This document shows positions 1 through 64,000 of a DNA stretch of 64,000 nucleotides, in pieces. The translations under genes were made by a program, and so were the position numbers. The notes under the pieces were generated by a model that worked only from the letters and a program-made list of their open reading frames with translations, was not told the origin of the DNA and ran no database searches. The number at the start of each line of letters is the position of its first letter. The first letter of the stretch is position 1. Origin of the DNA: Exilibacterium tricleocarpae (lineage in GTDB: Bacteria; Pseudomonadota; Gammaproteobacteria; Pseudomonadales; Cellvibrionaceae); the NCBI RefSeq assembly GCF_007004655.1, contig NZ_ML660087.1, positions 632,617 to 696,616 of the forward strand, in the 5' to 3' direction.

Positions 1-2140
1 AATAGCCTTCTTTTAACGCGTCGAACAGGTTAGCGGCACTGTGCACCTCGCCGTCGTACTCGATTTCTTCATTGCCTTTGACGTCGACATGGCTGCCGTC
101 GGCGAGGGTAAACCGATAGGTGGTGTTTTGCAGGTCTTCCTCTTTGACCAACACACCCTGGAACGCTTCGGGGTTGTAGCGGAACGTAGTGCAGCCTTTC
201 AGTCCCTTTTCATAGGCGTACAGGTAAATTCCTTTGAAGTCATCGTAGGGGTAATCGGTGGGTATGTTGATGGTTTTGGAAATGGAGGAGTCGATCCATT
301 TCTGCGCCGCCGCCTGCACGTCGATGTGGCTGGTGGGTTCGATATCGTCGGTGCTGGCAAAATAGTCCGGCAACTGCCGGTCCGGCTCGGTGGCGTGCAC
401 ATCGGCGTGCGGGTTGATCAGGTGCCGGTAGGCGAGCAGTTCATAGGAGTAAACGTCGACTTTTTCTTTGGTCTTCTTCCCTTCGCGGATAATATTGCGG
501 GCGTAGTGATGGGCGAAACTCGGTTCGATGCCGTTGCTGGCATTGTTTGCCAGTGACAGCGAGATGGTGCCGGTGGGGGCGATTGACGTGTGGTGGGTAA
601 AGCGGGCGCCGGTCGTCGCCAGTTTCTCCACCAGTTGCGGGTCGATGGTGGCCAATTGTTGCATGTAGCGACTGTAACGGCTGTGCAGAATCTTGCCTTT
701 GACGCTGTCGCCGACTTGATAGCCGTCCGTTGCCATTTCCGGTCGCTGGGCGAGCATGGCGGCGCTGACGGTAAATGTCTGTTCCATAATCGGCGCCGGT
801 CCCTTCTCCTGCGCCAGTTCCAGCGCCGCCTGCCAGCCGCTCAGGGCCAGCTCCCGGGTGACCCGTTCGGTAAACTGCAGCGACGGCGGTGAGCCGTACT
901 TTATGCCGAGCAGTGTCATGGCCGAGCCCAGTCCGAGGAAACCCATACCGTGGCGGCGCTTGTGCTCGATTTCGTGGCGCTGCTCCGCCAGTGGCAGGCC
1001 ATTGATTTCCACGACATTGTCCAACATGCGGGCGAAGATTTTGACCAGCTTGCGAAAGCGTTCCCAGTCGAACGCGGCCTGGGCAGTGAAGGGGTTGTCG
1101 ACAAAGCGGGTCAGATTGACCGAGCCCAACAGGCAACTGCCGTTTGGGGGCAGGGGTTGCTCGCCGCAGGGATTGGTGGCGCGGATGTTTTCGCAAAACC
1201 AGTTGTTGTTATAGTCATTGACCTTGTCGATCAGGATGAAACCCGGCTCGGCAAAATCGTAGGTGGAGGTCATGATAACGTCCCACAGTCGCCGCGCCGG
1301 CAGGGTCTGGTAGATTTTGCACGCCACCAGTCCGCGCTGGTCGGTGATATAGCCCTCGCTGGTCGGGTACTCGCGCCAGATGACCTGGCGCGAATCATCG
1401 AGATCGATAGCATCTTTTTGCCGTTCCTGTTCGGTCAAGGGGAACGACAGTGTCCAGTCGCTGTCGTCACTTACGGCTTGGATAAAGTCGTCGGTGATCA
1501 GCAGTGACAGGTTGAACTGGCGCAGGCGCCCGTCCTCGCGCTTGGCGCGAATAAACTCGATAACATCCGGGTGGCTGATGTCGAATGTCGCCATCTGCGC
1601 GCCGCGCCTTCCGCCCGCTGAAGAAACGGTAAAACACATCTTGTCGTAGATATCCATAAAAGACAGCGGGCCGGAGGTGTGGGCGCCGGCACCGGTCACA
1701 TAGGCGCCGCGGGGCCGCAGTGTGGAAAATTCATAACCGATGCCGCAACCGGCTTTCAGGGTCAGGCCCGCCTGTAGATTCTTGGTGAGAATGTCGTGCA
1801 TCGAGTCGGCAATGGTGTCAGAGACCGTGCAGTTGATGGTGGAGGTGGCGGGCTTGTACTGCTGGGCGCCGGCATTGGATACAATGCGCCCGGCCGGGAT
1901 GGCGCCGTTGCGCAGCGCCCAGAGAAATTTTTTATACCAAGTATCGCGCAAGTCCTGCCGTTCCAGATCGGCCAGTGCCCGGGCGACGCGCTGGTAGGTC
2001 TCATCGATAGTGCCGTCCACCGCTTTGCCGGTGTGATCTTTGAGCCGGTATTTTTTATCCCAGATATCCAGCGACGCGGCTTGCAAAGGCGCGGGGCCGG
2101 CTCCCTCTGAATTTTGAAACGGCAGAGAGTTGGCGGTCAT
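1..2140 (-). CDS. nrdJ: Adenosylcobalamin-dependent (class II) ribonucleotide reductase, C-terminus cut by window edge
   Basis: Reduces ribonucleotides to deoxyribonucleotides using a B12-derived radical, so it can work with or without oxygen. I translated the minus strand from the ATG at 2140, giving 713 codons open to the left edge. The N-terminal part has the family pattern KYRLKD..T..ETYQRVA and GAIPAGRIVSNAGA, followed by a STINCTVS stretch and GGRRGAQM. The NPCGEQPL motif lies near 1140-1180. The reading ends in KGCTTFRYNPEAFQGVLV and FDALKEGY, close to the usual C-terminus of this family, so only a few residues are probably missing. The start follows an AGGTAAATCA ribosome-binding region. 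It is divergent from mobB across a region holding an FNR-type box, which suggests oxygen-responsive expression (inference). Confidence 0.93.
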   Translation of the reverse strand, partial: MTANSLPFQNSEGAGPAPLQAASLDIWDKKYRLKDHTGKAVDGTIDETYQRVARALADLERQDLRDTWYKKFLWALRNGAIPAGRIVSNAGAQQYKPATSTINCTVSDTIADSMHDILTKNLQAGLTLKAGCGIGYEFSTLRPRGAYVTGAGAHTSGPLSFMDIYDKMCFTVSSAGGRRGAQMATFDISHPDVIEFIRAKREDGRLRQFNLSLLITDDFIQAVSDDSDWTLSFPLTEQERQKDAIDLDDSRQVIWREYPTSEGYITDQRGLVACKIYQTLPARRLWDVIMTSTYDFAEPGFILIDKVNDYNNNWFCENIRATNPCGEQPLPPNGSCLLGSVNLTRFVDNPFTAQAAFDWERFRKLVKIFARMLDNVVEINGLPLAEQRHEIEHKRRHGMGFLGLGSAMTLLGIKYGSPPSLQFTERVTRELALSGWQAALELAQEKGPAPIMEQTFTVSAAMLAQRPEMATDGYQVGDSVKGKILHSRYSRYMQQLATIDPQLVEKLATTGARFTHHTSIAPTGTISLSLANNASNGIEPSFAHHYARNIIREGKKTKEKVDVYSYELLAYRHLINPHADVHATEPDRQLPDYFASTDDIEPTSHIDVQAAAQKWIDSSISKTINIPTDYPYDDFKGIYLYAYEKGLKGCTTFRYNPEAFQGVLVKEEDLQNTTYRFTLADGSHVDVKGNEEIEYDGEVHSAANLFDALKEGY

Positions 2141-2205
2141 TGATTTACCTGATGTTGTGGGTTGAGGAATGTGGCCCATAATGGACTCGACGACCACAGG
2201 CTGTG

Positions 2206-2219
2206 TTGACTTAGATCAA
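2206..2219. promoter_or_regulatory. FNR/Anr-type binding site between nrdJ and mobB
   Basis: The sequence TTGAC-TTAG-ATCAA matches the FNR/Anr consensus TTGAT-N4-ATCAA at 9 of 10 defined bases. Its centre is about 72 bp upstream of the nrdJ start, compatible with a class II activator position (about -41.5) for a minus-strand transcript. It is also 148 bp upstream of mobB, so either gene could be the target. Confidence 0.55.
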
Positions 2220-2360
2220 GGTGCCCAACATGTTGTAGGTTACTATCCCCGTTACAAGCACGGGTGCGGTGCTAATGTTTTCGACAAGCAACCTTTTGGA
2301 AGAGCAGTATTTTGGCAGAGCAGGGCTTGGAGAAGCAGTAACCCGGAGGTGGACAAATCG

Positions 2361-2921
2361 ATGAAGGCGTTTGGATTAGTGGGTTGGTCCGGCAGTGGAT
2401 GCACGGACCTGTTGATCAGGCTGATCAGGTATTACCGCCTCCGAAACCTGCTGGTTTCCACCGTCAAGCTCGCCTCGGTTCGCGACGACGAAGGCGTTAT
2501 TTCCATGGAGAGCCGGCGTCTGCGTGGCGCCGGCTGTGAGCAAGCGGTATTTTTGCGGCCCGGTGAGTGGCACAGTGCGGATGAGGATTTTTCCCACACC
2601 GATGCACTGGCGGCATTGCTGCGTAAAATGACGCCGGTGGATTTGGTCTTGATTGAGGGGCTGAAAGAAATCACCCAGCCAAAGTTGTTGTTGGTGCACC
2701 CGAAGCTGCACCACCAGTTGGAGAATACCCAGTTGCTTGCCACCGCCTGCCCCAATGTGGTGGGGCTGGTGGCCGAGGAGCCGACTGCCGGTCTCAATGC
2801 ACTCGATTTGCCGGTGTTGAAAGCGGCTGACACCGGTAAAATTGCCGCTTTTATCTGCCGCACCTGCCTGGTCCCCGTCAAGGCTGAAGTTTTCGCACTG
2901 CCGGGACAACACGCTCGTTAG
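2361..2921 (+). CDS. mobB: MobB-like protein (molybdopterin-guanine dinucleotide biosynthesis) with degenerate P-loop
   Basis: MobB is a small P-loop GTPase that assists MobA in attaching GMP to molybdopterin. The 186-residue product starts at the ATG at 2361, behind a GGAGGT ribosome-binding site, although the frame is open further upstream. It has the MobB opening MKAFGLVGWSGSG and the later pattern DLVLIEGLKE, where the family has LVEGFK. The Walker A motif reads GWSGSGCT: the invariant lysine is replaced by cysteine. The usual IKHxHHxFD segment after beta-strand 2 is VKLASVRDDEG, which has lost its histidines. It may therefore not hydrolyse GTP normally. A molybdopterin oxidoreductase that would need the cofactor is encoded at 42.5-44.8 kb. 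The family call is good; activity is doubtful. Confidence 0.8.
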   Translation: MKAFGLVGWSGSGCTDLLIRLIRYYRLRNLLVSTVKLASVRDDEGVISMESRRLRGAGCEQAVFLRPGEWHSADEDFSHTDALAALLRKMTPVDLVLIEGLKEITQPKLLLVHPKLHHQLENTQLLATACPNVVGLVAEEPTAGLNALDLPVLKAADTGKIAAFICRTCLVPVKAEVFALPGQHAR

Positions 2922-2984
2922 CTTTTGACTCCACTGCGATCACTGCGCGGTTGGCAGTGGTTGCATCTGCCTGTACTCTCTATC

Positions 2985-3200
2985 GTTGAACCCGGTCATG
3001 GTGAGCCTGTCTATAGCTGAGACAATCTGTGTTTGAACCTGGTTATGGCTCTGGTTATGGCTGAACCTGGTTATGGCTGAACCTGATTGTGGTTGAGCCT
3101 GAGGCTATTTGAACCCGGCTGGGTTTGAACCTGTCCATGGTTGAACCCGATTGCGGTTAAACCCGGCTGGGCTTAAATCGGACTCTGGTTACACCTGACA
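2985..3200. repeat. Array of about 13 degenerate 16-bp repeats
   Basis: Between mobB and the next gene the DNA is built from imperfect head-to-tail copies of a unit close to TGAACCTGGTTATGGC. Units run about 15-17 bp, and the best-preserved pair is near 3045-3080. Other copies drift, for example TTGAACCCGGCTGGG and TTGAACCCGATTGCGG. The period is not a multiple of three throughout and no frame is kept open, so it does not look coding. Confidence 0.75.
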
Positions 3201-3279
3201 ATGCGTAACCCTCGACTTACCGGCTGGGCCTGACTGACCAGGGCCGATGCCGGGATGCCGTTTTTCCCGAGTGAAGTCT

Positions 3280-3675
3280 ATGCGATTATATGCAACTGCA
3301 ATTATCCAACCGCCGCTACAGTTACCCGTCTGTCTTTCCTTGTGGCCGCGCCGGGTGGTTTGGCTCCTGCTGGCGGCGGCTTTTTCCGGCGCCGCCTGGG
3401 TAGAGGCCGGTGTTGCCGAGGGGCAGGTGGCGAGTATTCATATCGCCAACCACGCCGGTTACGTGTTGTTTGACCTCGACGCCGAGATTAAAAACTCGCC
3501 GCGCTGCAATACCCGCCGCAAGTTCGCCATCGATCTGGGCAAGCCCGGGGGGCGGGCGGCGTATTCGGCGCTGCTCGAGGCCAAGCGCGGCAGTTTCAAG
3601 GTGTCCGTGGTGGGGCTCAACACATGCGGAGTACACCTTGAGTCCGAGGGTGTCAAGACACTGGAGGTACAATAA
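3280..3675 (+). CDS. Small secreted protein of unknown function
   Basis: The 131-residue product has an N-terminal signal-type segment (basic MRLYA.., a hydrophobic stretch VVWLLLAAAFSGAAWVEA, predicted cleavage after an Ala-x-Ala-like site). It then has a compact mature domain of about 85 residues. The mature part has two cysteines (in SPRCNTRRKFAID and LNTCGVHLE) that could form a disulfide. The arrangement xVLFDLD...C.T..KFAIDL..PGGRAAYSALLEA...VSVVGLNTCG resembles a short periplasmic hypothetical family common in gammaproteobacteria. I chose the ATG at 3280 because it starts the signal peptide; an upstream in-frame ATG exists at 3247. Function unknown. Confidence 0.65.
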   Translation: MRLYATAIIQPPLQLPVCLSLWPRRVVWLLLAAAFSGAAWVEAGVAEGQVASIHIANHAGYVLFDLDAEIKNSPRCNTRRKFAIDLGKPGGRAAYSALLEAKRGSFKVSVVGLNTCGVHLESEGVKTLEVQ

Positions 3676-3717
3676 GGAGTTATGGTGTAATGGCCGCGTG
3701 CAGACAGCGACGGGGTT

Positions 3718-4779
3718 ATGGGTTTGACAGCGAACGACTTGACTAGGGTGAATCCGGCATCGACGTCTCTGGCGTTAAGGTCTCTGGCGACGGGTGAGAC
3801 CTTTGCGCTGGAGGGCGAGATGCTGGTGGGGCGCGAGGTGGAGTGCGCCATCATTTTAAGCTCCCGCCAGATATCCCGCTATCACGCCAAAATACTGGTG
3901 GCGGCGAACAAAGTCTTTATCGAGGACCTGCACTCCTCCAACGGCACTTTCGTCAACGGTAAGCAAATAGCATCGCGCACCCTTTTGACGCTCGGCGACG
4001 AGGTCGCCTTCGACGAATTGGCCTATCGGGTAACCTCCCGCCAGTCCGGTGCGGCGGCGGCCACTGTGGTGGCAACTCCCAAGATGAAACAGGCCGCCGC
4101 CGATCGCGGCAGGGCTGCCGACGGCGAGCGGCCCGCGCAATCCCCCGCCGCGGGCTCGGTGGCGCCACCTGTTACACCGGCAGCGGGTGTGGTGCCGATG
4201 GCCGCGGAGCCGGTTTCGGTAGCGGTGACGCCCGACCCCGGCGCTGCTGCGGCCAATGCCCGGGCCAACAGTACGAAGATGCTGACGCCGGACCGGCGCG
4301 AGCAAATTGAGTCGGTCAATCGCCAGTTCCAGAGGGATGTGAGCGTAGGCTCGGGCCCCCGGCTGGTGGTGATGACGGCGCCGATGCGCGGGCAGGTCTT
4401 TACACTGGACAACAATGTCAAGGGCAAGGAATGGCTGATTGGACGGGATAAAGATGCGGATATCCACATTCAGGAGAAGTCCGTCTCCCGCGATCACGCG
4501 CGCCTGATCCGGCTCGATTCGAGCTATCGGATCCTGGCCACCCGGGCGGCCAACGGAGTCGTGGTCAATGGCGAGACCAAAAGTGCGAGCGGACTGCGTC
4601 ACAACGATCGCATTCAGATCGGGCGCATTACCCTGGTTTTCAAGACCGATGAGCCGCAGTTGGAGCAGAATCCGGAGGAGACGCAGATCGCGGCGCGCAG
4701 CCGCGGACTCAGAATCGGTATTATTGCCGCCTTTGTCGGCTTGCTGCTGGTGATCCTGGCGCTGATCATCGCGGACTGA
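3718..4779 (+). CDS. Two-FHA-domain protein with C-terminal membrane anchor
   Basis: FHA domains bind phosphothreonine peptides. The 353-residue product has FHA 1 at about residues 38-105 (VGREVECAI, SRYHAKI, SSNGTFVNGK) and FHA 2 at about 220-300 (LIGRDKDADIHI, SRDHARL, ANGVVVNGE). An Ala/Pro-rich linker of about 90 residues joins them, and one C-terminal transmembrane helix follows (GIIAAFVGLLLVILALIIA). The predicted topology puts the FHA domains in the cytoplasm. No kinase or phosphatase gene is adjacent, so the partner is unknown. Similar proteins in other gammaproteobacteria are linked to Ser/Thr kinase signalling or secretion; that role is inference here. Confidence 0.85.
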   Translation: MGLTANDLTRVNPASTSLALRSLATGETFALEGEMLVGREVECAIILSSRQISRYHAKILVAANKVFIEDLHSSNGTFVNGKQIASRTLLTLGDEVAFDELAYRVTSRQSGAAAATVVATPKMKQAAADRGRAADGERPAQSPAAGSVAPPVTPAAGVVPMAAEPVSVAVTPDPGAAAANARANSTKMLTPDRREQIESVNRQFQRDVSVGSGPRLVVMTAPMRGQVFTLDNNVKGKEWLIGRDKDADIHIQEKSVSRDHARLIRLDSSYRILATRAANGVVVNGETKSASGLRHNDRIQIGRITLVFKTDEPQLEQNPEETQIAARSRGLRIGIIAAFVGLLLVILALIIAD

Positions 4780-4788
4780 GCCGCGCCG

Positions 4789-5172
4789 TCAAAGGAGTGC
4801 CAGATAGCCCCACGGCGACTTGATCGTCGCCACCACCATGATATAGCCAAACACCATCAGTGCCGCTACCCAGGCGACGCCCCTGACGGTTTTGGTCTTG
4901 CCGCGCTTCAGCGCCACAGTGCCGAGGCCGATGTACAGCACCAGCGCCAGGATTTTGGCCAGCAGCCAGGGTTGCTGGGTCGGCGACAGATGCATCTGCA
5001 CGGCCAGCACCAGCGCCGAGCCCAGCAACAGGGTATCAATGATGTGCGGTGCGATTTTGACCCAGCGCCGCTGTAACAGGGGAGAATCCGCCAGCATCCA
5101 GACGCCGCGCAGGGTAAAGCCGGCCAGAGCGAGCAGGGCGCAGCTCATGTGTATTATTTTCAGTGTTCCCAT
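4789..5172 (-). CDS. SirB2-family integral membrane protein
   Basis: The 127-residue protein has four hydrophobic segments: residues about 5-25, 43-62, 68-87 and 100-122. It carries the SirB pattern IIHMSCALLALAGFTLRG and HIIDTLLLGSALVLAVQ. The family is named after a Salmonella locus that raises invasion gene expression, but its biochemical role is not established. The gene is convergent with the FHA gene, with only 9 bp between the stops, and nothing in the context suggests a specific partner. Confidence 0.8.
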   Translation of the reverse strand: MGTLKIIHMSCALLALAGFTLRGVWMLADSPLLQRRWVKIAPHIIDTLLLGSALVLAVQMHLSPTQQPWLLAKILALVLYIGLGTVALKRGKTKTVRGVAWVAALMVFGYIMVVATIKSPWGYLALL

Positions 5173-5728
5173 GGCAGGGTGACTGTCCTCCTCTGAAGCC
5201 GGGGTGGAATAAAACGACGGCTGCTGCGGATACTATCACCAAAATACGCCGGCGCCAGCGCTAAAACCCTAAAACGACGGCACGCCGGCTTTGCCTGCCA
5301 ATCGGTGGTTTTCGGTGTCAGTCGAGGCGTGCGACAGTGCCTCGTTCGAAAAATATGCCGGCATTCTGCGACGGGCGGCGCTTTTCACCAAAAGAGGGTG
5401 CTAAGCGGTTGCTGAATACCCAGTAAGCCCTTAAAATTCACCGGTTTAGCTAACTGAACGCGGCAATGCCGGAGCGCTGGCGATACGGGCTGCCGGCAGT
5501 GCCGTGGCAGGCATAGGTCCGCGCCGGGCGTTACGGGCGCCGGCTCGGTTTTCTACTGTGAAATTGGGCGCCGCAAGCCGGTGGCTGCCTATTGGTTGAG
5601 TGACGATATCCTCGAACAGGACTTTGACCGGAGGGCCTTGGCGGGCCCACCGGGATTTTTAAGTATTATCACAACTTTTAACTTTTAGTGAATTTTAAGT
5701 AGTAACACAATAATCGGAGATTTTTTAA
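5173..5728. other. Gene-free stretch upstream of ndk
   Basis: No open frame with family signatures was seen on either strand. The stretch contains the promoter region of the leftward SirB-like gene. Its right end, just before ndk, is A+T-rich and carries a direct repeat that is listed separately. A GGCGGGCCCACC segment near 5640 could form a short hairpin but has no clear terminator structure. Confidence 0.5.
5657..5710. repeat. 18-bp direct repeat in the ndk leader
   Basis: TTTTAAGTATTATCACAA (5657-5674) recurs as TTTTAAGTAGTAACACAA (5693-5710), 16 of 18 bases identical and 36 bp apart, immediately upstream of the ndk ribosome-binding site (GGAGA). It could be a tandem regulator site or a duplicated promoter element. 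Confidence 0.5.
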
Positions 5729-6154
5729 ATGGCTGTTGAACGTACACTTTCCATTATCAAGCCGGATGCGGTCGCCAAGAATGTGATTGGCCAGATATAC
5801 AGCCGCTTCGAGCAGGCCGGTTTGAAACTCGTGGCCGCGAAAATGCAGCGGTTGTCCCGCGAACAGGCCGAGGGCTTTTACGCCGAGCACAGAGAGCGCC
5901 CGTTTTTCAAGGACTTGGTGGACTTTATGACATCCGGCCCGGTGGTGGTCCAGGTGTTGGAAGGTGAGAACGCCATCGCGCTGAATCGCGATTTGATGGG
6001 CGCGACCAATCCCCGGGAGGCGGCCGCGGGCACGATTCGCGCCGACTTTGCCCAGTCCATCGACGCCAATGCCGTCCACGGTTCCGACGGCCCTGAGTCA
6101 GCGGCCCGCGAAGTGGCCTACTTCTTTGCCGAAGAAGAGATCTGCGCACGCTGA
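5729..6154 (+). CDS. ndk: Nucleoside diphosphate kinase
   Basis: Transfers the gamma phosphate from ATP to NDPs through a phosphohistidine, balancing the cytosolic NTP/dNTP pools. The 141-residue length is typical. Visible signatures are [12 protein letters not shown] at the N-terminus, the active-site segment NAVHGSD around His-117, and the closing FFAEEEIC. The ATG follows a GGAG site. It is the first gene of the conserved ndk-rlmN-pilW-rodZ-ispG-hisS order. Confidence 0.98.
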
Positions 6155-6202
6155 TCGCGCGCCGCCGGTAACGGCAAGTGAGACAGTTGCAGAGGTGCAG
6201 TC

Positions 6203-7381
6203 ATGACTGAACAGGCGCAAACCACAGACGCCCGGACGCCCAAGGTAAATCTGCTCGGCCTGACCCAGGCGGAGCTGGAGGATTTTTTTGCGCGCATTGG
6301 CGAGAAGCGTTTTCGCGCCGCCCAGGTGCTGAAGTGGATACACCAACAGGGCGTAGCCGACTTCGACGCGATGACCAATATCAGCAAAGACCTGCGGGGC
6401 AAACTCTCGCGTCTGGCTGAGGTCAGGGCGCCGGAGGTCCTGCAGCAACTGGACTCTGCCGACGGCACCCGCAAGTTTTTAATTCGCGTCAGCGGTGGCA
6501 ATGCCATCGAGACGGTTTTTATTCCCGATGGCGAACGCGGCACGCTCTGTGTGTCATCGCAGGTGGGCTGCTCACTGGATTGCAGTTTCTGCGCCACCGG
6601 CAAACAGGGTTTCAACCGCGATCTGACCGCGGCGGAGATTATCGGCCAGGTGTGGATTGCGGCCAAGTCGTTCGGCCAGTTGGGCAGTGCCGGGGTGCGC
6701 AAGATCACCAATGTGGTGATGATGGGCATGGGAGAGCCGCTGTTGAACTTTGACAACGTCGTGGCGGCCATGAACCTGATGCTGCACGACAACTGCTACG
6801 GCCTCTCCAAGCGCCGGGTGACCCTGAGTACCTCCGGGGTAGTGCCCGCCCTGGATCGACTGGGCGAGTATACCGATGTGTGCCTGGCCATATCGCTGCA
6901 CGCGCCCAATGATGAGTTGCGCAACCAACTGGTGCCCATCAACCGCAAATACCCGATTGCCATGCTGCTGGCGTCGGCACGGCGCTATATCGAAGGGTTG
7001 CCGGACAATCACCGCAAAATCACCATTGAGTACACCTTGATCGACGGGGTCAACGATCGCCCGCACCACGCCCGGGAGCTGGCGGAACTGTTGAAAGATG
7101 TGCCGGTCAAGATTAATCTGATTCCGTTTAATCCGTTTTCCCAGTCCGATTACCGGCGGGTCAGCGACGGTGCCCTGCGCCGGTTTCAGAATTTATTGAT
7201 ACAGGCGGGCTTTACGACCACCGTGCGCACGACCCGCGGTGACGACATCGATGCGGCCTGCGGCCAGTTGGCCGGCAGTGTCAATGATCGCACGCGCCGC
7301 AGCGAGCGCTACCGGGACGCCCGCAACGGCGCGCAACAGCGCGTGCAGCCGGAGCCGGTGCGATTCGTCGCCGGGCGTTGA
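6203..7381 (+). CDS. rlmN: Dual-specificity 23S rRNA/tRNA adenine-C2 methyltransferase RlmN
   Basis: A radical-SAM enzyme that makes m2A2503 in 23S rRNA and m2A37 in some tRNAs. The 392-residue product carries the CxxxCxxC cluster motif [15 protein letters not shown]. It also has MGMGEPLLN, the TLSTSGVVP segment and a late Cys in [10 protein letters not shown] that fits the family's methyl-carrying cysteine. The C-terminal tail beyond that ([17 protein letters not shown]) is arginine-rich. It lies 48 bp downstream of ndk in the usual gammaproteobacterial order. Confidence 0.97.
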
Positions 7382-7442
7382 TAAACGCAACGATTGATTG
7401 AATATAACCGTCGATACAGACGATAGCAGGGGGTGGTTAAAG

Positions 7443-8309
7443 ATGGCAGTAGCTGTGATCGGCGCTGGTGTCGCAGGAGACCGTATCCGAGGAGACAGTT
7501 TCCGAGGAGAGAATGGTGGAGGCGCTGGTCGCGGGTGGTCCGCCCGCGTCGCGTTGCTGCTGCTGACGGGCGTTCTGGCGCTTGTTTCCGGCTGTGTCAC
7601 CACCAATGCGCCGGGGAGCAAACCCAAACCCAAGATTGATAAGGAAAAGGCGCTGCAGACTTATATTCAACTCGGCATAGGCTATCTCAGCAAGAAAAAC
7701 CGCGAATCGGCCCGCTACCACTTCAATAAGGCGTTTGAGATCGACCGCAATGCACCCGGTGCCCACAACGGCATGGCGCTACTATACAAGCTCGAGGGAG
7801 AGCCGGAACTGGCGGAAAAGCATTTTCGTCGCGCCATCAGGGTGAATCCGCGATTTTCCCAGGCGCACAACAATTACGGGTCATTTCTGTATTCGCGCGA
7901 GCGTTACAAAGAGGCCTACAAGCATTTCAAACTGGCTGCTGACGATATCGGCTACGACCGGCGGCCGATCGCGCTGGCGAATCTGGGTCGCGCGGCCTTG
8001 AGACTGGACCGTGTGGAGCGGGCCAAGGCCGTCTTCGAGCACTCCCTGAGTCTCGATAACCGGCTATCCATGGCGTTGGTGGAGCTGGCGGATATTTATT
8101 TTCAGGAGCAGGATTATGCCGCCGCCAAACGCCATCTGGACCAGTTTGCGCGGGTCGCGCCGCAGACGCCACGGACCCTGTGGCTGGGTATTCGTATAGA
8201 GCGCATTTTTGGCAACAAGGACAAAGAGGCCAGTTACGCGCTGGCGTTGAGAAATTTGCATCGCTACTCGCGAGAGTACCTCGAGTATCAAAAAGCGCTA
8301 AAAAACTAA
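7443..8309 (+). CDS. pilW: Type IV pilus biogenesis TPR lipoprotein PilW/PilF
   Basis: An outer-membrane lipoprotein (pilotin) that helps the PilQ secretin assemble. The start at 7443 follows an AGGGGG site. It gives an unusual N-terminal extension of about 30 residues ahead of a lipoprotein signal with lipobox LVSG-C (residue ~51). The extension is encoded partly by a 15-bp tandem duplication (7480-7509). The rest is six or so TPR helices: ALQTYIQLGIGYLSKKNRESARYHFNKAFEID, AHNNYGSFLYSRERYKEAYKHF and others. The position between rlmN and rodZ is typical for PilW. A TTG at 7398 is an alternative but weaker start. Confidence 0.92.
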   Translation: MAVAVIGAGVAGDRIRGDSFRGENGGGAGRGWSARVALLLLTGVLALVSGCVTTNAPGSKPKPKIDKEKALQTYIQLGIGYLSKKNRESARYHFNKAFEIDRNAPGAHNGMALLYKLEGEPELAEKHFRRAIRVNPRFSQAHNNYGSFLYSRERYKEAYKHFKLAADDIGYDRRPIALANLGRAALRLDRVERAKAVFEHSLSLDNRLSMALVELADIYFQEQDYAAAKRHLDQFARVAPQTPRTLWLGIRIERIFGNKDKEASYALALRNLHRYSREYLEYQKALKN

Positions 8310-8314
8310 ACGAC

Positions 8315-9235
8315 ATGTCCATGAGCGCCGACGACACCTCAACAACTTCCCCGCCGCCGGCAACCGACCACACGCCGGGGGCGCGGCTGCGGGCGGCTCG
8401 CGAAGCGGCCAATCTGACGCCCCAGAGTGTGGCGGCGGAACTGCGTATACCTGAAGACAAGTTGTGCGCACTGGAGCAGGACCATTACGAATATATGGTG
8501 TCTGAAACCTTTGTGCGCGGTTATATCCGCCGCTACGCCGGGCTGGTGAATCTGGACGGCGACGAACTGGTCGCCTGTTACGACCACTATCTGGCGGAGA
8601 TGCGGCGCACCACGGAGCGGGTCACCCAGGCGGACCTCGGCACCGGGCGCCAAGCGGCGGCGCGGCGGTTGCCGAGCTGGATGATGCCCGCGGCCATTGC
8701 CAGCGCGTTGATGCTGGTGTGGGTATTGGCCGTGAACCTATTTGAGGAGCCGCAATCGCCCGGACCGATGGCCGCGCCCGGCACCGGTGTGGCCGGCGAG
8801 TCGCCGGCGCCGTCGGGTCCGGCCTCCATCGACAGCGATGGTCTGCAGGACCAGCCGGCGCCGGCAGGTGAACTGGCGTCGATGGCCCCGGCCACCGCTG
8901 AGCCTGCGCCGGCCGCACCTGTGTCTGCCGAACCCGCGGCGGACGCTTCCGGCCCGGCAGACCTCGTTGCGCCAGCGCCGCAGGTGGCTGCGGTCAGCGA
9001 TAGTTTGGAATTGTCCTTCACCGACGAATGCTGGGTCGAGGTCACCGACGCCGGCGGCAAGGTGCTGATCGCTGACCTGCAGCGGGCCGGGCAAACGGTG
9101 TCCCTGAGCGGCGCGGCGCCGTTCAATATTATGTTGGGTAATGCGCGCGCCGTTGCCGTGACACTCAATGGGGCGGCGGTCGCCGTCAATCCGCAGAGCG
9201 GGCGGAAAACGCTGCGCTTCATCGTCGGTGAATAG
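8315..9235 (+). CDS. rodZ: Cell-shape protein RodZ
   Basis: RodZ is a bitopic protein linking MreB filaments to the elongation machinery. The product (about 306 residues) has an Xre-type helix-turn-helix at about 28-95 (GARLRAAREAANLTPQSVA..LRIPEDKLCALE..). A transmembrane helix follows at about 130-148 (MMPAAIASALMLVWVLAVN), then a long Ala/Pro-rich periplasmic linker. The C-terminal beta-domain of the DUF4115 type (LELSFTDECWVEVTDAGGK..F.IMLGNA) ends the protein. ATGs at 8315 and 8321 are both possible. The gene starts 5 bp after pilW ends, so the two are probably cotranscribed. Confidence 0.93.
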   Translation: MSMSADDTSTTSPPPATDHTPGARLRAAREAANLTPQSVAAELRIPEDKLCALEQDHYEYMVSETFVRGYIRRYAGLVNLDGDELVACYDHYLAEMRRTTERVTQADLGTGRQAAARRLPSWMMPAAIASALMLVWVLAVNLFEEPQSPGPMAAPGTGVAGESPAPSGPASIDSDGLQDQPAPAGELASMAPATAEPAPAAPVSAEPAADASGPADLVAPAPQVAAVSDSLELSFTDECWVEVTDAGGKVLIADLQRAGQTVSLSGAAPFNIMLGNARAVAVTLNGAAVAVNPQSGRKTLRFIVGE

Positions 9236-9271
9236 TCCGGTCCCGACCCCCAGTGTATAGGTAGCTAGACT

Positions 9272-10384
9272 ATGTTTTATCAATCCCCCATCAAACGTCG
9301 CCGGTCGCGCCAGATTATGGTCGGCAAGGTGGCGGTGGGCGGTGACGCCCCCATCTCCGTGCAGAGTATGACCAACACGGAGACCACCGATGTGGCGGCC
9401 ACAGTGGAGCAGATTCAGCGTCTGGAAAACGCCGGCGCCGATATTGTCCGGGTCTCGGTGCCCTCGTTGGATGCCGCCGAGGCGTTCGGCAAAATCCGCG
9501 CCCAGGTCGAGGTACCGCTGGTGGCCGATATCCATTTTGACTACCGCATTGCGCTGCGGGTGGCCGACCTGGGGGTCGACTGCCTGCGCATCAACCCGGG
9601 CAATATCGGGCGCGAGAAGCGTATCCGCGCGGTGGTCGACAAGGCCCGCGACCTGGGTATTCCGATTCGCATCGGTGTCAATGCCGGTTCATTGGAGAAG
9701 GACCTGCAGAAAAAATACGGTGAACCGACGCCGGCGGCCCTGGTGGAGTCGGCTTTGCGCCACGTGGCCATTTTGGACGACCTGGATTTCAGGGATTTCA
9801 AAGTCAGTGTCAAAGCTTCCGATGTCTTTATGGCGGTGGCGGCCTACCGCGAACTGGCCGGGCAGATCGAGCAACCGCTGCATCTGGGCATTACCGAGGC
9901 CGGCGGCCTGCGCTCCGGTACCGTTAAATCCGCTGTCGGTCTGGGCGCGCTGCTGATGGACGGGATCGGCGATACGCTGCGCATTTCGCTGGCCGCCGAT
10001 CCGGTGGAGGAGGTCAAGGTCGGCTGGGATCTGCTGAAGAGCCTGAAGTTGCGTTCCAAGGGCATCAACTTTATTGCCTGCCCCAGTTGCTCGCGGCAGA
10101 ACTTCGACGTGATTCAGACCATGAACGAACTGGAGACCCGTCTCGAAGATGTGACGACGGCACTGGATGTGGCGGTGATCGGCTGTGTGGTGAACGGACC
10201 GGGGGAGGCGAAAGAGGCGGATATCGGCCTGGCCGGCGGCACTCCCAATAACCTGATTTATATCGACGGTGAACCGAGCCAGAAACTCAAAAAAGAGTCC
10301 CTGGTCGATGATCTGGAGCGTTTGATCAGGGAAAAAGCCGCCGTCAAGGCGGAGCAACAGAAAGACCTGATTGCAAAAGCCTGA
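9272..10384 (+). CDS. ispG: 4-hydroxy-3-methylbut-2-en-1-yl diphosphate synthase
   Basis: A [4Fe-4S] enzyme of the MEP isoprenoid pathway, converting MEcPP to HMBPP. The 370-residue length matches the proteobacterial form. Signatures are [16 protein letters not shown] and [12 protein letters not shown] at the N-terminus, the first cluster cysteines in [13 protein letters not shown], and the third in [16 protein letters not shown]. It follows rodZ by 36 bp and precedes hisS in the conserved order. Confidence 0.98.
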
Positions 10385-10442
10385 CCCCCGGTAAACCGGC
10401 GGCCGATTGTTTTGCTGTTGACAATGAAGTTGGGAATTAATC

Positions 10443-11708
10443 TTGGAAAAAATTCAAGCTATACGGGGTATGAACGATCTGCTACCGGACCAATCGGCGC
10501 TCTGGCAATACCTGGAGGCCGCGGTCGCGGGCGTCGTACAAGGTTACGGTTACCGGCAGATTCGTTTCCCTATTCTCGAGGAAACCGAACTGTTCAAGCG
10601 CTCTATCGGTGAGGTGACCGATATTGTTGAAAAAGAGATGTACACCTTCGACGATCGCAATGGTAAGAGCGTGACCCTGCGACCCGAGGGCACGGCGTCC
10701 TGTGTGCGCGCCTGTGAGGAACACGGTCTGCTATACAACCAGGTACAGCGTCTCTGGTACGGCGGGCCCATGTTCCGCTATGAAAAACCACAGAAGGGGC
10801 GCCTGCGCCAGTTCCACCAGATCGGGGTGGAGGCCTTCGGCATGGCGGGGCCTGATATCGACGCCGAGATTTTATTACTGAGTGCCAGGCTGTGGCGGAC
10901 GCTGGGGGTCGAGCAGGCGGTGACCCTGCAGCTCAACACGCTCGGTACACCGGCGTCGCGGGCCGCCTTTCGCGATGCCCTGGTGGCTTACCTGAGCGCA
11001 AGAAAGGACCAACTCGATGCGGACAGCCGGCGCCGGCTGGACAGTAACCCGCTGCGTATCCTCGACAGCAAAGATGCCGATACCCAGGCGCTGCTGGCGC
11101 AGGCGCCGGTACTGTTCGATTACCTGGACGACGAATCACGCGCACATTTTGACCGTTTGCAGGGGCTGCTGGACGCCGCCGGTATTGCCTATCAAATCAA
11201 CCCCCGTATAGTGAGGGGCCTGGATTACTACAGCAACACGGTGTTCGAGTGGGTCACCGATAAGCTGGGTGCCCAGGGTACCGTGTGCGCCGGCGGCCGC
11301 TACGATGGCCTGGTGGCGCAGTTGGGGGGGCGACCGACTCCCGCGGTGGGGTTTGCCATGGGTATCGAGCGCCTGGCTTTGCTGGTGGAAACGCTGGACC
11401 GGATACCCCCGGGGCTTGATCGACAGGCCGACATTTACCTGGTAGTGGCGGGTGACGTGCAGGCCGCGGCGGTCCGGCTCGGGGAACAATTGCGCACGGC
11501 GTTGCCGCGCCTGAGACTGCTGACCCATTGCGGCGGGGGCAGTTTCAAGAGCCAGATGAAAAAGGCCGACCGCAGTGGCGCGTCGGTGGCACTGATTCTC
11601 GGTGCGGATGAAGTGGCCGGCAATCGGGTTGCGCTGAAGTATTTACGTGAGGAAAAGGCGCAGGAAACTCTCACCGTTGAAGAGGTTATCAGCCGCCTGC
11701 GAGGCTGA
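10443..11708 (+). CDS. hisS: Histidyl-tRNA synthetase
   Basis: A class II aminoacyl-tRNA synthetase that charges tRNA-His. The 421-residue product reads [17 protein letters not shown] from a TTG start at 10443. That start restores the family N-terminus; the first in-frame ATG at 10470 would cut it. Motif 2 is [23 protein letters not shown]. The His-specific segments are [13 protein letters not shown] and [15 protein letters not shown], and an anticodon-binding domain forms the last ~95 residues. The TTG start may keep translation modest. Confidence 0.97.
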
Positions 11709-11812
11709 GTCGAACGGCGCCTGCGAAGGTGTCGCGGGGGCCCACAACAGGTGCGTGAAGGATAGTGGTGAGCGGCGGCGGTCAGGAAATGTATTCCCGG
11801 AAAATAGCCAGA

Positions 11813-11915
11813 GACCGTAGTGAAAGAAAGGTAGTTGAAGAAAGATAGTTGAAGAAAGCTAGTGGCTAGCAATAGTAGCTAGAAGCAGTAGTTAGAAACA
11901 GTAGCTGAAAACCTT
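11813..11915. repeat. Degenerate 13-15 bp tandem repeats upstream of yfgM
   Basis: The hisS-yfgM gap contains consecutive imperfect copies of a unit near GTAGTTGAAGAAA. They drift to GTAGCTAGAAGCA, GTAGTTAGAAACA and GTAGCTGAAAACC. No frame or family match was seen. The unit differs from that of the 2985-3200 array. Confidence 0.65.
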
Positions 11916-11941
11916 GGCAAAACAGTAATCAGGAGTCTTTT

Positions 11942-12634
11942 GTGGCGGATCATCTTACCGAAGAAGAACAATTAGAAACCCTTAAAAGGTGGTGGAAGGA
12001 GAATGGCAAGTCCACGATAGCGGGGGTGGTTCTCGCTGTTGCAGGTTATTTCGGCTGGGAGGCCTGGCAGACTCAGCAGCGCGATCAGGCCGAGTCCTCG
12101 GCGGCGCTCTACGAACAACTGGTCGAGGTGCTGGCGGTCGAGCCCGGCCAGTCGTTGAGCGAGGAGCAGCGGGCCAATGCCACCCATTTTGTCCAGCAGT
12201 TGCAGGACGGTGATCCGGGCAGTCTCTATGCCAAGAATGCGGCACTGATGGTGGCGAAACTGAGTGCTGAGAACGACGACCTCGAGCAGGCGGCAATCCA
12301 TTTGCGTTGGATTCTCGACAACCGGCCGTCGGACGGCATCAGCCTGGTGGCCAGGGTGCGCTTGTCGCGCGTGTTACTGGCCCAGGCGCAGTTGGATGAG
12401 GCGCTGGCGCTGGTGGAGGGCGAGACGGACCCGAGCTTCACCGCGGTCTATGCCGAGGCCAGGGGTGATGTGTTGGTCGCCATGGAACGGGTTGCGGACG
12501 CTCGTGCGGCCTATCAGTTGGCACTCGACAGGCTGTTGCCGGGTCAGTCCAACCGCCGTCCCATCCTGCAAATGAAACTCGACGACCTGCAGCTCGCCGC
12601 GCCCGCCGTCGCCAGTGCGGAGGAGGCGCCATGA
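11942..12634 (+). CDS. yfgM: YfgM-like SecYEG-associated TPR protein
   Basis: YfgM is an inner-membrane periplasmic chaperone that joins PpiD at the SecYEG translocon. The 230-residue product begins with cytoplasmic HLTEEEQLETLKRWWKENGK, typical for the family. One transmembrane helix follows (STIAGVVLAVAGYFGWEAW, ~22-40), then a helical TPR-like domain. The start is GTG, 7-8 bp after a CAGGAG site. The stop overlaps the bamB start (ATGA), which shows translational coupling. Confidence 0.9.
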   Translation: MADHLTEEEQLETLKRWWKENGKSTIAGVVLAVAGYFGWEAWQTQQRDQAESSAALYEQLVEVLAVEPGQSLSEEQRANATHFVQQLQDGDPGSLYAKNAALMVAKLSAENDDLEQAAIHLRWILDNRPSDGISLVARVRLSRVLLAQAQLDEALALVEGETDPSFTAVYAEARGDVLVAMERVADARAAYQLALDRLLPGQSNRRPILQMKLDDLQLAAPAVASAEEAP

Positions 12635-13770
12635 GGCGTCTCACGCTCGCTCTGTGCGCCGCCCTGATTGTCGGCTGTTCCTCAACCGACAGCATCGATC
12701 TGGAGCCCGCTGAGCTGGTGGATTTTGAAGCCACCGGCAAGATTCGGACCGTCTGGTCCAGAAATGTGGGTGCCGGGCAGGATAAACGCTATACCCTGCT
12801 GGTGCCGGCGCTTGCTGCAGAGGCGGTGTTTGCGGTTGATGTAAAAGGCCGGGTCACGGCGCTAAACCGCAGTGACGGCAAGCGGCTGTGGAGAACCGAC
12901 CTGGACACGCCGGTATCGGGTGGTGTCGGTGCCGGCTCCGGGCTGGTGCTGGTGGGGACCTACGCGGGACAGGTCATAGCGTTGAACCAGGCGGACGGCA
13001 GCGAGTTGTGGCGCACCCAGGTAAGCAGTGAAGTGCTGGCACCGCCGCAGACCAATGGTGACATCGTGGTGGCGCAGACTGTGGACGGCAAACTGGTCGG
13101 CCTCGAGGCCAAAACCGGGGCGCGCCGCTGGTTATATGAAAACACTCTGCCGGTGCTGACCCTGCGGGGTACGGGTACGCCGGTATTGAGAGGCGACGCT
13201 GTCTACGCCGGCTTTGCCAACGGCAAGGTCATTGCGGTGAGCGCCAGTGACGGGGTATTGCGTTGGGAACAACGGGTGGGGTTGGCCCAGGGCCGCACCG
13301 AGTTGGAGCGAGTGGTGGATATCGACGGCTCGCCGATGTTGCACGGCGATTTAGTCTATGCCGTCAGCTTTCAGGGTCGCCTCGGTGCCTTTGGTCGTGC
13401 CAATGGTCGCGTGATTTGGGCCCAGGAAAATTCGAGCTTCCAGAATCTGGCGGCCGGTATCTCCAATGTGTATGTGGTAACCGACAGTGACAGCGTACAG
13501 GCCTACCAGGCCAACAGCGGTGAACTGATCTGGGACAACGACCAGTTGGTTCGCCGCAAGGTATCGGCGCCGCAAACCTTCGCCAACTATGTGGCCGTGG
13601 GTGATGACGATGGCTATCTGCATGTCTTCAGCCAGGCGGATGGCAGCTACGTGGCCCGGCGCAAGCTCGACGGCGATGGTTTGCGCTCGCCTATGATTGC
13701 CGCCGGCGACCAGCTTTTTGCTCTGGGCAACAGCGGCAAATTGGTCGCCCTAGAGGTCGTGAAAAAGTAA
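12631..13770 (+). CDS. bamB: Outer-membrane assembly lipoprotein BamB
   Basis: A component of the BAM complex that inserts beta-barrel proteins into the outer membrane. The lipoprotein signal MRRLTLALCAALIVGC has its lipobox at Cys-16. The mature part is an eight-bladed PQQ-type beta-propeller, with repeated blades such as GRVTALNRSDGKRLWRTD, GQVIALNQADGSELWRTQ and GKVIAVSASDGVLRWEQ. The 379-residue length is normal. It overlaps yfgM by 4 bp and precedes der, the usual arrangement. Confidence 0.97.
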   Translation: MRRLTLALCAALIVGCSSTDSIDLEPAELVDFEATGKIRTVWSRNVGAGQDKRYTLLVPALAAEAVFAVDVKGRVTALNRSDGKRLWRTDLDTPVSGGVGAGSGLVLVGTYAGQVIALNQADGSELWRTQVSSEVLAPPQTNGDIVVAQTVDGKLVGLEAKTGARRWLYENTLPVLTLRGTGTPVLRGDAVYAGFANGKVIAVSASDGVLRWEQRVGLAQGRTELERVVDIDGSPMLHGDLVYAVSFQGRLGAFGRANGRVIWAQENSSFQNLAAGISNVYVVTDSDSVQAYQANSGELIWDNDQLVRRKVSAPQTFANYVAVGDDDGYLHVFSQADGSYVARRKLDGDGLRSPMIAAGDQLFALGNSGKLVALEVVKK

Positions 13771-13803
13771 GCCCGCGTTGAGGCCACTTCAGAGACAGGT
13801 GTC

Positions 13804-15258
13804 ATGGTTCCGGTAATCGCTTTGGTGGGACGTCCCAATGTAGGCAAGTCCACCCTGTTCAACTGCCTGACTCGCTCGCGCGATGCGCTGGTGGCCAACT
13901 ACGCCGGTCTCACCCGCGATCGCAAGTACGGCGAGGCGGATATCGCCGGTCGCCGTTGTATCGTGATCGATACCGGCGGCATCAGCGGCGATGAGACCGG
14001 GATAGATACCATCATGGCCGGCCAGTCGCTGCAGGCGATCGATGAAGCCGACAGCGTGCTGTTTATGGTCGATTGCCGCGACGGCCTGACCCCGGCTGAC
14101 GCAATGATTGCCAAGCACCTGCGTGTCACCGGCAAGCGCACCTACCTGGTGGCCAATAAAATCGACGGTCTCAACCACGATCTGGCCGTTGCACCTTTCT
14201 ATGAACTCGGTCTCGGCGATATCTATGCCACTACCGCCACTCACGGGCGCGGGGTGAAAACCCTGATGCAGGCGGTGCTCGACGGCTGCGAGCCACAGGC
14301 GACTGCCGGCGTTGCGGAAAACTCAGAGGATGAACGCTCAGAAAATAAAACAGCAGCGGGCGAAGACACGGCGGAGGAAATCGCCGGTGGGATTAAGATT
14401 GCTATTGCCGGGCGACCCAATGTGGGTAAGTCCACGCTGGTCAATCGCCTGCTCGGCGAAGAGCGGGTGGTGGTATACGATCTGCCGGGCACCACCCGGG
14501 ACAGTATCTACATCAACTATGAGCGCCAGGGCAAGGCTTATACACTGATTGATACGGCGGGTGTGCGGCGGCGCAAGAACATCAAGTTAACCGTGGAAAA
14601 GTTTTCCATTGTAAAAACACTGCAGGCTATTGACGACGCCAACGTCGTGATTCTATTGCTTGATGCCAGCGAGGGGCTGGTGGATCAGGACCTGCATCTA
14701 ATGGGACATGTTATCGATGCGGGACGCGCCCTGGTGGTCGCCCTGAACAAGTGGGACGGCCTCGAAGACGATCACAAGAGCTACCTAAAAAAGGAATTGG
14801 AACGCCGGCTGCGCTTTGTGGATTTTGCAGACATTCATTTTATTTCGGCGTTGCACGGCACCGGTGTCGGGCATTTATATCAATCGGTGGAGCGGGCCTA
14901 CCACTCCGCCACCGACAAATTAACCACCAACCACCTCACCCGCATTTTGCAGGATGCCGTCGGCGACCACCCGCCACCGCTGGTACACGGCCATCGGATC
15001 AAGCTGCGTTATGCCCACCCGGGCGGGCACAACCCGCCCATTATCGTGATTCACGGCAACCAGACTGAGGCGGTGCCGGCGCACTATCGGCGCTATCTCG
15101 AAAAGACGTTTCGACGCGCTCTGGAGTTACACGGCACACCGATTCGGATTGAATTCAAAACCACCGAGAACCCCTTTGCCGGGCGCAAGAACAAGCTGAC
15201 GGCGCGGCAGATTGCCAAAAAACGCCGGTTGATGAAACACACCAAGAAGAAAAAGTAA
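13804..15258 (+). CDS. der: Ribosome-assembly GTPase Der (EngA)
   Basis: An essential double GTPase of 50S subunit maturation. The 484-residue product has G domain 1 ([12 protein letters not shown] at ~8-19, DTGG, NKID) and G domain 2 ([12 protein letters not shown] near 203, DTAG, NKWD). A C-terminal KH-like domain ends in a Lys-rich tail ([13 protein letters not shown]). The linker between the G domains contains an acidic, repeat-poor insert ([21 protein letters not shown]). Confidence 0.98.
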
Positions 15259-15267
15259 CGGCCGGGC

Positions 15268-16398
15268 TCACAGCACGGCGTAGTGGCCCTCGCGCCTTAG
15301 AATTTCTTTTTTGTATCCCGCCATATAGGCCGATTGCGTGCGAATTTTGTAAGCGCGTATCCCCTGTCTCACAAAAACGGTTACCAGGCCTGCGATCAGA
15401 CCGATGACCACCGCGGCGATGAGTATCAACGCGGTTTTGGGCGCGGCGGGTTGTGTCGGGGCAAGAATTGAAGCCGGCAGGGTAAATGCGTCGATACTGG
15501 TTTGATGCTGGCGTACTTTCTCGGCATCCATCAGCAGCGCGCTTTTGGCTGCTTCCAGTTGTCGCAGCTCGGGGATGAATGCATCTTTTTGTTTGCGGCT
15601 TTGCAGTGCTGCAAGTTCCGCCTGTAGCGCCCTGGTGCCCAACAGGTAGAGTTTGTCATTGAACGGCGTTACTTCCGTGTGGGCCAGATGGTCGATCCTC
15701 GGTTCCTGGATGCTGAGTGCCGCGGCGATATCTGCGGCTTCGGCCAGAACTGCGGCCTTATCAAGCCGTTTGTTTTCAGCCTGTTGCCGGGCCTGTTCCA
15801 TCGATCGGTCGATATACTGGATGCTGGCGTCGAGGGCGGCCAACAGGTCCCGGGAGACCGACACGATGACTGCCTGGCTGACAAAGTTCAGGTATGCTTT
15901 GAGTTGCGTTGCGGTTTCCTGCGGTTGTGTGCCGTGCAGGTTGATGGCGGCCCGGGTACCGCTTTTCTCTTTGCTAACACTCAAAGCGTCGAGAAATTGC
16001 TTGGCCGTTTGTGGGTTTGCGCCTTGCGGATTGACTTGTGCACCCGTGGTGGAGAGAAACTGCTCCGCCATATTTTCACTGTGCAGTTTCATTAACGCGG
16101 TGTTGAACAACAGTTCGGGACTGAGTTCACCGGTAGCGCGGTTTTCTGCATCCGCGCTGAAACCGGGAGAGATCAGCGCCAGTTGAATGGTATTGACCGG
16201 ATAAATATCGGCACTGGCGTTGTACAGTTTAGGTGTCAGGCCGACATAGATCGCCGCCAGCGTCACGGCGGTGACCATCAGACCCAGCAACACCCGGCGG
16301 CCGTTCCAAACGACGGCGATCAATTCGAACAAGTCTATTTCGTCATCGGAACCGACGGTGGCCGACTGCAACGGAATCTGATTGGCAGGAGCGTTCAT
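15268..16398 (-). CDS. Wzz/chain-length-determinant family inner-membrane protein
   Basis: The 376-residue protein has the polysaccharide co-polymerase layout. It has a short cytoplasmic N-terminus (DDEIDLFELIAVVWNGRRVLLGLMVTAVTLAAIYVGL, first transmembrane helix ~33-53), a long periplasmic helical domain, and a second helix near the C-terminus (APKTALILIAAVVIGLIAGLVTVFV). Wzz proteins set the modal length of O-antigen or related polysaccharides. I used the ATG at 16398; an upstream in-frame start at 16431 is weaker. No glycosyltransferase genes are adjacent, so the polysaccharide is unknown. It is convergent with der, 9 bp apart. Confidence 0.82.
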   Translation of the reverse strand: MNAPANQIPLQSATVGSDDEIDLFELIAVVWNGRRVLLGLMVTAVTLAAIYVGLTPKLYNASADIYPVNTIQLALISPGFSADAENRATGELSPELLFNTALMKLHSENMAEQFLSTTGAQVNPQGANPQTAKQFLDALSVSKEKSGTRAAINLHGTQPQETATQLKAYLNFVSQAVIVSVSRDLLAALDASIQYIDRSMEQARQQAENKRLDKAAVLAEAADIAAALSIQEPRIDHLAHTEVTPFNDKLYLLGTRALQAELAALQSRKQKDAFIPELRQLEAAKSALLMDAEKVRQHQTSIDAFTLPASILAPTQPAAPKTALILIAAVVIGLIAGLVTVFVRQGIRAYKIRTQSAYMAGYKKEILRREGHYAVL

Positions 16399-16675
16399 AG
16401 TCTGTATCTCGAAGTGATTACACTGTGCCACATTCTGAGATAGTTTGAGCTGTTCCGAGAGCTTGGCACAGATTTAGCCAGCGGATCGCATAGGGCGTAA
16501 TTAGATCGATACCACTAGCGCACATAATAGCGGTGTGCGCGGAAGTGGAACCAGTAAAAAGTTGTAAACTGTCATGCAGGAGAATACGCCGCCAGAAAAG
16601 TGTGTACTGCCGGTACAGTAAAATGGAAACAGTGGGGCGACAACCGACGGCGCGGGTTGTCACCCGACAGGAGCG

Positions 16676-17125
16676 TTACTGGCTGTTACAGCTCCAACCC
16701 CAGCCCTGGAGTTTTTCTACAAAAGTGGCGGCCTGTTGTTCGCAATAGCCCTCGGCACTGCTCGCACTCCACAGTGTTTGTTTGACACCGGGCGTTTCCA
16801 CATCTTTGTAGTAACTCACTTCGCAGGGAGTATTGGTCACCGGGTCCAGGTAGTCTACCTCCACGCGTCGCTGTAAATCTTGCAGCACACAGGTGTAGCT
16901 GATCGTGCGCGGGTCCGTGTCGCCGGTTACTTCAGCGGCGGCGCTTTCCTCTTGCGTCACTGGTGTTGCGTCGGCTTCGGCTGCGGTTGGCGTTGCTGCC
17001 TCCGACTCCAGCTGCGTGGCTTGTTCCACCGCCTGCTCGCCGGTGTTGGTTTGCGCCGTCGCTGCAACGGCAGCGATAAGCAGCAGAAAACTTATGCCAG
17101 ACATCAGTGAATTATTTATTGTCAT
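16676..17125 (-). CDS. Secreted acidic protein of unknown function
   Basis: The 149-residue product starts at the ATG at 17125, which follows GGGAGACAAG. It has a signal peptide (NSLMSGISFLLLIAAVAATAQ), a Glu/Ala/Thr-rich linker, and a C-terminal domain of about 75 residues. That domain has four cysteines (YTCVLQD, TPCEVSY, GYCEQQA, WSCNSQ), which suggests two disulfides in the periplasm. I do not recognise the domain. The gene stands alone between the thi operon and wzz-like gene. Confidence 0.65.
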   Translation of the reverse strand: MTINNSLMSGISFLLLIAAVAATAQTNTGEQAVEQATQLESEAATPTAAEADATPVTQEESAAAEVTGDTDPRTISYTCVLQDLQRRVEVDYLDPVTNTPCEVSYYKDVETPGVKQTLWSASSAEGYCEQQAATFVEKLQGWGWSCNSQ

Positions 17126-17182
17126 GGTGCTTGTCTCCCTGTTGGGTATTGGCAACGAACGCCCATTCTAGATAAGTCAGAC

Positions 17183-17222
17183 GAAAAAAAAGGTGAACTC
17201 AGTGACAGAAATGGCAACTGAG
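17183..17222 (-). terminator. Rho-independent terminator of the thi operon
   Basis: On the minus strand CTCAGT and ACTGAG form a 6-bp stem with a 12-base loop, followed a few bases later by a run of eight T. It begins 17 bp after the thiG stop. Confidence 0.6.
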
Positions 17223-17238
17223 CGGCATATTAGTGTTG

Positions 17239-18033
17239 TCATTCACCCTGTTGATGCCAGAACGGCTGCCCCAGTGTCGGTGTGCTGGGAGTCGCGGTCT
17301 GTCGTTTATGCATCAACCCGGCCCGCGATGCCTGGCGCCCCGCCCCGATGGCGGCGGCAAAAGCGGCGGCCATGGCGGCCGGGTCCCGCGCCCGGGCGAC
17401 GGCGGTGTTTAACAGCACCGCATCGAAGCCCATTTCCATGGCTTCTGCGGCCTGCGAAGGTGCGCCGAGACCGGCATCGATAATCAACACGGTATCGGGC
17501 AGGCGTTCGCGCAGTGTGCGCAAGTGATAGCGATTCAACAGCCCTTGACCGGTGCCGATCGGCGCCCCCCAGGGCATCAGTACCCGACAGCCCACATCGA
17601 GCAGGCGCTGGCAGAGAATCAGATCGTCGGTGCAGTAGGGCAGCACTTTAAATCCCCGCCGCACGAGTTGTTCGGCGGCATCGACCAGACCGAAAGGGTC
17701 CGGTTGCAAGTTATAGTCGTCGCCGATCACTTCCAGTTTAATCCAGGGAGTGGCAAAAATTTCCCGCGACATTTCCGCCAGCGTCACCGCCTCTTTGGCG
17801 GATTTGCAGCCGGCGGTATTTGGCAACAGTTTGCGCCCGCTTTGCCGAATGCAGTCCCACAGGCTGTCGCCGTCGCGATCGGCAGGATTTTGCCGGCGCA
17901 GTCCCAGGGTTACAATTTCACAGCCCGAGGCGGTGATTGCCTCGCGCATAATTTGCGGCGACGGGTAGAGCGCTGTGCCGAGTAGAAATCGGCTGGAGAA
18001 TGTTTCGTCGTAAAGTGTTAGTGCGTCATCCAT
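17239..18033 (-). CDS. thiG: Thiazole synthase ThiG
   Basis: Forms the thiazole phosphate half of thiamin from deoxyxylulose-5-phosphate, the ThiO product dehydroglycine and ThiS-thiocarboxylate. The 264-residue TIM barrel carries the Schiff-base lysine in [10 protein letters not shown] and the phosphate loop [13 protein letters not shown]. The late helix [26 protein letters not shown] is also typical. Its ATG overlaps the thiS stop (TGATG), so translation is coupled. It is the last gene of the riboswitch-led thiO-thiS-thiG operon. Confidence 0.97.
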
Positions 18034-18233
18034 CAGCCACCTCCCACAGGTTTAACGATATCGATTCGATCACCCGCTTCCAGGATTCGCGTCGCGTAAT
18101 TTGAACGGGATACAAACTCGCCGTTGATAGCGACTGCAATAGTTTGACCGCCAAATTGCCACAGCTCGATGGCGGCGCTGAGTGTCGTAGCGCCGGCAAC
18201 TTCTACCGGCTCGTTGTTTAAGCTGACCTTCAC
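18033..18233 (-). CDS. thiS: Sulfur carrier protein ThiS
   Basis: The 66-residue ubiquitin-like protein carries sulfur as a C-terminal thiocarboxylate. It ends in the required Gly-Gly ([12 protein letters not shown]) and has LSAAIELW and [12 protein letters not shown] chose the GTG at 18233 because it follows a GAGAAGA site and gives the normal length; upstream in-frame ATGs would add an implausible tail overlapping thiO. Confidence 0.94.
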
Positions 18234-18297
18234 TATGTCTTCTCGTCGCAGTATTACAAATAGTGTTGCAAGGTATGCCAACCCGCCGGATGATCTG

Positions 18298-19395
18298 TCA
18301 GGCAACCTGTTCCATACCGAGAGCATCGGCAAACGGCAGGGCTCCGCCTTCGATCAATGCCAGAATATGACCGATGACCACCGGTGCCAGCAGGTACCCG
18401 TGCCGGTAGAGGCCGTTGGCGCTGATCAGGCCTTGCCGGTGTTGAACACGGGGCAGATTGTCCAGCAGTGCCGGGCGCAGGTTAGCCTTCAGCTCCACCA
18501 CCCGGGCTTCGGCGAAGGCCGGATTGAGCGTATAGAGGGCACTGCCCAATTCCAGGTTGGACCTCAGGGTCACGGGACCGCGGTCCTCGCTTTCAATTTG
18601 CGTGGCGCCGATGACGAAACAGTGGTTGGCTTTCGGTACAACGTAGAGCTGGTAACGCGGGTGCATAAGCCGAACCGGGCGCTGCAGAGTCACTTCGGGG
18701 GTTTGCACTGCCAGCACTTCGCCGCGCACACCGCGCAATCCGGGCCACTGGCGTTTAGCGCCGACGCCGCGGCAATCGACCACCAGATCGAACTCCTCGC
18801 GTTGTCCGCTGTTTATGGATACGGCGCCGGGCTGCAGTTCGACAGCACAGTTTTCCCGACAGTCCGCCCGCTGCGTGCGGATGACCTGCAGCAGGGCCCG
18901 CAATAAATGCCGGTTATCGATATGGGCTTCGTCCTCCAGCAGCAGCCCCTGTTGAAACTGGCCGCTGAGGTCGGGTTCGTGCGCCTCGATGCCGGCGCCG
19001 TCGAGCCAATGAAAGCGACCGCGGTCGGCCAGTGTGTGGCGCAGGTCGCTGTGAAACTGCAGCAGCTCGGCGCTGTCCTGGGGATGGGCGACGATCAGGC
19101 TGCCATTGTGCTGGCAGGCCACGGCCTCGCCGCTTTGCTCGTGCAGTTCGCGCAGCCAGTCGGGCCAGAGGGCCAGTGCTGCCATGCCCATCTCGTAGAC
19201 GCTGGCGCCGCCTTCCACCGCCTCGCTGAGCGGTGCGATCATACCGGCGGCGGTATGGGCGGCGGCCGCCGGTTGTGCCAGCGCCCCGGCTTCGAACAGG
19301 GTGACGGCGTGTCCCCGGCGCAACAGCCGCCAGGCCAGCAGGCGTCCGAGCAGGCCGGCACCGGCGATGGCAATTCGTTGAGTCTGCTCTGTCAT
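18298..19395 (-). CDS. thiO: Glycine oxidase ThiO
   Basis: An FAD-dependent oxidase giving the iminoacetate used by ThiG. The 365-residue DAO-fold protein has the dinucleotide motif IAGAGLLGRLLAWRL at residue ~9, followed by VTLFEAG. The segment HTAAGMIAPLSE and the C-terminal GLYRHGYLLAPVV are characteristic. Use of ThiO rather than the radical-SAM ThiH points to an oxygen-dependent route. It is the first gene of the operon, about 135 bp downstream of the TPP riboswitch. Confidence 0.95.
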   Translation of the reverse strand: MTEQTQRIAIAGAGLLGRLLAWRLLRRGHAVTLFEAGALAQPAAAAHTAAGMIAPLSEAVEGGASVYEMGMAALALWPDWLRELHEQSGEAVACQHNGSLIVAHPQDSAELLQFHSDLRHTLADRGRFHWLDGAGIEAHEPDLSGQFQQGLLLEDEAHIDNRHLLRALLQVIRTQRADCRENCAVELQPGAVSINSGQREEFDLVVDCRGVGAKRQWPGLRGVRGEVLAVQTPEVTLQRPVRLMHPRYQLYVVPKANHCFVIGATQIESEDRGPVTLRSNLELGSALYTLNPAFAEARVVELKANLRPALLDNLPRVQHRQGLISANGLYRHGYLLAPVVIGHILALIEGGALPFADALGMEQVA

Positions 19396-19529
19396 TCAGT
19401 GGCCCGCAATATCAGAGAGCGAGTGGATGGTGACGATTTAACGGACTGTCTGCCGGTGGCGGGGGATCAGGGCGAGTGGGATACAAGCGGGTCTGGACCA
19501 TAAATAATGGGCATGGAGCCCGGGGTCGC

Positions 19530-19626
19530 CGTCTTGTTTCCTACGCAGGATTTAACCTGATCAGGTTCCACGGGTTCGGTTGTCCGATCTCAGCCCCGCG
19601 CGCAAACTGCGCCGGGCGCCCCGACA
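19530..19626 (-). ncRNA. TPP riboswitch (THI element)
   Basis: The minus strand shows the conserved core in order: GGGGCTGAGAT, an ACCCG stem side, GAACCTGATCAGGTTAA, and CCTGCGTAGGAAAC. These match the pyrimidine- and pyrophosphate-sensing arms of the thiamin pyrophosphate aptamer. The 5' P1/P3 region is G+C-rich (about 19600-19626). It sits upstream of thiO, so the whole thiO-thiS-thiG operon is expected to shut off when TPP is abundant. Confidence 0.93.
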
Positions 19627-19678
19627 AGAGTCAGCAGGCAGTCTACTTTGGATGGTGTGCGGCTGCAATACGTTTGCG

Positions 19679-20707
19679 CTATTCGGCCACCGCCGGCACC
19701 TGGTGGGCGATATGGAACTTGCGCCGGTATTCGCTGGGTGAGACCTTGCAGAGTTTTTTGAACAGGCGTCGAAACGCACTTTCGTCGCTGTAGCCGCAGC
19801 GTTCGACGATTTCACTGAAACGCAATTGGGTGGTCTCCAACAGCAGCTTGCTGTGCTCGATACGCGCCCGCTGGGTGTAGGTCTGGGGACTTTCCGCCAG
19901 GGTGTTTTGAAACCGTCGAATCAGGGTACGTGAACTCACTGCTACATGACGGGCGACATCCTCGACCTTGAAATCCTGCTGCAGATGGCGGTGAATCCAG
20001 GCCTGGGCTCTGGCGACCACGACGTCATCGTGGTTGGTATCGGGCAGGATAGCGTAGGGCGCCTGGCTGCGGCGCTGGTTATCCACCAGCATATACTTCG
20101 CTACCGTGCGTGCCAGCGGCTGACCGCCGTAGCGCTCGATAATGACCAGCATCAGGTCGGTGAAGCAACCGGAGCCGCCCCCGAGGATAAAGTGGTCACT
20201 GCAACGACAGATGGCATCCGCATCCAAATCCACCTGCGGATAGCGGCGGGCAAAGGCTTTGGTCAGCCACCAGGAGGTGGTGGCGGATTTGCCATCTAAC
20301 AGTCCTGCTTCCGCCAGCAGGAAGGTGGCGCTGCAGTTGGTCACTACCCGATCAAAACGTTGATGGTTGTGTTTGAGCCAGTCTATCTGCGGTCGGTAGT
20401 GGGACAGGGCCCGGTCCAGGTGTCTACCGTCAGCCAGCATCAACCCCGGGACAATAAGCACGCCGTTGGATTCGGCGCTTGCCAGGTCGCCATCCACGGC
20501 CAGCGGATAGCCGGTGGAGCAGATGACCGGCTGCCCGTCGAGAGACAGCATGCGCAGCTTGAAGGGCTCCGGCTGCCCCTGGCTCAGGGCGACCCGGTTG
20601 GCCACATAGATCATATCGGCAAAGCCCATGACGCTGGCTGCCATGACTTTTGGGGCCAGCAGGAGGGTAGCGGTGATCACATCCGGACTCTCTGTGTTGG
20701 TAGTCAT
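19679..20707 (-). CDS. GlxA-family AraC-type transcriptional regulator
   Basis: The 342-residue protein has an N-terminal DJ-1/PfpI-like domain, residues ~10-190. The nucleophile-elbow region is VVTNCSATFLLAEAGLLDGK. A C-terminal AraC double helix-turn-helix, about 235-330, follows (DVARHVAVSSRTLIRRFQ, CGYSDESAFRRLFKKLCKVSPSEYRRKF). Relatives regulate choline, carnitine or glycine-betaine catabolism, but no such genes are nearby. It is divergent from the small Tat protein at 20837 and could control it (inference). The ATG at 20707 gives the usual start; no clear ribosome-binding site is seen. Confidence 0.88.
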   Translation of the reverse strand: MTTNTESPDVITATLLLAPKVMAASVMGFADMIYVANRVALSQGQPEPFKLRMLSLDGQPVICSTGYPLAVDGDLASAESNGVLIVPGLMLADGRHLDRALSHYRPQIDWLKHNHQRFDRVVTNCSATFLLAEAGLLDGKSATTSWWLTKAFARRYPQVDLDADAICRCSDHFILGGGSGCFTDLMLVIIERYGGQPLARTVAKYMLVDNQRRSQAPYAILPDTNHDDVVVARAQAWIHRHLQQDFKVEDVARHVAVSSRTLIRRFQNTLAESPQTYTQRARIEHSKLLLETTQLRFSEIVERCGYSDESAFRRLFKKLCKVSPSEYRRKFHIAHQVPAVAE

Positions 20708-20836
20708 AGTGAACTGTCTGCCGAGTCTATGTCTTTTTGTCTCAAATAGCACGAAAAATGTCATATCCGCCACTTCTGTCTCTACGCACCACTGCCTAAA
20801 CTGACTCCAACCCTGGCGCTAATGGAGGTAGTAGTG

Positions 20837-21022
20837 ATGAAAGCTATTTCACGTCGTCGATTTCTCGCGTACACGGTTTCGGTTGCTGCGACGGCCTGGT
20901 TGCCGGGCTTGTTCAGCGGTTGCCAACGCCTGTCACCGGCGCCGTTTCAGACCGGTCGCCAGGTGCCGCCGCCCAAGGGTTGCACTGACCTGCGCGAGGT
21001 TGATCCGGGAGGGGATTGCTGA
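20837..21022 (+). CDS. Small twin-arginine-signal protein
   Basis: The 61-residue product starts at the ATG at 20837, about 9 bp after GGAGG. It has a Tat-like motif (SRRRFLAYTVSVAATAWLP) and then LFSGC, a possible lipobox. A short mature tail with two more cysteines (KGCTDLREVDPGGDC) follows. So it may be a Tat-exported lipoprotein of only about 30 mature residues. Its stop codon overlaps the start of the next gene (TGATG), so the two are translationally coupled. No family recognised. Confidence 0.65.
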   Translation: MKAISRRRFLAYTVSVAATAWLPGLFSGCQRLSPAPFQTGRQVPPPKGCTDLREVDPGGDC

Positions 21023-21390
21023 TGCAAAGTGAAGAATTGCGGAGGGTATTGCTGGGGGTTCACCGGCAGGTTATGCGACACTTTATTTTTCGCTCCGACC
21101 GTGCCGAGCGCTGGGATATGCCGCCGCGCGGCTACGATGGCAGCGCGGTGCTGCGCGATGACTGCGACGGTTTCTGTCTGGCCTGCCGCACACTGCTGCG
21201 GCGGGCGGGCCTGCGCAGTCGGCTGGTGTATTGCGAAATCGCGCGCCGCGGGCACCTGGTGGTGGAGGTCGACGGCTGGATTCTGGACAACCTGCAAAAG
21301 ACGGTCGTGCCCAATACCGTGTTGCGGGACTACCGCTGGTTGCGGATATCGGGTTACGAGCCCGGCGATCCCTGGCGCGAAATTATCTAG
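21022..21390 (+). CDS. Transglutaminase-like cysteine protease family protein (BTLCP-like)
   Basis: The 122-residue protein shows the triad pattern of bacterial transglutaminase-like cysteine proteases. The Cys is in RDDCDGFCLACRTLL, the His in RGHLVVEVDGW, and the Asp/Asn in WILDNLQ. No signal peptide is seen. It is coupled to the upstream Tat-type small protein by an overlapping stop/start. Members occur near secretion and adhesin-processing systems (LapG is a larger relative); no adhesin is visible here, so the substrate is unknown. Confidence 0.75.
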   Translation: MQSEELRRVLLGVHRQVMRHFIFRSDRAERWDMPPRGYDGSAVLRDDCDGFCLACRTLLRRAGLRSRLVYCEIARRGHLVVEVDGWILDNLQKTVVPNTVLRDYRWLRISGYEPGDPWREII

Positions 21391-21423
21391 CCGCTGCCGC
21401 GACTCGCAGTACCTGAGGCCGGC

Positions 21424-23199
21424 TCAGAGGGTTTTCAGAAACTCCACCAAGTCGAACTTTTCGGCGTCGGTCAGGCCGCTGCCGTAGGGGTGTCCGCCGT
21501 TGTGATTGCCCGCCAGCCGGGTGTCAAATTCGAAGCCCCCGGTGCCGGCATCGGAGCGATAGCCGACCTTGATCGGGTCGAACTCGCGGCTGCCCACGTA
21601 AAAGCGGGTGGCGCGATGTTCCGGCGCCAGCAGCAGTTCGAACAGGTTGGGCACCGAGCCGTTGTGCAGGTAAGGTGCGGTTGCCCAGATGCCGTTCAGG
21701 GGCCGCGCCTTGTAGGAGCGCGGGTTAAAGGTTTTTTCAGCCCGGGCGCGACTGTAACTCTGAAATGCGGCTTTGACTGCGGCGGGGGGATGGCCCAGCA
21801 GGACGCCGGTGCCGACGGTGACCAGGGCGCTGCCCCTGGGGCTGATGGGCTGACTGCCGGCCCGGGTGGGTAGCTCGGGGCCGTAGCGGTCACCGCCAAT
21901 CACATAGGCATGGGTACCCTCCAGTTTGCCGCTGGCCCAGGGCTGGCCGGTGCGGGTATTGGTGGCCAGGAGAAAATTGTCGGCCACTTTCGGATCTGTG
22001 CCCACTTTGGCCACCTCTATCATGACCGGTTCATAGCTTTTGTACTGGTCCCGGCGCGCCACCAGGGCATGACAGGCAATGCAGCGGGCGCGATAGATGG
22101 CCTCGCCGCGGGCCGCTTTGGCCGGGTCCGGCGCCGGCAGCAGGTTGGCCGGCCAGCGCGGTGCGCGCAGGCGCCGTACCAGCTTTTCGAGACGCCCTAA
22201 GTTTTCCATATTGACCGAGGACCGGTAGCCGAACCTGGAGGCGTTGCGCAGGTGGTCTTCCAGGGTATCCTCGGCCCTGAGGTAGGCGTCGCCGCTGCGG
22301 TTGACCACCTCCACCACGCCAAAGACGCCGATCACCTCACCGACATTGCGCATCAGTGGCCCGAAACCGGCCCTGTCGTTGGGGGCCAGGCCGGTCCACT
22401 GCACTACAGACGACTGCGAGGCCCCCCACAGGAAGGGATAGCTTACCGGTGCATCGGCCGGGCGCCAGTTATCCGGCGCCTTCAGTATCTGCGCCGTCAC
22501 CTGGTTGAAGATCGCCCCGATAGCGTCGACGCGGCCGTGGCCGTAGGGATAGGGCCCCCGGTTTTGCTCTTGTTTGATTGCCAGCACCTGGGTCTGTAAC
22601 TGCATCTTGCCCATCAACTCGGCCCTGGCGGCTGAGCTGGCGTTGTCGCCGAGCACCTTGCCGGCGAAGCGGTCGAATTTCTCCGCTGTCGTCCAGGTCA
22701 TCAACAGGGCGTCGATAATCTGCTGGTTGAACGTTTCGAAGTCGCCCAGGGTGGGTGCGCCGTCGATAAGCGTGGGTTTGCCATCGAGCGCGATCCTATT
22801 GACGTGGCACAGGGCACAGGTGGGGCCGAGCCAGACGGTGCCCTCGGTGTCGGCGCCACCCTTGGCCAGTCCGATCGGCAGGCCGTCCGGGTTCCAGGTG
22901 GGATCGGCCGGGGCGGGAATATAGCCAAGGCGCTCGATATTGGCGTCGGCGCGCAGCAACTGTGTGCTGTCCTCCAACTCCAGGTGCAGAAACCAGTCGT
23001 AGGGGAGCAGCCGCGAGCCCTGGTCCATAAACCAGAATTGTTTGCGCTGGGTGTCACTCCAGCCCTGGGAAACTTCCCACCAGGGCAGGCCCTCGGCCGG
23101 GCGGGCGTCTGCGTAGTCGTCGCCGGACCAGACCGAGCAGTTGCTGAGGGTGACGGCGCCGGCGAGTAACAGGGCCAAGGCGTGCCATCTCGATCTCAT
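21424..23199 (-). CDS. RoxA-like di-haem c-type cytochrome
   Basis: The 591-residue exported protein has a lipoprotein-like signal (ALALLLAGAVTLSNC) and two haem-binding CxxCH motifs: CALCH near residue 130 and CIACH near 372. The MauG-like segment RPLNGIWATAPYLHNGSVPNLFELLL near 500 is the hallmark shared by di-haem peroxidases and RoxA rubber oxygenases. The size fits RoxA (about 680) better than the CcpA/MauG peroxidases (about 350). RoxA-type enzymes cleave poly-isoprene; many marine homologues have unknown substrates, so I assign only the family. It is convergent with the protease-like gene. Confidence 0.82.
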   Translation of the reverse strand: MRSRWHALALLLAGAVTLSNCSVWSGDDYADARPAEGLPWWEVSQGWSDTQRKQFWFMDQGSRLLPYDWFLHLELEDSTQLLRADANIERLGYIPAPADPTWNPDGLPIGLAKGGADTEGTVWLGPTCALCHVNRIALDGKPTLIDGAPTLGDFETFNQQIIDALLMTWTTAEKFDRFAGKVLGDNASSAARAELMGKMQLQTQVLAIKQEQNRGPYPYGHGRVDAIGAIFNQVTAQILKAPDNWRPADAPVSYPFLWGASQSSVVQWTGLAPNDRAGFGPLMRNVGEVIGVFGVVEVVNRSGDAYLRAEDTLEDHLRNASRFGYRSSVNMENLGRLEKLVRRLRAPRWPANLLPAPDPAKAARGEAIYRARCIACHALVARRDQYKSYEPVMIEVAKVGTDPKVADNFLLATNTRTGQPWASGKLEGTHAYVIGGDRYGPELPTRAGSQPISPRGSALVTVGTGVLLGHPPAAVKAAFQSYSRARAEKTFNPRSYKARPLNGIWATAPYLHNGSVPNLFELLLAPEHRATRFYVGSREFDPIKVGYRSDAGTGGFEFDTRLAGNHNGGHPYGSGLTDAEKFDLVEFLKTL

Positions 23200-23401
23200 A
23201 CCGGGCTCCCCTGGTTTGTTATTGTCTGTGCACTGGGCTTGGAAGCTGTTTTACGCCGGCCCGGCTCCTGCGGCGTTATTTGTTATTGACCTGGCCAAGC
23301 CGGGCAGTTATGCAACAGCACCTGGTGATTATGAAACAGTATCCTGTTTATTAACAATGTCAAACAATACAGACCCACCCGATGGCCGATAAGGGACCCG
23401 A

Positions 23402-23902
23402 TCAAGGTTCCTGGGTCAATAGTTGTTGCAGGTAGGCGGCCTGTTCGGGAAAGCGCCAGGAGAGTTGCTGAAACTGATCGGCGGGCAGCCAGCGCACTGC
23501 TTTGACTTCGCCGCGGTCGCTTGGGTTGGGGGTGGCGTGAGGGGTGGCGTGAGGGCCGGCGGCGCTGCAACGGAACAGGTGAAAACCGTTGTTGAATACC
23601 CGCACCAGGTTGCCGACTTCGACTGCGAGGCCGGTCTCTTCCCAGGTTTCCCGCTGCGCGGTGCACTGTGCCGCTTCGCCCCGGCCCGAGCTGCCGCCGG
23701 GCAGACTCCAGCGTCCGGAACGCTGCTGAATAACGAGCAGTTTCTTGTCGTGAATGACAAGGCAGCCGGCGTTGGCCCCGGGCAACGGGTTGGCGGGGGT
23801 GGAGCAGGTGAAATCCGCTGCGCAGCCGGTCAGAAACAGAAGACACACTGCAGGTGCCAGCAGTTTTACAGGGCAAATTAATTGCGGTAATTGCGTGATC
23901 AT
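23402..23902 (-). CDS. Nudix hydrolase with lipoprotein signal
   Basis: The Nudix box is intact: GSSGRGE followed by seven residues and RETWEETGL, around residues 69-92. Such enzymes cleave nucleoside-diphosphate-linked compounds. Unusually, the protein begins with a lipoprotein-type signal (LLAPAVCLLFLTGC, Cys-27), and a second Cys follows soon after. It is predicted to act in the periplasm, where nucleotide substrates are scarce. The start codon at 23902 is the one that supplies this signal. A short tandem duplication (GGGGTGGCGTGA) falls in the gene and gives PHATPHATP. Confidence 0.82.
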   Translation of the reverse strand: MITQLPQLICPVKLLAPAVCLLFLTGCAADFTCSTPANPLPGANAGCLVIHDKKLLVIQQRSGRWSLPGGSSGRGEAAQCTAQRETWEETGLAVEVGNLVRVFNNGFHLFRCSAAGPHATPHATPNPSDRGEVKAVRWLPADQFQQLSWRFPEQAAYLQQLLTQEP

Positions 23903-23956
23903 AGTGACGATGCCGGTTGTCTGGTCATAGCCGTGATTGAGTGCCGGGCACCGTTT

Positions 23957-26095
23957 TTAAAGCGATAGATAAGCCCGGTAACGCTCCCGGATACCGCGCA
24001 CATAGTTAACCGGTTCGCGCCCGCGCACGTAACCAAAGCGTGCTTTACTGGCGTATTCCTGTTTGCTCAATAACAACATCGTGGTTTCCACATTGTCGAA
24101 CCAACGATCCGGGTCGAGCCCTTTTTGGCGCGCCAGACGCCTGGCGTCGTATACGTGGCCGTAACCGGCGTTGTAGGCCGCCAGTGTGAACCAGAGTCTC
24201 TCTTCCAGCGGCAGGTGCGCCTCGAACCTGTCCCTGACCCAGTTCAGGTATTGCACGCCGGCATGGATGCCGCTGTGCACGGAAAACGGTACCTCGTAGC
24301 CCATTTGCCTGGCGGTGCGGGGCATGACCTGCAACAAACCTTGGGCGCCGGCGAAAGATTCGGCATCGGGGTCGAAACGACTTTCCTGATACATCTGCGC
24401 CACGATCAGGCGCCAGTCGAGCTGATAGGCGCGCGCGGCGGCGCGCACCACGTCATCATAGGGCGATAGCGCCCCGTCCCGGTTGAGCCGCTGGCCCTGG
24501 TATTTCTGGATGCGTTTTGGGTTCTTGAAGTACTTGTTGTAAGTCACGTTGAAGAACAATCCCCGGTGGTGTTTTTTCAAGTAGCTGTTCAACGCTGCCA
24601 AGAGCTCCGGATTGTCTTTGCGCACCGCCCAGGCGTGCTGTCGCTCCGGTTGGACGACAAAGCCCGGCTGCAGGCCGTCCACGAAGCGGTGTTCGATAGC
24701 CACCAGGTGGCTGTCCGCCAGTGTGGCATCGAAGCTGCCGTTGGCGACACCGATCAGCAATTCGTCGGTATTCATGTGGGCCGGTGCCGCCTGCAGGGTA
24801 AACTGGTGGCCCTGCTGTAGCCAGGTGGTGGCGGTCTGCCAATAGGCGGTGTTTTTTCTCACCACCAGGGTCCGGCCCTGAAGATTGTCGAGTGTTTGCA
24901 GGGCGGGGCGATCGCTGCCGGTCACCAGTTGTTCACCAACTGTGTTGTAGGGGCGCGTGAAGGTGAGGTCGCGGCGGCTGCGCGCCGGCGTGACCGTAAA
25001 CGATGCGGCGATCAGGTCGCCGCGGCCCTGGTTCAGCCAATCGATCATATCGGCTTCCGGCGGCGCTACCACCACCTCCAGTTTCAGTTGCTGTGATTTG
25101 GCAAAGCGTTTGACCAGATCGTATTCAAAGCCCATCAGTTCGCCGCGCCAGAGGAAATAATTGGTCGGTGTATTGCGGGTGATCATCCGCAGTGTTTTGC
25201 GTTTTTTGATACCCGGCAGGTCGTCGCGAAACCTGGCCTGGTGATCTCGCAGAGTCAGGATTTCGGTGATAAACAGATTCAGTTGCGCCAGCAGTTGCCC
25301 GGCGTTCGGGCGCACCGCCCAGGCAATATTGCGCGGCGGGCTGATGGTGGTGCCGACGCGAAAATCGTTGCGGTAGGCGCTCACCGACAGGGCGATATCG
25401 TGATCGAGTACGGTAGCGTCAAATTCGCCGCTGTTAACTCGATCCAGCAGCGCATCGGGGTCGGCGGCGTCGGTAAGGGATACGATCTGCAGGTCGAGTG
25501 TCGGGTTTTCGAGTGCGAGCTGCTGCAGCGATTCCTCATAGGCACTGCCGGCGGCCACTGCCACTGTTTTGTTGTTGAGTGCTTCTATCCGGTCGATCGG
25601 CGCGGCATCGACGGCGCTGATGATATGTTCCCGCACCTGGTTGATCGGCAGGGTAAAATCCACTCGCTCGGCGCGCGCCGGGGTGTGGGTAAGATTGGTG
25701 ACGATAATATCACCCCGGCCTGCCAGGAGCGCCGGAATCAAGGCGTCCAGGCTGTCGACGGTCACCCACTGGACCTCGAGTTGGAGGTTAGCGGCGAATT
25801 CCTCGGTCATCTGCCGGTACGCCTCGGTGGGCAGGCCCTGGCGCGGCAGGGCGGGATCCGTATCCCAGCGGGGCACCAGCAGGCGCAGCCGGTCGTGTTG
25901 CCGGATTGCGTCCAGGTCGCCTTGTTCGATATAGGGCGGTGGGCCGGCGACAATCGTTGCGGCGGCTGTCTCGGCGGGCGATGCCGCGGGCGGAGGGTCG
26001 CCGGAACAGCCTGTGGTCAGCAGCAGGACTGTGAGTTGGGCGGCGAGCAGGACGCCTAGTTTACCGATCTGCAGTAGTGATAGTTTTGTATTCAT
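23957..26095 (-). CDS. mltF: MltF-like membrane-bound lytic transglycosylase with two solute-binding domains
   Basis: Cleaves peptidoglycan glycan strands to 1,6-anhydro-muropeptides. The lipoprotein signal ends at LLLTTGC. Two SBP-type modules follow: ~60-300 (RLRLLVPRW.., GDIIVTNLT, RAERVDFTLP) and ~305-530 (KTLRMITRNTPTNYFLW, GDLIAASFTVTPARSRRDLTF). The C-terminal SLT domain has the catalytic Glu in AQMYQESRFDPDAESFAGAQGLLQVMP and ends with AAYNAGYGHV. Standard MltF has one solute-binding domain in about 500 residues. At 712 residues this is a duplicated-sensor version, so the MltF name is by analogy. Confidence 0.88.
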   Translation of the reverse strand: MNTKLSLLQIGKLGVLLAAQLTVLLLTTGCSGDPPPAASPAETAAATIVAGPPPYIEQGDLDAIRQHDRLRLLVPRWDTDPALPRQGLPTEAYRQMTEEFAANLQLEVQWVTVDSLDALIPALLAGRGDIIVTNLTHTPARAERVDFTLPINQVREHIISAVDAAPIDRIEALNNKTVAVAAGSAYEESLQQLALENPTLDLQIVSLTDAADPDALLDRVNSGEFDATVLDHDIALSVSAYRNDFRVGTTISPPRNIAWAVRPNAGQLLAQLNLFITEILTLRDHQARFRDDLPGIKKRKTLRMITRNTPTNYFLWRGELMGFEYDLVKRFAKSQQLKLEVVVAPPEADMIDWLNQGRGDLIAASFTVTPARSRRDLTFTRPYNTVGEQLVTGSDRPALQTLDNLQGRTLVVRKNTAYWQTATTWLQQGHQFTLQAAPAHMNTDELLIGVANGSFDATLADSHLVAIEHRFVDGLQPGFVVQPERQHAWAVRKDNPELLAALNSYLKKHHRGLFFNVTYNKYFKNPKRIQKYQGQRLNRDGALSPYDDVVRAAARAYQLDWRLIVAQMYQESRFDPDAESFAGAQGLLQVMPRTARQMGYEVPFSVHSGIHAGVQYLNWVRDRFEAHLPLEERLWFTLAAYNAGYGHVYDARRLARQKGLDPDRWFDNVETTMLLLSKQEYASKARFGYVRGREPVNYVRGIRERYRAYLSL

Positions 26096-26189
26096 AAGGC
26101 GAGTCTGCAGTTGAGCTGCTGTTTTTCTGGATCGCTGTTTTCGTTCGAGCAGGCAGGCCAGAGCTTGGGTGCTGTGTGGATTGTACGAA

Positions 26190-27533
26190 CTACCGCGTCG
26201 CCTTCACTTCGCACACTAATTGCCCTTGTGACAGGCGCGCCGTGACTTCATCTCCCGGTTGCATCCTGGCCGCATCGCGCACCAGGCCGCCTTGCTTGTC
26301 GCTGACGATGGCGTAGCCGCGGGCCAGCACATTTAGCGGGCTGACCGATTGCAGTAACTGCGAAGCCGCGGCCAGGCGCTGCCGCTGCTGTTGCAGCAGC
26401 GTTTGGGTACGGGTTTGCAGCCGGCTGCGCAGATGTTGCAGGCGCTGCTGATAATTGTCGATCAACCCTTCGGGGTGCAGGCGCTGCTGGCGCAACGCGA
26501 GCTGTTGCAGGTTGGCCGCCTGTCGCTGTAGTACGGCGCCCATACTTTTGATCAGGCGCATTTCCAGGTGATCGAGGTGTTGGGCCCGGCTTTGCAGCCG
26601 CTCACCGGGGTGGCGCAGGCGCGTGCGCAGATGGTCGAGATGCCGGCGGGCAGTATCGATCTGTCGCTGCATGGCCTGGGTCAGGAGCACTTCGTAGCCT
26701 TGGTAGGTTTGCAGCCAGTCGCCGCCGTCGGGACTCACCAGTTCCGCCGCCGCCGAGGGGGTGGGGGCGCGCACATCGGCGACAAAATCGGCAATGGTAA
26801 AATCCACCTCATGACCGACAGCGCTGACAATCGGGATGCGGCTGGCGGCGATGGCGCGCGCCACGGTTTCTTCATTGAACGCCCATAAATCTTCCAGCGA
26901 GCCGCCGCCGCGGCCGAGAATAATGGTGTCGATGGCGGGGTGTTTATGGGCCAGGCCGATGGCATTGATAATGGCCGGCGCCGCCTCGGGTCCCTGCACC
27001 GTCACCGGAATCACCGACACCGGGGTGGCGGGAAAGCGCCGCGCCAGCACTGTGAGAATATCGCGCACGGCGGCGCCGGTGGGCGAGGTGATAACGGCAA
27101 TATGTTCGGGCAGGCCCGGCAGCGGTTGCTTGCGCTCGGGGTCAAACAGGCCCTCGGCGGCCAGCTTCGCCTTGAGCTCTTCGAATGCCCGCTGCAAAGC
27201 ACCGTGGCCGGCCTCCTCCATATGCTCGACAATGAGCTGGTAATTGCCGCGTGGCTCGTACAGGCTGGCCCGGGCCCGCACCAGGACCTGTTGGCCGCGC
27301 TCGGGGACAAACCGCACCTGGCTGTTGCGATTGCGGAACATGGCGCAACTGATCTGCGCCGCACTGTCTTTAAGGCTGAAATACCAGTGGCCGGAGGAAT
27401 GTCGGGTCAGATTGGAAATTTCGCCTTCCACCCACAGCAGCGACAGGTGGGTCTCGAGCAGTTGCCGGACTTTTTTATTGAGCTGGCTGACGCTGAGGAT
27501 ATCGCGCTGGGCGGTTGTGGTGGCAGTGTGCAT
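26190..27533 (-). CDS. xseA: Exodeoxyribonuclease VII large subunit
   Basis: Degrades single-stranded DNA together with XseB. The 447-residue product from the ATG at 27533 has the OB-fold domain (LSVSQLNKKVRQLLE.., LWVEGEISN, SGHWYFSLKD). The catalytic region follows (PLPGLPEHIAVITSPTGAAVRDIL, IILGRGGGSLEDLWAFNEE, GHEVDFTIADFVADVRAPTPSAAAEL). The C-terminal half is a long coiled-coil rich in Gln/Arg. It is divergent from guaB. An in-frame start 150 bp upstream would add a sequence unlike the family. Confidence 0.97.
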   Translation of the reverse strand: MHTATTTAQRDILSVSQLNKKVRQLLETHLSLLWVEGEISNLTRHSSGHWYFSLKDSAAQISCAMFRNRNSQVRFVPERGQQVLVRARASLYEPRGNYQLIVEHMEEAGHGALQRAFEELKAKLAAEGLFDPERKQPLPGLPEHIAVITSPTGAAVRDILTVLARRFPATPVSVIPVTVQGPEAAPAIINAIGLAHKHPAIDTIILGRGGGSLEDLWAFNEETVARAIAASRIPIVSAVGHEVDFTIADFVADVRAPTPSAAAELVSPDGGDWLQTYQGYEVLLTQAMQRQIDTARRHLDHLRTRLRHPGERLQSRAQHLDHLEMRLIKSMGAVLQRQAANLQQLALRQQRLHPEGLIDNYQQRLQHLRSRLQTRTQTLLQQQRQRLAAASQLLQSVSPLNVLARGYAIVSDKQGGLVRDAARMQPGDEVTARLSQGQLVCEVKATR

Positions 27534-27712
27534 GGCGGCATTATAAGTCACTGCCGCCACAAACCCCAGTTGGATATTCCAGTTTACCGGTTGTGCACAA
27601 AAGCCTATAATTGCGGGTTTACCTGCGGGTATGGCCAAGCTGGTAAGGAAGTGCCTTTTAATTAAGCGCCATCGCCGCGCCATGCCCCTGCACAGCTTGA
27701 GGTTGGACCCCT

Positions 27713-29188
27713 ATGTTACGTATCGCTCAGGAAGCCCTTACCTTTGATGATGTCTTGCTGGTGCCCGGTTACTCGTCCGTTACCGCCAGGGACGTCTCCC
27801 TGGTGACGCAGTTGACGCGAAAGATTCATCTCAATATTCCCCTGGTGTCCGCCGCCATGGACACGGTTACCGAATCGCGCCTCGCCATCGCCCTGGCGCA
27901 GGAGGGTGGCATCGGTATTATTCACAAGAGTATGAGCATCGAACAGCAGGCGCTGGAGGTGCGGGCGGTGAAGAAGTTTGAAGCCGGTGTAGTGAAAAAC
28001 CCCATTACGATTGAGTCAAACGCCACCATCCGGGACCTGGTGGCGCTCACCAAACAGCACAATATATCCGGTGTGCCGGTGTTGGAAAACGGCGACCTGG
28101 TGGGCATAGTCACCGGTCGCGACGTGCGTTTCGAAACCAATCTCGACGCTACCGTGGCCAGTATAATGACCGGCAAACAAAAGCTGGTGACGGCGAAGGA
28201 AGGCACTGATGCCGATGCCGTGCGCGGCCTGCTGCACAAGCATCGCATCGAGAAAGTACTGGTGGTCAACGACAACTTCGAGCTGCGCGGCCTGATCACG
28301 GTTAAAGACATCAATAAAGCCGAGACCTTTCCCAATGCCTGTAAAGATCCCGAGGGCCGCCTGCGGGTCGGCGCCTCGGTCGGCACCAGTCCCGATACGG
28401 ACGACCGCGTCGCCGCGCTGATCGAGGCCGGCGCCGATGTGCTGGTGGTCGATACCGCCCACGGGCACTCCCGCAATGTGATCGACCGGGTCAAACGGAT
28501 TAAAGACCAGTACCCGGATATGCAGGTGATCGGCGGTAATATCGCCACCGGCGAAGCGGCCAAGGCGCTGGTGGAGGCGGGCGCCGACGGGGTAAAAGTG
28601 GGCATAGGGCCCGGCTCCATCTGCACCACCCGGATTGTCAGCGGGGTGGGTATGCCCCAGGTGTCGGCGGTCGCCAATGTGGTGACCGCGCTCAAAGGTT
28701 CCGATGTGCCTGTTATCTCCGACGGCGGCATTCGCTTTTCGGGGGATATTGCCAAGGCCCTGGTGGCCGGTGCCCACTGCGTGATGATGGGTTCGATGTT
28801 TGCCGGTACGGAAGAGGCGCCCGGCGAAGTGGAACTGTTTCAGGGTCGCACCTACAAGTCCTATCGCGGTATGGGTTCTCTCGGTGCCATGGCGCGAACC
28901 CAAGGCTCCTCCGACCGTTATTTTCAGGATGCCAGCCAGGGCACGGAGAAACTGGTGCCGGAAGGTATTGAAGGTCGGGTGCCCTACAAGGGGCCGCTGT
29001 CGGCGATTGTGCACCAGATGATGGGCGGCGTGCAGTCGGCGATGGGGTATACGGGTTGCGTGGACATTCCCACCATGCGCACCAAGCCCGAGTTCGTCAG
29101 GGTGACTGCCGCGGGCATGGGAGAGAGCCATGTTCACGATGTTCAAATTACCAAGGAAGCGCCCAATTACCCGGTGGGGGGGAGATAG
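27713..29188 (+). CDS. guaB: IMP dehydrogenase
   Basis: Oxidises IMP to XMP, the committed step to GMP. The 491-residue TIM barrel has two CBS domains inserted at ~95-205 ([20 protein letters not shown]..., [16 protein letters not shown]). The catalytic loop is [17 protein letters not shown], with [14 protein letters not shown] and the flap [13 protein letters not shown] also present. It is upstream of guaA, with a strong hairpin between the two genes. Confidence 0.98.
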
Positions 29189-29202
29189 ACGTCGACACTA
29201 TA

Positions 29203-29229
29203 CAGCCCGCGGCCTAAAGCCGCGGGCTG
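29203..29229. repeat. Perfect 11-bp-stem hairpin between guaB and guaA
   Basis: CAGCCCGCGGC and GCCGCGGGCTG are perfect inverted arms separated by CTAAA. No T-run follows, so it is not a standard terminator. It may modulate guaA expression or be a REP-like palindrome. Confidence 0.7.
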
Positions 29230-29273
29230 GAAACAGTAAACCGCCCGCCGCCCGTTTTTCTACGAGATTCGCA

Positions 29274-30851
29274 ATGACCCAGGATATACACGCCCAACGT
29301 ATTTTAATTCTCGATTTTGGTTCCCAGTACACACAGTTGATTGCCCGCCGGGTGCGCGAAGTCGGTGTGTATTCGGAAATTCGCGCTTTCGATATGAGCG
29401 AGCGGGAGATACGGGAGTTCGAGCCGCGGGGCATTATTCTGGCCGGCGGGCCTGAATCGGTGACCACCGGCACCTCGCCGCGGGCCCCCGATGTGGTTTT
29501 TACGCTCGGCGTGCCGGTGCTTGGCATCTGCTATGGGATGCAGACGATGGCCGAGCAACTGGGCGGCGAGGTGGAAACATCGCCGCTACACGAATTTGGA
29601 TATGCCCAGGTGAAAGTGCAGGGCAAGAGTGCGCTGCTGCACGACATCAAGGATCACGTCGACCACGATGGTGGTGCCTTGCTGGATGTGTGGATGAGTC
29701 ACGGCGACAAAGTAAAACGCATGCCCGCCGGCTTCGAACTGCTGGCCTCCACCGATTCCTGCCCCATTGCCGGTATGTACTGTGAGGAAAGAGATTTTTA
29801 CGGCGTGCAGTTTCACCCGGAGGTCACTCACACGCTGCAGGGTAAACGCATTTTCGAGCACTTTGTGCTGGAGCTTTGCGGCTGTGAGGTGTTGTGGACG
29901 GCGGCGAATATCGTCGAAGACGCCGTGCGCAAAGTGCGCGAACAGGTGGGCGGCGACAAGGTGTTGCTGGGGTTGTCCGGCGGGGTCGACTCCTCGGTGG
30001 TGGCGGCGCTGCTGCACCGGGCCATCGGCACCCAGTTGACCTGTGTGTTTGTGGACAACGGCCTGTTGCGCAAGAACGAAGGCGACCAGGTGATGGATAT
30101 GTTTGCCAAGAACATGGGGGTCAAGGTAATTCGCGCCGATGCCGAGGCGCTGTTTCTGGGTAAACTGGAAGGCGCCGATGAGCCGGAACAAAAGCGCAAG
30201 ATTATCGGCAACACGTTTATCGAGGTGTTTGATCGGGAGGCGCACAAGCTTGCCGATGTGAGATGGCTGGCGCAGGGCACCATCTACCCGGATGTAATTG
30301 AGTCCGCCGCGGCTAAAACCGGCAAGGCCCATGTGATCAAATCCCATCACAATGTGGGCGGCCTGCCTGAGGATATGCAGTTTGAGCTGGTAGAACCGTT
30401 GCGCGAACTGTTCAAGGACGAGGTGCGGCAAATCGGTTTGGAGCTGGGGCTGCCCTACGATATGGTGTATCGCCACCCGTTTCCCGGGCCGGGTCTGGGG
30501 GTGAGAATTCTCGGTGAAGTCAGGAAGGAATACGCGGATATCCTGCGTGAGGCCGACGCTATTTTTATCGAAGAGCTGCACGCTGCCGGCTGGTATCACA
30601 AAACCAGCCAGGCGTTTGCGGTATTTCTACCGGTCAAGTCGGTCGGTGTGGTGGGCGACGGCCGCCGCTATGAATGGGTGATTGCACTGCGCGCGGTGGA
30701 GACGGTGGATTTTATGACCGCCCGCTGGGCCCACCTGCCCTATGAACTCCTGGCCAAAGTTTCCAGCCGCATTATTAATGAAATTGCCGGTGTGTCGCGG
30801 GTGACCTATGACGTTTCGAGCAAACCGCCGGCGACGATTGAGTGGGAGTAG
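29274..30851 (+). CDS. guaA: GMP synthase (glutamine-hydrolysing)
   Basis: Converts XMP to GMP using glutamine nitrogen. The 525-residue length equals the E. coli enzyme. The class I amidotransferase domain has its Cys in [11 protein letters not shown] and the partner His-x-Glu in [10 protein letters not shown]. The ATP-pyrophosphatase loop is [15 protein letters not shown], and the C-terminal dimerisation domain ends KPPATIEWE. The ATG at 29274 gives the normal N-terminus; the frame is open upstream into guaB. The A+T-rich island begins just after its stop. Confidence 0.98.
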
Positions 30852-31290
30852 GTGGGGCTTTATCAAATCATGGTATTTGGACGCTCAATCAACAAATTGC
30901 CCGCTTTTGTTTGATGATCTTTGAGTCTCCTAGCTTAACTAGGGATTATGCTGCTACGGCGAGGCTCTCCGCTCTTCAAGGTTGGCGTTGAGCCAGAGTT
31001 AATAAGCCATAGTTGCTCTTAGCTGCAAGCATTGGGTCGGCAAGACGTCAATCTCCCCAGAATATATAGCGCAGTCTCATTAAGGTTCGGCAGAGCATGG
31101 CTGCTAACTTCAGTTCCCGTGATTAGTTACCAGCTAAAGATACCTTTGCTTCACCTCTTGGGAGGTGTGGCAGGATTATATGGGGGGCATCATGCGCTAA
31201 AAATCACTATCTCATTGATTTAAAATGGCCTGTCACTATCTCGGGACATCCCTGTCTTTGGGGTGACTGTATATTAGGTGGCGTTCGCAA
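30852..31290. other. Gene-free left edge of the A+T-rich island
   Basis: Composition changes abruptly after the guaA stop. No credible gene is present. A short stem (CACCTC-TTGG-GAGGTG, near 31155) and a TATATT element at 31270 that could be a -10 box for the downstream operon are seen. No copy of the guaA 3' end was found elsewhere in the island by eye. Confidence 0.45.
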
Positions 31291-31320
31291 CAAAACTGTG
31301 CTAAATTTAGCGCAGTTTTG
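31291..31320. promoter_or_regulatory. 30-bp near-perfect palindrome, candidate operator of the defence-like operon
   Basis: The left half CAAAACTGTGCTAAA and right half TTTAGCGCAGTTTTG are inverted copies with one mismatched pair. It lies between a -10-like TATATT and the GGGAGG ribosome-binding site of the MerR-like gene at 31338. That position fits autorepression by that regulator, or an RNA hairpin just before the start. Confidence 0.65.
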
Positions 31321-31337
31321 CATGGGAGGCAGCCAGG

Positions 31338-31787
31338 ATGTCGCAGGGTATTAAGATAACAACAAAGGACATCTGTACAGCTTTAGATATTGGCCGTCAT
31401 CAGATCCGAACCTGGGCAGAGACCCTTGCACCTTATTCTAGCCGTGCTACCAGGGAAAGGTCGGCCAATCGCTATGATTCCGGTGATCTACTCTTTTTTG
31501 CTGTTGTAAAGTATTTACACGAATCTTTGGGTGTATCAATTCCCTTTATCTCTGGATTCTCCGAATCTCTGTATGCCTGTGTTAGGGAGCCCCAGGACCC
31601 AGGTTCAACACCCTTTATATTTATAAGTGCAGAGAATCGAAAATGTATCAGGCTGGTTCCTGAAGAGGTTTCTCAGCAAGGAATTGTGGTTGATTTACAG
31701 CCTGCTCAAGCACAAGTGTATAAATTTCTGGGTATATCGACCCAGCAGCAAGCCCAGTTGCAGTTGGGTTTAATAAAAGTGAATTAA
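31338..31787 (+). CDS. MerR-like helix-turn-helix protein, putative controller
   Basis: The 149-residue protein opens with a MerR-type winged helix (ITTKDICTALDIGRHQIRTWAETLAPY... NRYDSGDLLFFAVVKYLHE, ~7-70). A short C-terminal part without recognised effector-binding residues follows. GGGAGG precedes the ATG by 8 bp. It is the first gene of a three-gene set with the methylase (1 bp after its stop) and the nuclease-like gene. A 30-bp palindrome directly upstream suggests it regulates the set, like controller proteins of restriction-modification systems (inference). Confidence 0.75.
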   Translation: MSQGIKITTKDICTALDIGRHQIRTWAETLAPYSSRATRERSANRYDSGDLLFFAVVKYLHESLGVSIPFISGFSESLYACVREPQDPGSTPFIFISAENRKCIRLVPEEVSQQGIVVDLQPAQAQVYKFLGISTQQQAQLQLGLIKVN

Positions 31788-31788
31788 T

Positions 31789-34700
31789 ATGATTTCGGCG
31801 ACATGGTTAAAATCGTTACGGTTAGAAGATCGTAAATCGCCTGAATTCATCCAGTCAGGAGATGATTTAGGTGGCGTTCGACACAGCTCCTTAATTCGTA
31901 AATCTTTTGATGAGTTGGGATTGGCAGCGGTACACTGCATCTCTGGTGTGCCCAGTGTTGCATTTCTCGTACAAGACTCTCTCGATCAAAACCAAATCGA
32001 CAAAGTGCATAAAGCACTTTGGAATCAAGGTTTGGCGACACTTCTGCTTGTCATTACTGGTGATACACTAAGGGCATACTCCCTATCTCAGCTTCCGAAA
32101 TCAGATCAACAGTCATCCGAAAGGTTAGTAAAAGTCTTTGACTTGCTGAGTGATGCACTAGAACTTAAAGATCTAGTGTTGGGTGTGGAGTCGGGCAGGT
32201 TTGTAAATGAACATTCAGAGAAATTTGATACTAAGTATCGAGTTGACCAGATCCTGCTGACAAATCTCGAAACAACTGTTAAGCGTCTTGTCGGTAGCGG
32301 TTTACAGCTTGAGTCTGCACAAGCGTTGTTAATGCAGATTATGTTTATCGCCTATCTTGAAGATAAAGAGATCATAAATGCCGAGTATTTCTATGCGGGA
32401 ACGGGTAACTCTAAAATCGATTCTCTAGTCTCTCTTTTGGGGGACAGGCATGTTGCTAAATTCAACAAGCTTTTTAAATTGTTGAAAGAGCATTTTAATG
32501 GTGATCTATTCGTAGCTCCGTGTTCTTTCGAGGTAAATGAGCAGGTTGAAAAAGTAACAGAAGAGCACATTGAAGTTCTTTCAGAGTTCCGCGCAGGAAA
32601 TGTGGATTTGAATTCCGGTCAGTTTCAGTTCTGGCCCTATGATTTTAAATTTATCCCCATTGATCTTATAAGCGCAGTTTATGATAGGTTTCTTGGTTAC
32701 GATCCAATAACCCGGCGTGAATCCGGTGCTTACTATACCCCTATGTTCTTGGCAGACCTTGTGGCCGAGCAAGCATGGTCTGAATTATCCGCTAAGCAAA
32801 GATCAGAAGGTAAGTTTGTAGATCCCTCTTGTGGTTCGGGTATTTTTCTTGTCAGATTGTTTGAAAAAGCTATTGATGAATGGCAGGTTCAGCACAACAA
32901 CCAGCGACCAACATGGCCCGCCCTCAAGGCTATGCTGAAAAGAATCCATGGTTTTGATGTTAAAAAAGAAGCCGTTCGTGTAGCAGCGTTTTCTCTATAC
33001 ATAGCCTTGCTTGAAAATACCCGCCCAGCAGAGCTCTTAGCGCTTATGGAGAAGGGGCGTCTACTGCCTAAGCTGTGTGGTGAAACTCTTAATGCCATAG
33101 ATTTCTTTGAAGTTGATGCAGGCAGCAATAAATACGATCTGATAGTTGGAAATCCACCCTGGATTAGTAGGAGGGGCGATCAAAAAATAGCTGAACATTG
33201 GTGCAAAGAAAATGGGTATGAGATGCCCGCCAAAGAAATGGCGTGGGATTTTGCATGGAAGGCCCTTTCCCATGCTAATAAGGATGGTGTCGCGGCTTTG
33301 CTTCTAAAAGCTACTAGTTTTCTGACAAACCATAGCCCGACGTTTATCAAAACTCGTAAGCAGTGGATGTCTAGAAGCAGAATAAAGCGCATTGTTAATT
33401 TTGCTGATACACGTTTTCAGCTTTTTGAGGGAGGTGATGCTCCTGCGGTGCTCGCTATTTATCAGCCAATCAAACAAGAAGGCAAGCACTATAGCTTTGA
33501 TTACTGGGTTCCAAAAGCCGATTTGAATTTGAAAACTAATAGGTTAATGACTCTTAGTAGTGCTGATCAGGCAAAATTGCCGATAGATCTGGTGATTAAA
33601 GATCAGCTGTTTATGAAACGGCGTATGTGGATGCAAACGCCGGATGAAAAATTGTTTCAATATTTAAGTGGGTTGCCAAAGCTTGAAAGAACGCTTGTTA
33701 CCTATCAGCAATCAAGAAAAATTGAAGCTGATACTGATGGAAAGTGGATTATTGGTCAGGGGTTTAAGCCTGCACAGGAAAACAAACTCAATGATAGTAA
33801 CTATAAAACATCGATTTCCGAAATAGTTGACAAGATTCCGCATTTGCCAACGAATATGTTTAAAGCAATAGTTATGCCTGAAATAGAAACAGGAGGCTGG
33901 AACACAAACTTAGTACATAGAAAGGGGTTTGAGCAAGGTTTTAAAGCTCCGCATGTGTTAATACCTCAAGGTGTCTCTAGTGAACAAGGGCGTTTGCGGG
34001 CTAGCTTTTGTGATCAGGACTTAAGTTTTAGGGATTCTATTCAAGCTATTAGTTTTGATAGAAGTGAGGAGGATCGGGCTAAATTTTTGACTGTGCTTTT
34101 AAATAGTTCGTTTACAGCATGGTTTTTATTTCACCATAGTTCTAATACTGGCATGGAGCGAGATAAAGTTCATCAGGAGCAATTGCTCGATATACCATTT
34201 CCATTGCCTGAGGATATGAATGATGCGAGTCGAGCTAGGAAAGCTTTCAAGCACAGCGTTGAGTTAATAGACAGGCTTGCTGAGAATAAAGGTGATTTAC
34301 TTGTTGAGGAATCTTCTCAAATATATTCACAAATAGATCGCATTGTTTGCGACTATTTTGGTCTTGGCGCGTCGGACATTTTTCTGATAGAGGATACGCT
34401 TAATCATATTGTTTCAAGTATGCAGCCGAGAGCAAATTCAAAGAAAACCCCAAGCTTATGGATGGATACTACGGAAAAGGATTGGGCTAATTATTCGGAA
34501 TCTCTATCTTCATCGCTGGAAAGGTGGATCGATGCACCGCTTAAGGCTGTGTCTGAGGTCGGAGGAGTTTCTAAAGATTTGGTTGTATTAGCTGTGCAGC
34601 TTACAAGTGATACGAGTATGCCCAGGTTTTCAAATAATCAAGGCCAAGATGTTGATATCGCTTTGTCTAAAATTTGGCGAGCTTTGCCTAAATCCTTACC

Positions 34701-34851
34701 GGGTAATTTTCAGCTTATTCCAGATTTGCGAATTTTTATTGATGATATTCTTTATATCGTTAAACCGCGGAAGAAACGGTTTTGGCTAAGGTCTACAGCC
34801 TTTGCTGATGCGGATGCTATTGCGTCTGATTTGTTGAGTCAGCAAGGGTAA
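31789..34851 (+). CDS. Large N6-adenine DNA methyltransferase (Eco57I/PglX-like)
   Basis: The 1020-residue protein has an N-terminal domain of ~270 residues (GLAAVHCISGVPSVAFLVQ.., ALWNQGLATLLLVITGD). The methylase core follows: GAYYTPMFLADLV near 310, the AdoMet-binding FVDPSCGSGIFLVRLFE near 345, and the catalytic NPPW in LIVGNPPWISRRGD near 455. A long C-terminal half with a putative target-recognition region completes it. No nuclease motif is obvious in it, but a nuclease-like protein is encoded 9 bp downstream. Codon usage is A+T-rich, unlike the core genes. It could be a modification enzyme of an R-M or BREX/DISARM-related system; none of those systems' ATPase or helicase genes is nearby. 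Confidence 0.87.
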   Translation: MISATWLKSLRLEDRKSPEFIQSGDDLGGVRHSSLIRKSFDELGLAAVHCISGVPSVAFLVQDSLDQNQIDKVHKALWNQGLATLLLVITGDTLRAYSLSQLPKSDQQSSERLVKVFDLLSDALELKDLVLGVESGRFVNEHSEKFDTKYRVDQILLTNLETTVKRLVGSGLQLESAQALLMQIMFIAYLEDKEIINAEYFYAGTGNSKIDSLVSLLGDRHVAKFNKLFKLLKEHFNGDLFVAPCSFEVNEQVEKVTEEHIEVLSEFRAGNVDLNSGQFQFWPYDFKFIPIDLISAVYDRFLGYDPITRRESGAYYTPMFLADLVAEQAWSELSAKQRSEGKFVDPSCGSGIFLVRLFEKAIDEWQVQHNNQRPTWPALKAMLKRIHGFDVKKEAVRVAAFSLYIALLENTRPAELLALMEKGRLLPKLCGETLNAIDFFEVDAGSNKYDLIVGNPPWISRRGDQKIAEHWCKENGYEMPAKEMAWDFAWKALSHANKDGVAALLLKATSFLTNHSPTFIKTRKQWMSRSRIKRIVNFADTRFQLFEGGDAPAVLAIYQPIKQEGKHYSFDYWVPKADLNLKTNRLMTLSSADQAKLPIDLVIKDQLFMKRRMWMQTPDEKLFQYLSGLPKLERTLVTYQQSRKIEADTDGKWIIGQGFKPAQENKLNDSNYKTSISEIVDKIPHLPTNMFKAIVMPEIETGGWNTNLVHRKGFEQGFKAPHVLIPQGVSSEQGRLRASFCDQDLSFRDSIQAISFDRSEEDRAKFLTVLLNSSFTAWFLFHHSSNTGMERDKVHQEQLLDIPFPLPEDMNDASRARKAFKHSVELIDRLAENKGDLLVEESSQIYSQIDRIVCDYFGLGASDIFLIEDTLNHIVSSMQPRANSKKTPSLWMDTTEKDWANYSESLSSSLERWIDAPLKAVSEVGGVSKDLVVLAVQLTSDTSMPRFSNNQGQDVDIALSKIWRALPKSLPGNFQLIPDLRIFIDDILYIVKPRKKRFWLRSTAFADADAIASDLLSQQG

Positions 34852-34860
34852 GGATCGGAT

Positions 34861-35502
34861 ATGACAATTGGGAAGTCTACTCTATGGCTGAATAGTATAA
34901 AGGATGTTGATAAGGAATTAATCAAGTGTGTGGAGCGGGTTTGGCCTGCTGTGATTTCAAGGCTTTCTGCTTTAGATGTTGAAGATAAAATTACTGAGCG
35001 TCTTGTGAATATTCTGAGAAAAGAAAGGGACGTATGGAACCTCGGTTTTCTTGATCTTCAATTTAAGCTGAGAGAAGAAGAAAAAGACGGTGATTTTACG
35101 ACGAAGGGAATTATCGATATTGTTTTGTTTCTCGATAATAGCTACCAAAAATATATTGCGTATGAAGCTAAGCGTTTAAATACCGTTGATAGTTCTGGTA
35201 AACGCAAGGCTTCTCAAGCTGGCAAGTATTTAGAGCAGGGCGTAGTAAGGTATGTGACGGCTCAATATTCTGAAAAACTGCCTTATGGTTGTATGCTTGG
35301 GTATGTAATGGATGGCGATCAAGTTTTTGCTTTTCAGCAGATAGTTTCGGCGATGGGCGGTCGGAAAGCTCTTCTCAATATCAATTCTACTGATATTGAG
35401 TCTCGCGTTGCTTATTACACTGAGTTTGAAACGGTGCACATGAGAAAAAGTAGTAAAACAGAAATTGTTGTAAGGCACCGGCTGTTTTCTATTCCGGCCT
35501 AG
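34861..35502 (+). CDS. Putative PD-(D/E)XK nuclease partner of the methylase
   Basis: The 213-residue protein is not closely recognised. Residues ~80-105 read GIIDIVLFLDNSYQKYIAYEAKRLN, i.e. a D, a short spacer with hydrophobic strands, and an E-A-K. This is the core signature of PD-(D/E)XK nucleases. Downstream helices (QAGKYLEQGVVRYVTAQYSEKL) fit the alpha-helix that packs on that core. It starts 9 bp after the methylase stop, in the same A+T-rich composition, so a restriction role is likely by context. The fold call rests on one motif. Confidence 0.6.
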   Translation: MTIGKSTLWLNSIKDVDKELIKCVERVWPAVISRLSALDVEDKITERLVNILRKERDVWNLGFLDLQFKLREEEKDGDFTTKGIIDIVLFLDNSYQKYIAYEAKRLNTVDSSGKRKASQAGKYLEQGVVRYVTAQYSEKLPYGCMLGYVMDGDQVFAFQQIVSAMGGRKALLNINSTDIESRVAYYTEFETVHMRKSSKTEIVVRHRLFSIPA

Positions 35503-36060
35503 TGGTTATTGTAAGTCTGTAGCTTTAGGCGGCGACTTTTAAATTAGTGGCTTGAGTGTTAGCTAATTGCGCTGACCAGCGCTGGTAAGGCTTGATAGGC
35601 GCGAGTGCGTGCACCGCTGCCGCCTTGATTTTTTTTACACATGCTACTGGTCAAGTATGCCCAGTCCTGGTGTGCCGAAAAACCCTGGTAGAAGCACTTC
35701 GGTATCGCGTCCGTGATAGCCGCATAGAGTATCGCAGACATTTTGCATAGGAACTATTTTAGTTCATAAAAACTGAATAAAAATATTTTGAGAAAAATCT
35801 TGAAAAATCCTCACGATGGAATTGAATGATTTTCAATGGCCGTGCGTTTGACATACTTTTACCATCCCTGGATGCTAATTTACAATTCTCCAGTATTGTC
35901 CTGTTAGTCATCTCCGCTACTCTCTCGCTGGTTGTCAAAAACCTGACAATGAAAGAAAAAGTCAAAATACACAATAAGCACAGGCACCAGGATAAACTTT
36001 CGGCTGAACTCCAAATGTTTCCATTGCTGCGTGCGTCAGATATCTATCGAGAGTATTACT
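35503..36060. other. Gap between nuclease-like and RDD genes
   Basis: No confident gene. Short open frames exist on both strands (for example 35559-35741 minus and 35826-36101 plus) but show no family signature or good ribosome-binding site. The stretch could hold a decayed gene and the promoter of the RDD gene. Confidence 0.4.
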
Positions 36061-36522
36061 ATGGAACCAACATTGGAAAAAAACGAGCAAACATTGGCTA
36101 GTAGATGGAGCAGGCTGCTTGCATTTCTGATTGACAGCATTGTTCTTATCGTATCTTTCTCGCCGGTGATCTGGCTGAGTGGCGTGTTTGATGATGAGGA
36201 TTCTGCTCAGATTTCTACGGCGGCGATTTTAACGCTTATTGTACTGGGTTACGCTCTTTTTTTTGCCATCAATTGGCTGCCTTTAAAGGAGCAGGCTCAA
36301 ACTTGGGGAAAACGGTTCTTGAATATTAAGATTGTTGGAGACGATGGGTGCAAGCTACCAATTAAAGACTTAATATTTAAAAGATACGCCTTCGGTTTTG
36401 GTGTCGGGTTTATTCCTGTTGTAGGTGATTTTTTCGTGCTGGTTAATCATCTGTTTATATTTACAGCGAGTAAAAAGTGCTTACATGATCATGTTGCAAA
36501 GTCCAGTGTGGTCAATGCCTAA
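36061..36522 (+). CDS. RDD-family membrane protein
   Basis: The 153-residue protein has the RDD pattern LASRWSRLLAFLIDSIV at about residue 13, with the Arg and the Asp in the first helix. A second helix follows (AAILTLIVLGYALFFAINW) and then QTWGKRFLNIKIVGDDG, typical of the family. A third hydrophobic segment is near 115-138. RDD proteins are small membrane proteins, some linked to Na+ or H+ transport; the function here is unknown. The ATG at 36061 follows GAGAG. It lies between the defence-like set and the beta-lactamase. Confidence 0.82.
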   Translation: MEPTLEKNEQTLASRWSRLLAFLIDSIVLIVSFSPVIWLSGVFDDEDSAQISTAAILTLIVLGYALFFAINWLPLKEQAQTWGKRFLNIKIVGDDGCKLPIKDLIFKRYAFGFGVGFIPVVGDFFVLVNHLFIFTASKKCLHDHVAKSSVVNA

Positions 36523-36799
36523 TAAGCGACTGTGATGTCAAGCCGCAGGCCTGATGTCGCTTTCTGCCCAGTAAGTCCCGTCCCTTATTATCCTATTTAG
36601 TCAAGGCGGTCGGCCGTATATACAGGCACTTGCACTACTGCAGTCCAGGTGCTTATACTTGATGGTCTTTAGTATATTCGGCAAGTTATAAGTGGGGTGC
36701 CGCGATAAGCAAAAAATGTAGCTTATTGCTGGGGTGAAAAACTGGTAAGTATAGTGAAAAACGCTTGCTCTATTTTGAAAGGTTCTGTGATTAATCAAA

Positions 36800-37540
36800 A
36801 TGAAAACCTATTTAGTGATATTTTCATTCTTTCTCATTGGGAGTAGTTTTGCGAGCGACGGGATACCCGATCTTATCATCGAAGAAATTCAAAAGGGTGT
36901 ATATCTACATAAATCATTCAGTCACATCGACGGCTTTGGGTTAGTCAGCTCAAATGGGGTTGTCGTTGTCGACGAGGGAAAAGCATTTATCGTCGATACA
37001 CCCTGGTCGGACCGAGATACGCAAAAGCTTGTGGAATGGATAGCAGAGAAAAACTACGATTTACTTGGAAGTATTTCTACACATTCACACGAAGATAGAA
37101 CCGCCGGTATAAAATGGCTTAACGCCAACGCAATCCCGACTTACGCTTCGGCCTTAACCAACTCAATTTTACACAAGCAAGACAAAGCGTTAGCAAAATA
37201 TACCCTCGAAGATATAGAATCCCCTATCGCAGGCGGTCTGGTAGAAATTTTCTATCCCGGGGGTGGCCATACGATAGACAACATCGTTGTCTGGCTTCCA
37301 AAATCAAAAGTATTAGTTGGAGGTTGTTTGGTTCGAAGCCTGGCGGCCAAGGGGTTAGGTTATACCGGTGAAGCGCATATCGGCAATTGGTCCAAATCAG
37401 TGGATAAGGTGCAGTCAAGATACGCCGATGCCAAGCTTGTCATTCCCGGTCATGGTAAAGTCGGTGATACTCAGCTATTGCTGCATACCAAGACACTGGC
37501 TGAGTCGGCCTACAATAAGCTGGCCGAGCCTACCGAATAG
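36800..37540 (+). CDS. Subclass B1 metallo-beta-lactamase
   Basis: A secreted zinc enzyme expected to hydrolyse beta-lactams including carbapenems. The signal peptide is MKTYLVIFSFFLIGSSFAS. The complete B1 ligand set is present: HSHEDR (two His and Asp of the HxHxD motif), the third His in GGGHTIDN, the Cys in VGGCLVRS, and the last His in IPGHGKVG. The overall text (DLIIEEIQKGVYLHKSF, FIVDTPWSDRDTQKLVEWI, GIKWLNANAIPTYASALTN) runs parallel to IMP-type enzymes. The 246-residue length is normal. No attC site, integrase or transposase was recognised beside it. Confidence 0.93.
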   Translation: MKTYLVIFSFFLIGSSFASDGIPDLIIEEIQKGVYLHKSFSHIDGFGLVSSNGVVVVDEGKAFIVDTPWSDRDTQKLVEWIAEKNYDLLGSISTHSHEDRTAGIKWLNANAIPTYASALTNSILHKQDKALAKYTLEDIESPIAGGLVEIFYPGGGHTIDNIVVWLPKSKVLVGGCLVRSLAAKGLGYTGEAHIGNWSKSVDKVQSRYADAKLVIPGHGKVGDTQLLLHTKTLAESAYNKLAEPTE

Positions 37541-37899
37541 TTCCCGTGAAAGAGTCAAACACGGTGAATGCCATCAAAATGCGCTGTGTACCAGCCGCAA
37601 TACTTAAATGCCAGTCGGGGGAACTTCAATCTGACCCTAACCTCGCGCGGCCATGCCCGGTTGATCAAGCCGGCATATTTCGGTAGTTTGTGCAGTTGCA
37701 GCCCACCAACGGATATTTGCCGCCTGGGGCTATGGAGACCCTCCGGTAGGGACCCCGGGGGAGGCGAGCGCTGGTTGCGCAAATGGGTCTGCCGGCGGAT
37801 GCAATAACCGATGCACACTCTTGGCAGTGATCACCGGCTCGCCGTCCCAGAAGGCTAACCCGGCCGCAACACGGCCAACATAAAAAGGCAATCCGAACC
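37541..37899. other. Gene-free stretch at the right edge of the A+T-rich island
   Basis: No family-like frame on either strand. Composition returns from A+T-rich to G+C-rich here, marking the island boundary. A C/G-rich inverted segment near 37735-37775 (CCTCCGGTAGGG..CCCGGGGGAGG) is seen. Confidence 0.4.
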
Positions 37900-38337
37900 A
37901 TGTTTGAAATAGCCGCCATTGACCATATCGTCTTGCGTACCAGTCGTCGCGAACAGATGTTGCAGTTTTACTGCGGAGTGCTGGGTTGCCGGGTGGAGCG
38001 GGAAACGGCTCCGGAGACCGGCCTGACCCAATTGCGGGCCGGCAACGCGCTGATCGATATCGTTACGATCGACAGTGATTTAGGCCGTCGCGGCGGTCCC
38101 GCACCGGCGGCCGATGGCAACAACCTCGACCATTTCTGCCTCCAGCTCAAGCCGGTTGCGGAACAGGCTATGCGCGAATATCTGCAGACTCACGGCATAG
38201 AGGCCGGTGAATTTAAGCGCCGTTACGGCGCGCAGGGTTTTGGTCCCTCCCTGTATATCAGGGACCCGGAGGGCAATACCGTTGAACTCAAATCCCAGTT
38301 GCCGCCTGAGGATGGCGATGGTGGCTCCGGCAACTAG
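37900..38337 (+). CDS. VOC-family (glyoxalase-like) metalloprotein
   Basis: The 145-residue protein has the two beta-alpha-beta-beta-beta halves of the vicinal-oxygen-chelate fold. The first metal His is in AIDHIVLRT, the second-half His in NNLDHFCLQL, and the terminal Glu in GNTVELKSQ. SLYIRDPEGN is a common family segment. The substrate cannot be told; relatives include lactoylglutathione lyases, dioxygenases and fosfomycin-type resistance proteins. It is followed after 9 bp by an alpha/beta hydrolase. Confidence 0.85.
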   Translation: MFEIAAIDHIVLRTSRREQMLQFYCGVLGCRVERETAPETGLTQLRAGNALIDIVTIDSDLGRRGGPAPAADGNNLDHFCLQLKPVAEQAMREYLQTHGIEAGEFKRRYGAQGFGPSLYIRDPEGNTVELKSQLPPEDGDGGSGN

Positions 38338-38346
38338 GCAAGCGGC

Positions 38347-39123
38347 GTGAAAGGCTTCTTTATAACCGTCCTCGTCGGCTATGTGCTGCTGTGTCTGCTG
38401 CTCGGCTTGTCCCAGCGGCGGCTGCTTTACTTTCCGCAGGCCGCCGAGCCGGTGCGACAGGCGGAGGGGATCAGTTTCGACAATGCCGGAATCATGTTGC
38501 GCGGCTGGGTACTCAACCCGGGCCGGGACAGGGCGGTGTTGTATTACGGCGGCAATGCCGAAAATGTTGAATACAACATCGATTTTTTTCGGGCGGTTTT
38601 GCCTGAATACAGCGTTTACCTGATACCTTACCGCGGCTACGGCAACAGTGACGGCAGCCCCAGCGAGGCGGGGTTTTACAGCGACGCGCTGTATATTCAC
38701 GACCAGGTCAGACCGCGTCACACCAGCGTGGCGTTGATAGGCCGCAGCCTCGGCAGCGGGGTGGCGACCTATGTGGCCGCCGAGCGGGATGTTGAACGGG
38801 TACTGTTGGTAAGCCCCTTCGACAGTGTTGAAAACCTGGCGAAGCAGCGTTTTCGGATATTCCCCGTCGGTCTCTTGCTGGTGGATAAATACCGCTCCTA
38901 TGAACGCGCCCGGCGTATCGATGCGCCGGTGCTGGTGTTGATTGCCGAAAACGACCAGGTGGTTCCCCGCCCCCGCACAGATGCACTGCTCGCCGCCTTT
39001 ACGCCAGAGCAACAGGTGGAGGCGGTGGTGATCAAAAATGCGGGGCACAATGATATTTCCGGGTTTGCCCAGTACAGCTCACAGGTGCGCAACTTTTTTT
39101 CGGCGGCTGCGACACTACCCTAA
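38347..39123 (+). CDS. Membrane-anchored alpha/beta hydrolase (BEM46/YfhR-like)
   Basis: The 258-residue protein has an N-terminal signal anchor (FFITVLVGYVLLCLLLGL) and the family segment RRLLYFP. The oxyanion region is YYGGNAENV, the nucleophile elbow is GRSLGSG, the acid is in ENDQVVP, and the catalytic His is in NAGHNDIS. The start is GTG. Such proteins are hydrolases of unknown substrate facing the periplasm. Confidence 0.87.
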   Translation: MKGFFITVLVGYVLLCLLLGLSQRRLLYFPQAAEPVRQAEGISFDNAGIMLRGWVLNPGRDRAVLYYGGNAENVEYNIDFFRAVLPEYSVYLIPYRGYGNSDGSPSEAGFYSDALYIHDQVRPRHTSVALIGRSLGSGVATYVAAERDVERVLLVSPFDSVENLAKQRFRIFPVGLLLVDKYRSYERARRIDAPVLVLIAENDQVVPRPRTDALLAAFTPEQQVEAVVIKNAGHNDISGFAQYSSQVRNFFSAAATLP

Positions 39124-39295
39124 GTTGTCGCTGTATGGTGTGGAGGCAGTAGTTTTCGAGGAGGCGGTCTTTGCCTTTATTTTTTGGATAGAAAGGGAAG
39201 ACAGAAAGTCGGGCACTTTGGTGTCAAAGTAGTTGCTGATCCTTTGCGGGACAGTTTTTTCCTGCAATCGCTAACCTCCTGTTCTCATTGAGACC

Positions 39296-39321
39296 GCGCC
39301 GCGACACACCCGTCGCGGCGC
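39296..39321 (-). terminator. Hairpin downstream of the chitinase gene
   Basis: GCGCCGCGAC and GTCGCGGCGC are perfect 10-bp arms around ACACCC, about 20 bp past the chitinase stop. There is no T-run on the minus strand, so it may be an RNA-stabilising hairpin rather than an intrinsic terminator. Confidence 0.5.
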
Positions 39322-39340
39322 ATTGAACATCAAGCGGATA

Positions 39341-40699
39341 TCAACAACCGGTGTTACCCGGCCCGACCGTAGTCCCCAGAATCTGCACAAAGTTGACATA
39401 ACGATTGATCCGCGCCTGCACCTTGGCCGGTTGCCTGCCGCCGCATTCCAGCGCGCCGTTGATACTTCTGATCGTCTCGCCAAAGCCGCGTCCACCCACC
39501 ATCGCCGCGTGTGGGGTCATGGTACCGGGGCCGCTCTGGGTCATCCAATACCAGATCCCGGTTTTCATCGCGATAGCCGGGTTCTGTGCCACCAGGTTCG
39601 GGTTGTGGAGCAGATCGATACCCAGTGCCGCGCCAGCGGCGCCGTAGTTAAAGTTCCAACTCAATTGAATCGGACCGCGACCAAAGTACTGGTAGTGCAC
39701 ACCGCCTTTGTCACAATTGGCGGTAAAGCCGGTGCTGCGCGCGTAATTGGGGTCGCAGTAGCTGTCGTGATTGGCGGTATTGATTTCAGTGATATAAACC
39801 AGATCGCCTGTTTCATGCCCGACATTGGCGAGAAACGCCGCTGCCTCGCGCTTTTGTGTATCGATGCTGCCGGTTTTTGCAAAAGCCGGATAGGCTGACA
39901 GCGCATTGACCAGACCCTGGTAGGTATAGAAAGGATTGCGCGACGGGAACATGCTGTTGAATTGCGCTTCGCTGACGACAAAGCCGCCGCTGGAGGAGGA
40001 ACTGCTGGAGCTGGACGAACTGGAACTAGAGCTGGAGCCGCCGCAGCCCGCCGAAGTCGGGTCCCAGAACCAGGTGCTGATAACCGGGCTGTAACCGGGG
40101 TTGGCGTGCTCCGCAATATAGTTACTGCCCTGATAGCTCACAATATCCCCGGCATTATAAGGCCGACCGGCAACCCAGACCGGGCAGGCACCGCCGCCGC
40201 TGGAGGACGAGCTGCTGGAGCTGGAGGAACTTGAGCTGGAACTTGAACTGGAGCCGCCGCATCCGCTCGAAGTGGGCTCCCAGAACCAGGTGCTGATAAC
40301 CGGGCTGTAACCGGGATTGGCGTGCTCCGCAATATAGTTATTGCCCTGATAGCTGACAATATCGCCGGCATTGTAAAAGCGGCCCGCGACCCAGGCCGAG
40401 CAGGTGCCGCCGCCGGAGGAAGAACTGCTCGAACTGGAGCTCGAGGAACTGGAGCCGCTGCAACCGTCACAGTTTCCCTGCAAACGCCACTCCTGGGATT
40501 GACCGGAACGGGTTTCGGGATTGTCGCCCTGGGTCCACCAGGCTGCAGTATAAGTCTTGCAGTTGTGGGCGACCTGGGCACCACCGCTGTAGGCGGTGCC
40601 CGGGTTCCATGCCGGTATGCCGGCGCAGTTAACGGCCAGTGCCTGGGCCGAGAGTAAATAAACGCCTACTATTGCGGAGATTCGCCATAAAACGCTCAT
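39341..40699 (-). CDS. Secreted GH19 chitinase with three chitin-binding modules and poly-serine linkers
   Basis: The 452-residue protein has a signal peptide (ISAIVGVYLLSAQALA). A CBM5/12 module is at ~22-78 (IPAWNPGTAYSGGAQVAHNCKTYTAAWW). Two nearly identical 50-residue modules follow (VAGR.YNAGDIVSYQG.NYIAEHANPGYSPVISTWFW), each bounded by a run of 13-18 serines. The C-terminal GH19 domain, ~245-450, has its catalytic Glu in FLANVGHETGDL and the substrate-cleft segment YFGRGPIQLSWNFNYG. It hydrolyses chitin outside the cell. Poly-serine linkers are characteristic of Cellvibrionaceae secreted glycosidases. Two LacI-type operators lie upstream. Confidence 0.95.
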   Translation of the reverse strand: MSVLWRISAIVGVYLLSAQALAVNCAGIPAWNPGTAYSGGAQVAHNCKTYTAAWWTQGDNPETRSGQSQEWRLQGNCDGCSGSSSSSSSSSSSSSGGGTCSAWVAGRFYNAGDIVSYQGNNYIAEHANPGYSPVISTWFWEPTSSGCGGSSSSSSSSSSSSSSSSSSGGGACPVWVAGRPYNAGDIVSYQGSNYIAEHANPGYSPVISTWFWDPTSAGCGGSSSSSSSSSSSSSSSSGGFVVSEAQFNSMFPSRNPFYTYQGLVNALSAYPAFAKTGSIDTQKREAAAFLANVGHETGDLVYITEINTANHDSYCDPNYARSTGFTANCDKGGVHYQYFGRGPIQLSWNFNYGAAGAALGIDLLHNPNLVAQNPAIAMKTGIWYWMTQSGPGTMTPHAAMVGGRGFGETIRSINGALECGGRQPAKVQARINRYVNFVQILGTTVGPGNTGC

Positions 40700-40936
40700 T
40701 GATTGTCACCTTTCGAAAATGGAGTAAAAAAGATTTACACCGATCGGGGATCGGCATTGCCGGGGGGGCTTGCGAGGGCGGCTGTGTGTCTTTCGTCAAT
40801 CTACCGGGCTGTTCCCCCTGCGACTGATCGCACCTGACACCCTCTGGCTCCAGCGCCATCCGGCTGCTAGCGGGTTGACACATAAAACTTTTTTTTGTCA
40901 CGTTATATTTCTTCACTGTCCATTTGGCTCAATAAA

Positions 40937-40948
40937 GACAACGTTGTC
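40937..40948. promoter_or_regulatory. LacI-type operator 1 of the chitinase promoter
   Basis: Perfect 12-bp palindrome GACAACGTTGTC overlapping the predicted chitinase transcription start (~40947). It is repeated exactly at 40968-40979, with 31 bp (three helical turns) between centres. Confidence 0.7.
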
Positions 40949-40953
40949 CAAAA

Positions 40954-40981
40954 GGTATATGCAGTGGGACAACGTTGTCAA
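40954..40981 (-). promoter_or_regulatory. Predicted sigma-70 promoter of the chitinase gene
   Basis: On the minus strand TTGACA (40981-40976) is followed after 16 bases by TATACC (40959-40954). The -35 box sits at the edge of operator 2. The predicted leader is about 250 nt. Confidence 0.5.
40968..40979. promoter_or_regulatory. LacI-type operator 2 of the chitinase promoter
   Basis: Second perfect GACAACGTTGTC, overlapping the -35 box. A CG-centred palindrome with flanking TGTC is typical for LacI-family sugar regulators; NagR-type control by GlcNAc would suit chitin use (inference). Confidence 0.7.
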
Positions 40982-41953
40982 TCGGTTTTCGGATATAGCC
41001 CTGCCGGGAAGTCCCAAGTGTGAACAAGCGAGCAAACTGTTATTGGCGTCTGTATTGCCTCGGGGTTTAAGCCGAAGGGGCGCCGCCGATCGTTGCCGAT
41101 GGATAGGCGAGCGTGAATTGCGCTTTCATACCCGACTACAGGTATTGGCGATGTGATGACTTGCAGAAATAAGCGAGTCGGCTGGATAAGCCTTATTGTG
41201 ATCGCTATTGGCGGTCTCGACAGGTCACTGCGGGTTTGCGGTGATAGATACAGCACTAGAACTGTGCAAGACGGGGTGCCGGAGCTACTCTTTCGCCAGG
41301 TGATCTCCGCCTGTTGCAGCCTGACTGCGCCTGATACAAGTCGAGCGACCAATGCAGGGTAGTCTGTGTCTGATAGTTGTGTTGTGCGCATCTGCCGGCG
41401 AGGTGGCGGCCGGCATCTGGAGCGCCGCGGCCGACTCGACAGCGTTGCCTTCTATAAACACTGCCGTATTTTTTATGTTCGCGCGGGAACAGGTGCTCTG
41501 TCTCGACATTAACAGCACGATAGTAAAGGTAGGTACAAATTATTTAAAAAAGTAACTCAGCGCGATTGTCGTGCGATGATCGCAGTAAGTCGTCACAATG
41601 GAGAAATCCTCTCGCTGCGGGGAACTTATTAATCAATCAAAAAACTAACTAACAGTCTGTAAGGGGCTGGACTTATGTTCCCCCAATACAGGAAATTCTC
41701 TACTGAAGGACAGGCGAGGCTATCCCGCTTTTGTTTATCCGAGGTGTCGGTTTGCAGTAACTCGCTGACGATAAAAGCAGGGTGGTTTTGAAAGATTTAA
41801 CAGATATTCTCTCTACCCCTACATCCACCAAGCGGTATGTTTTCAATTCTGGTTTCCGGTTTTTGGGCTACCAGGGGGAGGGTGGCTGCAGCGAAATTTC
41901 ACCAACCGGTGGGCAAACTCTCAAGCCAGCACAATCATTTAAAGAGGCGTGTT
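40982..41953. other. Long gene-poor stretch upstream of the DoxX-like gene
   Basis: Nearly 1 kb without a convincing gene. Several frames of 60-130 codons are open (for example 40978-41391 minus and 41352-41555 plus), but none shows a signature, signal peptide or good ribosome-binding site. It may contain decayed coding sequence. Confidence 0.4.
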
Positions 41954-42400
41954 ATGTTACAAGTAAGCGTACCCCGGCAAAAACTAGCCTGGTCTCTTTT
42001 TGGACTTCGGCTGGGTATTTTTATCGTGATGGTTATGTGGACAGTGGATAAATTCGTGAACCCGGAACATGCCGCTGCAGTATTCAAGACGTTTTATATG
42101 ATTGAAGGCCTGAGTAACATGGGCGCCTACGTGGTAGGTGCCCTCCAGGCTGCCGTCATCCTGGCCTTTTTGGTGGGATTTCAAAAACGTTGGTCAACGG
42201 GGTTGGTATTGGCGATGCATTTGGTGTCGACACTAACGCCTATGGCCCGCTATTTCGATCCCTGGGCGGGCTCAAATCTGCTGTTTTTCGCAGCCTGGCC
42301 GATGCTTTTCGCCATCGTCGCTTTGTATATACTGCGAGACTACGATACGCAGTTCTCCGTAGCAGCAACCGTCCCGGCGAGCAAAGGAAGCTCATCTTGA
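41954..42400 (+). CDS. DoxX-like small integral membrane protein
   Basis: The 148-residue protein starts at the ATG at 41954, behind GAGG. It has four hydrophobic segments (LAWSLFGLRLGIFIVMVMWTVDKF, YVVGALQAAVILAFLVGF, WSTGLVLAMHLVSTL, LLFFAAWPMLFAIVALYIL). The arrangement, with R-x-G in the first helix and a WxxDKF motif, resembles DoxX/SURF4-type quinone-associated membrane proteins. The match is not strong and the function is unknown. It is convergent with the molybdopterin enzyme gene. Confidence 0.6.
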   Translation: MLQVSVPRQKLAWSLFGLRLGIFIVMVMWTVDKFVNPEHAAAVFKTFYMIEGLSNMGAYVVGALQAAVILAFLVGFQKRWSTGLVLAMHLVSTLTPMARYFDPWAGSNLLFFAAWPMLFAIVALYILRDYDTQFSVAATVPASKGSSS

Positions 42401-42487
42401 CTCCCGTTCTGGCAAAGAGGCGACCTTTGTCTGTTTCCTCAGTACCGCGAAACAGCCGCCTCCCGGTTAGTCCGCCCAGACTCTCAG

Positions 42488-44773
42488 TCAAGCCTCGCTG
42501 ATATAGATGTTAGCCGGTACAAACTTGTGCAGCGGCGTGCCGATAAACTTGTCCCGATGATCGCTGCTGGTCAGCTCATTGGCGTAAACACCGCTGTCGA
42601 CAGGTTTGCCCGCCTCATCTTCGAAATGCATACCCTGGCCATTGGGCACTGAAAGCGTGCCGGGATGCAGCCGTTCATCGTAGGCCACTCTGGCCTCGGC
42701 TTGGCCGCCCTTGGTTTTAAGGGTAACCCTCGCCCCGTCGGGAATATTTAACCGTTGCGCGTCGTCGGGGTGGATGGTCAATGCCGTCGCCGCTTTGCCT
42801 TTTGCCCAGCGGGGATCGCGAATTGCGCAATTGGCAGTGTAGGCACGTCGCGATCCGGCCACCAGGGCAAACGGGTATTCGGTCGATGTATCGACCAGCG
42901 GGCGCAGGCGCTGTAACTCGTCGAGTTCTTCAAATAGCTCGCCGATCACCAGCCGTATTTTATGATCCGGGAAGGGCACGCGTTTGAATGTGTCTGCGTG
43001 AGAGGCGACGGCAATCACGGCCCCGGAGGGCGAATCCAGCAGCGTGTTGAACAGAGCCGTGGCGGCCGCCGGTCCGGTAAAACCGGCTTTTGCCACATAC
43101 TCGGGATAAGTCATGGCGAATACCTGGCACAGCCCCCAAACCGCGGCGGTGGTGGCCTTACCCTCCGGCAGGGTGGGCCCCAGCGTGCGATACAACACGT
43201 AGGAAATAGCTTTCTTTATCTTCGGATTACCCATTACCGCATTGAAAAACACATCCCGGTAAGTCTCTATGCCCGCGGCGGCGGCTTCGTGTAACTCATC
43301 GAGTTCGCCGTCGGCAAAGTACCCCAAGGCCTCGACCAGGCGCGCATGAATTTCCGCTTCCGGCAGGGTGCCCGGCAAGGGCGCTATCACAGGGGGACGC
43401 AAATGAAAGTAATTTTCAGGGAAGTTGCGGGGAAAGTAGGTCGCCTCCCATTTCTCGTACTGGGTGGATGCCGGCAGTATATAATCGCATTCCCGCGCGG
43501 TTTCCGTCATGGCGATATCTATCGCCACGCTGCACTCCAGCGAGCGAATGGCCCGGCGCAGCTTATCTGCCTGGGCCAGCGAGTGAACCGGGTTCGAACT
43601 CTCGATTACAATGGCCCGTGGTCGTTCATCGCTGTCGTTTAGGATTTCCTCGGCCAGGTAGTTGCCCGGGTACATATTGCTGTGAATCGGTGCTTTGGTC
43701 ACCGGCAACTGCCGTCTCGATACCTCTTTATCGTTTTCATCCAGTTCGCCAAAACGGTCCACCGGCAGAATATCAACCAGTTGCACGGGAATTGCCAGGG
43801 TCCCCGGGCGTCCAAAATGACCGGTCAACAAACTGAGCAACATATTTAAGTAGGACACCAAAGTGGAATGCGGGGCCATTTGAACCCCGATATCCTCCTC
43901 TGTTGCGAAAGAGGTTGAGCGTGCAATGACGGCGGCGACTTCATTTACCTGCTCGGGCTCGAGACCGGCGAAACGCGCGTATTGTGCTACCGGTATAGCG
44001 TTGAATTTTGCCATGACTTTTTCGCAGCCACTGGTGTGTTCGCTCAACCACGCCAGCGGCAGGGTTTCGGCCTGGACAATACGACCGATAATGGCCGCCA
44101 GGCACCAGGCGTCGCGCCCCGGTTTCACCGCTAAATGGATATCGGCGTAGTCCGCTGTCTCCGAACGCCGGGGGTCGATAACAATCAGCGTGCGGGAGGC
44201 ATCTTTGGCAATGGCGCGCAGGAAGTTTCTGGCCTGGTTCATCCCATTGCTCATAAACGGGTTCTTGCCCAGGAACATGACTGTCTGCGCTTTTTCAATT
44301 TCGGCGTGGGGGCAGGCGCCCAGCATCCGGCTAAACACCCACGCCAAGCCGGTTTTTTCCTGTGACAGGGCGTTGCCTTTATATTTGACACCCAGCACGC
44401 CGAGGGTTGAACTGCCGTAGGCCCCACCCAGGTGATTGCCCTGGCTGCCGCCGCCGTAATAGAAGATTCGCTCGCCGCCGTGGTGTTCTTTGATGGCCTG
44501 CAGCTTGGCGGCGATCTCTGCGATGGCGGTTTCCCAGCTTACCTGTTCGAAGCTACCGTCCTGGCGGCGGCGCAAGGGATGCTGCAGGCGCGCGGCACTG
44601 TTCTGATAGAAGTCGAGACGCGCGGCTTTGTTGCAGATGTAACCCTGGGACTTCGGGTGCGCTTTGTCTCCGCGAACTTTCACGATCTCGCGTTCGCCCT
44701 CTCCCCCCAGTTGTACCTCAACACCGCAGTTGACGTAGCACAGATTGCATGCCGTTTGCTTCCATTCGCTCAT
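42488..44773 (-). CDS. Molybdopterin-dependent oxidoreductase with [4Fe-4S] cluster
   Basis: The 761-residue cytosolic protein (no Tat signal) belongs to the DMSO-reductase superfamily. The N-terminal cluster cysteines are in TACNLCYVNCG plus the later Cys of GYICNKAARLDFY. The MGD-binding regions include FYYGGGSQGNHLGG, KNPFMSNGMNQ and the C-terminal PNGQGMHFE. The start at 44773 follows AGAGGTG. No partner electron-transfer or membrane subunit is adjacent, so it may be soluble and single-subunit. Relatives include formate-dehydrogenase-H-like and other unassigned enzymes, and the reaction cannot be told. It is divergent from an HxlR regulator. Confidence 0.88.
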   Translation of the reverse strand: MSEWKQTACNLCYVNCGVEVQLGGEGEREIVKVRGDKAHPKSQGYICNKAARLDFYQNSAARLQHPLRRRQDGSFEQVSWETAIAEIAAKLQAIKEHHGGERIFYYGGGSQGNHLGGAYGSSTLGVLGVKYKGNALSQEKTGLAWVFSRMLGACPHAEIEKAQTVMFLGKNPFMSNGMNQARNFLRAIAKDASRTLIVIDPRRSETADYADIHLAVKPGRDAWCLAAIIGRIVQAETLPLAWLSEHTSGCEKVMAKFNAIPVAQYARFAGLEPEQVNEVAAVIARSTSFATEEDIGVQMAPHSTLVSYLNMLLSLLTGHFGRPGTLAIPVQLVDILPVDRFGELDENDKEVSRRQLPVTKAPIHSNMYPGNYLAEEILNDSDERPRAIVIESSNPVHSLAQADKLRRAIRSLECSVAIDIAMTETARECDYILPASTQYEKWEATYFPRNFPENYFHLRPPVIAPLPGTLPEAEIHARLVEALGYFADGELDELHEAAAAGIETYRDVFFNAVMGNPKIKKAISYVLYRTLGPTLPEGKATTAAVWGLCQVFAMTYPEYVAKAGFTGPAAATALFNTLLDSPSGAVIAVASHADTFKRVPFPDHKIRLVIGELFEELDELQRLRPLVDTSTEYPFALVAGSRRAYTANCAIRDPRWAKGKAATALTIHPDDAQRLNIPDGARVTLKTKGGQAEARVAYDERLHPGTLSVPNGQGMHFEDEAGKPVDSGVYANELTSSDHRDKFIGTPLHKFVPANIYISEA

Positions 44774-44920
44774 AGTCGACACCTCTTTATAGACGAAGAT
44801 AAAAGACGCTATCGCCGTGAAGCTGATAGCCACAGGACGGAAACCCGGGCGGCTGGCGACGGATTATTATGGATTGTTACTAAAAAACTACCTTATATAA
44901 GGGCAACGCTGATAACCTTT

Positions 44921-44939
44921 TGGTTTCTTAACGAAACCA
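44921..44939. promoter_or_regulatory. Palindrome between the Mo-enzyme and HxlR genes
   Basis: TGGTTTC-TTAAC-GAAACCA is a perfect 7-bp inverted repeat in the divergent promoter region. It is 65 bp from the hxlR start and about 150 bp from the oxidoreductase start, a good candidate for the HxlR-type regulator's operator. Confidence 0.6.
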
Positions 44940-45003
44940 TACGAATAGCTGAATTTATCATTGGAGGTTTTATTAAGCAACCATTGAATGCTACACTTTC
45001 GCC

Positions 45004-45489
45004 GTGTCACGAAAACGCTTCGACAAAATGAATTGCTCTATCGCCCGGGCCCTGGAGGTCTTGGGTGATTGGTGGACGTTTCTGATTATTCGGGAATGTT
45101 TTGTGGGTACCCGCAGATTCAGTGATTTTCAAACCAATCTCGGTATTGCGAAAAACATCCTCAGCAATCGACTACAGCATCTGGTGGATCACGGGGTGCT
45201 GGAGAGAGTCGAGGTACAGCAGCGGGGCAGCCGCCATGAATACTGGCTCACCGATCAGGGCAAAGATCTCTACACCACCTTAACGGCTCTGCGCGAGTGG
45301 TCCGACAAGTGGATTATGGGTAAAGGCAAGGAACCCATTGTGGTGAAAGATAGTCGCACCGGTAAACCCGTTCCGCCGGTGAAAGTCCTCGACTACGAAG
45401 GTAAGCCCGTTAACCCCAAGTATTTATCCATAGAGCCGGGCCCCGGTGCCGATGTCGAAACCCGCAAGCGTTTTAAAAGGGGATATTAG
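45004..45489 (+). CDS. HxlR-family winged-helix transcriptional regulator
   Basis: The 161-residue protein has the HxlR/DUF24 pattern CSIARALEVLGDWWTFLIIRECFVGTRRFSDFQ..LGIAKNILSNRLQHLVDHGVLER, residues ~10-85. HxlR proteins are small dimeric regulators, several of which sense electrophiles or redox state through an N-terminal Cys; Cys-11 is in that position. The C-terminal ~60 residues are an extension rich in Pro/Lys. The GTG at 45004 restores the family N-terminus. It probably controls the divergent molybdopterin enzyme. Confidence 0.92.
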   Translation: MSRKRFDKMNCSIARALEVLGDWWTFLIIRECFVGTRRFSDFQTNLGIAKNILSNRLQHLVDHGVLERVEVQQRGSRHEYWLTDQGKDLYTTLTALREWSDKWIMGKGKEPIVVKDSRTGKPVPPVKVLDYEGKPVNPKYLSIEPGPGADVETRKRFKRGY

Positions 45490-45523
45490 GCATTCAGGTG
45501 CTATATAGAGGTACTTGAATGCC
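45489..45523 (+). terminator. Inverted repeat after hxlR
   Basis: GGCATTCAGGT and ACTTGAATGCC pair as an 11-bp stem with one G-U, beginning at the hxlR stop codon. There is no T-run, so termination strength is uncertain. Confidence 0.5.
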
Positions 45524-46253
45524 AGTTCGGTTCTGGGAATACTCTCAAACACACAACCGCCTGGCGAAGCGCAGTGAAAGCCTGCCCCGGTTAGTCCCAT
45601 CGGCACAAAGCATACAGAGTCGTATTCACGCGGGGACGTTCGTGTCAACTTTCTGAAATTTCTTCCGCGGTGGACTGATAGATTGGCGTTGTTGTCTCGA
45701 TTGAGCTCTATTGCCGGCGACGGCCTTATCTTGAACAGTGATCGCTCGCGCCTTTTTGCTGTAAATGGTGCCTATTTTGTTGAAAAACGCCTCCCAGGCA
45801 TATAACGACACCCGCTGACGCTGGATAATTTGTGTGTTGGTTCGGTAAGCTTCGTGGCTTAGTCGATACTACAGCCGGTGATGAGTGGCTTGAGGTTGCA
45901 GCTTTTGGAGTTGATATCAGCGTTGTTAGTGAATCCAGCGCCATCGTGGTGATTTGTGTGACGGGTTTGATGGATGGCCGGCTTCGGTCTCGCTGCAAAT
46001 GTTAACCACCTTAGCGTATAAAAACAAAGATGGTCATTAATTCAATACCTATGTCCGGTTATCAGACGCTTTACTGTGAACAGATTACAAGGTTTTCTTA
46101 CCACTTTGCTGCGTGTGACAGCAAAAGAACTTGTGACTAGAAATGTGAAGATTTCACATACATAAAGTATCAATTTTCATATAGTGACGACTTGAGCGGT
46201 TCCGTGAATTTATCAATTGATGGAAAATAAGCCGTAACACGGAGCGTTTCCGG
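45524..46253. other. Gene-free stretch before the biosynthetic cluster
   Basis: About 730 bp with no recognised gene. Overlapping short minus-strand frames at 45626-45998 have no family signature and might be remnants. The last 150 bp before 46254 are A+T-rich and probably hold the promoter of the LuxR-type gene. Confidence 0.4.
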
Positions 46254-46964
46254 ATGATTACCATAGCTATCGTTTCAGATGTCAGAGTCTACGGGGAAGG
46301 ACTGGCTCAGGCGCTTTCGAGTTCCGATACCCTCCAGGTGGTCAGCATCGAAGGCAGTGTAGAGAACGCTGTCACTACCCTGAAACAGTACCCCACCGAT
46401 GCCGCTTTGCTGGATATGAGAATGGATGCCAGTTGTCGCCTGGCGGCGACACTGGTGCAGGCCTGCCCGGCGACCAAGTTACTGGCGCTGGCCATGCCGA
46501 AGGATGAAAATCATGTATTTGAATGTGTGGAGGCGGGGATAGCCGGCTATGTTCCCAAAGAGGCATCCACGGCTGAGGTCATAGACGCAATAACCAGAGT
46601 GAAAAACGGGGAGTTCTACTGTCCGCCTGAAATTGCAGCCTGTATCTTCAGCAAGGTTAGAAAAGTCGCCAAAGATGTAAAGACCCGGCAACCTCCAACA
46701 GTAAACCACGATGAGGAGTGTCTGTTTGCAGGGCTGACGAAAAGGGAGCGCCAAATCGTCTCACTGCTGGCTGACGGACTCTCCAATAAACAGATCTCCC
46801 GCGAACTGAACATCGAGGTCTCCACAGTCAAAAACCATGTCCACAACACGCTCGTCAAGTTGGGTGTGAAGAGTCGTACCCAGGCTGTATCGCTGTTGCA
46901 GCGCCTGTCTCGCCACAGTTTTTCTGAATCTTTAGATCTAGATCATCGCCTCGAGGTGCTGTAA
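46254..46964 (+). CDS. NarL/LuxR-type response regulator, putative cluster regulator
   Basis: The 236-residue protein has a receiver-like domain, ~1-120, and a LuxR helix-turn-helix, ~160-220 (LTKRERQIVSLLADGLSNKQISRELNIEVSTVKNHVHNTLVKLGV). In the receiver the phospho-acceptor Asp is present (ALLDMRM) and so is the Lys (YVPKEAS). The N-terminal acidic pair is weakened to SD, and the usual Ser/Thr of strand 4 is Ala (LALAMP). It may therefore signal atypically. No histidine kinase is adjacent. It is the first gene before the NRPS operon, so cluster regulation is plausible. Confidence 0.88.
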   Translation: MITIAIVSDVRVYGEGLAQALSSSDTLQVVSIEGSVENAVTTLKQYPTDAALLDMRMDASCRLAATLVQACPATKLLALAMPKDENHVFECVEAGIAGYVPKEASTAEVIDAITRVKNGEFYCPPEIAACIFSKVRKVAKDVKTRQPPTVNHDEECLFAGLTKRERQIVSLLADGLSNKQISRELNIEVSTVKNHVHNTLVKLGVKSRTQAVSLLQRLSRHSFSESLDLDHRLEVL

Positions 46965-47250
46965 CGAACTAGATCCAAGAGCGTGTACCCTTTCTGAATC
47001 ATTAATCCTTCATTAGATTTATTCAATTGTATTCTTAACCCTGGCAGACTTCTGTAGTAGACGGTGAGAGATAAATGCTGGGGGGCTTCTCTGTCCTACC
47101 GATATTTCCTTCCCCTTTGTCTTTTACAGAGAGCCATTGAAAGGTTGTAGCTGATGGATTTGGAGTTGTTGTAGTAGCCGATGTGCGGATATGGCGGTAA
47201 GTCCTATTGGGCGGCGCCTGGGTTGTTTTCTGATTAGGGATTGTGCACAA

Positions 47251-48171
47251 ATGAATAGGGTTGGTTGGAACAGCACTGTTGAAAATAATCAAAGCGGTTG
47301 TCATAAAAGTGACCACGTAGCAGAGGCGGAGATAAGAAAGCATATTAAAAATATGAATTTCGCGCCCATCTCGCACTATTTTAAACCTGCTTTGCAACAA
47401 GCCTACCGAGACGAGCTGACACATTCACAATTCGTGCTGGAGACTATAGCAAATATAGGCAATGTCGCCTTGGCTGAAAGACCGGCCCTACTTATATTGA
47501 TAATGACTGATGTCATTAGAAAACTTACCCGCCACGAGTCCGCTTTCTTCGATTGTGGCACTTTCCCATGGATAACTGACGTTGAAAAACTCTATCCCAG
47601 CATTGTCGATGAAGTGGAAGTTGCCTTAGACAACAGCGAAGTAATACCTGCTTTTCAGGAGATACAAAAAGAACAGGAAGAAATCACCTGCGATGAAAAA
47701 TGGAAAGTAGTACTGTTTAAAGGCTATGGAGAAGATATCGATAAAAACCTGGATCTCTTTCCAAAGACGGCACAGCTACTTAACCACATACCCGGCTGGA
47801 CAACCGGAATGTTCTCTATCTTGCTGCCCGGCAAGGAAATACCTGCCCACGTCGGCCCCTACGCCGGTGTTTTGCGCTACCACCTGGGGTTGAAAATACC
47901 CGATAACTGCGGCATCAGCGTCAGGGGCGAAGTGCGCACCTGGCAAGAGGGAAAAAGCCTGGTGTTTGACGATTCGTTTGAGCATTTCGCCTGGAACAGA
48001 TCCGGCAAAAAGCGTGTTGTGTTGTTCGTCGACTTCTTACGACCTTTGCCTTTTCCGCTTAACCTCCTCAACGAGTGGGTGGTCTTGGAGGTCATGAATA
48101 ACTCCGATTTTATTCGGGGGTTGGTTGATAACCTGCACAAATATAAAGCGCTGCATGAACTTTTAAATTAG
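47251..48171 (+). CDS. Aspartyl/asparaginyl beta-hydroxylase family Fe(II)/2-oxoglutarate oxygenase
   Basis: The C-terminal half carries the Asp_Arg_Hydrox pattern. One iron His is in IPAHVGPYAGVLRYHLGL, the distal His in FDDSFEHFAWN, and the oxoglutarate-binding Arg in GKKRVVLFVDFLRP. The N-terminal ~150 residues are helical and not recognised. Relatives hydroxylate Asp/Asn side chains or lipid A acyl chains (LpxO). In this cluster it may hydroxylate a peptide residue or the acyl chain. The start is uncertain: ATGs at 47191, 47251 and 47353 are all in frame, and none has a strong ribosome-binding site. Confidence 0.8.
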   Translation: MNRVGWNSTVENNQSGCHKSDHVAEAEIRKHIKNMNFAPISHYFKPALQQAYRDELTHSQFVLETIANIGNVALAERPALLILIMTDVIRKLTRHESAFFDCGTFPWITDVEKLYPSIVDEVEVALDNSEVIPAFQEIQKEQEEITCDEKWKVVLFKGYGEDIDKNLDLFPKTAQLLNHIPGWTTGMFSILLPGKEIPAHVGPYAGVLRYHLGLKIPDNCGISVRGEVRTWQEGKSLVFDDSFEHFAWNRSGKKRVVLFVDFLRPLPFPLNLLNEWVVLEVMNNSDFIRGLVDNLHKYKALHELLN

Positions 48172-48239
48172 TTGCAAATTTGTACACCTGGCTGGCGTTG
48201 CAGCCGCCGTTAGATGATTAGAGATAGTGTGAGTGGATA

Positions 48240-49367
48240 ATGGAATATGAAACGCGCGGCAGGCTGGCTTCCTATGAACCCGCCTTATTGGAAAATTGGT
48301 ACCGCTATAACTACTTCAACAACGAGATAGATATCAGCGGGAGCGGGGTAGAAGAATATACCTTTGGAGAAGTCAAAGAGATAGCGGGTTTTAGCTTTCG
48401 AGAGCTAGATCCTTTGCAGATCAGGGACTGTGAGACGGTCGGTGGCTTTGTTATCAGGAAACAGCTGGCTGACTTATTTGGAACCGGCAGTTCTGAAAGG
48501 GTGATGGTAACCAACGGTTCCAATGAGGCCCTGCAGTTGGTGGTACGCTCGATTCTCGCCGCCGGTGATGAAGTTGTCACCCAAGCCCCGTGCTATCACT
48601 GTCATGACAAGATTGCCCTGTCCATGGGTTGCACGGTAACAAAGTGGCAGTTTTCATCCCCTGAGAGTTTTGATCTGGATTTACATGACCTGCGTCGTCT
48701 TGTCACCAAAAAGACCAAGGCGGTTATCTTGAACTTTCCCCATAACCCAACGGGCGTCAGCATAACCCAACAGATGCTTGACGATATCGTCGATATCGTC
48801 AGGGAAAACGCTGCATTTCTGATCTGGGATGCCGCGTTTCAAGGGTTAACCTACGATACGCAGCCGTTGAGGGACCCTGTTAACGACTACGATAAAGTTG
48901 TAAGCGTGGGAACCTTTTCAAAAGTGTATGGCGCGCCCGGCCTGCGATTTGGCTGGATAATTGCTGCGCCGGAGATTCTAGCCGGCTGTGTCCGCCAGAA
49001 AGACTACGGCAATTTATTTGTGGCGCCCATTATTGAATTTGTAGCTGAAAAAATGCTGGCGAAAATCGATGACTTTTCGCAGCCGAGGTTGCTGCAGGCC
49101 GGAGACAACCGGGAAATTGTCGATACATGGATTCGGAAAAATAAACGGCTGGATTGGCGATTGCCGGACGGCGGTGTATGCGGGTTGATGACGTTGCCGC
49201 CGGGCATCGATGACACTGATTTCTGCAAAAGCCTGCTGGCAGAGTACGGTGTTTTGCTGGTCCCGGGAAGCTGTTTCGACAGACCTGGCTGCGTACGCTT
49301 GGGCTTTGGTGGAAACACCGCAGAATTGAAAGAAGGGCTTTGTAGATTAGGTAGGTTTATTAGATAA
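48240..49367 (+). CDS. VioD-like PLP enzyme, putative capreomycidine synthase
   Basis: A fold-type I aminotransferase-like protein of 375 residues. The PLP lysine is in SVGTFSKVYGAPGLRFGW, the NPTG loop in NFPHNPTGVS, and the pyridine-N Asp in FLIWDAAFQGL. The N-terminal third (ENWYRYNYF..EIDISGSGVEEYTFGEVKEIAGFSFREL) and VMVTNGSNEALQLVVRSIL resemble, from memory, viomycin VioD and streptothricin-type capreomycidine synthases. These cyclise 3-hydroxyarginine. The gene directly downstream is a VioC-like arginine hydroxylase, which strongly supports that reading. The family is sure; the reaction is inferred. Confidence 0.78.
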   Translation: MEYETRGRLASYEPALLENWYRYNYFNNEIDISGSGVEEYTFGEVKEIAGFSFRELDPLQIRDCETVGGFVIRKQLADLFGTGSSERVMVTNGSNEALQLVVRSILAAGDEVVTQAPCYHCHDKIALSMGCTVTKWQFSSPESFDLDLHDLRRLVTKKTKAVILNFPHNPTGVSITQQMLDDIVDIVRENAAFLIWDAAFQGLTYDTQPLRDPVNDYDKVVSVGTFSKVYGAPGLRFGWIIAAPEILAGCVRQKDYGNLFVAPIIEFVAEKMLAKIDDFSQPRLLQAGDNREIVDTWIRKNKRLDWRLPDGGVCGLMTLPPGIDDTDFCKSLLAEYGVLLVPGSCFDRPGCVRLGFGGNTAELKEGLCRLGRFIR

Positions 49368-49390
49368 ACAGTCATTCGAAGGACTGAGTT

Positions 49391-50434
49391 ATGAGTGAAA
49401 ATACGTTTGTGACATCCGATGAAGAGTGGGACAAAATACATACGTTGATAAAGTTTTACTTCGACGATTTCAAGGATTTCAACAGTGTTGATTTTTTGAA
49501 GAATCTACCGGCCGTCGCTTATCAGCTGCCGGCCAGGTTGGTGAAGTTCCTGAATGATTTCAAATACGATGTTTCCCCCTCCGGTTACTGTATCGTTTCG
49601 AACTTGAAAATCGATGATAAGACGCTCGGCTCGACGCCGCCCCACTGGCAGTTGCCTACCAACAATGATACCTGTGAAGAAATCGTGGTCGCCATGTGCC
49701 TTATATCAACGATACTGGGCGACATTTTCGGCTGGTTGACCCAGCAGGACGGCCGTATGGTGCACGATGTGCTGCCGATCAGGAACCTGGAGCAGGAGCA
49801 GCTTGGCTGTGGTAGCAAAGAAAAACTGTGGTGGCATACCGAAGATGCTTTCCACGAACTGCGGGGTGACTACCTAATGCTGATGTGCCTGCGCAATCAT
49901 CGCGCTGTACCCACCATAGTGTCGAGGCCGGACTATTCTAAGTTAACGACAAGTCAGCTCGACAGGCTTTTTGAAAAGCACTATACCATCCGGCCCGATA
50001 ACTCTCACAAGATTGAAAATGAATCTGAATCGCGTGCACTGATGCGTAAAAGCGGAATTTTGGGCGATGTGAGTGCGGCCTACAGAGAAGTGGTGCAGCG
50101 GGATACGCAACCGGAGAAAATAGCCGTTCTGTTCGGCGATAGAGACGATCCTTACCTGCGAATTGACCCCTACTTTATGGGGGAACCGGAAAATGCGGAA
50201 GCCGGAGATGCCTTGCACACGCTGATTGACCTTATCGACAATGCCATTGTTGAGGTACCCCTGAAGCAGGGGGAGTGCCTGATACTCGACAACTACAAGG
50301 TCGTTCACGGCAGGCCGGGGTTCGGCGCCAGCTACGACGGCACAGACAGATGGCTCAAGAGGATCAATATAACCAGAGATATCCGCAAGTGTCACCAGGT
50401 ATTGCAGGTCGCGCAACCCAGGATTATCTATTGA
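49391..50434 (+). CDS. VioC-like arginine beta-hydroxylase (clavaminate-synthase-like oxygenase)
   Basis: A 347-residue Fe(II)/2-oxoglutarate oxygenase. The facial triad is visible as HxE in KLWWHTEDAFHELRGDYLMLMCLRN and the distal His in ILDNYKVVHGRPGFGASYDGTDRWLKR. The Arg for oxoglutarate follows in LKRINITRDIR. This segment is characteristic of the VioC/OrfP/AsnO group, which hydroxylates Arg or Asn at C3. Pairing with a VioD-like gene (23 bp upstream) favours arginine. AAGGA precedes the ATG. It ends 49 bp before the NRPS start. Confidence 0.83.
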   Translation: MSENTFVTSDEEWDKIHTLIKFYFDDFKDFNSVDFLKNLPAVAYQLPARLVKFLNDFKYDVSPSGYCIVSNLKIDDKTLGSTPPHWQLPTNNDTCEEIVVAMCLISTILGDIFGWLTQQDGRMVHDVLPIRNLEQEQLGCGSKEKLWWHTEDAFHELRGDYLMLMCLRNHRAVPTIVSRPDYSKLTTSQLDRLFEKHYTIRPDNSHKIENESESRALMRKSGILGDVSAAYREVVQRDTQPEKIAVLFGDRDDPYLRIDPYFMGEPENAEAGDALHTLIDLIDNAIVEVPLKQGECLILDNYKVVHGRPGFGASYDGTDRWLKRINITRDIRKCHQVLQVAQPRIIY

Positions 50435-50483
50435 CAGTGTTTTCGTATTGGGAACTGACTTGCTGGACGCTACGGGTTTTGAG

Positions 50484-53400
50484 ATGGCATATCATCAAAA
50501 TAAGAATGTTAGTACCGTATTAGATAGTTTCGACTATCTCACAAAAAGTATACCCAAAGATAACGCGTATACTTTTTTAAACGAACAGGGGAAGGAAGAG
50601 GAGATTTCCTTCGCAGCGCTGTATGAAGAGGTTAATGCAGTGGCCAAAACGCTTGTTGAACTGGGTAATCCAGGCGACAGGGTTTTGATCCTGCTGGAGA
50701 GCAGCCTTGAATATGTGGCGGCTTTTTGGGGTTGTCTCTATGCGGGTATGCTCGCAGTGCCGCTGTACGCGCCCAAGCCCAATGACAAGCGGGATAGATT
50801 CTCCAGCGTAGTTGCGGATTGTACGCCGGAATTGGCATTTGTCCCCAGTGGTATGTCTGAGCAGGCACTGGATATTCTGCCGGCAGAGCTGCGTTGCATA
50901 AAGTATGCACTGGGTGACTTTAAAGATAGCCCTGATGTAAAGCTGCCGGTAGTCAGTCCGGAGGACGTGGCCTATCTCCAGTATAGCTCCGGCTCTACAG
51001 GTAAACCGAAAGGTGTGGTGGTCAGGCACCGGAATCTCCTGGCCAATGTTGATGCCCTAAATACCTGTGCGCGAGGTACAGGCGACGATGTGTTCGTCGG
51101 CTGGCTGCCTCTGTTTCACGATATGGGGCTTATTTCCATTGCTGTCTGGCCGTTGGTCATAGGCGCGCATTCAGTGTTTTTCTCGCCCATAAAATTTGTG
51201 CGACGGCCCCTGTTTTGGTTGCAGACCATTGGGCGGTTTAACGGAACTATATCTTTAGCGCCAAACTTTGCCTACGAACTCTGCGTCTCAAAGGCGCAGG
51301 ATGCCGATCGGATCAGCGCGTTGGATTTGGCTGGTTGGCGCTTTGCCCTCAATGGTGCCGAGCCGATACAAGAGAAAACCTTGAGTAGCTTTGCGCAGGT
51401 GTTCGCTGCTGCGGGGTTCAAGCCGAATGCCTTTGTAGCCGGATATGGCATGGCTGAGGCGACCTTGTTCGTGACCGCCGCTTACAGCGAGGCGGGGCCG
51501 AAAATCATCCACGTCGATAATGAAGCACTGCAAAATCGCATCGTCAAAACCACCGGCAGCCCCGGACAGGGGGCTACGGCAATTGTCGGCTGCGGGTGTC
51601 CCTCCGCGGACTACGATGTCATTATCGTCGACCCCGACACCTCAACTCGCCTGGGTGAGGACCGCGTCGGCGAAGTGTGGATCAGTGGTGAAAGTATTGC
51701 GACTGGATACTGGCGGCGAGCGTCGTTGAACGAAGCGGTTTTTCAAGCGTTTACCGACGGGCGTGCCGGGCCTTACTTCAGAACCGGCGACCTGGGTTTT
51801 TTTCATGATCAGCAGCTCTTTCTATCGGGCCGGCTCGCTGACCTGATCATCGTCAACGGCAGAAATGTCTATCCCCACGATATAGAGCTGAAGTCGAGTT
51901 CGATAGTCAGTGAATACGGGTTTGGCAACGCGGCTGCGATTGGTGTGGATGATAGAGGTACCCAGGGAGTCGTACTGATTCAAGAAGTCAGAAACAAGGC
52001 TGGTGACTTTGACCATCGTGCATTGGCTGAAAGGATACAGGCTGAAATATTCGCTGCATTTGACCTGCTCCTGAAAGCTGTGGTCATGGTGCCGAAAGGG
52101 GCCCTGGTAAAGACCACCAGTGGAAAGATAAGGCGCAGAGCCATAAGGGAGCGCTATCTGAGCGGCAGTCTGGCCACCATTTTTACCACGGATGTAACAC
52201 CGGAATATGACCTTACTCCGAATGTTGAGCTGCGCACGACCCTTGAAAAAGAACTGGCCCAAATCTGGGCTTTGCTACTGGACAGGGAGGTGACGTCCTC
52301 ACGAGCCAACTTTATTCATTTGGGTGGGGACTCGCTGCTGGTCAACCGCATGATTGCAATGGTGCGGGAAAAGTGGAGTATCGACCTCGATATAACCAGG
52401 CTGTTTGAGGAGCCGGTGCTATCCGCGGTAGCGCAGGCTATCCAACAGTGTTTGTCTGTCCGCACTGCTGAAAATAAATCGAGCGAACAAGAGCCGATTG
52501 ATACGATTGCGCTTTCGCAGCAACAGCAAGGCCTGTGGTTGTCGGATCAGATAGAAGGCGGCAGGGCCAAAAATAATATCTTTTTTGCCTTTCAACTGGA
52601 GGGGGAACTCGATCTCCGGGCGTTTGAAAAAACCTGCCGTAAAATGGTCGACCGGCACCCGAGTCTCCGAACACGTTTTTTCGTAGCCGCCGATGCCGAA
52701 CCGCAACAACAGGTATACGTCAACGCAGAGTTATCCGTCCCGCTAATCGAGCTTGACGAACCGGATGAGGCAAGCACGCAAAAGTGTTTACAAGCGCTGT
52801 TGCGAGAGGAGTCTGTAGCCACATTTGATCTCTCGGCAGACTGTATGTTGCGGGCCAAGCTGCTAAAACTTTCCGCCGCCCGTTACGCCGCCCTTTTTAC
52901 CCTACACCACATTGCGTCGGACGGCTGGTCTGTCGGCCTGTTTTTAAAAGAGTTTGGTGAAATCTACCAAGGCCTTGTAACCGGGCGGGACGCCAGTTTG
53001 CCGGTATTGACGGCGCAGTATAAGGACTACGTCATTCAGCAGCGCGGCGAGAAGATGTCAGATCGCACAGGTGCCGATATTGACTACTGGCGCCGGCAGC
53101 TCAGTTCGGCGCCGGAGGTGCACAGTCTCCCCCTGGACTTTAAGCGCAAAGAGGCCCAGTCTTATTCCGGTGCAGAGTACAGAACGGCTTTTGATGCGCG
53201 GATCACCGAACAGCTAAAGGCACTTTCCCGGCAACAAAATGCAACCCTGTTTATGGGCTTGCACGCGGCTTTTGTCGCTTTTTTAGCTTACTACAGCGGT
53301 GAAGAAGACGTTGTCGTCGGAACGTCTTCCGCCAATCGGCACGACGCCGATTTTTACGATGTCATCGGCTGTTTTGTCAATGTGCTTGCGTTGCGGGCCA

Positions 53401-56400
53401 ATATTGACGACAACGACAGTTTTACACAGTTGCTGACCCAATCCAAGCGCCTGTGTTTGGAGGCTTTTCATCACCAGAGTGTTTCTCTCGATCGCCTGAT
53501 CACGGATTTAAATCCACACAGAAGCTCGTCCTACCAGCCGCTGGTGCAGATACTGTTGGTGCTCCAAAACAACCAGCCGGCTTCACTAACTCTACCCGGG
53601 CTGTCATGCCGGTTACTGGAGGCGCCGACCCAGTACTCACAATTTGATCTCACGTTGGAGGTGTCCGAACAATCTGGTGAGTTGGCATTGAGTTGGAAAT
53701 TTAACCGGGAGATTTTCAGCAGCGTTAGCATTCAACGGCTGGCGGCACGTTTTGAGAGGCTGGTCAGGCAAATGGTGGCACAGCCGGAGCGGGGCGTATT
53801 CAGCTTGTCACTACTGTCCGGCGCCGAGCGGGACAGTATAGAAGCTCACGTTGGAGACATCCACAGCCGCCCTGTTGCCACTGCGCTGATGCACCAACGG
53901 TTTGAAGCTGCCGTCGAGGCCGACCCGCTGGCGATTGCCCTTACCTATGGTGAGGCAAACCTGAGCTACGGGGAATTGAACCGGCGGGCGAACCAATTGG
54001 CGCACTACCTGTTGGCACAAGGCGTCAGGCCCGATACGCTGGTGGGATTGTGCATGATGCCTGCGCCGGAGCTGGTGATCGGCATACTCGGGATATTGAA
54101 AGCAGGCGGGGCCTACGTGCCTTTGGACCCCAACAATCCCCGGGAGCGCCTGCAATACCAGTTGGATGATGCCCAACCGGCGCTGATCATTACCCAGCGA
54201 GCGGTGCTCGCTGCTGCGCCTGTCCCGCCGGCGCAGTCCTTATGTCTCGACGACAGCGATGTTGAAGCCACCCTGGTTGGCTACAGCGATGAAAACCCCG
54301 ATCCGGCGACGCTGGGACTCGACGCCGGCCATCTGATGTACGTGATTTACACGTCCGGTTCTACGGGACAGCCAAAAGGGGTATTGGTAGAGCACGGTCA
54401 CGCCAGTCGCCTGTTCGGCGCCACCGAAGACAGTTTTGGTTTCAACAGCCGGGACGTGTGGACCTTGTTTCACTCGGTGGCGTTTGATTTTTCAGTATGG
54501 GAGCTTTGGGGAGCCTTATCTTACGGGGGGCGCCTGGTCATTGTGGACAAGCTGCTGACTCGCTCACCGGAGGCGTTCTACGGGTTGCTGGAGCGGGAAG
54601 GGGTCACGGTATTGAACCAAACCCCCAGCGCTTTCAATCAATTCGTCGGCGTGGACCGATCGGCGGGCGAGTCCGGGTTGCGGCTGCGCTATATCATTTT
54701 TGGCGGTGAAGCACTGAACCCGGCGCTGTTGCAGCCCTGGGTGGCGGCACACGGCGATGTGGAGCCGCAGTTGATCAATATGTACGGCATTACGGAAACC
54801 ACCGTCCACGTCACCTATCGGCGCCTGTATCAGGCGGATACGGTTGCTGCTGACAGTGTGATCGGACACCCGTTGCCGGATCTGTCGGTATTGCTGCTGT
54901 CCGCTGGGCGGCAGCCGGTGCCCGCCGGCGTCGTGGGGGAGATATATGTCGGCGGTGCCGGCCTCAGCCGGGGGTATTTAAACCAGCCCGGCTTGACCGC
55001 GTCCCGTTTTATCGAGCACCCGTTTATCGAGGGACAGCGATTGTATCGAAGCGGCGATCTGGGACGCTACAACGAAGCGGGAGAATTGGTCTACCTCGGC
55101 CGCAATGATCAGCAGATAAAACTGCGCGGCTTTCGCATTGAATTAGGTGATATTGAAACACGACTGCTGGCCTACCCGGCCATTGACGCGGCGGCTGTGT
55201 TGCTGGAGCGGCGCGTTGAAAAACCGGATCGACTCCTGGCCTATGTCACCGCGACCGAGGGCGCGACCCTGGATGTGCCGAACTTGCACGCCTACCTCGG
55301 CGCTCACCTGCCCACTTATATGTTACCCGCGGCGGTGGTCGTATTAGAGTGTCTGCCTTTGACGGCAAACGGCAAACTGGATCGCAAGGCCCTGCTGCAG
55401 GCGGATATCGAGCCGCTGCCGTTGACAAACTACGCAGTGCCCGTGGGGCCTATCGAGCAAACACTCGCGGCCATCTGGGCAGAGTTACTGGATCGCGAAC
55501 AGATCGGTCGCAACGATAACTTCTTTGCCCTGGGCGGCCATTCGCTGCTGGCGGTACGTCTGGTCACCATGGTGCGGCACCGCCTGGGTCGCGAGCTGAA
55601 CGTGCGGGAGGTATTCGACCAGCCGGTGTTGCGGTCGCTGGCCTATCGGTTGGGCGGGTCGCACTTTGTGCTCCGTGAACGTATTGACGTGGCGGACCGT
55701 GGGGAGCCACTGCCGCTATCCTGGGCGCAACAGCGCCTGTGGTTCCTGGCGAAACTGGAGGGGGCGAATGCCGCCTATCATATCCCGGTGGCACTGCGGC
55801 TGAGTGGTTCCCTGGCGGTGGCAGCCCTTACCGGAACACTGAACACTATCGTATCCCGTCACGAAGCTTTGCGGACGGTATTCAGAGAAGAGCAAGGCGA
55901 GCCCCGACAAGTGATTCTACCGGCGGATCACTTTGCTTTTGTGCAAAAAGATATCAGCGATCTGGACGCAGAAGCTCGCCGGCGCGCACTTGCGGAAGAG
56001 ATCGAGACGGCGGCGACGGCGGCCTTTGATTTAACGGAGGGACCGCTGTTTCGCGGCCGCCTGTTGCGGCTGGCGGCAACCGATCACGTCCTGTTGCTGA
56101 CCTTGCATCATATTGTGGCTGATGGTTGGTCAATGCGCGTTCTAGTTGATGAAATCAACGCGCTCTATCGTTCTCATATTGCAAATGAATCGAATCCTTT
56201 ACCGCCGCCGGCGCTCCAGTATGGGGACTATGCTGCCTGGCAACGCGGCTGGCTGACGGGTAAAGCACTGCAGCGGCAGGAAGCCTACTGGCAATCCCAT
56301 TTACACGATGCGCCGGCACTGCTGGAGCTCCCCACCGATCGGCGCCGGCCGGCCGTGCAAAGCTATCGCGGCGACAGTATCGCCGTGGTGTTGCCGCCAA

Positions 56401-59400
56401 ATTTGAGCGGACAGGTAAAGGCACTGGCGCGCGCACAGGGGCTGACGGTGCATATGGTGTTGTATGCGGCCTGGGCGACGCTGCTGTCGCGGTTGAGCGG
56501 ACAGGACCAGATCGTAGTGGGTACACCGGTGGCAAACCGCCCAACCCGCGAGTTGGAAGAGCTTATCGGTTTTTTTGTCAACACCCTGCCGCTGCGGGTT
56601 GATTTAGGTGGTGATCCCAGTGTCGGCGAGCTTCTCGCCCGGGTAAAGGCGCTGACGCTGTCAGCGTATACGCATCAGGATGTACCGTTTGAGCGCATTG
56701 TGGAAATCACCCAGCCGCTCCGCAGTATGGGGCACAGTCCGGTATTTCAGGTGTTGTTCAATCTCGATAACGAATCCGCTTGTGCACTTGAGTTGCCCGG
56801 TTTGCAAACGGCAGCCATGGAAGTCAGCACCTTGATTTCCAAGTATGATCTCAGCCTGTTGTTGGAAGAGAAGGCCCACGGCATTGCCGGACGACTGGAA
56901 TATGCGACGGATTTGTTTGACCGACAAACGGTCGCGGGTTGGGCGGGCAATTTTACCTGCCTGCTGGAGAATCTGTGCGCCGACCTGGAGGCGTCGGTTC
57001 GACAACTGGATTTGCTGCCGGCAACCGAGCGGCATCGATTGGTGTATGAATTCAACCGCACCGCGGTGGCCTATCCGCAAGACAGCCTGATCCACCAACT
57101 ATTTGAAACACAGGTTGCCGCGACACCGACGGCCACCGCCCTGGTGTATCAGGATCAGACACTGAGTTACGGCGAGTTGAACGCGCGGGCCAACCGCCTG
57201 GCGCACTACCTGATAACCCAAGGCGTAACACCGGATACCCTGGTGGGGTTATGTGTAGAACGGGGTCTCGACATGCTGGTCGGTGTGTTGGGCATTTTAA
57301 AGGCCGGCGGCGCCTACGTGCCTCTCGACCCCGGCTACCCGGACGCCCGTCTCCGTTACCAGATCGACGATGCGGGACTGGCACTGGTGCTGACGCAAGG
57401 CGAGTTAGCCGCGCGCCTGCCGGCCGCGACAGCGCTGTGTCTGGACGATCCGCAGCTACAGCAGACGCTGGCGGCTTACCCTGTGGACAATCCGCCGCCG
57501 TCGGCGACCGACCTTACCGCCAGTCACCTGGCCTACGTGATCTACACCTCCGGCACCACCGGCCAACCCAAGGGCAGTCTGCTGACCCACCGGGGCTTGG
57601 TAAACCTGTCGCTGGCGCAACAGCGCGAGCTGCGGGTCGAGCCCGACAGCCGGGTGTTGCAATTTGCCTCGGCGGCGTTTGACGCCTCGGTGTGGGAGTG
57701 GAGCATGAGCCTGTGCCACGGCGCCCGCCTGGTGATACCGAGTGCAGCGGTGCAAAAGGATCCGCAACAGCTGACAGAATTAGTGGTCGCTGCGGGGGTC
57801 ACCCACGCCACCTTGCCGCCGTCGCTACTGGCACACCTTGAGCGAGCGAACTGGCAATCGGTACAGGTATTGGTAGTGGCGGGGGAGAGCTGCCCGCTGG
57901 CGCTGGCCAGGCAGTGGCGAGAGGGCCGCATGTTTGTCAACGGCTATGGACCGTCGGAAGCGACTGTGTGTTCGAGCATGATGACGTTTACCGAGAGCAG
58001 CGAATGCCTGACGATCGGCAAGCCGCTGCAAAATGTGCAGTACTATGTGGTTGAATCCGTCGTTGAAACCACGGATGAGACCACGGATGAAAACGCGGGT
58101 AAAAGCGTAGTTGAAAACTTAGCCGAGAGTATAACAGATGCTGCGCGCGAAGGTGCCGATGAGAAGCGCCTGCGCCTGGTGCCGCAAGGTGTCCCCGGAG
58201 AATTGCTGATCGGCGGTGCGGGTCTGGCGCGGGGCTATTTAAACCGCCCCGAACTGACGGCGGCCAAGTTTATTCGCAATCCGTTTGACGCCGGGGGCAG
58301 CGAGCGACTGTACCGCACCGGCGATCGGGTGCGCTGGACGGCACAGGGCGAGTTGGAATTTCTCGGCCGGGTGGACCAGCAGGTAAGCCTGCGGGGCTTT
58401 CGCATCGAGTTGGGCGAGATTGAAACCCATCTGGCGGCCCATCCAAATGTTGCTGCAACCGTGGTGGTTTTGGACACAGGCGATGGCGGCGAGCAGCAGT
58501 TAATCGCCTACCTGACGCCGGCCGCCGAACCTAACCCGGCACCGGGGGTGCTGCGCGATTACCTGCACAGTCGCCTGCCGGCGTATATGATTCCCGCCGC
58601 CTTCGTCGTTCTGGCGTCGCTGCCGCTCACCGCCAGTGGCAAGGTAGACCGCCGGGGCCTGCCGGCACCGGACGCCGCCAGTTTTCTGCACCGCCGTTAC
58701 GAGGCGCCGGTGGGTGAGATCGAAGAGGGGCTCGCTGAGGTCTGGCGGGAACTGCTGAGTGTCGAACGGGTCGGGCGCGAAGACAGTTTTTTTGAATTGG
58801 GCGGCCATTCCCTGCTGGTGGTGCAGTTGATCGCACGCCTGCAGGCGAAGGGGCTGCAGGCCGACGTGCGGGCGGTATTTACCGCGCCGAAGCTGCGGGA
58901 ATTGGCGAGGGCAATAAAAAAACAGTTGCACGGCAACTTTAAGGCGCCTGCCAACCGGATACCCGCCGACTGCACCGCCCTGACACCGGACCTGTTGCCG
59001 TTGGTGAGTCTCGAGCAGGCCCAGATCGATGAGATCGTAGCCCGCATACCGGGCGGCGCCGAAAATATCGAAGATATCTATCCGCTGGCTCCATTGCAGG
59101 AGGGCGTGCTGTTTCACCATATGCTCAGCGAGCCGGCCGCCGGAGACACCTATATCCTGCCCATTCTGTTGGCCGCCAATGACCCGGCCCTGTTGCGACA
59201 GTTGCCGGACGCTCTGCGAGCAGTGATTGCCAGGCACGATGTGTTGCGCACGGCGGTGCTGTGGGAAGGGTTACCGCAGGCGGTACAGGTGGTGCAGCGA
59301 AGCGCCGAGCTTGCGGTCACCGCCATCGAACTGGACCCGGACATCGATCCCCGCACCCAATTGCAACAACGCATCGCACCGGAAAAGCTTTGGATGGCGT

Positions 59401-62400
59401 TGTCGCAGGCACCGCTGTTGCAGTTGGAGACCGCGGCCGATCCGCAATCGGACCAATACTTCGCCATTATCTACCTGCATCACATCGTCAACGATCATGT
59501 GGGGCTGGAGGTCCTGATTGAAGAGCTGGGTTTGTTTCTGGAAGCGGACGCACTCGCGTTGCCCGCGCCGATTCCCTACCGGGAATTTGTCGCCCATACC
59601 CTGGCGCTGGCGCAAAGCGCAGATACCGCGGCCTATTTCCGCGCGCGCCTGGGCGATGTAGAGGAACCGACACTGCCGTTCGGCCTGGCGGATATTCAGG
59701 TGCAGGCGGCGCAGATCAGCGAGGCCCGGTTGGCGGTCGAGCCGGCGTTGGCGGCGGCCATTCGCGCCCGGAGCCAGCGTCTGGGCGTCAATGCGGCGAG
59801 TGTCTTTCACCTCGCCTGGGCATTGGTGGTGGGTCGCTGCAGCGATCGCGATGACGTCGTGTTCGGCACGGTTTTATCCGGGCGCCTGCAGGGCACCCGC
59901 GGTGCCGAGCGAATGCTGGGACTATTTATCAACACCTTGCCGCTGCGGCTGTCGTTGCGCGGGTCGGTCTCGGACTGCCTGGAGTCGACTTACCGCGAGC
60001 TGGTGGGACTGCTGGATTACGAACAGGCGTCGCTCAACGCGGCCCAGGCCTGCAGTGCGCTGGTGGGGGACACGCCGCTATTCAGCGCGCTGATCAATTA
60101 CAGGTACTCGGGCATCACCGAAACTGATAACCGTTTAAATGCGTCAGGTATCGAAGTGCTGGTCGCCCAGGAGCGGGGCAACTATCCCTTTGATCTGTCG
60201 GTGGATGATTTTGGCGCGGCGGGTTTCAGGCTGGTGGTGCAGGTGGAAGCGGCGCTGGACCCGCAGCGTATCGCCGCCTATATGCACTGCGCACTGGAGG
60301 GCATTGTCGACGCTCTGGAGCGGGCGCCGCAGCGTTCGCTGGCGGAACTCGATATCCTGCCGCCGGCCGAACGCGAGTGTTTGTTGCACACGTTCAACCG
60401 CAACGGCGGCGCGGCGATCGCTCCCGCCTTGATTCACCAGGTGTTTGAGGCGCAGGTTCTACGCGACCCCGAAGCCCGTGCCGTCGAGCACGGCGACGCG
60501 CACCTCAGCTACGGCGCCCTCAATGCCCGGGCCAATCAACTGGCCCGCTATCTGCGTGAGGGCGGTGTCGTCCCCGGCGATCGAGTGGGATTGTTGTTGC
60601 CGCGCTCACTGGACTTTGCCATAGCGATGCTGGGTGTTTTAAAAGCCGGCGGTGTCTACGTGGTGCTGGACCCGGAGCATCCCGGGGCGCGCCTGCAGCA
60701 AATTGGCGAGCGGGCGCAACTGCACACCTTGATCAGCGGCCGGAGCCTGGCGCCGGCGTGGTGGGCCGGTAACCTGTTGTGTGTAGACGCCGCAGAGGTA
60801 CGGAGCGCCCTGGCCCGCCAGTCAGTTGATAATCCGGACGTGACACTGGACGCGCGCGCGCCGGCTTTTGCATTCTTCACCTCCGGCTCCACCGGCACGC
60901 CCAAAGGCGCCCTCAACAGTCATGCCGGTGTCGTCAACAATATGCAGGCCATGGCGCGGGAGCTGGCACTGACACCGGCGGACCGGGTATTGCAATTTGC
61001 ATCGTTGGGCTTCGATGTCGTGATCGAAGAGCTGTATCCGGCCTGGTTCGCGGGCGCGACGGTGGTGCTGCGCGACGAAGAGGGGCTGCTGGACTGCGAG
61101 CAGTTACAGGCGCTGTTGCGGCGCACGGCGGTCACGGTATGCGAGCTGATAACCGGTTACTGGGCGCAATGGCTAGCGTATCTGTGCCAGCGGCGGCTGC
61201 GGCCGCCGGCGACGTTGCGCCGCCTGATGGTGGGCGGCGATCGGGTGGCGCTGTCGCTTTATCAACAGTGGCGGGCGTTTGGGATTCCACTGATCAATGT
61301 CTTTGGACTGACAGAGGCAGGTTGTACCTCGCTGGTTTATGCTGCTGGTTGTCGAGAGCCTTCAGCTTTGGATAGAGAGCCTTCAGCTTTGGATAGAGAG
61401 CCCTCAGCTTTAGATAGAGAGCCTTCAGCTTTAGATAGAGAGCCCTCAGCTTTAGATAGAGAGCCTTCAGCTTTAGGTGAAGAGCCCTCAGCTTTAGGTG
61501 GAGAGCCTTCGGCTTTAACCCGGGAGCTTTCAGCACCAGAAAAAAAACCTTCAACTGCAAGTAAAAGTCGCTCAACGCCGACCGAAAAAACGGCGGCTTA
61601 CTTACCCTGCGGCCGTCCCCTCGTCAATACCCAGGCCTATATACTGGACCGCCGCGGCGAGCCGGTGCCCCTGGGTGTCGTGGGTGAACTCTATCTCGGC
61701 GGAGCGGGTGTGGGTCTCGGTTATCTGGACGAGCCCGAGTTAAGCGCGGCCCACTTTGTGCCGCATCCGTTTGATCCAACTTCGGGTAACGTCTGCAGAA
61801 CCGGCGATCTGGCGCGCTGGCGGGCAGACGGTGAGTTGGAGTTTATCGGGCGGCGCGACTGCCAGGTAAAAGTGCGGGGCTTTCGCATCGAACTGGAGGA
61901 AATCGAAGCGCAATTACTGCGCGACGCCGCTGTGGGTGCAGCGGCGGTCGTGTTGCACGAAGAGCAAGACCGCGGCAATACCGCCACCGAGCCCGGTCAT
62001 TTGATTGCCTGGGTCAGCCCGGCCGACAGTGCCGGCTTGGACACCGAACAGGTGCGGCGCAACCTGGCGCAACGGCTACCGGCTTATATGCTGCCGGCGG
62101 CGATTTTCGAGCTGGCTGTCTTGCCGTTGACCGCAAGTGGCAAGGTGGATCGCCCGGCACTGCCGGCGCCGGATCTGCGGGCCCTGGCGGCGGCCTACGA
62201 AGCGCCGGTGGGCGCCACCGAAACGGTGTTGGCAGAAATTTGGCAAGCGCTGCTCGGGGTAGAACAAGTCGGACGGCACGACAATTTTTATCAACTGGGC
62301 GGCCACTCCCTGCTGGCCATCCGCCTGGTGACAAGCGTGCAATATCGCCTGGGCCGGGCGTTGAGCCTCCGGGACGTGTTTGAATACCCGGTGCTGAAAG

Positions 62401-64000
62401 ACTTGGGCCACCAGTTGGATGCTGCGCACTTTATCACCCGGCAACCGCTCGAGGTGGTGGCCAGAGACGAGCCGCTGCCGCTGTCCCGGGCGCAGCAACG
62501 GTTGTGGTTTATCGCCAGGCTCGAAGGCGCCACCGCGGCCTATCACGTGCCCGGCGCCCTGCGCTTAAACGGTTCCCTGTCAGTCACCGCGTTAAACGCA
62601 ACACTGACGACCCTTGTGATGCGCCACGAAGTGTTGCGCACCGTGTTTACCGAGGTGCACGGCGAGCCCCGGCAAGTGATTGGGGCGGCGCAGGACTTTG
62701 TGTTAACCCAACTGGATTTAAGTCATCTGCGCGGCAAGGCCCGCCGGCGGGCGGTCAGGGCGCAGGTGCAGGAAGAGTCGACAGCGCCGTTCGATCTGAG
62801 TCAGGGTCCTTTGTTTCGCGGCCGCCTGCTGCGGTTATCGACGCGCGAGCACGTGTTGCTGTTGACCCTGCACCATATCGTCGCCGACGGCTGGTCCATG
62901 GACATATTGATCCGCGAAATCAATACCTTGTACCGGGCCTACTGCGCCGGCGCAGTCAACCCGTTGCCGCCGCTGGCCATTCAATATGCGGATTATGCGG
63001 TCTGGCAGCGGCGCTGGCTGGCGGGTGAAGTGCTGGAGCGGCAGGAAACCTATTGGCAAAACCATTTACAGGAGGCGCCGGCGCTGCTGGCGTTGCCCAC
63101 CGACCGGCCGCGCCCGGCACAGCAGAGCTACCGCGGCGACAGTGTTGCGGTAACGCTGGCGAGCGATACAGTCGCACAGGTCAAAGCGCTGGCGCAGGCG
63201 CAGGGCTTGACGGTGCATATGGTGTTGTTGGCCGCCTGGGTCGTGGTGTTATCGCGGTTAAGCGGGCAGGAGCGGATCGTGGTGGGCACGCCGGTGGCGA
63301 ATCGCCAGCGCCACGAGTTGGAAGGACTGATCGGCTTTTTCGTCAACACCCTGCCGCTGTGTGCCGATCTCAGCGGCAATCCCACCGGCGTCGAGTTACT
63401 GCGGCGAGTCAAGGCACTGAGTCTGGCAGGTTACGCGCACCAGGACGTACCGTTTGAGCGCATAGTGGAAGTGATGCAGCCGGCCAGGAGCATGAGCTAC
63501 AGTCCGCTGTTCCAGGTGTTGTTCGATCTCGATCACGAATCGCAAACCACGCTGTCGCTGCCGGGGTTGCAGTTGCAGGCCGAGGCCGTCGAAACCGCCG
63601 CTTTCAGCGCGCGTTTCGATCTCAGTCTGTCGCTGGTGGACGGCGCCGCGGGCATCGGCGGGGTATTGCGCTATGCGACGGATTTGTTCGATCGCAAAAC
63701 GATTGTGCGGTGGGCGGACTATTTCACGCGCGTGGTAGCCGCGCTGGTAAGCGATGTCGAAATACCGGTACAGCTTTTGTCGTTACTGCCGGACAGCGAA
63801 CGGGATCAGTTGCTGCGCAACGGGCGCCACCCGACCGCCGTCAAAGCCTCTGTCGCACCGAAAGTGGAGCTATTGCACGCACTGTTCGAGGCTCAGGTGC
63901 GTAAACACGGTGCGGCCCCCGCCGTGATTTACGAAGAACACACCCTCAGCTACCGGCAGCTAAACCGGCGCGCCAACCGGCTGGCCCGTTACCTGATGGC
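50484..64000 (+). CDS. Giant lipopeptide NRPS, FAAL-initiated, at least four modules, cut by right edge
   Basis: Open for 4505 codons to the window end. Approximate domains in residues: FAAL 1-575 (YLQYSSGSTGKPKG, GWLPLFHDMGLI); ACP 585-655 (LGGDSLL); C1 670-1110 (HHIASDG); A1 1130-1640; PCP1 1655-1725; C2 1735-2185 (HHIVADG); A2 2205-2720; PCP2 2740-2810; C3 2825-3290 (starts RIPADCTALTPDLLPLV and LAPLQEGVLFHHML, dual C/E type; HHIVNDH); A3 3316-3890; PCP3 3905-3975; C4 3995-4435 (HHIVADG); A4 from ~4460. Specificity codes aligned by hand to GrsA: A1 DFWNIGMVH (threonine), A2 DAWTVAGVC (Phe/aromatic-like), A3 DVEEMGVCT (acidic, suits a cationic residue). An acyl-adenylating start implies a lipopeptide. 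The ATG at 50484 lacks a good ribosome-binding site, and the frame is open a little upstream. Confidence 0.93.
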   Translation, partial: MAYHQNKNVSTVLDSFDYLTKSIPKDNAYTFLNEQGKEEEISFAALYEEVNAVAKTLVELGNPGDRVLILLESSLEYVAAFWGCLYAGMLAVPLYAPKPNDKRDRFSSVVADCTPELAFVPSGMSEQALDILPAELRCIKYALGDFKDSPDVKLPVVSPEDVAYLQYSSGSTGKPKGVVVRHRNLLANVDALNTCARGTGDDVFVGWLPLFHDMGLISIAVWPLVIGAHSVFFSPIKFVRRPLFWLQTIGRFNGTISLAPNFAYELCVSKAQDADRISALDLAGWRFALNGAEPIQEKTLSSFAQVFAAAGFKPNAFVAGYGMAEATLFVTAAYSEAGPKIIHVDNEALQNRIVKTTGSPGQGATAIVGCGCPSADYDVIIVDPDTSTRLGEDRVGEVWISGESIATGYWRRASLNEAVFQAFTDGRAGPYFRTGDLGFFHDQQLFLSGRLADLIIVNGRNVYPHDIELKSSSIVSEYGFGNAAAIGVDDRGTQGVVLIQEVRNKAGDFDHRALAERIQAEIFAAFDLLLKAVVMVPKGALVKTTSGKIRRRAIRERYLSGSLATIFTTDVTPEYDLTPNVELRTTLEKELAQIWALLLDREVTSSRANFIHLGGDSLLVNRMIAMVREKWSIDLDITRLFEEPVLSAVAQAIQQCLSVRTAENKSSEQEPIDTIALSQQQQGLWLSDQIEGGRAKNNIFFAFQLEGELDLRAFEKTCRKMVDRHPSLRTRFFVAADAEPQQQVYVNAELSVPLIELDEPDEASTQKCLQALLREESVATFDLSADCMLRAKLLKLSAARYAALFTLHHIASDGWSVGLFLKEFGEIYQGLVTGRDASLPVLTAQYKDYVIQQRGEKMSDRTGADIDYWRRQLSSAPEVHSLPLDFKRKEAQSYSGAEYRTAFDARITEQLKALSRQQNATLFMGLHAAFVAFLAYYSGEEDVVVGTSSANRHDADFYDVIGCFVNVLALRANIDDNDSFTQLLTQSKRLCLEAFHHQSVSLDRLITDLNPHRSSSYQPLVQILLVLQNNQPASLTLPGLSCRLLEAPTQYSQFDLTLEVSEQSGELALSWKFNREIFSSVSIQRLAARFERLVRQMVAQPERGVFSLSLLSGAERDSIEAHVGDIHSRPVATALMHQRFEAAVEADPLAIALTYGEANLSYGELNRRANQLAHYLLAQGVRPDTLVGLCMMPAPELVIGILGILKAGGAYVPLDPNNPRERLQYQLDDAQPALIITQRAVLAAAPVPPAQSLCLDDSDVEATLVGYSDENPDPATLGLDAGHLMYVIYTSGSTGQPKGVLVEHGHASRLFGATEDSFGFNSRDVWTLFHSVAFDFSVWELWGALSYGGRLVIVDKLLTRSPEAFYGLLEREGVTVLNQTPSAFNQFVGVDRSAGESGLRLRYIIFGGEALNPALLQPWVAAHGDVEPQLINMYGITETTVHVTYRRLYQADTVAADSVIGHPLPDLSVLLLSAGRQPVPAGVVGEIYVGGAGLSRGYLNQPGLTASRFIEHPFIEGQRLYRSGDLGRYNEAGELVYLGRNDQQIKLRGFRIELGDIETRLLAYPAIDAAAVLLERRVEKPDRLLAYVTATEGATLDVPNLHAYLGAHLPTYMLPAAVVVLECLPLTANGKLDRKALLQADIEPLPLTNYAVPVGPIEQTLAAIWAELLDREQIGRNDNFFALGGHSLLAVRLVTMVRHRLGRELNVREVFDQPVLRSLAYRLGGSHFVLRERIDVADRGEPLPLSWAQQRLWFLAKLEGANAAYHIPVALRLSGSLAVAALTGTLNTIVSRHEALRTVFREEQGEPRQVILPADHFAFVQKDISDLDAEARRRALAEEIETAATAAFDLTEGPLFRGRLLRLAATDHVLLLTLHHIVADGWSMRVLVDEINALYRSHIANESNPLPPPALQYGDYAAWQRGWLTGKALQRQEAYWQSHLHDAPALLELPTDRRRPAVQSYRGDSIAVVLPPNLSGQVKALARAQGLTVHMVLYAAWATLLSRLSGQDQIVVGTPVANRPTRELEELIGFFVNTLPLRVDLGGDPSVGELLARVKALTLSAYTHQDVPFERIVEITQPLRSMGHSPVFQVLFNLDNESACALELPGLQTAAMEVSTLISKYDLSLLLEEKAHGIAGRLEYATDLFDRQTVAGWAGNFTCLLENLCADLEASVRQLDLLPATERHRLVYEFNRTAVAYPQDSLIHQLFETQVAATPTATALVYQDQTLSYGELNARANRLAHYLITQGVTPDTLVGLCVERGLDMLVGVLGILKAGGAYVPLDPGYPDARLRYQIDDAGLALVLTQGELAARLPAATALCLDDPQLQQTLAAYPVDNPPPSATDLTASHLAYVIYTSGTTGQPKGSLLTHRGLVNLSLAQQRELRVEPDSRVLQFASAAFDASVWEWSMSLCHGARLVIPSAAVQKDPQQLTELVVAAGVTHATLPPSLLAHLERANWQSVQVLVVAGESCPLALARQWREGRMFVNGYGPSEATVCSSMMTFTESSECLTIGKPLQNVQYYVVESVVETTDETTDENAGKSVVENLAESITDAAREGADEKRLRLVPQGVPGELLIGGAGLARGYLNRPELTAAKFIRNPFDAGGSERLYRTGDRVRWTAQGELEFLGRVDQQVSLRGFRIELGEIETHLAAHPNVAATVVVLDTGDGGEQQLIAYLTPAAEPNPAPGVLRDYLHSRLPAYMIPAAFVVLASLPLTASGKVDRRGLPAPDAASFLHRRYEAPVGEIEEGLAEVWRELLSVERVGREDSFFELGGHSLLVVQLIARLQAKGLQADVRAVFTAPKLRELARAIKKQLHGNFKAPANRIPADCTALTPDLLPLVSLEQAQIDEIVARIPGGAENIEDIYPLAPLQEGVLFHHMLSEPAAGDTYILPILLAANDPALLRQLPDALRAVIARHDVLRTAVLWEGLPQAVQVVQRSAELAVTAIELDPDIDPRTQLQQRIAPEKLWMALSQAPLLQLETAADPQSDQYFAIIYLHHIVNDHVGLEVLIEELGLFLEADALALPAPIPYREFVAHTLALAQSADTAAYFRARLGDVEEPTLPFGLADIQVQAAQISEARLAVEPALAAAIRARSQRLGVNAASVFHLAWALVVGRCSDRDDVVFGTVLSGRLQGTRGAERMLGLFINTLPLRLSLRGSVSDCLESTYRELVGLLDYEQASLNAAQACSALVGDTPLFSALINYRYSGITETDNRLNASGIEVLVAQERGNYPFDLSVDDFGAAGFRLVVQVEAALDPQRIAAYMHCALEGIVDALERAPQRSLAELDILPPAERECLLHTFNRNGGAAIAPALIHQVFEAQVLRDPEARAVEHGDAHLSYGALNARANQLARYLREGGVVPGDRVGLLLPRSLDFAIAMLGVLKAGGVYVVLDPEHPGARLQQIGERAQLHTLISGRSLAPAWWAGNLLCVDAAEVRSALARQSVDNPDVTLDARAPAFAFFTSGSTGTPKGALNSHAGVVNNMQAMARELALTPADRVLQFASLGFDVVIEELYPAWFAGATVVLRDEEGLLDCEQLQALLRRTAVTVCELITGYWAQWLAYLCQRRLRPPATLRRLMVGGDRVALSLYQQWRAFGIPLINVFGLTEAGCTSLVYAAGCREPSALDREPSALDREPSALDREPSALDREPSALDREPSALGEEPSALGGEPSALTRELSAPEKKPSTASKSRSTPTEKTAAYLPCGRPLVNTQAYILDRRGEPVPLGVVGELYLGGAGVGLGYLDEPELSAAHFVPHPFDPTSGNVCRTGDLARWRADGELEFIGRRDCQVKVRGFRIELEEIEAQLLRDAAVGAAAVVLHEEQDRGNTATEPGHLIAWVSPADSAGLDTEQVRRNLAQRLPAYMLPAAIFELAVLPLTASGKVDRPALPAPDLRALAAAYEAPVGATETVLAEIWQALLGVEQVGRHDNFYQLGGHSLLAIRLVTSVQYRLGRALSLRDVFEYPVLKDLGHQLDAAHFITRQPLEVVARDEPLPLSRAQQRLWFIARLEGATAAYHVPGALRLNGSLSVTALNATLTTLVMRHEVLRTVFTEVHGEPRQVIGAAQDFVLTQLDLSHLRGKARRRAVRAQVQEESTAPFDLSQGPLFRGRLLRLSTREHVLLLTLHHIVADGWSMDILIREINTLYRAYCAGAVNPLPPLAIQYADYAVWQRRWLAGEVLERQETYWQNHLQEAPALLALPTDRPRPAQQSYRGDSVAVTLASDTVAQVKALAQAQGLTVHMVLLAAWVVVLSRLSGQERIVVGTPVANRQRHELEGLIGFFVNTLPLCADLSGNPTGVELLRRVKALSLAGYAHQDVPFERIVEVMQPARSMSYSPLFQVLFDLDHESQTTLSLPGLQLQAEAVETAAFSARFDLSLSLVDGAAGIGGVLRYATDLFDRKTIVRWADYFTRVVAALVSDVEIPVQLLSLLPDSERDQLLRNGRHPTAVKASVAPKVELLHALFEAQVRKHGAAPAVIYEEHTLSYRQLNRRANRLARYLM
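58048..58172 (+). repeat. Low-complexity insertion in adenylation domain A2
   Basis: About 40 extra residues (beginning VVESVVETTDETTDENAGK and ending DEKRLRLVP) interrupt A2 between NVQYYVV and the VPGELLIGG motif. The DNA contains short repeats such as ACCACGGATGA twice and GTTGAAAC variants, which suggests growth by slippage. Confidence 0.65.
61356..61565 (+). repeat. 21-bp in-frame minisatellite in adenylation domain A3
   Basis: Ten consecutive 21-bp units encode heptads: five exact EPSALDR copies, then EPSALGE, EPSALGG, EPSALTR, ELSAPEK and KPSTASK, decaying toward the 3' side. They lie between the FGLTE (A5) motif and GRPLVNTQAYILD, where A domains normally have only a few residues. 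Confidence 0.93.

Follow-up and report, generated by a model that had tools for sequence, protein, structure and literature searches.

The window analysed here, a 64,000-nucleotide stretch of a contig (C1) of the probably marine gammaproteobacterium Exilibacterium tricleocarpae, carries a PLP enzyme of the capreomycidine-synthase family, an adjoining arginine-type oxygenase and the beginning of a large NRPS, all on one strand (Table 1). The adjacency of the first two genes, the oxygenase motifs and the short distance to the NRPS had been claimed in a first-pass annotation of this DNA, and all were recovered: the two open reading frames lie 23 bp apart, the HTEDAFH, VVHGRPGF and DGTDRWLKR motifs are present in the oxygenase, and an in-frame ATG of the NRPS is found 49 bp past the oxygenase stop codon. 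The NRPS frame leaves the window at its right edge, which is also the end of the contig.

Two further genes precede the pair. The OlsC/LpxO-like gene ends 68 bp ahead of the PLP gene on the same strand; its product scores 206.7 bits against the NCBIfam OlsC model, under the cut-off of 450, and is possibly a fatty-acyl hydroxylase, to judge from its sequence family. The response regulator is a possible regulator of the cluster by virtue of its position. Farther upstream, positions 31789-34851 encode a 1020-aa Eco57I/N6-methylase-type restriction-modification protein. The GMP synthase encoded in the window shares 88-89% identity with proteins assigned to Pseudomaricurvus, Pseudoteredinibacter, Maricurvus and Cellvibrionaceae, in keeping with a Cellvibrionaceae-like and likely marine host. 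The GC content rises from 46.2% (OlsC-like gene) through 50.3-50.4% (PLP/oxygenase pair) and 52.9% (FAAL-like NRPS part) to 60.7% in the remaining NRPS, and these steps between 47191-50434 and 52300-64000 may reflect separate histories of the parts.

Table 1. Features of the gene cluster in the window
Feature	Position	Strand	Remarks
LuxR/NarL-type response regulator	46254..46964	+	Pfam GerE and Response_reg
OlsC/LpxO-like Asp_Arg_Hydrox oxygenase	47191..48171	+	Pfam PF05118, 159.8 bits
PLP enzyme, VioD/OrfR capreomycidine-synthase family	48240..49367	+	375 aa, ATG start
Fe(II)/2-oxoglutarate oxygenase, OrfP-type arginine pocket	49391..50434	+	347 aa, ATG start
NRPS, cut off by the contig end	50484..64000	+	4 Condensation, 5 AMP-binding and 4 PP-binding stretches
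Fatty acyl-AMP ligase-like loading domain	50508..52172	+	NCBIfam PRK09192, PRK05850
Adenylation domain 1, Thr-like	53958..55487	+	DFWNIGMVH
Adenylation domain 2, Phe-like	57138..58757	+	DAWTVAGVC
Adenylation domain 3, candidate capreomycidine pocket	60381..62282	+	DVEEMGVCT
Assembly junction, entry to a collapsed adenylation-domain repeat	63874..64000	+	127 bp shared exactly with the C36 end

The PLP enzyme passes the curated capreomycidine synthase model TIGR03947 narrowly, by 6 bits (397.0 bits; cut-off 390.9), and all three further clade members that were scanned (P0003, P0026 and P0038) score just under this cut-off. Its best match among solved structures is OrfR (E 2.8e-70). A tree was built from 12 of the 40 clade proteins, 4 other listed homologues, 37 of the 41 near loci (without the short-contig loci L042 and L049, the fused L051 and the partial L052) and 8 of the 39 far loci. 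The enzyme falls within a 53-row VioD/OrfR family (support 100) with GntC, itself a long branch, outside; it groups neither with the far aminotransferase-like rows, a placement that would have spoken against the initial family assignment, nor with GntC. By alignment, it retains equivalents of the OrfR active-site residues, namely the PLP lysine (Lys228), Glu18 (equivalent to OrfR Glu15) and Ser35, with residue roles as described in the available portion of PMC10367076. The Ser31-Ser32 pair of OrfR is unmatched, Gly34-Ser35 standing in its place. Glycine occupies the Ser31 position in 39/39 gap-free clade rows (window counted), each with an SGSG motif, versus 3/49 gap-free rows of the others. 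Because OrfR Ser31 is replaced by Gly, we regard the enzyme as a divergent variant, set apart from VioD itself.

The oxygenase has OrfP as its best solved-structure match (E 1.1e-70), and both sequence and fold comparison, which included the arginine desaturase NapI, place it nearest to OrfP, VioC and CmnC, before the Asn oxygenase (242 bits for OrfP versus 111 for AsnO); the proposed separation from the Asn hydroxylases is borne out. Its tree comprised 14 of the 49 clade proteins and 6 other listed homologues. The protein contains the Fe triad H149, E151 and H306, the guanidino-binding D259 and the carboxylate-binding R324, residue roles in arginine oxygenases being those given in the text of PMC9513391 that could be consulted. 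At all 12 of the Fe, 2-oxoglutarate and Arg positions compared, including the suggested arginine contacts, it equals the OrfP row L050, a locus identified as OrfP/OrfR by full-length PDB matches (784 and 864 bits). The protein falls short of the curated VioC model TIGR03946 (326.7 bits; cut-off 418.6), and its pocket triad is Gln137/Gly139/Tyr261, the OrfP state; the VioC triad Leu156/Ser158/Asp270 is absent from it and occurs in 5 of the 52 rows compared. Of the VioD/VioC-type pair originally proposed, membership in the capreomycidine-synthase family stands, and the VioC label gives way to an OrfP-type assignment. Since the VioC cut-off is failed and the pocket residues are those of OrfP, double hydroxylation is as possible as single; Gln/Gly/Tyr is the common state among the rows compared and thus does not predict one versus two hydroxylations. 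A GntD label was also considered for the oxygenase, which scores 394 bits against NCBIfam NF041363 (cut-off 345); it was dropped because VioC (L046, identified by PDB match) and OrfP (L050) exceed the same cut-off with 398 and 415 bits.

Close homologues of the PLP enzyme (P0001-P0040; 52-66% identity) include named members from Marinicella and Marinobacter, and those of the oxygenase (P0121-P0169; 48-59% identity) include one from Microbulbifer. For 17 of the 39 clade PLP proteins a clade oxygenase comes from a source with an equally long longest contig, and judged in this way the linkage of the two genes holds for 17 or more of the 39. Among the 80 loci listed, an oxygenase relative is present at 29 of the 41 with a PLP identity of at least 35%, and on the fetched stretches of the 39 with lower identity there is none. 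This contrast, together with OrfR and OrfP being the best solved matches, argues that the pair is not a chance association. Two Lentzea loci (L033, L034) each have two oxygenase relatives from different clades per single VioD-family locus. In Microbulbifer taiwanensis (L024, 9971-11095) the VioD-family gene adjoins genes for a FAN1-like nuclease and a helicase, and no NRPS adenylation-domain match occurs in the 11.4 kb fetched around it.

Within the sampled taxonomy the oxygenase is sparse: at E 1e-30 the organism's own genome is the only match in samples of 390 (order), 369 (class) and 398 genomes (phylum), and at E 1e-3 two of 58 relatives match, these being the own genome and one weak match of 51 residues. 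In a plasmid search all oxygenases among the matches listed (20 of 26 records) were below 60% identity, and three PLP records were found. The chemistry had been introduced as best known from actinomycetes, a view that needs widening at the gene level, given that PLP relatives from cyanobacteria, Acidobacteriota, Microbulbifer and a Gemmatimonadetes MAG are among those listed. Capreomycidine synthase genes are also noted in a cyanobacterium (PMC9332814) and in a haloarchaeon (PMC6856266).

By motif, the NRPS reads FAAL-like-T, C-A(Thr-like)-T, C-A(Phe-like)-T, C/E-A(DVEE)-T and C-A(start), so that an AMP-binding domain and a carrier stand before the first condensation domain. The FAAL-like domain matches PRK09192 over residues 9-563 (552.9 bits, below the cut-off of 600) and PRK05850 (576.4 bits, below 775), and the named FAAL models span its whole length. 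An in-frame 21-bp tandem repeat of 7.8 copies (61354-61517; EPSALDR repeats) lies within adenylation domain 3. The last 127 bp of C1 are identical to the last 127 bp of contig C36, the first 127 bp of C36 are identical to the first 127 bp of contig C3, and no other near-identical matches to these contig ends were reported in the genome. A pair of exact, equally long overlaps is the trace to be expected where a k-mer assembler has collapsed a repeat, from which we infer the order C1-repeat-C36-repeat-C3, an order based on k-mer overlaps and not on reads.

The condensation domains of the three contigs (4 + 5 + 10 = 19) would then form one line of 19 modules with 17 readable and two unread adenylation domains and a terminal pair of thioesterase stretches. 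In the proposed contig order, positions 1-9 carry Thr-like, Phe-like, DVEE, unread, Thr-like, presumably Asx-like, DVEE, DVEE and unread domains, and positions 10-19 a Phe-like domain, two DLFNNALTY, one DVWHFGLID, four DVEE, one DVWHFSLVD and a last Phe-like domain. The Thr-like and Phe-like labels were taken from Table 3 of PMC8399532, the part of that paper used here, where comparable codes differ at 1-2 of 9 positions. The genes that come after the NRPS encode an ABC exporter, an oxygenase of the TauD type, an HlyD protein and an RND pump; this oxygenase (G000:C3:38177-39190; L137 18677-19690), a second one of TauD type that comes immediately behind the NRPS and exporter genes, has no NCBIfam match at E 1e-30.

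The pocket DVEExGV[CV][TS] occurs in seven of the 17 readable adenylation domains of the proposed line, as DVEEMGVCT or DVEELGVCT. These codes do not match DPQD[VI]GIVN, which alignment gives for CmnG and the VioG relative, and the idea that DVEE is the known capreomycidine code was dropped on this ground; CmnG has been solved with L-capreomycidine, according to the available text of PMC11253843. None of the six DVEE code strings occurs in the literature searched. The DVEE code is nevertheless linked to capreomycidine-synthase loci: of the 61 adenylation domains read at listed VioD-family loci, a streptothricin locus among them, 11 have it, versus 0 of 69 control domains (Fisher p 1.4e-4, with rows that are related and not independent). 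The 61 domains were found by motif, 49 on 27 listed loci and 12 on three plasmid loci, the motif for the set of 49 being slightly narrower than that for the plasmid and control sets. The controls were 28 best matches from the class, 13 domains from other clusters of the own genome and 28 best matches from the order, drawn from at most 30 loci kept per search and not from every match; all are from the class, the order or the genome of the window, whereas most VioD-family loci are actinobacterial. The other 50 of the 61 domains lack the pocket, which would be anticipated were the residue loaded by a subset of the modules.

Two of the 11 pocket-bearing domains adjoin OrfR/OrfP genes. At L050, a streptothricin locus by its enzymes, a DVEE domain lies between OrfR and OrfP; in a plasmid cluster of S. 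globosus that also encodes a lysine 2,3-aminomutase, a DVEE A-T protein is encoded between vioD and vioC. The two remaining adenylation domains of this plasmid cluster have the codes DTENVGTLV and DTEVVGTLV, which we take to serve beta-lysine. In the adenylation-domain tree, 16 DVEE rows form two separate groups that need two origins, so that one substrate would have been reached twice, although a quick tree of this kind may err. A related pocket with Ser for Asp235 was seen at the VioD-family loci L025, L175 and L077 (SAEEVGVAT; SAEIGSIAT in L077).

Taken together, these observations suggest that a divergent OrfP/OrfR-like capreomycidine pair heads a very large synthetase, likely one for a lipopeptide. 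The oxygenase would hydroxylate free L-arginine at C3, and possibly at C4 too, and the PLP enzyme would cyclise the hydroxyarginine to capreomycidine or 4-hydroxycapreomycidine. The NRPS is likely primed with a fatty acid; its DVEE-type adenylation domains, which from their sequences likely load capreomycidine, would place the cyclic residue in a long lipopeptide, and the two terminal thioesterases would release it. We consider it probable, on sequence grounds, that the pair supplies (4-hydroxy)capreomycidine and that the adjoining NRPS incorporates it through the DVEE domains. The product is best read as a polycationic lipopeptide in which capreomycidine or its 4-hydroxy form occupies several positions. 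A fully specified version, namely a 19-residue polycationic lipopeptide built from cyclic guanidines and released by two thioesterases, with 7-9 (4-hydroxy)capreomycidines, four of them consecutive, and a DVEE pocket arisen apart from that of CmnG/VioG, is offered tentatively, as we hold it somewhat more likely to be wrong in one of its details than right in all.

The substrate of the DVEE domains is where another reading competes most directly. The pair could make the cyclic residue while the seven DVEE domains load Arg or another cationic residue, the cyclic one entering at the two unread positions or nowhere. Such an assignment would fit the different code of CmnG/VioG, and it gains from the best non-own adenylation domains of the class search, DVENVGGIT and DVENVGVIT in genomes G447 and G591: no oxygenase relative was reported there at E 1e-30, which makes an Arg-like substrate possible. 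Domain A4 of the faulknamycin synthetase, predicted for Arg/Orn/Lys in Table 3 of PMC8399532 (the portion consulted), likewise has Glu278. On the other side, Asp235 with two acidic residues fits a cationic alpha-amino acid, and the concentration of the pocket at VioD-family loci and its absence from the controls, as well as the DVEE A-T protein between two pathway genes in the streptothricin-type plasmid cluster, favour the cyclic residue, and we judge loading of plain arginine or a similar residue to be rather unlikely.

Two other readings concern the enzymes themselves. With Gly for OrfR Ser31, the PLP enzyme might stop at elimination or catalyse some other reaction, the ring closing on the NRPS or never. 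The SGSG motif shared by the gap-free clade rows agrees with this, and capreomycidine formation on the NRPS is described for faulknamycin and muraymycin in the accessible part of PMC10367076; retention of Glu18, Lys228 and the second of the two serines, together with the oxygenase linkage across the clade, estimated from equal longest contigs, speaks against it, leaving a non-cyclising enzyme improbable. Still less credible, to the point of being very improbable, is a route like that of GntC/GntD, in which the PLP enzyme would make enduracididine from 4-hydroxyarginine and the oxygenase would hydroxylate the enduracididine. The GntD cut-off exceeded by the oxygenase does not discriminate, as VioC and OrfP exceed it too, and the PLP enzyme fails the GntC model NF041364 clearly (227 bits; cut-off 415), in agreement with the position of GntC on the tree.

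Capreomycidine has been linked to few antibiotics, most of them from actinomycetes and with about one such residue each. If the proposed pathway is correct, a Gram-negative assembly line that incorporates this residue repeatedly would represent a new class of cationic lipopeptides. Confirmation of the DVEE pocket would provide a second sequence signature for finding capreomycidine residues, and would point to a function for the A-T protein encoded next to the streptothricin arginine enzymes. No gammaproteobacterial capreomycidine lipopeptide appeared in the capreomycidine literature searched, which consisted partly of excerpts and lay outside most subscription papers.

Among known systems, streptothricin biosynthesis is the closest: OrfR and OrfP are the best solved matches of the two window proteins, the 12 compared pocket positions are identical and a DVEE adenylation domain stands beside that pair as well. 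In contrast, identity to OrfP/OrfR is 35-37% in structural alignments, the predicted product is an NRPS lipopeptide and OrfR Ser31 is Gly in the window enzyme. The viomycin enzymes VioC and VioD and the capreomycin enzyme CmnC belong to the same two families and share arginine hydroxylation followed by PLP-dependent cyclisation, whereas the window oxygenase is under the VioC cut-off and is without the VioC Leu/Ser/Asp triad, and the adenylation code of VioG/CmnG differs from DVEE. The Nostocales and Sulfidibacter loci (L013-L016, L018, L041) resemble the window in having adjoining PLP and oxygenase genes with NRPS adenylation domains nearby, and the DVEE domain of L014 groups with that of the window; however, their PLP enzymes (42-45% identity in Nostocales, 39% in L041) lie outside the clade of the window enzyme. 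Finally, a marine sponge association yielded acyl-epicapreomycidine, an acyl-(2S,3S)-capreomycidine, as reported in the available text of PMC10532625; it is, like the product proposed here, a lipidated capreomycidine from the sea, but consists of a single residue with a decenoyl chain.
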